A stretch of 64,000 nucleotides of DNA from Haliotis asinina. Lineage: Eukaryota; Mollusca; Gastropoda; Lepetellida; Haliotidae. This document shows positions 1-64,000 of this stretch, in pieces. Position 1 is the first letter of the stretch, and each line of letters opens with the position of its first letter. The position numbers were made by a program, and so were the translations under genes. The stretch is taken from the NCBI RefSeq assembly GCF_037392515.1, contig NC_090281.1, positions 51,624,753 through 51,688,752 on the forward strand. Reading direction: 5' to 3'. Below the pieces are notes generated by a model. That model made no database searches. It was not told where the DNA came from and was given only the letters and a program-made list of their open reading frames with translations.

Positions 1-36
1 ATTGCTGAGTGTGGTGTAAAACTAAACTCACTCACT
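1..36 (+). mobile_element. SINE-A copy, 3' tail only
   Basis: The window opens inside the conserved 3' tail of the dispersed repeat called SINE-A here (the TTGCTGAGTG block, a GTAAAACTAAACT block, then ACTC repeats). The rest of the copy lies left of the window. Strand is given with the shared tail as the 3' end. Confidence 0.75.
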
Positions 37-1040
37 TTTTTTATACTGGACCAAGGTACCATATGTTGCTTCATTACAAGGGAATATTGATCCCAAGATA
101 CGCACCTCACCTCACTTTGTGAAAGATGAACCATGCTTACATTATTCCATGTTGTTAATTGTTTCATTGTATTACTTGACTGTTTTGTACCAATATCAGG
201 GTTTTGGTCACTTAGTCCACTTTGGTGGTATAGTGGATAAAGCTTCTACTTGGAGTGTGAAAGGTCACTGTATTGTCTTTACTGGACTTAATCGTTAAAT
301 TTCCACCATTGAACACCTCCAGAGAAAATATGCTGGCAAACAAAAAAAAGGATGATGCATTACATGGGTATAGCAGTCTTGTCAGTCATGTATCTTTCAG
401 ATAACCTTAAGTCTCAATATGCTTAAAACTTTCATGTATGATCGAAATGTTTGAACAACTGGTATGGAATAAAGATATATTTTGTCATTTGGAATGATTG
501 TCTGTGTTGTACATAGCACTCTTAATTATGACCATGGGCTGAAAACACTCAGAGACAAATACAGATATGGGAACAAATCCCCATGGTCAGAAATATTAAG
601 GTGATGACTATTTGTATCCTCAGTCTGATGGAACTGGTAATTGTTTAGAGCTTCAAGGACACGAAGAAGTAATGAGATACATTCATGAGAATGACGCTAG
701 CATGCCACTCATGACAGGAGACCAAATGACCAGCCATAGAGGAGGGGTAGTGTAGCAAAAATACAGGTACAATCACTATTTACCTTGATGGGGATGAGGC
801 AACAGTAGCATAGATTAGACACCAGATGGGTGAAAAGGGACCAGTTAGTTTTCCAAATGTCAACCAAAGACTGGCATGTACTGCATTACCGTTTCTGTTC
901 CTGTAGTAGGTGATGTTCCTTCTCTTCCAATTCATGGTTTATTAGAGAGAGATGTTTAGAAACTGGCAGCCATGGAAGGTCAACATGACTCATTTATCCA
1001 GTTAAACATATCAGAAATAATTTTTTCATTTGGTGATAGA
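37..1040. other. Unassigned flank, possible 3' UTR of a leftward gene
   Basis: No coding frame or repeat family recognised. An AATAAA hexamer sits near position 468, followed by a T-rich stretch, so the left part could be the 3' UTR of a plus-strand gene outside the window. This is inference from one common hexamer only. Confidence 0.2.
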
Positions 1041-1295
1041 CCCGTGAAGATCTGGGGTTAAACAGATCTTCAGTAACCCATGCTTGCCACAAAAGGCGAG
1101 TATGTTTGTCTTAAGAAGTGACTAACGTGATCGGGTGGTCAGGCTCGCTGACATGGTTGACACGTCTTCGGTTCCCAATTGCACAGGTCGATGCTCATGC
1201 TGTTTATCACTGGCTTTTCTGGTCCAGACTCGATTATTTGCAGACATAGAGCTGGAACATTGCCGAGTTCGGTGCAAAACTAAACTAACTCACTA
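1041..1295 (+). mobile_element. SINE-A copy, near full length
   Basis: Runs from a CCCGTGAAG start through the internal landmarks CATGCTTGCC, GATCGGGTGGTCAGGCTCGC and CTGGTCCAGACTCGATTATT to the tail ending in CTCACTAA. It aligns end to end with the copy at 1512-1766 and with the reverse copies near 11.6 and 16.2 kb. Confidence 0.85.
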
Positions 1296-1511
1296 ATTTG
1301 GTGATATGAATTCTGTTGCAGATTTCTTATTGGACAGATATTGATAAAACGGATTAAATACAATTGTAGTCAGGGTTAGACTTCTCAGAATATAAACTGT
1401 GGGCTAGAGAATGTGAACACCCTTATTCGATAAATTCAAAGCAAAGCATTAAATCATTATGGAACATTGTGATTTGGACTGTGAAAAAAACACTCGCTGC
1501 CAATTTCGTAC

Positions 1512-1766
1512 CACCCGTGAAGGTCCCGGGGTAGAACAGGCCTTCAGCAACCCATGCTTGCCGTAAAAAGGCTACTATGCTTGTCGTAAGAGGCGACTAA
1601 CAAGATCGGGTGGTCAGGCTCGCTGACATGTCATCGGTTCCGAATTGCGCAGATCGATGCTTATGTTGTTGATCACTGGATTGTCTGGTCCAGACTCGAT
1701 TATTTACAGACCGCCGCCATAGAGCTGGAATATTGCTTAGTGCGGCGTAAAACTAAACTCACTCAC
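1512..1766 (+). mobile_element. SINE-A copy, near full length
   Basis: One of the best preserved copies: CCCGTGAAGGTCCCGGGGT start, then CATGCTTGCC, the AGGCGACTA repeat pair, GATCGGGTGGTCAGG, a CTGGTCCAGACTCG block and the GCGGCGTAAAACTAAACTC tail. A Pol III B-box is not obvious, so the origin of its head is uncertain. Confidence 0.88.
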
Positions 1767-2236
1767 ACAATTTCGTACCAGCCAGGGACTTATAGTCTTT
1801 GCCCAGTGCAACCTACGGCGACTATGTTCCTGGGTCACCACGATGTTCGTCGTTACCATGCAGAGGACGTCGAGCTCTGATACCTGCTGTGCGTGGACGT
1901 CGTAGCACAGTACTTAGACTGATGATATGTCCTAGAGCCGTTGCCGCCGTTTCCGTTGCTGATGGTGTGATATGGTGATCTTTTAAAGATGGGGCATTGG
2001 CCTAGAGACAAACAATATCACCAAGAGAAGTTCGAAAGGATCCAAGAGTAAGTCTTTGATCTTGATGATGGACAGAATCAAGAGGTTTAAGGTAACGTTT
2101 GCTGTATCCACCATAGGCGATGGTGCCATCGGCAAGCTTAGAAGGAATGGGTGTTCACATACGGGGAGGGGCGGTGGGATAGCCTTGCGGTTGAAGCTTT
2201 CGTTGGTCAAGCTGAAGATCTCGTTCCAATTCCCCT
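1767..2236. other. Unassigned, locally GC-richer stretch
   Basis: No recognisable gene. The part near 1790-1970 is richer in CG dinucleotides than its surroundings. Short overlapping open frames on both strands near 1983-2313 show no family features and run into a SINE-B copy. Confidence 0.3.
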
Positions 2237-2331
2237 CGTGGGTACCATGTGTGAAGCCCATTTCTATTGTCTCCAGCTGTGATCTTGCAGGAATGTTGCT
2301 AAAAGCTGTGTAAAACTAAACTCACTCACTC
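2237..2331 (+). mobile_element. SINE-B copy, 5'-truncated
   Basis: Contains the body (GGTACCATGTGTGAAGCCCA) and tail (TTGCTAAAAG, then GTAAAACTAAACTCACTCAC) of the tRNA-derived repeat seen intact at 33979-34148. The tRNA-like head is missing. Confidence 0.75.
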
Positions 2332-4085
2332 AATCTATATAAATGAAGAAGGGTAGATTCAGATTGGTTACTTCTCCACTTGGAGATGGAAACTACTTGA
2401 ATTTATTAGACGAGCATTCACTCTATTTCAAATGTTGCCGAAGGGTCAAATGGAGATCGAAAATTATTACCAAAAACGTGGCCTCCTTCACAATTGTAAC
2501 AGGAGTACACTCTAAAATTAACCCCAGGCCCTTGTAATGTTAATGTTTTGGACACAAGTGGATACAATTGGACACAAGTGGATCCATTTTCTTAATACCA
2601 CTTGTGAATTTTATTTCAACATAACTGCAGTTGTCTTTCAATGGTTTGCATATGTTCCACGACATACATTTTGACGTCATCCAGCAACAGAAACCGATCA
2701 ACTGAATTGTTTAACACTTTTGATAAACGCTCGATGTTTTTATTCAAATATTGTGACAGACAGAATACCGCCTCGGGGCCTTTTAGTGATGATTTGAAGG
2801 GTGGGTATGATCACGTCTAGACATAGGTACCGTAACAATTTATTACAGCATCGCGTCTTGAAGAATGGAATTTCCTAGCTTGATGTCAAAAACGTAACCA
2901 ACAATACATTAAAGTGGCCTCCAAAAATCATTCTGGTAAATGTTTTTGGAGCTCATATGTTTCAGCACACTTAGTAGTATTGTGAGTTTGTTCGAGAGTA
3001 GCATATGGATAGAATACCAAATATTTCATTGTCATTTTTTCCGTTGTCTGAACTGAAATTTTGAAGTTTTCTTTTCTTAGTGATTTTCAGGAGGAATAAT
3101 GTTTTGGGGGTTTTTTTTGTCCAGACGTACATGAGCAGTATTAGCTAGCAACTGGTCCATGTCTTTATGATGTTTAGTGCTAGATTTAGAGCCCCTACCT
3201 TTGAGTTTCTGGGCTATATTCCATACCTTTTATATCAATGTTCGTGACTGACTTTGAATGCATAATTTCGTCCTGCTCAAGGACAGGATATTTTGGATTT
3301 ATTCAAATTGTGGACGACAGGTTGGCGACGGAAATAATCATCAGTTTCTCTCCTTGCATTCATCGCAACAACCATGGTTTTCCCATGTGCTGAATTTCTG
3401 AGTACCCATACACTCGTCAGCGACACCCGTCAGCTATATGTAATTTAGTTCACAGGGAAAACATCTTGTAGCACCAATGGGGGCTGTCTTGTCAATGACA
3501 CGATGGACGTCTCTGAGCCTGACAACCTGAGCCTCCTTAATCGTTTTAATCGCTTGGCACGTTCATAAGCATGTGTTAATATACATGTATTCATACCCCA
3601 GATATAGGGGTTCGTGAGCACCCCTGCGGCCCCCTCTGGATCCGCATATCATATACAATTATTATGTTCAGTCTGTTGATAGTCGTGCCATTAAAGTCCC
3701 ATACATTAACAGTAATTTACGATTATCTTTGCGCTAAGAGAGCTTTGCAAATCTAAAGTACTGTCGAAAACAGAAAAAAAATGTTTTTCGGCCGTTACTC
3801 TGTATCCCTCAAATTTACACACCTGCAAATGGGATATGTCGAAATAACTCACTTTTGCCAAACTGGGCATTCAGTGGGATGCGTGAGAGGATATCCACAA
3901 AAAAACATGTTTACTGGTAAAATCGGGCAAAGGTTAAAAGCAAATAGCTGCTGAAAACAACAGATCAGACTATAGATGGCCGTTAGGTCGCTCAGCCAGG
4001 TAAGACGACGGAAAGTCGACTCATCTGACATGAAATGCCTATTACACGTTTGAGCTGCCTCGGTAAATTATTTACATCTATTTAA
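2332..4085. other. Unassigned AT-rich stretch
   Basis: No gene or known repeat recognised. There is a short direct duplication of the motif GGACACAAGTGGAT near 2552-2583. Short open frames at 2343-2537 and 3849-4031 lack any family signature. Confidence 0.3.
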
Positions 4086-4089
4086 AAAA

Positions 4090-5890
4090 ATCGCCTTACA
4101 AAATTCCTAAACTGTAATACAATTTTATCTGAAGCACAAGCTGGATTTAGAAAAAGGTATTCCATATTTTTACAATTTACCACCTTTCGGAACTGCTAAA
4201 AAGAAGAAAAAAAATTATATCGTGCTTTCATAGAATTCAGGAAAGCCTTTGATACCGTTTGGCGGGTAGGTCTATGGCAAAAATTGATATCAAACAACAT
4301 AACCGGAAAATGCTTCAAAGTTATTCATAACATGTACCAAAATATCAAATCTTGTGTATCATGTGATGGAGTGAAGACCAGTTTTTCCATGTACATCTGG
4401 CGTCCGTCAAGGTGAAAATTTATCACCAATACTATTCACAATATTCCTAAACGATCTCGAATATGACCTAAAAACTGATAACTGTAAAGAAATCGAGTGA
4501 CATCCAGATGATTTTAACAACTGATTAGAAACTATGATAAATCTATTTGTTCTGTTGTATGCCGACGACACCGTTCTACTAGCGTCAGACCCAAATGATT
4601 AACAACATATGTTTGATTGCTTCGACAAATGCTGTAAAACATGGAGACTTAATATAAACACATCCAAAAGAAATATACTTATATTTGGTGGATCAAAAAA
4701 GATTATAAATCCTGTTTCAAAATTGGAAATCACATAACACTGTACGTGCCGTCTTATAAATACCTAGGAATCACAATGCAAGAAAACAATACGTTCCCCT
4801 TAATTAAAAAGAATCTAGCTGAGAAGGCCACCAAAGCTATGTATTTTGTTTTAAGCAAAGGCAGATTACTTAAGTTGTCTTGTGATTGTCAGTTACGATT
4901 ATTCGATTGTTTAGTTGCCCCTCTTCTCCTTTATGGCTGTGAATTGTGGGGCTTTGGTAATAATTCGTGGGTAGAAAATATTCACATAAACTTTCTAAAG
5001 GAACTTCTCTCATTAAAGAAAAGCACCCCCTCATTCATGATTTATGGAGAACTGGGGAGATACCCGACGGAAATTGAAATTAAATCGCGAATGCTTCTCT
5101 TTTTGGGAACACTCGTTTCAGGAAAGGCCTCTAAATTTTCCCTCCAAGTTTAAAAATTACTATATAATGGGTACAACCGTAATATATGTAGCTATAAACG
5201 GATTGCCTGTATTAAGGACAATTTTGACAAAATTGGAATGAGCTATATATGGGCTACACGGGCATGTCCAAATAACAATCATCTTAAAGCTCTTGTAGTA
5301 ACAGACTTCAGGACATCAATATACAGACCTGGATTTCAAACACAGAAAATTCTTCAAGAGGCGCTATGTGTGATATCCTTAAAAACTCTGAATTCAAATA
5401 TGAAGCCTATCTGAATTTATTACATCATAATAATCGGAGGGCGCTACTTAATTTAAAAACCTCAAACCATTATCTGCCACTTGAAACCGGACGATGGATT
5501 AAAAACCCCGGGAATGAAAGATTATGTACTCTCTGTAATGCCAACGATATTGGAGATAAATTTCACGTTTTGTTTATCTGCTCTACTTTGACCCCAGAAA
5601 GAAAAAAAATGTATTAACAGCTATTTCTGCAGAAACCCAAACATGTACAAAATGAACCAGCTATTTTGCTAAAAAAAAACAGGAACAATCAGGAAATTAG
5701 CAATATTCTGCAAAATAATAATGTCTCATTATAAGCAATGCCATCACAAATGATAACCGATAACACACGAGTGTAAAATTGTTTATTAACTGGTTAAATG
5801 AATGTACATACGGCTCATGTCTGAAACCAAGCGATATGTATATATGACCATTTTATGTTTTACAACTGTATTTATCGAATCTTAGGCAAT
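4090..5890 (+). mobile_element. LINE (Jockey/I-superfamily-like), decayed RT and C-terminal fragment
   Basis: Reverse-transcriptase landmarks appear in order across shifted frames: SEAQAGFRK and FRKAFDTVW near 4135-4265, the YADDTVLLAS catalytic box near 4560, then PSYKYLGI at 4746 and ELGRYP near 5050. The C-terminal end at 5366-5617 has a CTLCN...FH...C cysteine-histidine knuckle preceded by LETGRW. These are hallmarks of non-LTR retrotransposons. Many stops and frameshifts break the coding region, the endonuclease and N-terminal RT are absent (5'-truncated), and the 3' end is interrupted by an RTE-type insertion at about 5893. Clade assignment is from memory of motifs. It is dead as an autonomous element. 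Confidence 0.85.
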
Positions 5891-5892
5891 GA

Positions 5893-6710
5893 CGCCTGGC
5901 GGAGCCTATCCCTCTCCAGGCCTGGCCACGGAGGTTCGCCCTGGCCACGGGCACTTAGCCGCTGAAGCTCTTCTGAACCCCTTCCGCCCTGGCCGGTGAT
6001 CTGCTTCTAGGAGATCCTTCGCCCAGTGGTGCAGTGTCAACACCACCCCCTCACGTGGTTTAGCCCGCCAGCTGAAGCGGTGAACCGGGGTGTGACGCTT
6101 GGAGTCAGCACGTGAGAGATTCGGGAGTTGGATGAGGACCAGTGATGTCCGTCCTCCTAACTAGGTAGGAACGGCTGCCGAGCAGCAAAGGTACTACCTC
6201 TATCCAGAGCCCCTTACACTCCTGCGTTCCCTTGTCCACTGTTTTCCTGTATGCTTTTGAAACATGGACCCTTACAGCAGAAATAGAGAAGAGGATTCAG
6301 GCCTCAGAAATGAGATGCTTCAGAAGACTGCTTGGCATTTCTTACAAAAACCACATAACCAATGATTATATCAAAAACAGAATAAGGCAAGCCATTGGTC
6401 CTTATGAAGATGTTCTCACCACAATCAGGAGGCGCAAACTAAAATGGTTCGGTCACGTCACAAGAGGAGAGAGGCTTGCCAAGACAGTGCTCCAGGGAAC
6501 AGTCAGAGAAGGAAGAAACAGAGGAAAACAGACAAAGAGATGGGAAGACAATATCACAGAATGGACAGGATTGAAGATGAGCGAGGTGGTCAAACGTGCG
6601 GAGGACAGGGAAAGATGGAGAGGACTGGTTGACAGGTCAGATGTAGCGCCCCAACGGTAACCGCCATGGGACGACGACGACGACGACGATGATGATGATG
6701 ATGATGAACT
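5893..6710 (+). mobile_element. RTE-type LINE: GC-rich head joined to ORF 3' end, with trinucleotide tail
   Basis: An open frame at 6232-6660 (142 codons) matches the conserved end of RTE-like LINE proteins: FETWTL near the start, LLGISY, RRRKLKWFGHV, then GRNRGKQTKRW and WTGL. It is followed by a (GAC)n(GAT)n tail at 6668-6702, as expected of RTE 3' ends. Upstream, 5893-6225 is strikingly GC-rich and non-coding, and looks like an element 5' region fused to the 3' end. The whole would then be an internally deleted copy, lacking endonuclease and RT core. Position inside the 3' tail of the preceding LINE suggests a nested insertion. Confidence 0.75.
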
Positions 6711-6775
6711 GTGTATAAGTAACCTTGTACCTCTTATGCCGCCGGAGCGTAAATAAAGTTCAGTTCAGTTTCCGA
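6711..6775 (+). mobile_element. LINE 3' tail remnant
   Basis: The stretch ending in GTAAATAAAGTTCAGTTCAG resembles the short direct-repeat 3' terminus of Jockey/I-type LINEs. The piece at about 5850-5905 (AACTGT..., then GCC...CGGAGC) resembles it, so the RTE copy may sit between two parts, or two copies, of one LINE tail. Confidence 0.4.
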
Positions 6776-6993
6776 CTGGAGCAAGGGGTCATCTCAAAGA
6801 TGTTTTGTGATTTTTCATGTGTGTTGAATAATGTCTTACGTGTCTTTCTTTCGTGAAATTTAAGCTGAGATACGTAAAGAAATGTGATACCTGATACCCA
6901 CAGAAAAGCAGCGTATTAAATGTCTCTAAATATATAGGTGGCATGACCACCCGGAGATCGACAGGACTGAATATCATTTGTAAACTGTTGTGA

Positions 6994-7479
6994 TACGCTC
7001 TGTATTTCCCTAGTTTAATTTCCCTAAAGGATTATCATATCTTAGCCGATATCTGTATCCCCCAGCCCGACCCCAAACATCGTCTTTATTTTGACGACCC
7101 CTCTGCCCGTTTCTTTTTAAGGCTAATTAATCAAAAGTCGGTATTTAAACGTGCCCTTTATAACACAATATCTTGCATAAGGTCATGGTTTGTCTCAAGT
7201 AAGTTATATTGGACTGAAAAAAACTGCATTGCTCATTTCTGCACTAATCTCGCCTCAGTAAAGTCCTCCTTTGACGTTTCTTATCTCCTAACCACTGGAA
7301 CTGTACTTAGGGCGAACTCAGTTTACCAGATAGTTCACACTTTAGTTTCGCATATCAACTACACAAACTGGAGAGATAAACGTGATTTTTTTTTCTATTT
7401 CCGACAAATGATCTCACCTTTGTGGGTCATATTCAAAAATATTATATCAGAAGGAAACCCAAGTTCTATGGATAGTTAA
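6994..7479 (+). CDS. Unclassified 161-codon open frame lacking an early ATG
   Basis: A single frame stays open from just after a TGA at 6991 to a TAA at 7477. The first ATG is late (about residue 137), so it would be missed by ATG-based ORF calling. The translation has balanced composition with ARFFLRLINQ, RSWFVSSKLYW and INYTNWRDKRDFF, and is not low-complexity. I do not recognise the family. A pyrimidine-rich CTCTGTATTTCCCTAG just upstream (ends 7013) would serve as a splice acceptor, so this may be a terminal exon starting at 7014. The alternative is a remnant of a mobile-element ORF. A 161-codon open run is unlikely by chance in AT-rich DNA but not impossible. Confidence 0.4.
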   Translation, partial: YALYFPSLISLKDYHILADICIPQPDPKHRLYFDDPSARFFLRLINQKSVFKRALYNTISCIRSWFVSSKLYWTEKNCIAHFCTNLASVKSSFDVSYLLTTGTVLRANSVYQIVHTLVSHINYTNWRDKRDFFFYFRQMISPLWVIFKNIISEGNPSSMDS

Positions 7480-10400
7480 CTTCTTTATTGCAGTATTATC
7501 AGAAGCTGTGAAGAAATTACCTCAGACTGATTCTTATCTATTTCTGTAGTCATTGTGGATCTGAGCAAACTGAATCACTTAATTTGAATAAAAACGTTTC
7601 TTCGAACAATGGACAAGAATGAAGTACTTGACTATATTTAGAATGTTTGGCGCTCCTCAGATTAAGAGGCATGATACTGGTATCACGTGACGGTCAGGTG
7701 ATGTAAACAAGCAGACGGGAATCTGTCGTCTGTCAACATACACTAAAAACAAACACTTTCTTTCAATATGAAAAAAACCAACTGTGAGATGAACTTGAGG
7801 AAATCTAGACATGCTTCAATAAGTCTTCAGCATTTTAGGAAGGGCTACGTTGATAGTAGTTCATATGAATAAAGCCATGGCCTACATCATAGTTCATATG
7901 ACTACAGCCATGGCCTACATCGAGCACACCTTGACCTTGGTAAAGTGCGAAGTCGTCTAGTTATATGATGGACTACGTTGAAAGCTGTTCACGGATCGTG
8001 ATACAGACAATCTGTCTACACTTCGACCGATGAATTCGGCACAGATCGTTGAACTTGCAGTGAAAGGCATCCCCAAAGTCGACTTCGGTTGGAGCATGAA
8101 AGGTAAGTTTAGCCCCGGCGTTACTTCATGACACCGAGGGCTATGATGGGGGAAGAGTTACAGTAAATATCAATGCTGCATTTCCGAACCAGTGAAAAGC
8201 GTTCAGCATCCAAACCAAGTCAAACAGGTGGTGTCAGCTTTCAAGAGTCCACATGAATAGTATTTTCTTACTAGGGTTCGTATTTGCAGTTTTGCTGATA
8301 TAAACTGTAGATCTAGGTACTTGGCAAATTACAGTTACCTATTATGAATAACTGATGATTCAAGGTCTTCATAAACAACAGTAAGAGAGATGAATTTTTA
8401 AAAAATGCTTCTACAGGGTTATGTTCAACAGTTAGAACTAACAAAAAAATGCAGTAATAACCAATAAATTCACCTTTCACAACGGAATACCCATGTCATA
8501 TGGATTCATTTAATGGATCTTACTCTGAAAACCAAAGAGTTCTATTCTCATGAAACTGATGTCTATCTTATTCAAGTTTGGTTGCAGACATGTGGTTTGA
8601 TGTCACTGGTGGCTGTGAATTCGGACAGTTGTACTTCAGTTATTGTAGTTGTTGTGAATTATTGTTATTGTTTGTCTTCCTTAAAATTAGTAGAGGAGAT
8701 TGACCATATTCTGCTACCCAGCAGCTACGTTTGGACAAGAAGGCTTTGTGAAATAACCGACTGACCGACTCATCAGGACTGAAGAAATAATCCAGTTCAG
8801 TCAATGTGGTGGATTGTAGAGCTGGTGATAAATGTACAGGCCACTGACAGGCTGAGATTTTATGCTGGTGTTGACTGCTTGCCCGACTGGACAATGTCTT
8901 GACAGCTTCCATTGTTATGCTGAATTGTAGTTTCAGTATGCAATCCATAGCTGACTTAGTTGAATGGGAATTTTGTGATGTTAGTAACACTACTGATATT
9001 AAATCAGTATTTGCTGCTGAACTAGTACCATAAATTTGGGGACATACCTATGGGACCAGTACAGTCATTTGAATACAAGGCAGGACGTTTCAAATTCTTC
9101 TGACGAAGACTGCCAAACAAGATTTTATTACAACCATGACGATTTCTTTTTGTAACTTGATTTGTGGATTGACAAATGCAAAATACTGAGAAAATGATGA
9201 CTTACATAAAATTTATAGCATAATTGATCAAAATTAAAAAATAAGCACTAATAGACTTGGTTTTCAAAATTCCAGTATCTCACACTAAAATAAAAATGAA
9301 ATTTAAAGTGATTATGAAGTACTACGTACAAAGACAATATAAAAATATAAAGTATTTCACCATTTAGGGAGGTTGTATACTAAGTATCAAACTGTCAAGA
9401 AACTGTTAAATTTGGTATCATTTTGTAGAAACTTGTCCCGAATCTACATAATAAAATGTCACCTCAGCATGTTTTTGACAAACGGTGCCCTTTTCAAGCA
9501 CTCTCTGTGAAAAGTAATATGTCAATAAAAGTAAATAGTTTTTGTGGATATTTCAGTACTCATATAAATAAAGCAGGAACATCAATTTTCAAGTCAGTAT
9601 CTAGGATTTGACACATCAATTAACTTCTAAAAAAGCCCAGTAATTTTTAAAAAAATATTGATTCATCAATGAAAGAGATCATTTATACTAGCAAGTTTTT
9701 TTTCATAAAATAGGTTTTATATAGTACATTCAGTGGGTGAACTAGTCAAAGTGTTTTAAAATTATGTTGTTGGAGGTTTTAAATACATCTCCAATTTATT
9801 CAGTATACCAAAATTATATTTGCTAAGGGGAGATAACTTCCCCAGATTTAGCTGAGGATAAAATGCTTGTCACGTAGTGTGGCCAAAATATCACGAAGTA
9901 TCATTAGATGCATTAAGAAGTGAAATAACCATAGAAAATAAAAATGCATTCCTACTGTCACATCCTGTCACACAGGGTAAGCGTACAAATATTGGTATCA
10001 AACCTCTTTAATCAGTTTAGAACACGTCATGGTTCAACTTTTACTGGGCGAAGTTGAAATTCATGTTTCCACCAAGAAAAAATTCAAACACCAAACTTAA
10101 TTTGAGGGCATAATTCCATAAATGAACACAAAAACAGGTATCGTTAAAAAAAAAGTTCTTGTTAATTCCCCTTTGTTAACTTTATTTTTTTCTAACAATG
10201 TCTAGACCAACAAATAGTATGGGTTTACACTGCTTTTAGCTCCATTGAAGTAATCTCACAGCTGGGGCTACTAAGAATGGGCTCAGACAATTATTGTGCA
10301 TGTGTGTTAAAATAAAAAGCCCCCTCTGTACACAATTTGCCATTGTTCACCTTATGACAAAATCCTTTTCCAGAATGTAATGCACTCAATATTAATTTCA

Positions 10401-11149
10401 ACATGAAAAGCAGTTGATTTTATAATGACTATTTCAGCCGGCCAGTGAGTTCTTTGAAGATGTTATAATCATCCTTTCCAACATTTGTGGTGCACTAACC
10501 ACACTCAAACATGGTAACTATGAAAGTGTGAGTATTATATCAACACCAATGTGGTGTGACTTTGGATTCAGTCACTGTACATCTATACCATATATAAACT
10601 GAAAGAGTCTACCAATACGCAATAGCAGATGACGATCTCTCATGTATTATGCTTACCAAGTCATGTGTCATAATCTTAAAGTAACTTTGAAAAGCGTAAG
10701 CCCTAATCTGTTTAAACTAAGGAACTAATGATGCAATAGAATTGGCTGTGAAACTCATTTGGGTCTGTGCCCCATGAGCCAATGACAAGATCTGAAAAAA
10801 ATCACATTTTCTTTATTCTTGAGAATGGATTTACAATGGCATGAATACGGTAGACATTCCATATTTCAATGGAGACAAAAAAAAAATACATTACATTTAA
10901 AAAAAATGAAAAAGAATTACAAAATGAATTTGTGATCGATTAGCACTTTTTAAAAAAGCTTTGGCCGATGTTACAAACCTAGCACAATTAGCAGACTGGC
11001 AGCAATTGCACATGTCAAATAAAATGCGTAAAAATTCAACACAGGGTCTCAAGTAATGCAGGTTGCTCGGCAAGTTTGATTTGAATGGTGTTCAATGTGA
11101 TAACTTTTACTGTGCATCTTTGGCTGTGCCAAACAGATGTTACTATGGA
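7480..11149. other. AT-rich flank downstream of the RNA-binding gene
   Basis: The right part probably holds the minus-strand gene's 3' UTR; a reverse-strand AATAAA lies near 10812. A short direct repeat of GTTCATATGA with GCCATGGCCTACATC occurs at 7858-7920. A possible small plus-strand exon lies near 7983-8101, open and ending in a GTAAGT donor, but nothing supports it further. No other gene recognised. Confidence 0.35.
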
Positions 11150-14100
11150 TTAATACTGCGGAGTTGGGCATTCACGGGCGAAATGGCCTTCTGTGCCGCA
11201 CTGAAAGCAAGCATTGTTGCGATGGCGTTGGGCTGAAAATAGAAGTTAAACAATAATTCACAGGAGTAATTCAGACAAGATGAGGCCTGTTGTGTGGGAG
11301 AAATGCCAGTACCATAATTCTCTTATTTGTTACTCTACAGACTTCACTTTAGTAAGATAAACATAGTATGATCTACTTTCCAGTACATGGATTTGGTGTG
11401 GTTTCATATTTCTGAAATGACAGACGCATTAGCAAAATTGTACAATAACCCAGCTAACAGGGATTGATTAAGTACTTAACACCAAAAAATGTTACAAATC
11501 AGGGTTTCAGACAAGCTTTTAAGGTTTACGTGTGTGGGTACAGTACACAATGTTTTTGTTCTTTGGTGAGTGAGTGTGAGTTTAGTTTACGCCGCACTCA
11601 GCAATATTCCAGCTATATGGCAGTGGTCTGTAAATATTTGAGTCTGGACCAGACAATCCAGTGATCAACAACATGAGCAAGTCAGTGACTCTGACACCTG
11701 ATCCCATTAGTTGCCTCTTACAACAAGCATAGTCGCCTTTTATGGCAAGCATGGGTTGCTGAAGGCCTATTCTACTCTGTGATCTTGACGGGTCTTTTGA
11801 TCTTTGGAACAAGTATTATGAATGTTGAATGAGTATTTCTTTTTCTGTTACCCACTGCTTAAGAATGTGTATTTCAGTGATTTATACTCGCTTAAGTATA
11901 TGTCACTGAGTAAGTTTACTAAGCAGATTTATACTGCCTTATGTTCTACCTAATCAAAACCAACTTTAATATAATGGAAACAAATTCATAAAAAAATCCA
12001 CCTATCCTGTTCTACAGAACACTAGTTCTTCACTAGTGAAAGGACTAGTTTTCTAGCACCATGTGATATTTAATCAAAACAAACTTAAATATAATGGAAA
12101 CAAATTCATAAAAAAATATCCACCAATCCTGTACCAAGAGAACACTAGTCCTTTACTAGTGAAAGGACTAGTTTGCACTAATGCAAGCTCCTACATATCT
12201 TTGCACTGACTAAAGAAACCATTAAGGTCACTGTCTTGTGAAGTACTGCCATTTTCACTGTACTTGTTGCTTACTTTTTAGTGCATGTGAAGCCTATAAA
12301 TATATTCTGTATGCATATGCTTCAAAATATTTGTGTATCTAACATTCAAGAGAGAAATTATTACGCAGCAAATTTTTTAAAAAAAACAATTGCTAATTCT
12401 CTATGCATGTACATGAACTACCAGGACACCAAGCTCATCTCGATCTCTGACACATTATGCATCTTATCGCAACACCTCAACAAAAGAAAGAATAAAAGGA
12501 TTACAAAACTTTACTCACGGCCATTTCTGTCACGTGGCTCTTCCACTTCCCTTATCAATGCTTCTGCTGCTTGTCTGTTTTGACTATCTCCGGACAACTG
12601 GATTCGTACCCTTCCACCTTCTGCCTGGTCACTGAATACCTTAAAATAATGTTAGGACATAATCAGAAACAAGTTTCATAACAATTACTTGGCAAGTACT
12701 GTTTATGCTCATTACATCATTCATTCGAACCGAATCAAAAAACAAAAGTCACTTGGTTGACTCATCATATAGCTGAAGTCAGCACTTTTCTTAAAATTCA
12801 AATGATCACTTAAAATGTGTGATGGAAGGTAACACTTAGATACAGTGAACTAATCAATTTAGAAATATCAATTATGCTCAAAATGTCAACATCAAACAAA
12901 TTTAAAATAACTCAGTACTATTAATTCTAAAAACCAACACACTGAAACAATAATTTACATTTAGCATCAATTCCTTTTCAATTGGGTATTCTTACTATAA
13001 TTTATTCATTATATTTTTATATTGAAGTGAAAATTTTATAATTACAATAACATTAAAAATATTGAGACATTTAAAATACTATTTGGAATGGAAATTACTC
13101 TAATAATAAAACTTTGATGAAAGCATTACTTATGTATAATATACTATGAATAATAAAGGGGATTCCATCATTCGTTGTGCCAGTCATGTGCTATTAACGT
13201 ATAACACATGGCATACCTCATAGTTGCATCCCAAAAAAGCCCTCCAAAATTCCTGTAGTTCAACATACTTTAATCAAAGCTCCACTTTGGTCCTGCATAT
13301 CACGAATTCTCTGACCCCTTTTCCCTGCAAAGGTAACAGACACTTACAAAATGAAAGTAAATCTGTAATAATATCAAAGTGTGTCGAGTGCTGTTTGCCA
13401 CCTTTTTTAATAACAATTTTCATGGGGATTACCATTACTGTTTTTTTCCATATCATGAGTGGCATAAAATCCATCCATAACTTCTTGGCTGGGACTATGC
13501 ATGCTGGGAACTGACAATCTGAGATCATCACTTGTCAGTTCACTGCCATGTGTTATTTGGTGGCTGAATCTGAATATTTGAGAACTGATGTGTGTCAACG
13601 AAAACAGCAAATATGACCACCTCATCCCATCAGTCGCCTCTATAAGACAAGCATGGATTACTGAAGATCAATTTTAACCTGAATCTTCACATGTAGATAG
13701 GTACACTGACTACATTAAAACATATGCATTGGGGTGCGAGCCACAGCTAATAATGGCACAATGAGATGAAAATATTTCACTTGTAATTATGCTCTCTTTT
13801 GGAGTCACTGGTGGATACTATATATTGTCCCAGCCCTATGAGCATCAAGTAAAACTTCTGATACTTTCCAACCTGTGTACAAGAACATAACATGCGAGAT
13901 AAAACATTAAGGAACTTAATAGTCAAACATCTTGAATTCACCAATCATGTACCCGAGTTTTTACACCAATTCACAAAGTGAAAATTAGTTTTCTAATCAT
14001 AAAACACTGATTAATATCAATGAGTGAAAAATATAAAAGCAAGCTTTTTTACTTACTTCATAATGACACATTTTACATTAAGAGACCCTCTCCTCCCCAC

Positions 14101-15282
14101 CCCCCTGATGGTATGACGGCCAATTTGAGCAAATTTGGTACTGTTAAATATATGACATCCAAAGAAGTGACTGCAAAAGACATGAAAAGAAAATTCAAAA
14201 TTCGGCAGGGGATAATTCAACTGCATTAAATATCTGATGTATATCACAAACATAATTAAACTGAATCGCCAGAGGAAATTACTCAGGAAACAATTTGGTG
14301 TTTTAAGTCACAATTACATATGGAGATGTCCTATATGGAACGACAAGCAAATACATTAATATTCAAATACACACAATCCAAAGGCTTGAGTGCAGTTTAC
14401 CGGGCGCGATACACGGAAACTGCTGAGGGCTTGCCAATGAGCGCACTGCTGTATCGTTAACCCTTTGACACCCCACTTCTAGATCCTTAGGGTTAGTGAG
14501 TAAAGGTTAGGGTTGGCGTACCTTTGGTACGAGTGTGTCCATCCGAAAAAAATCGGAAAATGTGCGCCCGGTAAAGTGCACTACTCCCAATCCAAATCAT
14601 GGTACAAGGTAATAATATGGTTCATGTAAAATGATAACTGAACAAGAAATTCAGGACTCATTTAACTTACCGGCACCAGGAAAACCACTGACAAAGCACA
14701 TGGCCCACGAACACATGGTCATGATTTGGCTCGCAAAGCATCCTCAAAGCGAGGCAAAGGCGTTCAGAAACATACATGATCACAAAACAAACCAAAAGCC
14801 GTCGATCTGATTCCACACAATTTTCACAGCAGTTTGATAACAAAGCTCGAGCTCTGGTGCATTCTCAGTCGCTAGGCTTTATCGAGCTATGCAACAATGG
14901 CCGCCAAAATCTGGCCGACATGTTCCCTAGGAAGCGCACATTTTATGCCGAGACCATCCTGAAACTTAAGACAAAAACATCCACAAATGAACAATAATGT
15001 AGCATGCTAACCGATTATTCTGCCGACAATTGACTGGTCTACGTAAATGTCTGTTTTTCCACCAGGGTTGTTCCAGTTCGAATGATATGAACCACCATCA
15101 TTGCCTCGGCCGCCATCACGGCCTCCACCGTAATTATCACGCCCTCCGCCATAACCTCCATCTCTTCCACCGCCATAACCTCCTACTCTTCCCCCACCAT
15201 AACCATCGTGTCCGCCGAAACCATCATTGCCGCCAAACCCCCCACCCCTCCGCCTGTCTGATCGCTCGAATCCTCTCTGCAT
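11150..15282 (-). CDS. RGG-box / KH-domain / CCHC zinc-knuckle RNA-binding protein (176 aa, 4 exons)
   Basis: Exons on the minus strand: 15282-15012, 13324-13269, 12639-12519 and 11232-11150. Lengths 271+56+121+83 sum to 531 nt, an exact open frame of 176 codons plus TAA. Every junction is GT-AG (donors GTTAGC, GTATGT, GTGAGT; acceptors TTTGCAG, TTTTAAG, TTTTCAG). Residues 1-73 are Gly/Arg-rich with GGYGGGRD-like RGG/RG repeats. Residues 77-141 form a type I KH fold with the GxxG loop as GKRG (91-94) after VGRII. Residues 158-171 are a CX2CX4HX4C knuckle (CFQCGTEGHFAREC). KH, RGG and CCHC modules all bind RNA or single-stranded DNA, so a cytoplasmic or nuclear RNA-binding role is inferred. 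I know the KH module from helicase-type proteins, but no helicase domain follows. No symbol assigned. Confidence 0.88.
11566..11794 (-). mobile_element. SINE-A copy in intron 3 of the RNA-binding gene
   Basis: Begins with GTGAGTGAGTGTGAGTTTAG, continues with GCACTCAGCAATATTCCAGC and the CTGGACCAGACAATCCAGTG block, and ends near CTTGACGGGTC. It is the reverse complement of the copies at 1041 and 1512. A central segment between AACATGAGCA and AGTCAGTGA is shortened. Confidence 0.85.
11951..12174. repeat. Imperfect tandem duplication (~115 bp) with hairpins
   Basis: Two copies (about 11951-12052 and 12070-12174) share ATAATGGAAACAAATTCATA and a trailing palindrome. In the second copy 12144-12154 and 12162-12172 are perfect 11-nt inverted arms (ACTAGTCCTTT) around a 7-nt loop. 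It lies in intron 3 of the RNA-binding gene. Confidence 0.75.
13560..13692 (-). mobile_element. Degraded SINE-A fragment in intron 1
   Basis: Retains the order of SINE-A landmarks: a TGTGTCAAC block, GACCACCTCATCCCATCAGT, GACAAGCATGGATTACTGAAG and CTTCACATG. It lies in the intron between exons 1 and 2 of the RNA-binding gene. Confidence 0.65.
14389..14582. mobile_element. MITE-like element with 19-bp terminal inverted repeats
   Basis: Ends are AGTGCAGTTTACCGGGCGC (14389-14407) and its inverse with one mismatch (14564-14582). The 194-bp interior has no coding capacity. No convincing target-site duplication is visible, so superfamily is not assigned. It sits in intron 1 of the RNA-binding gene. 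Confidence 0.7.
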
Positions 15283-16136
15283 TGTGTCCGCTATCTGTCA
15301 AAATGTCTGCCTCTTGAGAAAGTCAATCCTATAGCTTGCCAAACCCACAATCCCTTTCCCCGGAAGAGACGCGACAGCAGCAGCACGCAGGATACGTCAC
15401 AAGTTGAAATTCGTACAGTGCCTTTTACAGTTTTAAACGCGCACATCGATTTCAACAGAGCATGAAATCTTTACGAAGCTTATGCAAGTACATCGCATTA
15501 TGTTAACTGTAGCAATTTAAAAGAAGAATCAATAAGCCGTTGCCACATAAACATACATGGCTTTTTCTACATAAATGTGACGAAACAACATTCTAAACCA
15601 TCAAAAACAATTTTATTAAAAGTGTCCAGCAGCAGTTGGCACCGAGTTCAAATGATTCATTCAGCGAGTTGTTCAGCAAAGACTAAGTAACTGTGGTTGT
15701 TTTCAAGGCGTATCCAGAGGGGAATGCAAAATCAATATTGTAGTACACATATGCGAGCGAAAGATATTTCGGTGTATGTGTGTAATAGGCTTCTACGAGA
15801 CACGTGTGATAAATCTAGTATTACACGGAGGATAGCCAGGTACGACACAAGTCAAGTTTGATGTCATTCCCATCTTACGACACAATAGGATTCGTATCAC
15901 GTTGACAATGCCATTCAGATGGTGTAAACAGGACCCATACATCGTAATACATTTACGATGTTCATTAAGTCGCAGATTTTTCTGAAAATGTCACATGGGC
16001 AATAAAAATATACATTTTGTGGTGACCATTGGCACACTACCTTTCATAGTTAGAAAGCAATGGTAAATTAGAACTAAACTGAAATCAAAAAGACCTTTTC
16101 CAGAAATACACTCTAGAATGTAAAAAGTGATATTTC
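15283..16136 (-). promoter_or_regulatory. Probable promoter and 5' UTR of the RNA-binding gene
   Basis: Just upstream of the ATG at 15282, on the gene's far side, there is a CG-richer stretch with an ETS-like CCGGAAG near 15360 and a CRE-like TACGTCAC near 15392. No TATA box is evident, which would suit a housekeeping-type promoter. The transcription start is not determinable. Beyond 15450 nothing further is recognised. Confidence 0.35.
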
Positions 16137-16367
16137 AGTAAGTAGTTTTAAGCCGCACTGTAAATAATCGAATCTGGACCAGAGAATCCAGTAATCAACA
16201 ACGTGAGCATCTATCTGCGCATTTGGGAACCGATGACATATGTCAACCAAGTCAGCGAGCCTGACCACACGATCCCGTTAGTTGACTCTTACGACAACCA
16301 TAGTCGCCTTTTATGGCAAGCATGGGTTGCTGAAGGTCTGTTCTACCCCGGACCTTCACGGATCAGT
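16137..16367 (-). mobile_element. SINE-A copy
   Basis: Contains GCCGCACTGTAAATAATCGA, CTGGACCAGAGAATCCAGT, ACCGATGACATATGTCAACC, TTATGGCAAGCATGGGTTGC and GGACCTTCACGG in the SINE-A reverse order. The tail is shortened. Confidence 0.85.
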
Positions 16368-16584
16368 GATATTTCAAATGTATGTGATATTTTATATCAT
16401 ACTCGCACGTGACAAAGTTTGACAAATTGGAACTGATTTTGTGAGATATATTTGGGTTTTTATTTATTTATTCTTTTGCTTTCCGTTTTAAGTTTTAAGT
16501 TACATGTTCAACGCAAGGATATAATCTGCTGTTAATTGTTATGTAACATTCATGACCTCTGGCGTTGTTGTAGCATTACATTTA

Positions 16585-16585
<1 letters not shown>

Positions 16586-16650
<65 letters not shown>
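16586..16650. repeat. (CT)n(CA)n compound microsatellite
   Basis: About 12 CT units are followed directly by about 19 CA units, ending at CCACATACGC. Confidence 0.95.
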
Positions 16651-16654
16651 ACAT

Positions 16655-17709
16655 ACGCTACACATGCATTTTATATAATGAGTGTAGCGGTGGGGGAATT
16701 TTCTAAAATATTACTTTCATTTCCGATTTCGTTCAAATTTGAAACACGTTTTAATCATAACATATAAAAACAATAAAGTCTTGATTTTAATTTGTAAGAA
16801 TTATTATCCAAAGATTTGAATCTCTGTGCCGGCGTGTACCGTGTTACGTGTTACCCAATGAAAATTCGTCTAGCCATGTCGGCTAGAAATCGTGTCATTA
16901 CGTCATTACACGGGATTCCCTTTTTGCACACGACACCATTGCGAATAAATTATAGACTGGGTATACGGCGATACGAGAACTAGTATCCCACTTTGCAGCA
17001 GTGGCTGCAACGAGCTACGGTATCGAATTGAGACGGTGGAGACTCAGAGCAGAGCAGGGAAAGGTTGAGCTGCCCCGGGGGAAGTTCGCGAACAAAAAGA
17101 CCCAAGTATTACGCGTTATGTGTTTGTGATGGACAAACAGAAATGATCTCACTTTTTCTGTATGTATTCAGGACATAAAAATAGTTTTCATGGGAAAAGT
17201 CACTGCATATGTAAAATGATACGTTTGGGAGGCAATCTCTTTTGTTTCAATGCCCTCTTGTGCCCTTGTACAATGCTGTCTAGGTTAATATTACATTCGA
17301 AAGGAGACATTCAAATGGTTACTTGGCTGACTTAATTTAATTCTATTTTAGGAGCAATTCGTGGCGTATTGTCTGATATGTGACGGGGTCAAAAGTCGGG
17401 AACTGTTCTTTTTAAAATATACATGCAGCTTTGTATGTCAGTAGTTTGACTAACATATTGTGTGACGTGAGACAGGAGTGGCTTCAGACATATAGCAGCT
17501 CGTCATACAATTAGTTAAAAAGAATATCATTTTTACTGATTGTGTAACTTGCTTACTAAATATTAAAGTTTGAATAATTTGGTACCAGTCTTTGAATTAA
17601 TTTATGAAGTGGGTCGAGACTCAACTGAATAAAGATAAAGTTGTCCTAGCAAGGATTTTCCCTGTATGGCATATCTGTCACCTCAAATATTCTACATAGA
17701 GAATGTATG
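16655..17709. other. Unassigned; CG-richer segment at 16900-17100
   Basis: No gene recognised. Around 16940-17100 the base composition rises (TGCCCCGGGGGAAGTTCGCG) as in a promoter or first non-coding exon, but no supporting frame or donor was found. Confidence 0.25.
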
Positions 17710-17889
17710 TGATTTTGTTGGTTTGTTTAACGCCGCATTCAACAATATCCCTATTAAACTGCAGCGTCTTTAAATAGTCAGACCCCCAGTACGCAACATC
17801 ATTGACGTCTATCAAAGGAACCTCTTGGCAACCTTATACGACAAACACGGGTTGATGAAGACCATTTCAACCCTCATCTCTACGGGTTA
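17710..17889 (-). mobile_element. Degraded SINE-A copy
   Basis: Old copy: TTTAACGCCGCATTCAACAA, AGTCAGACC, CCTCTTGGCAACCTTATACG, ACAAACACGGGTTGATGAAG and CTCTACGGG appear in family order with many substitutions. Confidence 0.65.
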
Positions 17890-19254
17890 TCACAATAGTG
17901 AAACAGATGTGATTTAGAAAATACGTAGGTATGATGCAAAAGTAGTCCTTTGAGTTCATGCACGTACTTGCTAATACCTCCTGATTAGTACCATCCTAAA
18001 AACTGAAGTGGTAACATGTTCCACCCTAGTCATCACGTAGGAAATGTGTAATATTAGAAGTATTTTGTAGAAGTACTTTTGAAATCTAGTATGACCAGGG
18101 TTAGGTTTGTCATATGTAACGTGTCATATTTGGGATTACACTTTCTTTGTAAAGTACTAATTCTAGTCCGTTTTAGTTGAGTCTCATTCGGGTTTCAGAG
18201 TCAGATACCTAATCCCCAGCACACAAAGTCAGCCGCGACTTCTACAAAAATGGAAGTCGGACAACTGGAATTGTGTAATCATGGGTTTGTCATAATTATG
18301 TTGAGTACGCTCGTAGATGGATGGTAATAGGTAAATAGAGTGTTACAAGATTTACGCTACTTTAACATATATTTCAATGCTTCAGTAATATGACTGTCAC
18401 ATCGGGTTTAGTTAGCTCGTAGGACCACACCATAATGTACAAGGACCACTAGAAACACATGGCGAAGTGATACCCATGATTGAGCACCACTATAAACGTT
18501 CGTACCTTTCTTGACATACATGGTGTCTGTTTAAAAGGTTAAATATTGTATGTATAGACCAAAGCGATATGTGTTGTAATGAGTGTGTCTGTGTGCTGGT
18601 ATGTGACAGGGAGAGGGGGTGGGGTGGGGTAGGCCAAGGGTGTGGTGTGGCGGTGTTTGGATACTGATACACCTAGGAAATTAGGTTCACTTCTTATATA
18701 CGAGGAGACGCTACTTATTGCAATAAAACACCGACAGATGTGTAGACACAGACATGAAACGGTAGGTACCTAATTTAGTGCACACTTGTATGAGTTATCC
18801 GACTGATCATTGCTGCACAAATGTCATTATCTATACTTTCAAAAAAGATGATTAGAATCTATTAATGATTCCGGGCGTAAACTACTGGTGTACATGTGTA
18901 TATGTATAAACCTGCACATACTTGGTATGACTTCTTTTTTGTTCGGAATACAGATGTTATCCCATACGGACGTTTTCTCTAGTTATCCGACGGAATACAT
19001 GTATACTGTTCATCTGTTCATACGCCTGTTTGACTGGACCTATTGGGTAGATTTAAAAAAGACATTCTATTGATTGCAATTGATTCATAAACTTAGATAA
19101 CTGAGCAGTTTCGATAATTGTTGAAAGTTTACTTCGGTTGCTTAGGAGTTTTCATTTTGCATTGTGCTGTGTGATTTCTTATACATTATATACATAAAAT
19201 TATAAAATTACATGTAATTGTACATGTATATGTGTAAGACAAATATACTACACA
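17890..19254. other. Unassigned AT-rich stretch
   Basis: No gene or repeat family recognised. A G-rich run (GAGAGGGGGTGGGGTGGGGT) lies at 18609-18630. Confidence 0.3.
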
Positions 19255-19990
19255 AAGCTAAGATATTCGTGCAGTTCATTACATGCGGACCCTTTTCATG
19301 TTAATTTGTCAAAGAGTAACGCTTGTTATTGTGGTGCTCCAGTGAAAGATGCAAACTATTTATTTTTAAAATGTCCAAAATTTGTCAGCTGCCGTTTTGA
19401 TCTGAAGCTGAAGCAACTGTTACTTGGTGGGATATATAAAGGTATGAGTGTAACCGAAGTAACTATTACTTGATGAGATATATAAAAGTATCAGTGTGGC
19501 CGAAGTAACTATTACTTGATGGGATATATAAAAGTATCAGTGTGGCCGAAGTAACTGTTACTTGATGGGATATATGAAAGTATCAGTCTGGTTGAAGTAA
19601 CTGTTACTTGATGGGATATATAAAAGTATCAGTGTAGCCGAAGTAACTATTACTTGATTGGATATACAAAAGTATCAGTGTAGCCGAAATAACTATTACT
19701 TGATGGGATATATAAAAGTATCAGAGTAGCCGAAGTAACTATTACTTGATGGGATATATAAAAGTATCAGTCTGGTTGAAGTAACTGTTACTTGGTGGGA
19801 TATATAAAAGTATCAGCGAAGCCGAAGTAACTATTACTTGGGAAAGGCAGGGGCCATAGGCCATTTTGCACGTTGGAATGAAAAATGGCCTGTTAAAATT
19901 TTGAAGTTTGCTATTGATACAGGGGCATTGGTGAAACTTAATCCGATTACTCCGGATTGCCTGACCGGACAAGTGGGACGACCCCGATGA
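19255..19990 (+). mobile_element. LINE ORF 3' end, split by an internal minisatellite
   Basis: Upstream of the array (about 19258-19430) one frame reads CSSLHADPFHVNLSKSNA, then a CYCG...C knuckle and YLFLKCP, as at the C-terminus of non-LTR retrotransposon proteins. After the array (19833-19990) a 50-codon frame reads YLGKAGAIGHFARWNEKWPV and ends GRPR-stop at 19988. The two pieces look like one LINE C-terminal region with a 46-bp unit of its own sequence amplified between them. RT and endonuclease are absent. Confidence 0.65.
19421..19840. repeat. 46-bp minisatellite, about 9 copies
   Basis: The unit runs from CTTGATGGGATATATAAAAG through TATCAGTGTGGCCGAAGTAA to CTATTA. The first unit still carries LINE codons (LLGGIYKGMSVTEV). 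Units differ at a few positions (TGTGGCC versus TCTGGTT). Confidence 0.9.
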
Positions 19991-20026
19991 GTAATCGAGT
20001 AACTTTTGCGATGTGTGATTTAACAG

Positions 20027-20250
20027 TGTCAGCGTGGACCAAATAAGTATTACGGAGTGTGATGTCAGCGTGGACCAAATAAGTATTACGGAGTGTGATG
20101 TCAGCGTGGACCAAATAAGTATTACGGAGTGTGATGTCAGCGTGGACCAAATAAGTATTACGGAGTGTGATGTCAGCGTGAACCAAATAAGTATTACGGA
20201 GTGTGATGTCAGCGTGGACCAAATAAGTATTACGGAGTGTGATGTCAGCG
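20027..20250. repeat. 36-bp minisatellite, about 6 copies
   Basis: The unit runs TCAGCGTGGACCAAATAAGT then ATTACGGAGTGTGATG, nearly identical between copies with one GGACC-to-GAACC variant. Because 36 is a multiple of three, both strands stay open (12-residue repeats), which I take as an artefact of periodicity. Confidence 0.95.
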
Positions 20251-20663
20251 TTGATAATCCTTTTTTTCTTGCACAGTTGGCTGGCCTTACGCAATAAAAG
20301 TGTTATTAATGCATTTAGGGTCACAGCTTGACCGGCCCGTCCTTTGTGAAGTTACCGGCCACCTGACATTTGAGGATCGCTCTAAGCGAATTCCAGCGTC
20401 AGTAGAATTCGGTCGATTGTGTGACTACTCAACCTGAACTATTACTAAGGCTAGTTTTGAGACAATGGCTAATTAATCAAACCCAGTGCAGTGTCACCAT
20501 GTGAGTTCAGCTTGTACAATTACCTACTGTATGCTAAGTGGCGCGTATGACAATGGACCTAAACAACTTGACTTGTAAACCGTTCTGTTACCAGTTAGCA
20601 TGCGCATTTGCCAATCCATGTCATTGTTGACTGGGCTTCATCGGTATACGACCTGATGTTCTC

Positions 20664-20716
20664 CCGCCTTGATATTGATGGATCATTGCAAAGAGCGGCG
20701 TAAAACCCAACTCACT
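20664..20716 (+). mobile_element. SINE tail fragment
   Basis: GATCATTGCAAAGAGCGGCG followed by TAAAACCCAACTCACTC is the shared SINE-A/SINE-B 3' tail. The sequence 5' to it is too diverged to assign. Confidence 0.55.
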
Positions 20717-20849
20717 CTGTGACGGTGTACGATATACATTGTACTGATATTAGGGACCATGGACTCAATAAACCAGTCAGTCTTGCCCAAACTGGTGGTT
20801 GACATTGAACCATTGATCTAAGCAAATTAACATGCATTTCATATAGTAC

Positions 20850-20905
20850 GATAGCTGATCCTGCCAGTCGACTCTCGCGACAAGCATTGGTTGTTGAAGT
20901 CCAAG
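20850..20905 (-). mobile_element. SINE-A internal fragment
   Basis: GATCCTGCCAGTCGACTCTC then GACAAGCATTGGTTGTTGAA matches the SINE-A central block in reverse orientation. Confidence 0.55.
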
Positions 20906-21343
20906 TAAACTAGAGATCGAAAACCATGAAATCCACGCCAACGTTATACATGGAGAAACAGGCGTGAAGTTGCAACCCAATTACCACGGAGGCCTAAAAA
21001 CAAAAATACGAAAAAAGTCCCAAACAATAAAAATAAACATAACTCGTTAAAACATCGAGGCCTCTATTGTTTCACCACGTGCAAGGAATACCCGGATGTT
21101 TTTTTCTAATCCTCTAATCAGAAATCGTGATACACAGCAACATATTGTTCACCGTGCTTTCGACCTGTGGTTTACTTGGTCAGATAGAGAACGAACTTTG
21201 TCTTGTTTTCTTATTTATTTTTTTAGCTACTTGCAATTTATTATCAACACACATGTTATCTGCAACTTTAAACCATCACACATTGTACATATCCCATAGG
21301 ACAATATATGACGCATCTCGTCAGTTATAACAATCACAATCAG

Positions 21344-23155
21344 CTACCAAACACCAGCATCACTGAGCTCCTGTATATAGTTAAGAATAACGTTGGCCTT
21401 CAAGACATTCACTCCCAACGCATAATGTGTCCCATCAAAGCTTCGCACGCCCTCCGTCATGTTAAATGTCTTTAAAACAGGTATCTCATACTCCTTGAGA
21501 AACTTCTCCATGTCTCGATTAAATCGAAGGACGTGTGGTTTGGACTGGGTATCTGAACGTTTCATAATTCCTGGAGCATTCATGTCAACAAATAATACCT
21601 TTGGCCAGAGAATGCCAATCTTTCGTAACCTGTCCAGAGTGGGCTTTAGATATCGCATCTGAACGTTACTCGAGTTATAATTTTCATGAATACCTATACC
21701 AACTACGAACAAGGTCCTCCGGTCAGCTAAGCCTTCTGTGACGTCATGGATCAGTTCTGTCCAGCGTCTACTGACGTAGTGTTTCTTCCAGCTGATCTTC
21801 ACCCTGCCTCTGCATATATTCGTTGGGTTTGCATCCAGTCGTCTTCTGCAGTTTCTTTCCTCGTACATGTTCATCCCCGAGCATTTAGATTTCCAAACTG
21901 AAATTGTGAAAAGGCCATTGAAAACATTTTTCTGGTTCTAATTTAGAAATGATTGTTTGACGCCGCAGCAACACTCCAACTATATACCGGCGGTCATATT
22001 TATAACCGAATTTGGACCAGACATTCCAGTGAGCATCAGCATCTATATACGCAGTTGGAATACGATGACCTGTGCCATCAACGTTATGCAGCCTGACCAT
22101 TTGGTCCTGTTACTCGCCTGTAAGACTGGCACGGGATGCTGAAGACCAGTTGCTAACCCGCAAGTAGCTGTTATTTTGACGATCAGTCAAGACAAGTCAG
22201 GGGCATTTGGAGGAGAGTAAGCTAAAGATGTAACTTAAGCGGGTGACGAAAAGGTGGATGATTTATATAATCTTAATATAACAATGGAAGTACTTTCACA
22301 GTTTCGACCCTCAGTGAGGGCCACAGAAATATCTATAAGTTGAAGAAAAGACATCCGAACAAAAGGACTATGACGGTAATTTTTTCAGTATATATGTGCA
22401 GAACCCTGTCGCTTTTAATCCTGTGCACTCTCAAGTTGCATTGCCAACCCTGTCGGATAATACGTACTTTTGGATTCTGTTGGTCTAACGCCGCCATCTT
22501 TGAAGTTTCCTCGAACAGTCATCAGAAAGCCTGTGTAAATGTGCCGTATGAGGGAATCTCCAATGAAGCGGATGGTTCCTCCGTCCAACAAGTGGCAGGC
22601 CTGATTGGCATTATATTGTTGTGGCCGACATCGGGGATCGGAGGGGGTCCAGGTGGAATATTCTGCATGAATCTGCTGTCGGATATCCCAACAATTTTTA
22701 CACCGACATTGGGCTTCTGTCTTTTTCACACACTTGAAGTTGTAGCAGCAAGGGGTCGGCCCTGTGGGACTGCAAATCGCTCGAAGGAAAGTCGTCACGT
22801 TTGTGTAGCCTACGTTGCCGCATCGATTGTCAGGTCTCTGGAGGGATTTGGGTACTCCTTTGTGGTTCAAGGCCATGTGATAAAACCATTCGGAATGTTT
22901 CGCTTGAGCCTGTGTAAGCTTTTTTGTTCTCCAATGACCCTGGGTCATGTTTTGCAGAACGCTTGGACACCTAGATACATAATTGTCAACTCTTGTTGGA
23001 GAAGGGGGGTGAAATGCTGTATTTTTGGAGTCCAGAGTTATCTCCAAGTTTCTGATGGGTTTGAAATGAGAGCTGATATATCCCATTACAAACAAAGTTA
23101 TGCCAAATGTTGTCACTAGCATGACACGGAATGAAGAAGTGTGTCGTTTGATCAT
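21344..23155 (-). CDS. SGNH/PC-esterase-like type II membrane protein, copy A (413 aa, 2 exons)
   Basis: Exons 23155-22468 (688 nt, donor GTACGT) and 21897-21344 (554 nt, acceptor AATTTCAG) join in phase 1 to a 413-codon frame. The start was set at ATG 23155 because the encoded MIKRH...SFRVMLV aligns with copies B and C; the upstream in-frame extension has no counterpart. A short cytoplasmic tail is followed by a signal anchor (about residues 12-30). A CPSVLQNMTQGHW block leads into a Cys-rich segment (CCYNFKC, CRCKNC), then GDS with Ser201 (FIGDSLIRHIY), GIGIHEN near 296-302 and FDGTHYALG with Asp384/His387. GDS plus DxxH is the SGNH/PC-esterase catalytic pattern of CASD1- and TBL-type O-acyl enzymes. 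A Golgi sugar O-acetyl role is inference. Nearly identical to copy B in most of exon 2. Confidence 0.85.
21950..22166 (-). mobile_element. SINE-A copy in the intron of SGNH copy A
   Basis: TTTGACGCCGCAGCAACACT, TTTGGACCAGACATTCCAGT, CAGCCTGACCATTTGGTCCT and GGCACGGGATGCTGAAGACC follow SINE-A order. It is moderately diverged. Copies B and C lack it at this place, so it inserted after duplication or was lost there. Confidence 0.75.
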
Positions 23156-23211
23156 GTTAGCAGAACCAAGAGCTTTCCAAGGAATACGGACTGCCCACAA
23201 TACGGCACATC

Positions 23212-23219
23212 TATTTATA
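23212..23219 (-). promoter_or_regulatory. Candidate TATA box of SGNH copy A
   Basis: On the minus strand TATAAATA lies 57 nt upstream of the ATG at 23155. A start site about 30 nt downstream would give a 5' UTR of roughly 25-30 nt. No comparable box is seen ahead of copies B and C. Confidence 0.4.
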
Positions 23220-23245
23220 TCTAAACTGTTAAGATAATCTCCCAA

Positions 23246-23679
23246 TTAGCTTTTACCTGGAAAGTACTGCTACAAGTGTCGTTACTTAATTTGCAACGCA
23301 AACCCAATTGTTTCCAAAGGTAATTGAATTAATTTGGGGGATAAAAACAATGCAGTCTGTCGGCTTCTCTTTAAAGAGGCGTGTATGTAGCTGTCAAAAC
23401 ATCGCTAGAAACACAAACCAATCTCTACGTTATTAAAATGTCAAAAGAGAAATCGCTCTGTCACCCCGTGTTATTGTTCCTATTTACTGTCAACAAAATA
23501 TCTCAAACAAGTATGCTTCAGACACACCTGGAAAGGCATTATGTACAGTCGGTTAGGGAGCAATTAGTGCTAAAATCCGGCAACAATAGCATGCGCCACC
23601 AAACTCACTGTCTGTCAACTAACCTGCCAAGCACGAGTAATAATAGTTGCTTCTGTAAGGTTCATGAATATCTATGTTC

Positions 23680-23680
<1 letters not shown>
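23246..23680. other. Upstream flank of copy A, no feature seen
   Basis: AT-rich intergenic sequence; no repeat or gene recognised. Confidence 0.3.
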
Positions 23681-23748
<68 letters not shown>

Positions 23749-23773
23749 TATTTAAATGACCCCAAGTAATGAA

Positions 23774-23866
<93 letters not shown>

Positions 23867-23903
23867 ATATATATATATATTTATTCCTTGGGGTCATTTG
23901 AAT
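23681..23903. repeat. (CA)n - (GT)n(GTCT)n(TA)n block with flanking inverted repeat
   Basis: About 33 CA units (23683-23748) precede a 27-bp spacer, then GT units (23779-23822), TGTC/GTCT units (23822-23866) and TA units to 23880. The spacer motif AAATGACCCCAAG is repeated inverted at 23887-23900 (CTTGGGGTCATTT), so the block can fold into a large hairpin. Confidence 0.9.
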
Positions 23904-24019
23904 AAGTTCATGTCTTTTGGTAAAATGGATCAAGGGATTACTATCCACACTGTTTTTTTGTGACAAGGTGTTTCAGCGAAAAAGAAATGAACTGTAATGT
24001 TATGTTATGAATACATAAT

Positions 24020-24100
24020 TTTCTCTACACGACGTTTCAGAGCTAATTCACCTGATGAGGGAGCAAGAATTAGCTCTTGAACGTCGTGCTGAGAATATAA
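24020..24100. repeat. Strong 22-bp-arm hairpin, Penelope-like-element-associated motif
   Basis: CACGACGTTTCAGAGCTAAT(TC) at 24028-24050 and its near-inverse at 24067-24089 flank CACCTGATGAGGGAGCAAG. The CTGATGA ... GAAAC parts match the core of hammerhead ribozymes and the ACGTTTC...CATCAGG signature at 51035-51065. I read it as a Penelope-like remnant, inferred from motif memory. Confidence 0.5.
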
Positions 24101-24119
24101 AAGTTGTTATCCATAAAAC

Positions 24120-26990
24120 GTGTCATGTATTCATGTTTGTCCGACTTCGAGATGCCTTTAAAACGTTTGATTAATAGTATGTTAGGCTTGCAGTGAAACA
24201 ACTTTGTCACCTCAAAACTTAAAGAGAGTTTTCATTCTTTACTATTTATTCCGACTTAGGAAGACAGCTTGTGAAATGTGCAGGATACGCCCATAATCAG
24301 GAGATCACCAATCATCATCACTAATTGTTTGTGATTTCTAAACGCATTTTCTCATGATATAGTCAAAGAGCTTTTCTTGACAGCAACGGTTATGCTTGCA
24401 CGTTAACTCAATTAGTCATGTGTCATATTTATGTTTTATGTATAAATTTGTCGGACATGACTGAGCAGTGTGGTAGCTCTGTAAAAGAGTTCGCTCGTCA
24501 CGACGACAAAACAACACCAAACCAAGTAGCCTGATCTTTAAAAACTTTAAAACTTTAAACGTTTGTAATAGTGTATAAAGATGATCAGAAAAATGTTGCA
24601 AGCTGTCAAATACTCTTAATCTTTACTTCCAGACTTCCCATTTATATACTGAAGCAATTCTCGATTTTCCACGTCATTCATTCCCGTTTGAGACTTGAGC
24701 GTGGCGATTCCCTCAGATTTGAAAGATATATTTTAGATAAGGTTGTTTGTTTGGGTAGCTACCAGACTTTCTTCAAGTTTCCCTTTCTTGTTGATTCTAG
24801 TATTTTATCAATACAAGAAGTACTATATACTTCTATTTGAAAGGGTAGGGTCTAAATTCAGTACTGTATAGGATATACATGAAAATTACATGAATTAATT
24901 GATCAATTAAGCGGATCTGCCAATCTTGTATCTATCTGCAACGGGATAAAAACCTGTGCATGACGCCACCAATAGATCAGACAGATTTATCGATTTGTAT
25001 AATTCGTTTTAGTGTTAGATGATATGCTTATACTTTCCCTTACACTTTCCCTATACTTTCCCTTACGACTTTTGGAAGTTATCGACAAATTTGCTATCAC
25101 ATAATACACTTGACAGTATATATAGTTGTTATTAGCAGTAATATATGTTATTACTTTTTGCCATTTTACATTTGCCGTGAAATATATAGTGTTTCATACA
25201 ACAATGAACATAGTGAAAGTGTAAGGGTCAGCAGTAGAGACATCTTCCTGTAAGTAATCAAACATACAGTATTGATATGTGTTCATATTTATATACTATT
25301 TGTTTTCCTGATCGATGTCACCTAATGTATTGGTGTGCTATATTTTGATATGATGTGCTGAATGAAGGAATTGTATACGATCATCTTTTTTCTACTTTCA
25401 TATACATACCTGTGACTCGAATACATCGATAAGGCGAATTTATTACTCGGTCCCCAGCGATTCGACTCATCAGGGATCTGACTGCTACTTTGGAAAATAT
25501 AATGGGCGTGATACATAAGCACTTTTCCAGAAAGTTGATTTGAGTTGGGTTTTAAGTCTCATACTCATTCTTTCAACTACTTTTAATTTATATTCTCATT
25601 GACATCGATAGTTTAACAATGTTACAGAAGCATCTGAGTGAGATTTGCATTTGCGTTTAAGGTCGACCAAGGCGCCCTTCTGTCCATCGTACCAATTACC
25701 ACACAAGGTAAGTCTTTTGAAATAACCGGAATCCACCTCTATTTTGACAAACATCTCGGTTTCAACGAGGCATGCTCTTAATCAAACGTCCAATTTTTAA
25801 ATGTTCATATCATCCCATTCTTCATGGCAAGACGGGCGGTGCCGTGTTCGTTGAGAATGATCTGCGTTGATGAAGGTGGCGTACGCGCCGTCCAAGGATA
25901 TTACTGACATGTTTTTTTTTCTGTTTGCTGATGATCTTGGCAATATTTCTTAAAGTTTGAATAATGTACGGAACAGTAAATGGGTAAGAATATTTTATTA
26001 TAAGCACAATTTCCCACTGTATACATTATTTCTCACTAATCGGATGGCCCGAGTCTGTTTGTGCGGATCTGATCAGGGCACTTGAATGTCAAGGTCACTT
26101 ATGGCCGACAAGTGAGTAGGATTGCCGGCGATTTGGGGAAAATGCTTGCTTACTGTCGAGAAAATTACATGTTGATGTTGAAAGAAGTTTTCCGACCCGC
26201 GGAATGCCGCAGCCAATCGAATCCAGCCCAACGCTGGTGCTGTGAACGTGACTGGAATTAATAAACGAATTTAAAAGGTGAGTTTTCGCCGTATTGGATG
26301 ATCCATGATTTTTCAGTGAAATTGCGGAGGTAGCTGTTTTCGATGGTTCGTGGCGTATAACATTTGAAATAACGATCCGATTGTGATCATCTATAGCTCA
26401 TTTTGTAGGGAAATTATCTGGCTTTCGACCCGTTTGGCTTGACGGCCTTAAACATATATTTTACGCGATGACATGTAATTTTGATGGAGGAGAGGGTGGT
26501 TTCTTTGTAACATCCCTTTCCTTTTATATAGTACTAGGGTAGGGTCTATACACCAATATGTCTTTCGAGCGCCGTTTGTAAGCGATACAAGCTCCTGTGG
26601 CAGTGACCAAGACAAATGACGAGGAAACTGGGGGCTGTCCTTTTCCTGTTTTGACTTACATTACGAACACCTGCACAACCTGCTAGGATCATACCGAACG
26701 ACCATGACATTGTTTCATCTTTACAACACTATGCACTCAATATTCCAAGTACAACTCACCTAGTATGCAGTTATGCAAACGTACGGTAACATATGGGCAA
26801 ACACTTCATTCTGTGTACAAGACGTGTGCTCAAGCGTCGAAATTATCACGTGACCAGATCAGATACACTGTGTCATGTAAAGCGATACATCATGGCGACC
26901 AGGTCAAGTCGACCCTCATACATTCGTCCTCGCAAGTTATACGCCATTTGACAGAAATACATTTGAAGCCAATGTAATCTACAATTTTAC
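24120..26990. other. Intergenic region between SGNH copies A and B
   Basis: Mostly AT-rich with no recognised gene. A short GTTCGCTCGTCACGAC match near 24490 is a probable SINE-B crumb. Near 26180-26278 a CG-richer stretch ends at a good donor (AAAAG|GTGAGT), a candidate non-coding first exon on the plus strand. A second donor-like CAAG|GTAAGT occurs at about 25709. Neither is supported by a coding frame. Confidence 0.25.
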
Positions 26991-27035
26991 AGCACCACAA
27001 AACTTACATATTCCACACGACAATACAAGACCCAG

Positions 27036-28743
27036 CTACCAAACACCAGTATCACTGAGCTCCTGTATATAGTTCAAGAGAATGTTGGCCTTCACGACAT
27101 TCACTCCCAACGCATAATGTGTCCCATCAAAGCTTCGCACGCCCTCCGTCATGTTAAATGTCTTTAAAACAGGTATCTCATACTCCTTGAGAAACTTCTC
27201 CATGTCTCGATTAAATCGAAGGACGTGTGGTTTGGACTGGGTATCTGAACGTTTCATAATTCCTGGAGCATTCATGTCAACAAATAATACCTTTGGCCAG
27301 AGAATGCCAATCTTTCGTAACCTGTCCAGAGTTGGCTTTAGATATCGCATCTGAACGTTACTCGAGTTATAATTTTCATGAATACCTATACCAACTACGA
27401 ACAAGGTCCTCCGGTCAGCTAAGCCTTCTGTGACGTCATGGATCAGTTCTGTCCAGCGTCTACTGACGTAGTGTTTCTTCCAGCTGATCTTCACCCTGCC
27501 TCTGCATATATTCGTTGGATTTGCATCCAGTCGTTTTCTGCAGTATTTTTCCTCGTACATGTTCATCCCCGAGCATTTAGATTTCAATACTGAAAATGGT
27601 AAAGAGGGCTTTACAAAACATTGACCTGTATGTATGACTATACAGTGTAATCACGAGATGCAGAACATTTTCCTCATATTTGAATTTAGATGTGCTAGGA
27701 TATGACACGATGTTGGTGATGAAATTTTAAACTTTGTGGATGAACATCTTCTTTATCCGGGTGATGAGGCGTTTCGATACAGATTCTTGTATCGCTATCA
27801 AGCAAGTGTATGCTTGTTTTCAAGATGCACCATTGAAGAATAGGGTTTCATTATTTAGTTCATTTAAGCGACAGTTAGGAACAAGCAGTCACACCACTTA
27901 AAAGCAAGTGAACACTAATATCTGCAACAAAAAGCTGACTAAAAGAATTCGATACATCCACTTTACTGCGATTAAGAAAATACTTACTGTACTCCTGCCC
28001 CCCTAATCCCATAAACACACAACTTAAATAGACAACCCTGTCGGATAATACGTACTTTTGGATTCTGTTGGTTTAACACCGCCATCTTTGAAGTTTCCTC
28101 GAACAGTCATCAGAAAGCCTGTGTAAATGTGCCGCACGAGGGAATCTCCAATGAAGCGGATGGTTCCGCCATCCAGCAAGTGGCAGGCTTGATTGGCACT
28201 ATATTGTTGTGGCCGACATCGGGGATCGGAGGGGGTCCAGGTGGAATATTCTGCATGAATCTGCTGACGGATATCCCAACAATTTTTACACCGACATTGG
28301 GCTTCTGTCTTTTTCACACACTTGAAGTTGTAGCAGCAAGGGGTCCGCCCTGTGGGACTGCAAATCGCTCGAAGGAAAGTCGTCACGTTTGTGTAGCCTA
28401 CGTTGCCGCATCGATTGTCAGGCCTCTGGAGGGATTTGGGTACTCCTTTGTGGTTCAAGGCCATGTAATAAAAGGATTCTGACTGTCCTTTTTGAGCCTG
28501 GGTAAGCTTTCTCGTCCTCCAGTGACCCTGGGTCATGTTTTGCAGAACGCTTGGACATCTGGATTCATAATTGTCAACTCTTATGGGATCAGGGTGCTGA
28601 TATTCTGTATTTTTGGAGTCCAATGCTACCTCTAAATCTTTGATTGGCTGAAAGTGTGAGCTGATATAACCCATTACAAACAGAATCACGCCAAATACAG
28701 TGACAAGCATGCCTCTGAATGAGGCAGCGTATCTTGTTGTCAT
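27036..28743 (-). CDS. SGNH/PC-esterase-like type II membrane protein, copy B (413 aa, 2 exons)
   Basis: Exons 28743-28056 (688 nt, donor GTACGT) and 27589-27036 (554 nt, acceptor CATTTTCAG) give 413 codons, the same phases and lengths as copy A. The start is ATG 28743. Signal anchor at about residues 12-30 (MLVTVFGVILFVMGYISS); Cys-rich segment about 108-165 with RCGNVGYTN, CCYNFKC and CRCKNC; IHAEYSTWTPSDPRC; GDS Ser201; GIGIHEN 296-302; DGTH 384-387. All expected SGNH residues are present, so it should be catalytically competent if expressed. The family is that of PC-esterase/CASD1-like O-acyl transferases or esterases of secretory compartments; the substrate is unknown. N-terminal half resembles copy C, exon 2 core is nearly identical to copy A. 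Confidence 0.87.
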
Positions 28744-29232
28744 TATTACAATGTAAGAAAGCTATCTCGAAGGTAAAGGGAGACAATCTCGTCCTGTGCT
28801 CTCTTGCAAATTATGAATCGTTGAAGTTTCGTTACACCCGGCCAAATCCTCTTCTGCTCAACTTTACATGTGATGATTTCGTCAGGACCAAAGAAGGGTT
28901 TTACCTAATCTTCACGTCATTCTCCATTCACTTTTCCCGAGGCAGTATGCTGCTACGACACAGCTGAAAAAGAAGATTAAAATTTCCTTTGACTGGTCTT
29001 GCATGTATTTGTGACAGGTGCCACAGTTTTTGACAGGGTACTGTTTGCGATCACTGTTTCAAAGTGCTTCATTAATACTACTCATAATAGAGACCGATTC
29101 GCTTTAAGTAGAGGTTTCTGGTTTATGAACATGGAAAGGGCTTTGTCCCGTCATTTACAACGGTATAGTTAACTGTAAAGAAGCAAGGACATGCCTACAA
29201 CATAATCATAAAGAATGGCGGCGCATATGCGT

Positions 29233-29292
29233 AAGTGAGTTTCGCTTTACGCCGATTTAAATAGTATTCGAGCACTATAACGGCGGGGGTAG
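29233..29292 (-). mobile_element. SINE-B 3' fragment
   Basis: GTGAGTTTCGCTTTACGCCG, then a diverged TATTCGAGCACTATAACGGC, matches the tail end of SINE-B in reverse orientation. Confidence 0.55.
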
Positions 29293-29336
29293 TGTCTCAC
29301 TAGAGGAGATCAGAGGGCGCATGTTTTGTGACAGTT

Positions 29337-29692
29337 GGGTGGATTGGCTCATTGCTTAACGCCACACTCCGCAATATTCCATCTATGTGGCCGCCATGGG
29401 CGGAGGATCCAGCCTTTTGAAAAAGGGGGGTGGGGGTGCAATTTTGTCATTTTTATCTTCAATGGGAGGGCGGGTGTCATGGGCGGATCCCCCCTCCCTT
29501 TCTGGATCCGTCACTGGCTGCGTTCCGTCAATAATCAAGTCTGGACAATTCAGTGATCAACAGCGATCTACGCAAGTGGGACACCACGGCATATGTCAAC
29601 TAAGTTAGCGAGTCTGACTACCCGATCCCGTTGGTTGCTTTTCACGACAAGCACGGGTTGCAAAAGGGTAATTTCAACCCGGATCTTCACGG
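29337..29692 (-). mobile_element. SINE-A copy carrying a nested MITE
   Basis: The outer parts are SINE-A: ACGCCACACTCCGCAATATT at the start, then after the insert AATCAAGTCTGGACAATTCA, CTACCCGATCCCGTTGGTTG and GATCTTCACGGGTG. About 128 bp of unrelated sequence interrupts it. Confidence 0.8.
29394..29521. mobile_element. hAT-like MITE inserted in SINE-A
   Basis: The ends carry inverted GGATCCAG (left GGCGGAGGATCCAG, right CTGGATCCGTCACTG), and inverse pairs of GGCGGATCC occur inside. CAGTGRCGGATCC-type termini are familiar from hAT MITEs. The flanking octamers TGGCCGCC and TGGCTGCG are only 6/8 alike, so the target duplication is unproven. Confidence 0.55.
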
Positions 29693-29699
29693 GTGTGTG

Positions 29700-31290
29700 G
29701 GGAAGGTAGTCCTTATATGTTTCTGGGTTGCGTGTTAACATGCAAGTTGTGAGTCACAGCAATGTTGTTTGATCAAAACATAACACCTAGTGTTATCTAG
29801 CTGAAATTTTATAACATTCTTTTTTTTTCTGGCAAAACGCCATGATGAAGCTTGAATATTTAACGAACATGTCTGGCCCGCATGAAGTCAGTCCACATCC
29901 TTACGTGGTCCTACTGTGCTCCGTCTAGTGGCGAATAGGATCTGTTTTGTTGGGCAATCGGTTTAGATTATATAACCAAACAGAAGTATATCCTTATCTA
30001 ATGTGTAAGAATGATCCTCAACCACCCACTGCTTCACATACAGCAACGGTCTAAGTCTGTCCCTTTTTCAATGTAATAGGCGTTTCATTGGTCATATTGG
30101 TCGTACATCTAACGACAAATACATGAAAAAACCAACCGTTTTACATCGTCTTAATGTTTAGAATGATGTTTCAGCATATTGTATTCGGCCAAAACTTGGT
30201 ATTCGTTTCCAGTGGCGTTCTAGATGTGAAATATTAATTCAATTCAAATGATTCATTCCAGTTTTTAAGATATGACATACCCTTTTGTTTGAAGGGATTA
30301 GTATGTCAGCAAATCACAAGTATGCGAGAGACTGTTGTATGAGGCAATATATTCATGTTTTATCACAATCTTTTATGTATCTGAACCTTGCACATCACGG
30401 TACCATTGTATGTTTGTCCCGAAATAGGCTAGTATCTCGGACAACCCCATCGGAACAAAACTGGTTTGTGTCTTTGTCTTTGTTACTATAGCGACTTCCA
30501 ACATTCGTAACTACTCATGTCATCCAGGCAAGCCGGATGGCGTTCTTCTTGTAGGTCACGGAAAGAGGCGAGTAATTACGAATGCTGCTTGCAATTAACC
30601 CAACACCAGGGCCGATTACACACACCCAGATCCGTCACACATAGCAAACGACTGCCTCTGATACGTCAATTCCATTCAATACAATTCATTACTCGAAACA
30701 CCACCAACGGTGGTACATGAGAATACAAAATTACTATATTCAAACAAATTAACTTGTAAAGATGGCAGGTAAAAGCCAAAATGAATTAAAAGTTAATGTA
30801 CCTTTGTGGACTCAAATATTACATTGATATACATAGCAAGATTTCTAAGATAGCATGCTTGTTTACACGAGAACAGTTTGACGACTTTCCGCAAGATGGA
30901 GGCTGCATGAGAATTACATACATTACACATACGATATTCTCTAGGAACATTTGCCCGACGGCCAACTTCAATAGTGAGATGGTGACTACTTGTTTTGAAT
31001 CTTAAAATCGGGGAAAAGATGATTGGGAAAATATAAATCTGTCAAATTCTATGTTGGTTTCTAAGATATGATGAAAAGCAGATCTGGAGCTCAGTATCAC
31101 TGAGGTATGGCCGATTCACTGGATCAAATGACATATAGTCGTAGTAGACTCGAACTGACGTGTCCTCGTCGATATATGTTAATTGAAAAAATAATAACAC
31201 GAATACATTCAAAGACCATATAATATACAATTATACAGCAACACAAAACGTATATATCCCACACGACAATATGTTGTCAGGTTTAACTAT
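29700..31290. other. Intergenic region between SGNH copies B and C
   Basis: No gene recognised. A 15-bp inverted repeat (CATTCGTAACTACTC at about 30502 and GAGTAATTACGAATG at about 30569) may be a small foldback. The 62-codon minus frame at 31042-31230 has no known match and is probably chance. The 31200-31290 part is homologous to the 3' flank of copy B (shared CCCACACGACAATA). Confidence 0.3.
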
Positions 31291-31299
31291 CACAATCAG

Positions 31300-32512
31300 C
31301 TACCAAACACCAGCATCACTGAGCTCCTGTATATAGTTAAGAATAACGTTGGCCTTAACGACATTCACTCCCAACGCATAATGTGTCCCATCAAAGCTTC
31401 GCACGTCCTCCGTCATGTTAAATGTCTTTAAAACAGGTACCTCATACTCCTTGAGAAACTTCTCCATGTCTCGATTAAAAAGAAGGACGTTTGATTTTGA
31501 CTGGGTATCTGAACGTTTCATAATTCCTGGAGCATCCATGTCAACAAATAATACCTTTGGCCAGAGAATGCCAATCTTTCGTAGCCTGTCCAGAGTTGGC
31601 TTTAGATACTGTATCTGAACATTAGTCGAGTTGTAATCTTCACGAATGTCTATACCAACTACGAACAAGGTCTTCCGGGTATTTAAGCTGGCAGTAACCT
31701 CACCGATCAGTTGTGGCAGGTTTTTATTCAAATTGAGCTTCACCCTGCCTTTACATATATTCGGCCTTGTGTCCAATCGTCCCAAACACGCTGTTTGTGT
31801 GAACATGTTCATCCCAGAGCATATTTTCTTCCACACTGGAACATGGCAAAGAGGGCAGTTCAAATATTGTTTGGTTTCTTTGATTAAATACTTGTGTGGC
31901 ATCTCCATGGATATTTTTTTTATGTAAAATATTGACCTACAAATTTTCTTCATAACATCACCATTTTCGTACAAATAATTATAACTTTATCGGAAAAGTA
32001 ATCACTTATATCAGCAATGACATGATGGATTAATGATTGAAAATACATACTTTACCGCTATTACGCAGATTCTTACCTCTGGTGTCGCTGGGTCTAATGC
32101 CGCCATCTTTGAAGTTGCCCCGGACAGACATCAGGAAGGCTATGTAAATGTGTTGCAAGAGAGAATCTCCAATGAAGCGGATGGTTCCGCCATCCAGCAA
32201 GTGGCAGGCCTGACTGGCATTATATTGTTGTGGCCGACATCGGGGATCGGATGGGGTCCAGGTAGGAATATTCTGTCCAGGTGCCATCCAGTGACCTTGT
32301 GTCATCTTCTGCAGAACGCTTGGACAGCTGGATTCATAATTGTCAACTCTTATGGGATCAGGGTGCTGATATTCTGTATTTTTGGAGTCCAATGCTAGCT
32401 CAAAGTCTTTGATTGGCTGAAAATGTGAGCTGATATAACCCATTACAAATAGCGTTGTGCCAAACGCTACCGCTACCATGACAAGGAATAATGCACTCTG
32501 ACTGGTTGTCAT
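31300..32512 (-). CDS. SGNH/PC-esterase-like protein, copy C, lacking the Cys-rich module (323 aa, 2 exons)
   Basis: Exons 32512-32077 (436 nt, strong donor GTAAGA) and 31835-31300 (536 nt, acceptor GTTCCAG) join in phase 1 to an open 323-codon frame ending with the family's SDAGVW. Start ATG 32512. It keeps the signal anchor, CPSVLQKMTQGHW, TWTPSDPRC, GDS (FIGDSLLQHIY), the region around GIDIREDYNS (copies A and B have GIGIHENYNS) and FDGTHYALG. Relative to A and B it lacks 84 residues between GHW and TWTPSDPRC, which hold most of the CCYNFKC/CRCKNC cysteines, plus six residues in exon 2. Both changes keep the frame. It may be a functional shortened paralogue or an early pseudogene; the open frame and intact splice sites favour the former. 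Confidence 0.8.
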
Positions 32513-32519
32513 GGTTACA

Positions 32520-33841
32520 ATGCCACGCTAATGTTAAACATGTAGCGAATCACGGAGAAGGAATACTGATGACGGAAACTGAAGTTGTTTTGCAAATTGT
32601 GGATCACTCATTAATTGCTTCTTGATTTGACCGGCACCTCTTATCTTCATAATGATCTGTTGTGTGTTTGCACAAGACTATGATTGCAATCGGCCTTTGA
32701 TGCATCACTGACTGGACATTCCTCACTCATGAAACTGAAAAAACAGTTAAAGTTTCCTTTAATCAATTTACGTTTCTCGTAACCACCACTAACACGAAAG
32801 AGTCAGTTTTCGCAACAATACGTGATTGGACACTCCATGTCGCTGTGTGTCAAATGCTCACTATTATGAGTTTTAACAATTTTATGTTCTTTACAAAGCA
32901 GTTTAACAAAAGATTTTTGACACCCCCTAACCACCCAAAAGAAGAAAATCAAAACAAAACAAAAAAAACGAAAAATATACAACGTAAAAAACAAAAGAAA
33001 CAACAAACAAACAGGAAAAAAACCCAACAAGGTTCAGTGGTACAGATACAACAGCGAGATTTTAATGTTAGTACATTTACAGAAGATTATTTCATATTGT
33101 TCAAGCGATAAGTAGCAATGCATCGTACTCATGTCGTACATACACTTCTACAACGATAGAGTAGCCCTATTTGTGGCAGATATCATGCAAAAGTAGACTT
33201 GTTATGTGAATACTATAACCTTAAAAAATATACCTGACCTGTAATGCTACACGTAGACTAGTCTGTCCATGGAAGTTGACAAAGCCACACTTTGTGTGGA
33301 TTCCGATACCAGATGGACTGACTCCACAACCTAAACCTGTTTCACCACGAAAGACTAATGTCAAATACAACATGTGGCATCGCTTACAAAATCAGGTGTC
33401 ATTTGTCAAAAACATAATATATGGCCATTTCAAACATGCTAGACGATGATAGGAATAGATTTATCGTTCTTGTTATCAATTATTTGCACAAGGAAAGAAT
33501 TCGTGCGGACAGTTGGGCCATCCCACCGGTCCTTTCCTTGTCGCTTTTTAACCAAAGACTGGTTAAATTCAGTTCAGATTATCTGAAAAGGTACTTGCCA
33601 TGCGTTATTTGACAGACTAACATATAAAGACGAGGCACTGCCCTAGAAATGTAACAATGGACATTTTGTAAACTACTGTAAATATTCCTAAAATTATCCT
33701 CGAATAAGATTTCGCACAGTGAAAGTTGTAGCTTGAAGAGACTGTCTGTTTGAAGCGAGAGGGCAGACGGGAGTGTCATTCATTTCTTTTTTAATGAAAA
33801 TGAGCACGGATATTGCGCTGAAAACCCGAGAAATCAGAACT
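32520..33841. other. Upstream flank of SGNH copy C
   Basis: No gene recognised. An A-rich simple stretch lies at 32935-33020 (AAAACAAAAAAAACG type). The rest is ordinary AT-rich sequence. Confidence 0.3.
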
Positions 33842-33978
33842 AAGGTGGGATTTGAATAATATCGTACACCCAGAGGACACGGCGAATTTGGGCACCATAG
33901 GAGATTCACGGTTGGCACCGTGACTACACAAGAGATCATTGACGTCATCATGTTTGTTTCCTTTGCATTCTGCGTAAA

Positions 33979-34148
33979 TTGAGTGAGCGAGTGAGTTTGG
34001 TTTTACGCCGCTTTTAGCAATATTCCAGCTATATCACGGCGGGGGTCACCAGAAAATGGGCCTCACACATTGTACCCATGTGGGGAATCGAACCCGGGTC
34101 TTCGGCGTGACGAGCGAACGCTTTAACCACTGGGCTACCCCACCGCCC
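33979..34148 (-). mobile_element. SINE-B, full-length tRNA-derived copy (unit 1)
   Basis: On the minus strand it begins GGGCGGTGGGGTAGCCCAGT, has an A-box-like TAGCCCAGTGG, a B-box GGTTCGATTCC and ends in the TTGCTAAAAGCGGCG tail with ACTC repeats. It is flanked by a perfect 13-bp duplication CATTCTGCGTAAA (33966-33978 and 34149-34161), so it inserted by retroposition. Confidence 0.92.
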
Positions 34149-34305
34149 CATTCTGCGTAAAAGTACATAAGGTGGGATTTGAATAATATCGTACACCCAG
34201 AGGACACGGCGAATTTGCGCACCATAGGAGATTCACGGTTGGCACCGTGACTACACAAGAGATCATTGACGTCATCATGTTTGTTTCCTTTGCATTCTGC
34301 GTAAA

Positions 34306-34475
34306 TTGAGTGAGTGAGTGAGTTTGGTTTTACGCCGCTTTTAGCAATATTCCAGCTATATCACGGCGGGGGTCACCAGAAAATGGGCCTCACACATTGT
34401 ACCCATGTGGGGAATCGAACCCGGGTCTTCGGCGTGATGAGCGAACGCTTTAACCACTGGGCTACCCCACCGCCC
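34306..34475 (-). mobile_element. SINE-B (unit 2 of the triplication)
   Basis: Nearly identical to the copy at 33979 (one GACGAG to GATGAG change), with the same flanks. It was multiplied by tandem duplication, not by new insertion. Confidence 0.92.
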
Positions 34476-34632
34476 CATTCTGCGTAAAAGTACATAAGGT
34501 GGGATTTGAATATATATCGTACACCCAGAGGACACGGCGAATTTGGGCACCATAGGAGATTCACGGTTGGCACCGTGACTACACAAGAGATCATTGACGT
34601 CATCATGTTTGTTTCCTTTGCATTCTGCGTAA

Positions 34633-34803
34633 ATTGAGTGAGTGAGTGAGTTTGGTTTTACGCCGCTTTTAGCAATATTCCAGCTATATCACGGCGGGGG
34701 TCACCAGAAAATGGGCCTCACACATTGTACCCATGTGGGGAATCGAACCCGGGTCTTCGGCGTGACGAGCGAACGCTTTAACCACTGGGCTACCCCACCG
34801 CCC
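34633..34803 (-). mobile_element. SINE-B (unit 3 of the triplication)
   Basis: Nearly identical to units 1 and 2. Its right-hand target duplication is absent because the array ends at this SINE. Confidence 0.92.
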
Positions 34804-34804
34804 A

Positions 34805-35370
34805 CTATTTGCATATGCGGCAAACTCTGTCTCTTTCTCTAGTCATCTTTATATTTGTAAACATTATTTGTTATAATGATCACAGTGAATGGTTTAATGA
34901 GAATGAAGACCGGACCAATAATCAACTTGGTGTTTTTAAATATCAGCGGTCCACGATCAGGCTGCAGATGTATGACAACACAAATTAGTGTACACACTTT
35001 AGAAGCGTCGCAAAGGCACAGTGATTTTCTTACTTTCATTTTCTCCTACGGAGGACTTAGTATCTCCTGTTTCACGATTGCATTTACTGTTAGAGCCTAC
35101 TGACGTGTGTTTCATTTACTGTTACATCCTACTGTTTCTTTCATTATTAGTCATGTGCTGAACTAATTGTTGCACATTACTGTCATGTGTTAAACTAATT
35201 GTTGCACATTACTGTGTGGTGTCATGTGTTGAACTAATTGTTGCTCATTACTGTCATGTGTTAAACCGACTGTTACACTTTACTGCCGTGCGTTTAATTT
35301 GCTCTACTATTTCGTGTTTCAGTTAGTTCACTGTAATATGTTGCACTTTCTGTTACGCTATGCTGTTATG
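34805..35370. other. Flank with degenerate short tandem repeats
   Basis: Between 35145 and 35300 the motif CATGTGTTAAACTAATTGTT followed by GCACATTACTG recurs four times or so with irregular spacing (about 33-46 bp). No gene recognised. Confidence 0.5.
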
Positions 35371-35372
35371 TA

Positions 35373-36669
35373 CAGTGTTCCCAGAAATTATTGACAAAAT
35401 CTTTGTTTTTTTTCCTAATGATGCTAAGATTGGAAAAAGGGCTTTCACTATGCACTAAGCATACTAAATAAGGGAGACAACTCTTGAAGGCTTAGAAGGC
35501 AGCTCATTACGTCAAGACTTATCTCCCTTGTCTGAGCAGACGGCTTCCTGTGTTGACATGGCAGAATTTACAGCAAGAGAGAAAAGAAAGCTCATTCTAG
35601 ATGATTTTGAAAGGGGTGAGGCTGATGCTAAAGTGTTAGCTTGTAGACATGGTATTCCTCTGTCTACAGTATACAGAACTTTGAAGAATATTCAAACAGG
35701 AACCGGGATAGAGCACAAAGCAGTGGCAGGTCGGCCTAAGAAATTCAGTGTTGTGGATCGCCGAAGACTTGGGCAGATTGTGAGTAGGGGCAAATTGAAA
35801 AGTGTTGAGAACATCAGAAATGAAATGATTAGCAGAGGAAGTCCACAGGTATGCAATGAAACATTTAGGCAGGAATTACAGAGACTTAATTGGGTGAAAA
35901 AACGTGGAATTCTCTCGCCGTTGATGAAAGATGCACAAAAGGAAAAACGATTAAACTGGTGTCGGGCTCATGAAAATCAAGATTGGGATAATGTTTTCTT
36001 TTCGGATGAAAGTTCTGTTTGGCTTTTCCCTAATTGTGTGAAAATTTGGACCAAAGATACTGTCAAACCTGTCTACCAGCGACCAAAACATAGCCCGAAG
36101 TTTCACATGTGGGGTGGCATATCGGCTCGCGGAGTGACGCCATTGTGTGTTTTCACGGGAAACTTGACAAAAGAAAGATACGTTGACATTCTAAATGGTC
36201 ACCTTCTTCCGACAGCACAAACATTGTATGAAGATGATTGGATTTTCCAGCATGATAATGACCCAAAACACACTGCGCGCTACACAAAACAGTGGTTGTC
36301 GGGCGAAAATGTTCACGTTTTAGACTGGCCCAGTTACAGCCCAGACCTAAACCCAATTGAGAATGTGTGGGGAGTCATGAAGGGCAGAATAAACCAAAAG
36401 GGACTGAGAAATATTGAAGATATGAAGGCCGAGGTGGTCCAATATTGGGATACCCTGTCACACGATTACCTACAAACTTTGATGGGTAGTGTGCCTAGGC
36501 GTATTCAGGCATGCATTCTGAGCGAGGAGGTCAAACAAAGTACTAAAACAAGAGTGAGACTGTAAAAGGATGATGTTTTAACATGTTTATGTAAGTAAAA
36601 CGCCAGAAGTTAATAAACGTAATGAGTTACATGACGCAAAATGATTCTCAATAATTTCTGGGAATACTA
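35373..36669 (+). mobile_element. Tc1-like transposon, apparently complete (1297 bp)
   Basis: Terminal inverted repeats of about 28 bp (CAGTGTTCCCAGAAATTATT... left; inverse TAGTATTCCCAGAAATTATT right) enclose one transposase gene. The TA target duplications are at 35371-35372 and 36670-36671. The length is typical of Tc1. With an open transposase and well-matched ends it looks young and may be mobile; only expression or polymorphism data could show that. Confidence 0.95.
35558..36565 (+). CDS. Tc1-type DD34E transposase (335 aa)
   Basis: Start set at the ATG at 35558 (MAEFTAREKRK); the frame extends upstream only through a non-ATG codon. The N-terminal helix-turn-helix (about residues 5-55) resembles a paired-type DNA-binding domain and is followed by a GRPKK hook near residue 69. 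The catalytic DDE domain has FFSDES, FQHDNDPKHTA and SYSPDLNPIENVW; 34 residues separate the second Asp from the Glu, the DD34E spacing of the Tc1 family. It binds the element's inverted repeats and catalyses cut-and-paste transposition into TA. No stops or frameshifts are present. A poly(A) signal (AATAAA) follows near 36612 inside the element. Confidence 0.95.
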   Translation: MAEFTAREKRKLILDDFERGEADAKVLACRHGIPLSTVYRTLKNIQTGTGIEHKAVAGRPKKFSVVDRRRLGQIVSRGKLKSVENIRNEMISRGSPQVCNETFRQELQRLNWVKKRGILSPLMKDAQKEKRLNWCRAHENQDWDNVFFSDESSVWLFPNCVKIWTKDTVKPVYQRPKHSPKFHMWGGISARGVTPLCVFTGNLTKERYVDILNGHLLPTAQTLYEDDWIFQHDNDPKHTARYTKQWLSGENVHVLDWPSYSPDLNPIENVWGVMKGRINQKGLRNIEDMKAEVVQYWDTLSHDYLQTLMGSVPRRIQACILSEEVKQSTKTRVRL

Positions 36670-36869
36670 TATACCTAAGGGGTCGTTGCACATGGGCCAT
36701 AATCTGTGTGCTCACCCCTGACGCACAGAACCATCAGTAGCAATCATCTTTAACCATCAGTAGCAATCTGTGCTTGCTTATTCCCATGATTCACAAGTAT
36801 GTAGACCTTAGTAGCTACGTCGGGATATGAAATATTTGTCAACAGCATTCACAAAACTATCGCAGTGGT

Positions 36870-37900
36870 TAATCGTTCATTGAGAATGGAAGTAAACAGT
36901 TTGCCGAAACAAGTATCGAAATTGGACGGTATGAATTTGGATCATCGGCGTTTCCCCTTCTCTTATAGATAGGCTTAATAATGCCTGTAAGCCATGCCTC
37001 GAGTAAAATACCAGTATTTAGTATCAAATTGAAATAGTCAGTATATACAGCTAATAATGCTGGCGATGATGCTATAAGGTATTCATTTCGTATCATATCT
37101 AAGCCTAGTGTTTTGTATTTTCTTAAGTTTGTTTAAAGCCGACAGTACTTCATTCGCAGTCATAACTCCATTTAAAATCAAATCGTCATATTCTGGAGTA
37201 TCTTCAATATCAAATTCTCCATTCTCATTTCCACTTATTTCCGTTTCCGGAAGTAATCATGAATTTCTTCAAGAGATATTTGATCAGTGCTGTGCATTTG
37301 TCACGGGTTTAACACTTTCCAGTAATGTCTAGGTGACGGTTTGATGTTGTCTGGGAAACTTTTCCTGAGAAAATGCAAGTTCTGCTTTAGATATTTATTC
37401 ATGCATCGCTAATATTCCCTACTTTATAGACGTAACATGCTCCTGTTGTTGCCACTTTTGTTTCTTGAGTAGACCTATGCATTCTTTGCTCGAAAGAACT
37501 GACGTCGCTTTAGTGTACATTTTTTACCAAACCACGGTTTGCTGAGTCGCTTTGCCTTACGTTTGATAGTAGCGTTTTCCTTATTAGGAGCATGCCCGAA
37601 AAAAGTCCGTGCTGATTCAAGAAGCACGTGGCTAACGAGTTTATTACCTGAGTTAAATCACCTTGACCTGGCTATGCTGACCATATTTTATCAATGACTG
37701 TTTACACCATGCTGCTGCAGTTCGTCTTTAGATATTGGCACTTTGCTATTCTCAAACTTGTCCGGCTCCTTCTAATAGCTTCGTTATTAATGTTTACACA
37801 CGGCACACTATCACAATCAACTTGATCTTGAAACTGATTGATACCGAGACTGAAGCTTAAGGGGACAGTGCACATATGAGAGTATGGGACAAAACATCTA
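36870..37900 (-). mobile_element. LINE fragment, N-terminal RT region, decayed
   Basis: The minus-strand frame at 36869-37096 reads LTGIIKPIYKRRG and DPNSYRPISIL, the first RT blocks of non-LTR retrotransposons. Upstream pieces near 37110-37250 (TPEYDDLILNG, then VMTANEVLSAL) and 37480-37620 (RLSKPWFGKKC) continue it in broken frames. The catalytic palm is missing after the RPISIL block, so it is truncated on both sides. Confidence 0.75.
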
Positions 37901-37929
37901 GAAGATCTAGCAGAGGACAAAACATAAAC

Positions 37930-39360
37930 AACAAAACATAATCAACAAGTTGACCCACCCCGGTGTCAAATTAACACAAGATCAAATTCCTTCTTATTGG
38001 TTTGTCTCAACCATTGTACAGCATTCGTACCTAGTACCAGTTGCTGATACACTTGTCGGTGCGTGACTCTTCGCATCTTTCAGTCTTGCTCGAAGTAACG
38101 ATAGCAAATGAACTAACTGTACAACCAACATCTGGTAAACCCAAGACTTGAATACAAGAGCATGTCTAGTGTTACTGTCCAGATGTATCTGCCACTTAAG
38201 ATTAAATACTATTTTGTATATGTCAAGCCAAAGGTTACACCACATTCACAACCTTAAAGAAATATGTTCAGCTGTTTAATTAAAAATATTCCGATTGTGA
38301 TTATTTGTGTGTCTATGTATTGAAGATCTGGCGTGACAGCAAATGTTGAAAAAACATGCATTTTACCTGTATCATGACACAATTCTTGGTGTGATCAATC
38401 ACCCCAATAAACATTACCGCGCACATTCGAAGTCATCTTCAATTCTGGGGTCATGTGGCAATATGCGTCCTTGTGCTAATATCGTCATATTGTCTCAGTG
38501 TCTACCTTTGGCAGGATACATATTATTCCAAATAGAAGAACGATTACATAACCTTGGCAAATGTCAAAATGTGGAGTTGTCTCGTTTTTTGGTAAATGTG
38601 GAATGTTTTGCTGGTGTTTGTATGGTCGACACGCCTGTCAGAAATGTACTCAAGTCACAAGTTCACTTCAGCCGCACCTCAGTGAACGCCCATTACTTGC
38701 CTACTTGCACGTTTATATGTTATTTATGACAACACATATCAACACACCACTTTACTAGTCAGGTTATAACTCAAAGGGTCTATTTTAACCGATTGTTTTA
38801 TTATATGGTGCACAGATGCCAAGGATGGGTGGGCAGTGTCTGTCTGTCTGTCTGTGTGTGTGCGTGCGTGCATGCGTGCGTGCTTGCGTTCATAGACCAT
38901 CTTTCAAAGGTCTAAGTGTACCAAAGTAGGCCAGACGCTGATTAAAAGTAAACTTACATGATGTGCTCACTCTTCACACACCCAGACCCTCGTTGCGGTT
39001 ATCTCGCAGTTGACGGCCCCATTTGAAAGACACTGAACCAGGAGGTTAATTAGTTTAACACCTATGGGTATAATGGAACAGTCCAGTGTCTCGTGAGTAG
39101 AATAGGGATGAGTCTGAAAGTCTGAATTAGTTCGTTACTGATAAGTTTGATTGTGTGTAAATAGAACTTTGTTGGGATTAAATGATAATCTGCCTTCTTC
39201 TCTCAATTTCTTTCCTATCAATTCTTATCAAATATGAACACAGGTTTGTCACTGAGAGATTTGTATTTATTGATTGAAACATTTTTTATGCATTGAAGAA
39301 AAGGACTGCACACAAATTATCCAACTTTAAAAAAGTCATCTCTCAATAATAGGACAAGCA
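37930..39360. other. Unassigned; compound microsatellite at 38838-38888
   Basis: (TCTG)n, then (TG)n and (TGCG)n at 38838-38888. Otherwise no gene or repeat family recognised. Confidence 0.4.
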
Positions 39361-39364
39361 GAAG

Positions 39365-40255
39365 TTAACTGAGAAAACGTTCTGTTTGGGCGATATAGAT
39401 AAATGGCTCTGTGTAATGATGGAAATAGATATTTACATATTTGAAATCAATCTCTTTTTTAGTAAATGAGAGACCTGCAATGCCACGTAAGAGAAGGTTG
39501 ATAGCAGCAAGTGTTCTAAGTTTAACAATACTTTCTAAAGATTGTAACAGTTTACTTTTGCTGGTACAAAAATGGGCATCCGAGGAATCAATGAAAGACA
39601 TTCTCACATTCATGGTCTCACTGATATGATTAATATTTATTCTAAATAAATCATAATTAAATGTACTCGTCATATATCTTAATCTTGTGGGCAAAACATT
39701 TCACTTCCTTATTCCATATGAATAATGTTTAGGTGCACATTTCTTTCAAGTGGATATAAGATTTAAATAGATGCAGAGTCGCAATTCTTAATAACTAAGG
39801 AAATATTAATCCATACTGTAGCTGCTGGTGGAATGAAAGATGATGTGGAATACCCCACTTTTGTATAAATTTCGCTAAAATTATTGAAGTTTCTTAACTC
39901 ACAGCTAGTGCTGTTGCCTACTATAAGAGGGAGTAATTCATGAACAAAAACTGGTGTTGTTTTATTTAGTAGATACTTTCATTTCAGATGCCATTTTGAC
40001 AATGTTTTCATTATGATGGTGTCAGCTCACGTTAGACGAGAAGGTTAAACCGAAATATTTATGAAATTAAACTGTTTTTATATTGCAGCAATGAAAATTC
40101 AACTTGTCTTTTGGGCCATCTCTCAAAACAAATGCTATAACGTCAGTTTTCTTGTGTTTTGTTTGGGCTGTACCATTGTAATGTGTAGGTAACGAGTAGT
40201 AGCTAATCTGTTCAGTGAATCGTCAATGTAGTTAAAAGGCGGCTGTGAACTGCCT
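39365..40255 (-). mobile_element. LINE fragment, RT C-terminal part, decayed
   Basis: Reading the minus strand from 40255, pieces across frames match LINE proteins: a TDVIAFVLRDGPKD segment as after the RT catalytic box, KYFGLTFSSNVS-like sequence, then FIPPAATVWINIS with NCDSASIFKSYI, the usual end of several LINE clades. An AT-rich frame at 39365-39694 follows. Many frame breaks; not functional. Confidence 0.55.
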
Positions 40256-40259
40256 TTCT

Positions 40260-43200
40260 ACGTAATGGGAGGACACTCTCGTTGCAACCTACCCACCATA
40301 CAAGCCCGACTGACCACGCACATGATTCGTTATCTATACCAGTAGCGAATATGATTCTTCGTAGATGATTTTGCCACATTCAAGAAACGTCATGAAGGGA
40401 CACACCCAGATTCGGGCGCACACATAGAACCATTCAAACATTTGGTGAATAGGTACAGTCAAACTTGAAACTATCACGGATGACAAACTATTTAAAAAAC
40501 AGTGCTAAAACAGAAGTTATCACTATTGTGTTGGAAAGGGGTTGATAAAAGCATAATACGTGTGTAGAACGATCACAAGAAAATTGACCAATACACAAAT
40601 ATCTACATGATCGAAAACACAAGCCAGGGGGACCAAGCATGTGTATAGGTAAATCACTCTTACAAGGTAGTTATTAAATATACTCTGCAAGGACTTTGCC
40701 CGAGCAAAGTTTAATGAAACAACTACCCTAGTGAGGGTGGCTAATCGACTTACACCAAGTGGGAGTACTTATGTAGAACGCGTGTAATCTATTAAGTATG
40801 ATGAAGATTATCAAAATTACAATTTTATTTTTCATAATCGAAACAATTGCCCTAGTGCAGATAATTAGTCATGCTAATAGGACACTTCCAAGAACAATGG
40901 ACATAACCTTCACTAGTGGGTTAGGTGAAGGTCATGATTTGTGTGATAAATTGTGCTCTGATAATTTGTCCTCAGCAAGGTTAGTGTGGTATATAGTTGC
41001 ATGTTTTATTAGAGTCATATGATGACAGGCAGAAAAATGTATAATATACACTCAGAGCTACGGATAACGTTTTGGGCAACTGAGTTATGTACTCACGTGT
41101 GTTCATCTCAATCTAGTATCCTAATTTTCCGTTGAGTAAGCAAATATATTGTACCTTCCTAACTCAAACCCATTTGGGTATTTACTATTTCGAGTTAATT
41201 GTTAAAATATAATAAAGGTTAAATGTCAGCTGGGGACGGTGTCAAAGGTGTTAAAGTTACAGAATGTCTCCCGTGTCATAGCCTTGCTCCGAAACTGAAG
41301 TCTAGAGAAGTAGACAGTTCTAGGCACAGGATGTTAGACGAACAATGTCTGAATTTTATTCATAATGTTTTCGTGAATATTTAAACTATTAGCTATTACC
41401 TTCGAGACTTGTGCAGGGCTGTGCACAGTCTGCGTGTGAGGAAATTTGTTACCGTCATAAATTCCAAGGGCGGTTACAGCTTTCTGAGAAAGGGTTGGGG
41501 GACAGGGGGAGGTAGCACACTCTTGAGAAGGGGTGCACACTCTTGAGGTGGTGTGTGTCATTTTCATGAGAGTTTCAACGGTCATACAATAAAAAATCTT
41601 CAAGAAGAATGGCGGAGGGGGTGGGTGCACCCTTGCATCCCCCTATGGATTAGTGCCTTTCATAGACTCTGCAAGGGGTGTAAAGTCCCACCATGTCCTC
41701 TCAAAGAATCAGCACTTTCATATTATCCATGCGCAGTACAGAAGCAGTGCGTGAAGATGAAATTTATCATTGCCTTTCGTAAGTACCTGCGCTGTAGTTT
41801 ATTGGATCCCCAGATGGCCAAACAAGTTGTAGTTGGTGATTAAAGTCAAAGGTAGATAAGTTACTTGATTGTCCTTCACTTAATCCTAAGTGAATACAAT
41901 CATAGCTAAACTATTAAGGGTTTGTTTTATCGTCGCCTGTTATTTCAGGTTAGAATAAAAAATACCCGTTTACGTACAACCCGTTTCAAAGCTCCCACAG
42001 CCAAGTTTGACTTAACATAAAATAGTAATTGTTATAAACTTTATTCCAGTGTAAGATGTGTTTGGTTTTTTTCCAGCTGAAACCGTCCTTAACAGCATAA
42101 GTTATTGAATCATTTTTATCTACTCAAAATTTATCTCTATTATTGACTTTAGAGGCCAAGTTTGAAAGCAAGAATTTATGGGGGCATTTTTGTCCCTGCC
42201 TCTTCCATAAACGCGCAAATTTAAGATGTTAATATTTTCTTTAATTTCATATTAGTTTTCTGAACAGATTTTATGTTTATTTTAAAAAATGTTTACCTAT
42301 TTCAGATGTCAGCCTTTGTCAATGTCGATCGACTACGAGAAACATAACATTATTTGTGTCATACTAACAGTTGAATATAATTGAAAAGCTATGAAACACT
42401 GTAACCGACCTTTAGTGTTGGAGATCACCCTTATAGGTTGTGAGTGGTATGTCTTCAGAATGTTGCCTTCATTTTCATAATACATGTCTACATTCAGCTG
42501 TCGTGGAAATGTATTAGGTAATTGTGATTGTAAGTACTTTTCGGTGAAAGACGTAGCCAATGAAAATTACTCCGGGCTACAGACCAACTAACATACTGAT
42601 TCAGGAATGAGTAATGATTAAATACAGATAATGAAATTGTAAACAATTCTTTAAATTTTCAATAAAAAACCCTTATACCATCTTTTCCCGATCATGTTCT
42701 GTATTCATTGTTAATTCGAACAACTGGGTGACAGTTTGGCCTACTTCGGGGTGCGGTCGGGTGTCAAGAGATAAATGTCCTCGTTCACAGACCCTATTGT
42801 CACCACACAAAGCTTGCGGATATAGCCGATGTCTTCAATTCGTGATAAGAACAGGATATCGATAAAGACAGTAAAACTATTTGACTCCAAGATGAAATCA
42901 CCTCTGAAACCTCAAATCAAGTAATGCCGATCATAAATACATACATTTATACGTACCAGGAAAATACAAGCAGATGTAAAATGCGTTGTCCTGCCAGGTA
43001 AGAATGGGTCCCACCACATGCAAGTGTAATCCTCTTCACTGTAAAGACACAGTTGTCAGAGACCTATCCTGTCTGCTGTGCGGGGTCATTTTGACTTTCC
43101 CCCACCTTCAAAGTGTGTGACAAACATCCCATTCAAACAGGGCCACGTACGTCACTGCGACAAAGGTAATATGGCTCCCAACGGCCAACGCCCAACTGAA

Positions 43201-43968
43201 AAGTACCACTTTCAGATGGATGTGCTATAACTCGCATAACCTGTTGACCCCGGTTAACTATCTTACTTACAATGAAAACAGTTATTTTGTGTGAACATAT
43301 TTTTATTGCTGAAGAAATATGAATCTTAAAACTTGGAAGCATATTTCTGTAAATACCTCGTCAGGTCAGGGTTGACTAATGCTGGTTTTGTATGCAGTGG
43401 TGTGGACATGCGAGATGCACACGCCATGAACGCAGCGATACCCGACAATGACACGTGACACGGTGAACCAAACAGCGCCGAGTATTGTGAACGGGTCGTC
43501 CGTGTTGCTTTTGTACCAGGCTTGTAGTGTTGAAGACTAAATGTTTTGTGTGGCGATGTTATCCCAGGTGAAATGTTGTCAGTGGTGTGTGTGAAATGAA
43601 ATAGTGCTATTTTCCTCCATAAATAAACGAAGTAACAACTGCTGAAATCGTTTGTTTCTGACAATGATGTCGTGATGTAGAATGTTTGTAGACGTACTGA
43701 AAGAACTATGATCATTTAGGTCATATATTGTTGCGTGTGAAAATATGTACTGTTTCCAATACTGGTTCAGTCTGGTGTGTTAAATTCTAAACATCCATAC
43801 CAAACACATTTCACTCCTCTCACCCTTTGAAATCTCAGAGCACCAAATCGTACCACAGATAAATCACAAAACCAATCAGAAATCAGAAGACGGCCATATG
43901 AGTTGTTCAACGTTGACTGATTTTCATGTTGCAGCTCTTTTCTAACATTGCTACTGCATATATAGCGT
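40260..43968. other. Unassigned intergenic region
   Basis: AT-rich with no gene I can support apart from the weak secreted-peptide candidate at 40798. The open frames at 41553-41843 and 43326-43715 have no recognisable features. Confidence 0.3.
40798..41022 (+). CDS. Hypothetical short secreted peptide or first exon (74 aa)
   Basis: A tandem ATG starts MMKIIKITILFFIIETIALV, a signal-peptide-like lysine plus hydrophobic core, followed by a polar segment with two cysteines (DLCDKLC). A good splice donor (AGCAAG|GTTAGT) lies in frame near 40980, so this could be a first exon. No homologue is recognised, and chance is a real alternative in AT-rich DNA. Confidence 0.2.
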   Translation: MMKIIKITILFFIIETIALVQIISHANRTLPRTMDITFTSGLGEGHDLCDKLCSDNLSSARLVWYIVACFIRVI

Positions 43969-44115
43969 AGGAGTGGTAGGGTTTAAGCGTTCGCTCGTCA
44001 CGCTGAACACCCGGGTTCGATTGCCCACAACTGTACAATATGTGAAGCCCACTGATGGTGTCCCACGGCGCCACATAGCTGGAGTATTAGAGCGGTGTAA
44101 CACTCACTGTAACTG
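43969..44115 (+). mobile_element. SINE-B copy
   Basis: tRNA-like head with GCGTTCGCTCGTCACGC and B-box GGTTCGATTGCC, then the ATATGTGAAGCCCA body and an AGCTGGAGTATTAGAGCGG tail. Diverged. Confidence 0.75.
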
Positions 44116-44274
44116 GAGCGGTACGTCTTACACCATGCCGCGTCCATGTTGCACTGTCAATGAAAATGTGAACCTGTTGCAAATATATCACAAAATTAGT
44201 CATTGTGTTGTTAAAAGGTTAACTTCAGGGTGGGTTTAGATCTAGACATGTTAAATGATTCTCAACTCTATTTC

Positions 44275-44411
44275 CTGTTTCGCTCGTCATGCCGAAGACC
44301 TGGATTCGACTCTTCTCATGAGTAAAATGTGTGGAGCCCATTTCTGATGTCAGTCACCGTGACATTACTGTAACATTGCTAAAACCGGCGTAAACCTACT
44401 ACTCACTCAAC
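44275..44411 (+). mobile_element. SINE-B copy, diverged
   Basis: TTTCGCTCGTCATGCCGAAG, GATTCGACTC, TGTGGAGCCCATTTCTGATG and TAACATTGCTAAAACCGGCG follow SINE-B order. Confidence 0.72.
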
Positions 44412-44893
44412 TCTATTTCCGAAACATCCATTCGACGTTAGGCGTAAGACAGGTATCTCACACACACCACGTTCCAGTCAAAACATTCAACGAGTACGCC
44501 TAAAATCATTTTCCGGGAATATTAGTATTGAACAGAAGTCGTTCATTGGACGAAAGATGGGACATGAAACATACTGGGTGTATTCTGACATGGCGGAAAG
44601 TCTAGCGGCACATAAGAACACATGTGACGGATATTTTCAGTTTTAGCACCATTTCAGTCACGCCACCTCAAATACTCTGCTAAATGGACTCTTAAATATT
44701 TTGTCGCGTGACTTTACAACTCTCCCGTTAGAACGTCTTTTCGAATATGGTGACCCTGAACTTTCCGTCTAGTGGTTCCACAAGTCTAGACAGCCGAATG
44801 TCTTAACATGAATGTTTGTGACTGGACAAGGCACTAACTCATGAAGAAAAATGTCATTGCTGCATAAAGCCATCCCCTACAGCATCATGAACG

Positions 44894-44899
44894 TTTATT
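44894..44899 (-). promoter_or_regulatory. Poly(A) signal of carboxylesterase gene 1
   Basis: On the minus strand AATAAA lies 30 nt past the stop codon at 44929, a plausible polyadenylation signal giving a short 3' UTR. Confidence 0.5.
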
Positions 44900-44928
44900 C
44901 ATTGATACGTCTACATCAGCATATCCCT

Positions 44929-54578
<9,650 letters not shown>

Positions 54579-54739
54579 ATTTTTCAGAAATGAAAAAAAC
54601 TGAAATGAGACCGATAAGGCAGGAGTGTAGATAAACCAGTTACTTTTGCCTACCGATATAAGCCAGGGTCGGTTATCTTGTCTGTGGCGCGCTCGCATAC
54701 AGCACATAAGTCACGGACAGCTTTCAGCATTACACTTTT

Positions 54740-54862
54740 CAGCCTTAGCAACACTCCAGGAATGTCACGGCGCGGGCCACCAGAAATGGGCTTCAAACAC
54801 TGGACCAATGTGGTGTTCTCGGCGTGACGAGCGAACGCTATAACTACTTGACAACGCCACTA
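54740..54862 (-). mobile_element. SINE-B copy upstream of carboxylesterase gene 1
   Basis: AGCAACACTCCAGGAATGTC, CACGGCGCGGGCCACCAG, AATGGGCTTCAAACACTGGA and CGGCGTGACGAGCGAACGCT match SINE-B in reverse, ending near CAACGCCAC. It lies about 160 bp upstream of the gene's ATG. Confidence 0.8.
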
Positions 54863-55470
54863 TAATAAGAACGTGGTTTCGTAGCCACTTATTACACAAC
54901 CTTTCGAGGAATCAGAACTTTCTGACTATCCATTTTCTTCAGTCTGTGCATGTTCACGGAGGGGCTGTGTCGTAATACCTGTCATGCCATAGGCGATTAG
55001 TGTGTGTGTGTGTGTGTAAGAGAGAGAATGCAGAGAATTTTCATATTGCGATATTTTGCGGTGCAAAAGCATACATTGCGATATGTATTGCAGTATGTTG
55101 CTAAAAAAGGTTTTAAAATTTGTTTTGAACAAAACTGCTCATAATCGAGTTAATGTTTGATTAAAACGCAAAAACGAAGAACTTTTCACAGCCAACATTT
55201 AGCTGCGCTACATATTGGATTAAAACGGAATGCCGTAATGCCGAGTTTAAAACATTTAACTGTGCGCCAACAAACAGTACTTCAAAAAGTATGTTTTTAT
55301 TTTCATATGCTAGCGTTCGCGAAGAGTAAAAGTATTATATTCAAAAGCTTTGTGTTTTGAAAGAACGATCAGGCATTCGTGAGTTTCAACCACTGACAGT
55401 CAAAGTCAGAAGTAAGACAGATACGTAACCATCTCAGCTTCTGTAAGTGGATTGATAGGTTAGTAGAGAA

Positions 55471-55521
55471 AAATGCTTGCCATAAAAGGCGACTAAAACT
55501 AGACTCATTCACTCACTCACT
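55471..55521 (+). mobile_element. SINE-A head-tail fragment
   Basis: ATGCTTGCCATAAAAGGCGA is joined directly to CTAAAACTAGACTCATTCAC, so the middle of the SINE is deleted. Confidence 0.6.
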
Positions 55522-55807
55522 AGTAGAGAAAAAATGTCGTTATTCTGGCTACAGTTAACTCTTGAAATTCGAAGAAAGAAATTCATCAGGTAGACTGTAT
55601 ATCACCAAGTTTCTAAAATATTTGTGATGGAGTCAGCCAGAACTGCAAAAAACAAACAGGTGCTGATACTAATGAGCACCGCCCCGTCGTACTTGTCCAA
55701 CCAGATTGCAGCGTATGTCACATGGCAGTCCCAATATGACGGGGTCGAAGGAAACCTCTATTACCTATTAATTCTTGTTTGGAGCTCTGTTGTGTTTTGC
55801 CCGCTGT

Positions 55808-55965
55808 ACACCCGTGAAGATCTGGGACAAAACTGGTCTTCAGCAACCTTTGCCTGCTGTAAGAGGCGACTAACGGGATCAGGTAGTTGACACATGTATC
55901 GTATCCCAGTTGTGTAGATCGATACTCTTGATGTTGATTAATGGATCGTCTTCGGTGTACCCCAC
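55808..55965 (+). mobile_element. SINE-A, 3'-truncated copy
   Basis: ACCCGTGAAGATCTGGGAC, CTGGTCTTCAGCAACCTTTG, GCGACTAACGGGATCAGGTA and AGATCGATACTCTTGATGTT follow family order. The tail beyond the GGATCGTCT block is replaced by unrelated sequence. Confidence 0.75.
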
Positions 55966-56395
55966 CACCCTGCTTTGCCGATCGCTACGCTACCATCGCA
56001 TGGAATAGATTAAAACTTCATATAAACATAATCATGGGTGATTTACCTATCGGCCACCTCTCAAGTCACCGAAGAGTTCTTTATTGTTTTTTTCTACAAG
56101 TCGACTGAAACCCGATTTTGACCCTCAACTAAACGATCTGGCGGACGATAGCAAGGGCGTAAGGCTGAATAAAAGGGTGTGGTCAAAGCATTCTCATTGT
56201 TCGACGCTTGCTATCATCGTCCGCCCAAAAATCTTGACCTTGATGCCCGTTACCCGTTACAGCTTTCTTTAGAGTTACCTCCCTTACTTAGGTGAGAGTC
56301 GCGGTAACTAAAGATAGCAGAAGCGGTTATATTTTTATCTACACCCCACGACGCAGAAGGTAAGGAAGGAAAGATAGCAATATATGTACGAACAA

Positions 56396-56436
56396 CCTCT
56401 TTATTACAGTGAGAGCGACGTTTCGGTGTAGGTCTG
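56396..56436. mobile_element. Penelope-like motif crumb
   Basis: CCTCTTTATTACAGTGAGAG then CGACGTTTCGGTGTAGG resembles the CTTCTTTAT...ACGTTTCGG signature at 51012-51040. The CTGATGA half of the motif is not present. Confidence 0.35.
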
Positions 56437-57732
56437 AACAACGCTGAATGTTCACATATTGTACGATTGTTCAAACCATCGCACGCAGTAACTGTTTTGA
56501 GTACTCTCATTCATTAATCCGGAAGGAGAGCTCTTGCAGGTTACGGGAAAAGACAAGGTCTGTCGGTAACATAACGTTCGTCATCTTCACGAAATACAGG
56601 TGTACAAATTCCATTATCGTTTCACTGTTATTCAGGTTACTGAATCGAAAAAAATCAGGTGATAAACTTTTGACACTGGTGAGTAAACAGGGAAATCCCT
56701 TGACTGTAACTGGCATACCCAGACACTGCCTAGAGATGTAAGGGTATGCCCTCACTGTGCCTACTTTTGGAAAATAAGGGATTAAGTTCAATCAAGTGTT
56801 AAATTGGCGTAAGGGTGATGAGAGGATTAGGGGCTAATTGGTAGTGGACACTGGGGCCCAACTAGGAGGGGAATTCCATGCCTCCTGACAAGTGAGCTGC
56901 AGTTCACCTATCCAACATGATGCAAGCCTTTGGTGAAATATATAATGACTGAAGTCAAAGATACTGTATAACAGCTTATTCTGCATTATTTTCATTCTTC
57001 TTGTTACATTCATTCTTGTCATATTACGTCATACATTACGTCAATATAGTCATCATATTACTCTTCAAAACGTCCATCAACATAATAATATTACTCATAT
57101 TCATTCACAAGGCAGTAAGAACGGCCACACCGTCGGCATACGCGTACACCGATGGAAGTAGTACGCTTCGATGGACGTGGCTTCTTGTTTTTACATGCGT
57201 TGATAAATGGACACAGTAACGCCTTGCCATTTAAACTAAGCAGAATGCAAGCACGAATTCGTCGAAAATGTTACTGTTAATGCACGATGAAGGATACATT
57301 TTACAATTGCTGAAGTGAACTACCTACTGATATACACTAAAGAATTAATTAAATGGATTCGTAAACAAAAGCATCACACATATTTTATGAGACTAAAATC
57401 TAGTCTCTGAAATGCACATATTTTACTGAAGAAAGTTCAAAGAAAAACATTAATGCAAAGAAATGGAGCCCTGAGACTTTCTTCAATTTCAGAAACTAAG
57501 AGAATGTAGACTTGCCACATTTTCTAGACTTTCATGGACTTTCTTGGATATATTCGCTTCAGGGTCTGTACGACAGACTGATATTTTATAAGACATACGA
57601 TGAATGATTCAATCATCATTACTTAATTGTGCATTTTCTGTTTGAAAACGATTTTAAGGAGACAAGACTGGAATCGTATCGAGACTGTCCATCCATGCCA
57701 TGTCCAAATGACACGTGGACTTCCTTGGTAGT

Positions 57733-60252
57733 TTACTGAAGTGTCAAAGAAAAGACAGTAAATAAAAGTGCAATCAATGGGATTTGACTGTCGACCGAGG
57801 CTGAGCTTGGGGAGGCAACCGGCTCCCCGATAATATCGGGAATATCTTTGTTCCAAAACTTCATGTCATCCGGTCTAAGGTCAGACTTCATTACGGAAGT
57901 GGAGTCAAGGTAAAGATATCTTCTTTCAGAGGCTGTGAATGGCTCCCATATGACTCCGCCAACTTCAGTAGGTGTGGGGTTCCTGAAACGGTTAAGTAAA
58001 TGATGCTTTTACGCCGGCGTCTGACCCTTCAAGACATACCGAACGTAAGAAAGTATACACGTGTTTGATCATATTTATAACAATGAAACAAAAAATAATT
58101 GTTATTTAATAATGATGTAAGGGCATTAGAGTAGCACCTTACGTTGCAGTGTTTGTGCAACTGTTTACAAGCGATAGTTTGGTGTAATTTTTTTTCCACT
58201 GTAAACCTTTCCCCGGTTTAAGAGGTTGCAACGATCTACGTCCTCAAAGTGTAGACTATCACCCACGTCACAAAATGCTGTCCCAAGAATCTCAACAGTT
58301 TCTTCTTGTGACAAGAAGGGGACAGTGTTGAGCTATCCTGCCCCCGATTTTCAAAGGCAATAGTTTCAGTAAAACTCTGACAAGTGTTGCGATATTTCTG
58401 CTAAATGTTGAATGGAATTGAATACAATTCTAAGCATGTCATTCATTTGAAAATTACCGTCTTCTTAGAGATACAGAAACGAAACAAACTTCCTCCGTCC
58501 GTGGTGACTGCCACAATGCCGGTGTTATTGAACAAGGCACTAATGTGTCAGAATCAACCGACATCCTTGACTGAATGTCCAGTTTGTAACCACACCTTTT
58601 ACCCACATCGATGACGCAATTTGAAATACTTGATATAGATCACTAATTCACGTTGTCTTATATGAATGAACATATATCACTAACTCACATCGTCTTCCAT
58701 CAGTGAACACAATCACTAACTCACATCGTCTTCTATGAGGGAACTTAGATCACTAACTCAGATCGTCTTCTATGAGTGAACATAGATCACTAACTCACAT
58801 CGTCTTCTATCAGTGAACATAGATCACTAACTCACATCGTGTTCTATCAGTGAACATAGATCACTAACTCACATCGTCTTCTATGAGGGAACTTAGATCA
58901 CTAACTCAGATCGTCTTCTATGAGTGAACACAGATCACTAACTCACATCGTCTTCTATCAGTGAACATAGATCACTAACTCAGATCGTCTTCTATGAGTG
59001 AACATAGATCACTAACTCACATCGTCTTCTATCAGTGAACATAGATCACTAACTCAGATCGTCTTCTATGAGTGAACATAGATCACTAACTCACATCGTC
59101 TTCTATCAGTGAACTTAGATCACTAACTCAGATCGTCTTCTATGAGTGAACATAGATCACTAACTCACATCGTCTTCTATGAGTGAACATAGATCACTAA
59201 CTCACATCGTCTTCTATCAGTGAACACAGATCACTAACTCAGATCGTCTTCTATGAGTGAACATAGATCACTAACTCAGATCGTCTTCTATGAGTGAACA
59301 TAGATCACTAACTCACATCGTCTTCTATCAGTGAACATAGATCGCTAACTCACATCTTCTTCTATGAGTGAACATAGATCACTAACTCACATCGTCTTCT
59401 ATCAGTGAACATAGATCACTAACTCACATCGTCTTCTATCAGTGAATATAGATCACTAACTCACATCGTCTTCTATCAGTGAACTTAGATCACTAACTCA
59501 GATCGTCTTCTATGAGTGAACATAGATCACTAACTCACATCGTGTTCTATCAGTGAACATAGATCACTAACTCAGATCGTCTTCTATCAGTGAACATAGA
59601 TCACTAACTCACATCGTCTTCTATCAGTGAACTTAGATCACTAACTCACATCGTCTTCTATCAGTGAACATAGATCACTAACTCAGATCGTCTTCTATCA
59701 GTGAACTTAGATCACTAACTCACATCGTCTTCTATGAGTGAACATAGATCACTAACTCACATCGTCTTCTATCAGTGAACATAGATCACTAACTCAGATC
59801 GTCTTCTATGAGTGAACATAGATCACTAACTCACATCTTCTTCTATGAGTGAACATAGATCACTAACTCACATCGTCTTCTATCAGTGAACATAGATCAC
59901 TAACTCACATCTTCTTCTATGAGTGAACAGAGATCGCTAACATCGTCTTCTATGAGTGAACATAAACCACTATCTCACGTCGTCTTCTGCTACGGGAACA
60001 CGCCTCATGAAGTCAGAGCCTTCCACTTAGGAATGCCAGCGTTTTGTAACCGTGGAAATGAATATGTTGAGGAAATAATGAAAGACAGAACGTACCCGTA
60101 TTTGACAAAATTGACGGTCATGTTCATGACGACTCGACTGAATTCCTTGTCTGCTTCAGTCCAACTCCATGTCCATCTCCAGCTGTAACCCCCTGGCCCA
60201 ATAATGGGCACGCCGAACGTGTACAAGAGAAGTCCGATATTGTGGCTTGTAC
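57733..60252 (-). CDS. Carboxylesterase/cholinesterase-family protein, gene 2 (last two exons, partial)
   Basis: Two exons homologous to exons 9 and 10 of gene 1: 60252-60096 (acceptor CATACAG, donor GTACGT) and 57982-57733 (acceptor GTTTCAG, stop TAA at 57735). Phases match those of gene 1 exactly. The first encodes GTSH, carrying the catalytic-His position, then YTFGVPIIG, a WRWTWSWT insert and NFVKYG. The second encodes NPTPTEVGGVIWEPFT, YLYLDSTSVMKSDLRPDDMKFW and a Ser-rich spacer ending in a hydrophobic IPLIALLFTVFSLTLQ tail. That tail resembles a GPI-anchor signal, so this enzyme is likely attached to the cell surface, unlike gene 1. Upstream exons must lie right of the window, beyond the 73-bp satellite. 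Confidence 0.87.
58630..59990. repeat. 37-bp minisatellite, about 36 copies, in the last intron of gene 2
   Basis: The unit is GTGAACATAGATCACTAACT followed by CACATCGTCTTCTATCA. Alternating variants CACATCG/CAGATCG, ATGAGTG/ATCAGTG and CATAG/CTTAG are mixed along the array. It ends about 105 bp from the penultimate exon. Confidence 0.96.
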
Positions 60253-60479
60253 CTGTATGCAGAGGCGACATTAGAACTCGTGTAGTTGAAAACAAATTCT
60301 GACGTAAATATAAAACACTAACGCTCGAGAATTATTAGTTTCGACTATCTGCCGCAGGAGACTGGGTGTAAAGAGGAAAATAGTGATGAAGAACTACTTT
60401 AAGAGAACTCCGAAAATCAGTGACGAGCCCAAGAAAGTTCCGGATTAAACATGATTTTAAGAAGAAATTTTCAGCGACA

Positions 60480-63400
60480 CTGACACATGCTTTTAAGCCT
60501 ATATGAATAGGCTCAGGAACTTGATACTCAGTATCGATAATATAGAACCGATCGCTAATATACCCCACATTGTATATGAATAGGCTCAGGAACTTGATAA
60601 TGTAAGGCTGATCAAGAATATATCTTAAATTGTATATGAATAGGGTTAGGAACTCGATGCTCTATATACATAATGTAAGGCTGATCAAGAACATATCTCA
60701 TATTGGATATGAATGGGGTTAGGAGCTCGATGCTCTCTATACATAATGTAAGGCTGATCAAGAACATATCTCATATTGGATATGAATGGGGTTAGGAGCT
60801 CGATGCTCTATATACATAATGTAAGGCTGATCAAGAACATATCTCATATTGGATATGAATGGGATTAGGAGCTCGATGCTCTATATACATAATGTAAGGC
60901 TGATCAAGAACATATCTCATATTGGATATGAATGGGATTAGGAGCTCGATGCTCTATATACATAATGTAAGGCTGATCAAGAACATATCTCATATTGGAT
61001 ATGAATGGAGTTAGGAGCTCGATGCTCTATATACATGTACATAATGTAAGGCTGATCAAGAACATATCTCATATTGGATATGAATGGGGTTAGGAGCTCG
61101 ATGCTCTATATACATAATGTAAGGCTGATCAAGAATATATCTCATATTGGATATGAATGGGGTTAGGAGCTCGATGCTCTATATACATAATGTAAGGCTG
61201 ATCAAGAATATATCTCATATTGGATATGAATGGGATAAGGAGCTCGATGCTCTATATATATAATGTAAGGCTGATCAAGAACATATCTCATATTGGATAT
61301 GAATGGGATTAGGAGCTCGATGCTCTATATACATAATGTAAGGCTGATCAAGAACATATCTCATATTGGATATGAATGGGGTTAGGAGCTCGATGCTCTA
61401 TATACATAATGTAAGGCTGATCAAGAACATATCTCATATTGGATATGAATGGGGTTAGGAGCTCGATGCTCTATATACATGATGTAAGGTTGATCAAGAA
61501 TATATCTCATATTGGATATGAATGGGATTAGGAGCTCGATGCTATATATACATGATGTAAGGCTGATCAAGAACATATCTCATATTGGATATGAATGGGG
61601 TTAGGAGCTCGATGCTCTATATACATGATGTAAGGTTGATCAAGAATATATCTCATATTGGATATCAATAGGGTTAGGAGCTCGATGCTCTATATACATA
61701 ATGTAAGGCTGATCAAGAATATATCTCATATTGGATATGAATGGAGTTAGGAGCTCGATGCTCTATATACATAATGTAAGACTGATCAAGAACATATCTC
61801 GTATTGGATATGAATGGGGTTAGGAGCTCGATGCTTTATATACATAATGTAAGGCTGATCAAGAACATATCTCATATTGGATATGAAAGGGGTTAGGAGC
61901 TCGATGTTCTATATACATGATGTAAGACTCATCAAGACTATATCTCATATTGGATATGAATGGGATTAGGAGCTCGATGCTCTATATACATAATGTAAGG
62001 CTGATCAAGAATATATCTCATATTGGATATGAATGGGATTAGGAGCTCGATTCTCTATGTACATAATGTAAGGCTGATCAAGAACATATCTCATATTGGA
62101 TATGAATGGGGTTAGGAGCTCGATGCTCTATATACATAATGTAAGGCTGATCAAGAACATATCTCATATTGGATATGAATGGGATTAGGAGCTCGATGCT
62201 CTATATACATGATGTAAGGCTGATCAAGAATATATCTCATATTGGATATGAATGGGGTTAGGAGCTCGATGCTCTATATACATAATGTAAGGCTGATCAA
62301 GAATATATCTCATATTGGATATGAATGGGATTAGGAGCTCGATGCTCTATATACATGTTGTAAGGTTGATCAAGAATATATCTCATATTGGATATGAATG
62401 GGGTTAGGAGCTCGATGCTCTATATACATGATGTAAGGTTGATCAAGAATATATCTCATATTGGATATGAATGGGATTAGGAGCTCGATGCTCTATATAC
62501 ATGATGTAAGGCTGATCAAGAACATATCTCATATTGGATATGAATGGGGTTAGGAGCTCGATGCTCTATATACATAATGTAAGGCTGATCAAGAATATAT
62601 CTCATATTGGATATGAATGGAGTTAGGAGCTCGATGCTCTATATACATAATGTAAGGCTGATCAAGAATATATCTCATATTGGATATGAATGGAGTTAGG
62701 AGCTCGATGCTCTATATACATGATTTAAGGCTGATCAAGAATATATCTCATATTGGATATGAATGGAGTTAGGAGCTCGATGCTCTATATACATAATGTA
62801 AGACTGATCAAGAACATATCTCATATTGGATGTGAATGGGGTTAGGAGCTCGATGCTCTATATACATAATGTAAGGCTGATCAAGAATATATCTCACATT
62901 GGATATGAATGGAGTTAGGAGCTCGATGCTCTATATACATAATGTAAGGCTGATCAAGAATATATCTCATATTGGATATGAATGGAGTTAGGAGCTCGAT
63001 GCTCTATATACATGATTTAAGGCTGATCAAGAATATATCTCATATTGGATATGAATGGGATTAGGAGCTCGATGCTCTATATACATGTACATAATGTAAG
63101 GCTGATCAAGAACATATCTCATATTGGATATGAATGGGGTTAGGAGCTCGATGCTCTATATACATAATGTAAGGCTGATCAAGAATATATCTCATATTGG
63201 ATATGAATGGGGTTAGGAGCTCGATGCTCTATATACATAATGTAAGGCTGATCAAGAATATATCTCATATTGGATATGAATGGAGTTAGGAGCTCGATGC
63301 TCTATATACATGATTTAAGGCTGATCAAGAATATATCTCATATTGGATATGAATGGGGTTAGGAGCTCGATGCTCTATATACATAATGTAAGGCTGATCA

Positions 63401-64000
63401 AGAATATATCTCACATTGGATATGAATGGGATTAGGAGTTCGATGCTCTATATACATGATGTAAGGTTGATCAAGAATATATGTCATATTGGACATGAAT
63501 GGGGTTAGGAGCTCGATGCTCTATATACATGATGTAAGGTTGATCAAGAATATATCTCATATTGGATATGAATGGGATTAGGAGCTCGATGCTCTATATA
63601 CATAATGTAAGGCTGATCAAGAATATATCTCATATTGGATATGAATGGGGTTAGGAGCTCGATGCTCTATATACATAATGTAAGGCTGATCAAGAATATA
63701 TCTCATATTGGATATGAATGGAGTTAGGAGCTCGATGCTCTATATACATAATGTAAGGCTGATCAAGAATATATCTCATATTGGATATGAATGGAGTTAG
63801 GAGCTCGATGCTCTATATACATGATTTAAGGCTGATCAAGAATATATCTCATATTGGATATGAATGGGGTTAGGAGCTCGATGCTCTATATACATGTACA
63901 TAATGTAAGGCTGATCAAGAACATATCTCATATTGGATATGAATGGGGTTAGGAGCTCGATGCTCTATATACATAATGTAAGGCTGATCAAGAATATATC
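60480..64000. repeat. 73-bp satellite, about 48 copies, running off the right edge
   Basis: The unit is AATGTAAGGCTGATCAAGAA, CATATCTCATATTGGATATG, AATGGGGTTAGGAGCTCGAT, GCTCTATATACAT; successive CTGATCAAG sites lie 73 bp apart (60681, 60754, 60827). The left end is more diverged. Variants (GGGG/GGGA/GGAG, AACAT/AATAT, CATAATG/CATGATG/CATGATT, and a 6-bp longer ACATGTACAT form near 61034, 63085 and 63893) recur in blocks. It lies upstream of the visible exons of carboxylesterase gene 2, so it is probably intronic. Confidence 0.97.

Follow-up and report, generated by a model that had tools for sequence, protein, structure and literature searches.

Three tandem, probably NXPE-like genes of Haliotis asinina form a patchwork best explained by exon-limited gene conversion

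A stretch of 64,000 nucleotides of the Haliotis asinina genome (contig NC_090281.1; hereafter the window) contains three neighboring genes whose resemblance to one another appears to change from one part of the gene to the next. The question that this locus raises is whether the copies have exchanged sequence since they were duplicated. The genes, which we call A, B and C, form a head-to-tail tandem array on the minus strand at 21344-32512, a span that runs exactly from the stop codon of A to the start codon of C; all gene parts given below lie on this strand.

We built the three gene models on open frames and splice motifs. Each gene consists of two exons separated by one phase-1 GT-AG intron and ends in a TAG stop, and the reading frames of all three are open, with predicted proteins of 413 (A), 413 (B) and 323 (C) amino acids. 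Exon 1 of A (22468..23155) encodes the putative anchor, a Cys-rich module and the GDS motif, and exon 2, which includes the stop codon, encodes DGTH (21344..21897). The modeled exons of B are at 28056..28743 (exon 1) and 27036..27589 (exon 2 with the stop). Exon 1 of C (32077..32512) is 252 nt shorter than those of A and B, and in the alignment its exon 2 with the stop (31300..31835) is six residues shorter, in two gaps. A hydrophobic N-terminal stretch in each of the three proteins fits a candidate membrane anchor.

The preliminary description had labeled the products PC-esterases. The motifs agree with this label, as all three copies do have GDS, encoded in exon 1 (its serine is S201 in A), and the DxxH motif DGTH, encoded in exon 2, but the profile matches are weak. 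Against Pfam NXPE4_C, A (E = 0.0098, 15.9 bits) and B (E = 0.016, 15.3 bits) matched nearly the whole profile below its curated cut-off of 27 bits, and neither C nor the two reversed and two shuffled controls gave a match. These matches emerged only for the domain spanning both exons: when full-length proteins were used, one of the three matched (E = 0.081), and Pfam searches with the six separate exon frames gave no esterase match. The best match of an exon frame, to an IFT121 zinc finger in the frame with exon 2 of C (E = 0.0029), was below cut-off and was rejected, and the single match from a PDB sequence search (E = 0.56) was regarded as chance. Structures predicted with the exons folded apart had mean pLDDT values of 37.6 and 36.1, unusable for judging the fold. 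The Cys-rich module of A and B matched no family above cut-off. Taking the motifs and profile matches together, the trio is probably NXPE-like; we take FAM55 and NXPE to be the same family.

According to PMC2824669, the usual block III motif is missing from PC-esterases, where W/H takes its place, and the standard profiles of that time missed most of them; a massive expansion of the Fam55 subfamily is also reported there, both in amphioxus and in the snail Lottia gigantea. For human NXPE1, PMC12216134 reports that sialic acid O-acetylation requires the serine of GDS and the aspartate of DXXH. The trio resembles the Fam55/NXPE PC-esterases of these two sources in having GDS, DxxH and a candidate N-terminal hydrophobic anchor, and A and B resemble them further in matching NXPE4_C, weakly, over the full domain. 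On the other hand, A and B carry the Cys-rich module as an addition and C lacks a profile match.

In a three-way DNA alignment viewed in 60-column windows, the pairwise relationship of the copies shifts along the genes, in keeping with the patchwork noted earlier. All three pairs are diverged in codons 1-20 (dS 0.51-1.06). In codons 21-61 A stands apart, with a dS of 0.135 for B-C compared to 0.83 for A-B and 0.63 for A-C. The peptides TEYQHPDP and HFQPIKD are, as had been noted, found in B and C and absent from A; however, the stretch common to B and C is not an N-terminal half as claimed, but only codons ~21-68, about 41-50 codons. The longest B=C identity is 70 nt in the membrane stalk (28559..28628 in B and 32328..32397 in C).

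Further along exon 1, A and B differ in codons 77-93 (dS 0.69) and are nearly the same in codons 94-166 (dS 0.044), where a tract of 199 nt with two mismatches covers most of the Cys-rich module (22680..22878 in A and 28268..28466 in B). In codons 230-256 the A-B dS is 0.14, and C is distant from both A (1.26) and B (1.35). In codons 257-394 the A-B dS is 0.011 and C differs from A and B by 0.17 and 0.15. The A=B tract in exon 2 (21404..21826 in A and 27096..27518 in B) has 423 nt, made up of identical runs of 237 nt and 185 nt with a single mismatch between them. The near-identity of A and B over exon 2 holds, with 8 residue differences in 184 (given earlier as seven in about 176), and across codons 312-398 the three copies hardly differ (249 of 261 columns alike). 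In codons 399-410 B is the odd copy. The 3' end of A does match C, over 68 identical nucleotides that cross the stop codon and extend 11 nt past it (21333..21400 in A and 31289..31356 in C), and TTAAGAATAACGTTGG at this end is common to A and C while B has a different sequence.

If one tree described the whole gene, the shares of sites at which A, B or C is the odd one out would be constant along it. Among the 192 variable sites, 182 were two-state, and their odd-one-out order fell into 58 runs, where shuffling gave 93 on average (p = 5e-5, 20,000 shuffles). With synonymous sites only (n = 43), 16 runs were found as against 25 after shuffling (p = 0.0015, 20,000 shuffles). Twelve of the 182 sites fell in columns misaligned inside the deletion of C, and without them the codon-block run test on 170 sites gave p = 5e-5. 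The counts of A-, B- and C-odd sites were 30, 14 and 19 in codons 1-76; 4, 4 and 19 in codons 168-229; 1, 2 and 69 in codons 230-394; and 1, 6 and 1 in codons 395-413. These shares varied by region, with a permutation p of 5e-5 for four bins drawn by structure and again for ten equal bins; the synonymous-only values were 1e-4 and 6.5e-4, respectively. Permutation therefore rejects a single constant relationship along the trio, also with synonymous sites alone. The segments used for dS were picked after inspection of the data, whereas the ten equal bins were not.

Synonymous differences between A and B were found at 13 of 26 sites in codons 21-61 compared to 4 of 132 in codons 193-394 (Fisher p = 4.7e-9), and the shifts in A-C and B-C synonymous rates between the same segments were not significant (p = 0.053 and 0.29). 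Hidden Markov models with one to five states gave BIC values of 1451.2, 1393.9, 1392.8, 1426.8 and 1504.9, which makes the patchwork clear but leaves it uncertain whether more than two states are needed. At the 3' end, the tract common to A and C contains six B-odd sites, and the longest B-odd run was significant with all sites (p = 4e-4) and not with synonymous sites alone, of which there were only two (p = 0.40).

The noncoding sequences tell of other relationships. Between the introns of A and B, clear alignment is confined to the initial 52 nt (41 of 52 identical), and the score of the remainder, 212.5, is only marginally higher than the best of 300 shuffles, 208. The B and C introns, aligned globally, scored above shuffles (155 against a maximum of 135 in 300), while the whole introns of A and C showed no similarity above them (115.5 against a maximum of 129.5). 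The intron of B (27590..28055) reads as 52 A-like nucleotides followed by a stretch like the C intron (59 of 78 identical), the latter being the best-aligning stretch by choice. Some similarity is present in all pairs over the last 120 nt of the intron, where 0, 1 and 1 of 300 shuffles reached the observed score. In the 5' flanks none of the three pairs scored above 200 shuffles; in the 3' flanks all three did, B-C most strongly (59 of 70). The divergence of introns and flanks implies that the copies are old and that the identity of the A and B exons is younger than the duplication.

The best explanation, and in our judgment a highly probable one, is exon-limited interlocus gene conversion among three old tandem NXPE/FAM55-like copies. 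Conversion between neighbors, as the preliminary description had proposed, is well supported, since the relationship changes along the gene at synonymous sites while clear alignment is lost over the 5' flanks and the greater part of the intron. By interlocus gene conversion, short stretches would have been exchanged among the three copies; copying would have taken place where they still matched, in the exons and some tens of bases outside them, and would have halted in the diverged introns and flanks. The similarity of A and B is clear only to shortly past the exon edges, and the identity of A and C spans the stop codon. In B, A would have overwritten the 3' portion of exon 1 together with the greater part of exon 2; a shorter exchange linking the 3' ends of A and C could have run in either direction, and C would have lost its Cys-rich module then or earlier.

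For the main A-B exchange, we think it reasonably likely that A was the donor and B the recipient, judging from three sequences and no outgroup. B and C appear to be the closer pair by descent, as they are more alike in the intron interior and the 3' flank. The stalk, intron interior and 3' flank join B with C, and exon 2 of B is A-like; at its start, B and C are more diverged (dS 1.35, dN 0.43) than in their best intron stretch, and this favors the direction from A to B. The intron of B may also hold, 68 nt in, a C-type donor relic, although a deletion in C explains this equally well.

Our first idea had been a recent duplication of the whole gene that produced A and B, followed by faster evolution outside the conserved domain. 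The two proteins are equal in length and 91% identical, as such an origin would predict; however, comparison of dS, introns and flanks speaks against it and we dropped it as extremely unlikely. Synonymous differences jump along with the others, B is near C at codons 21-61, and a recent whole-gene duplication does not explain the identity of A and B, given how little of their introns and 5' flanks can still be aligned with clarity. Hybrid genes arising by unequal crossing-over or chimeric duplication, with no conversion, are very unlikely. A crossover inside a gene likewise switches the relationship, and copies in direct tandem orientation favor such events, but each gene shows several switches and a diverged intron lies between the two A=B exon stretches, so that this route would call for more than one crossover, with deletions afterwards. 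Another possibility is that the contig was collapsed or chimeric through an assembly error, since short reads can mix up near-identical stretches such as those of 423 nt. This is highly unlikely as each copy has separate flanks and introns and keeps open frames, and the window contains no N.

Copy C requires separate comment. Where A and B have about 92 codons, C has about 8 (32264..32287), with CAGAATATTCC kept and the frame shifted. The shortfall, between GHW and TWTP, is a net 252 nt and removes the Cys-rich module; CAGAATATTCC is read in the shifted frame at the junction and one extra base before ACCTGG restores the frame. This frame-shifted junction suggests that C is a derived copy. In addition, the GIGIH segment, which by our placement may represent a putative catalytic block III, has His in A and B (H300) and Arg in C (GIDIR). 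It had been argued that, with GDS and DGTH kept, selection on catalysis persists. This is too simple: conversion could itself spread the 3' part of the domain, and C is without the Cys-rich module and has Arg in place of the His of GIGIH. C may encode an enzyme that is altered or inactive; the two motifs by themselves are not enough to decide the matter. In every pair, dN is lower than dS across the full alignment (0.050 and 0.168 for A-B, 0.144 and 0.334 for A-C, 0.138 and 0.290 for B-C).

It could be speculated that the trio is a small diversifying set of enzymes that modify surface glycans, in which conversion keeps the 3' catalytic part common while the stalk and the Cys-rich module are free to differ, and in which C, without the module and possibly inactive or re-purposed, is kept open by selection and conversion. 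We consider this full scenario rather unlikely.

A similar mosaic of high and low divergence due to gene conversion is described in PMC3728101 for the paralogs GOT1Sd/GOT1Sr and GOT1p1/GOT1p2 of the copepod Tigriopus californicus. As in the trio, conversion between GOT1Sd and GOT1Sr is there reported to be largely restricted to exons, with the intron largely unalignable. In contrast to the trio, with its three open frames, one copy of that pair is described as decaying. The Tigriopus work also concerned another gene family and used several populations and GENECONV, while ours is based on three copies in one sequence. Literature on gene conversion in Haliotis tandem genes included, by title, nothing on an NXPE/esterase-like family. 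The trio is a clear but ordinary case of gene conversion; the pattern has been published and knowledge of the mechanism is unchanged. Its value is as a compact case where exon-limited conversion is separable from descent, because the relationships kept in the intron interior and flanks are not those of the exons, and as a warning that whole-gene trees mislead for such tandem families. Other clusters may show the same pattern, given the massive expansion of Fam55 reported for a snail in PMC2824669.

Searches of the window beyond the trio by tblastn (E up to 1) returned only 60464-60601 (E = 0.045) and 12492-12620 (E = 0.25-0.35), and shorter words added 57802-58087 (E = 0.014; rows in 21-29 and 31-32 kb left out). 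None of these was taken as a further copy: the 12.5 kb stretch has stops and, by eye, no further similarity, and the one at 60 kb has a carboxylesterase-like piece close by. COesterase pieces were found at 52315-52647 (minus strand, E = 2.1e-14, above the Pfam cut-off) and 60077-60247 (minus strand, E = 0.0078, below it). Rfam and ARAGORN gave no matches.

In the 600 nt downstream of the stop codons, A has two occurrences of AATAAA or ATTAAA whereas B and C have none, so that B and C may rely on other signals or on longer 3' ends. Several repeats adjoin the genes. Just past the 3' end of A, at 19406-20251, are adjoining minisatellites (46 bp in 9.5 copies and 36 bp in 6.2 copies); between A and B, at 23683-23866, a long (AC)n is followed by a TG/TGTC repeat, jointly an inverted simple repeat; and just upstream of C, at 33841-34803, a 327-bp unit is repeated in tandem 2.9 times with 99% matches. 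At 46215-46766 (minus strand), an open frame of 184 codons encodes a Cys/His-containing repeat, and the repetition probably accounts for the TBCC and zinc-finger matches of this frame. Finally, an open frame of 365 codons at 35468-36565 (plus strand) matched DDE_3 above cut-off (E = 7.3e-19) and HTH_Tnp_Tc3_2 below cut-off, and is predicted to encode a Tc1/mariner-like transposase with no internal stops.
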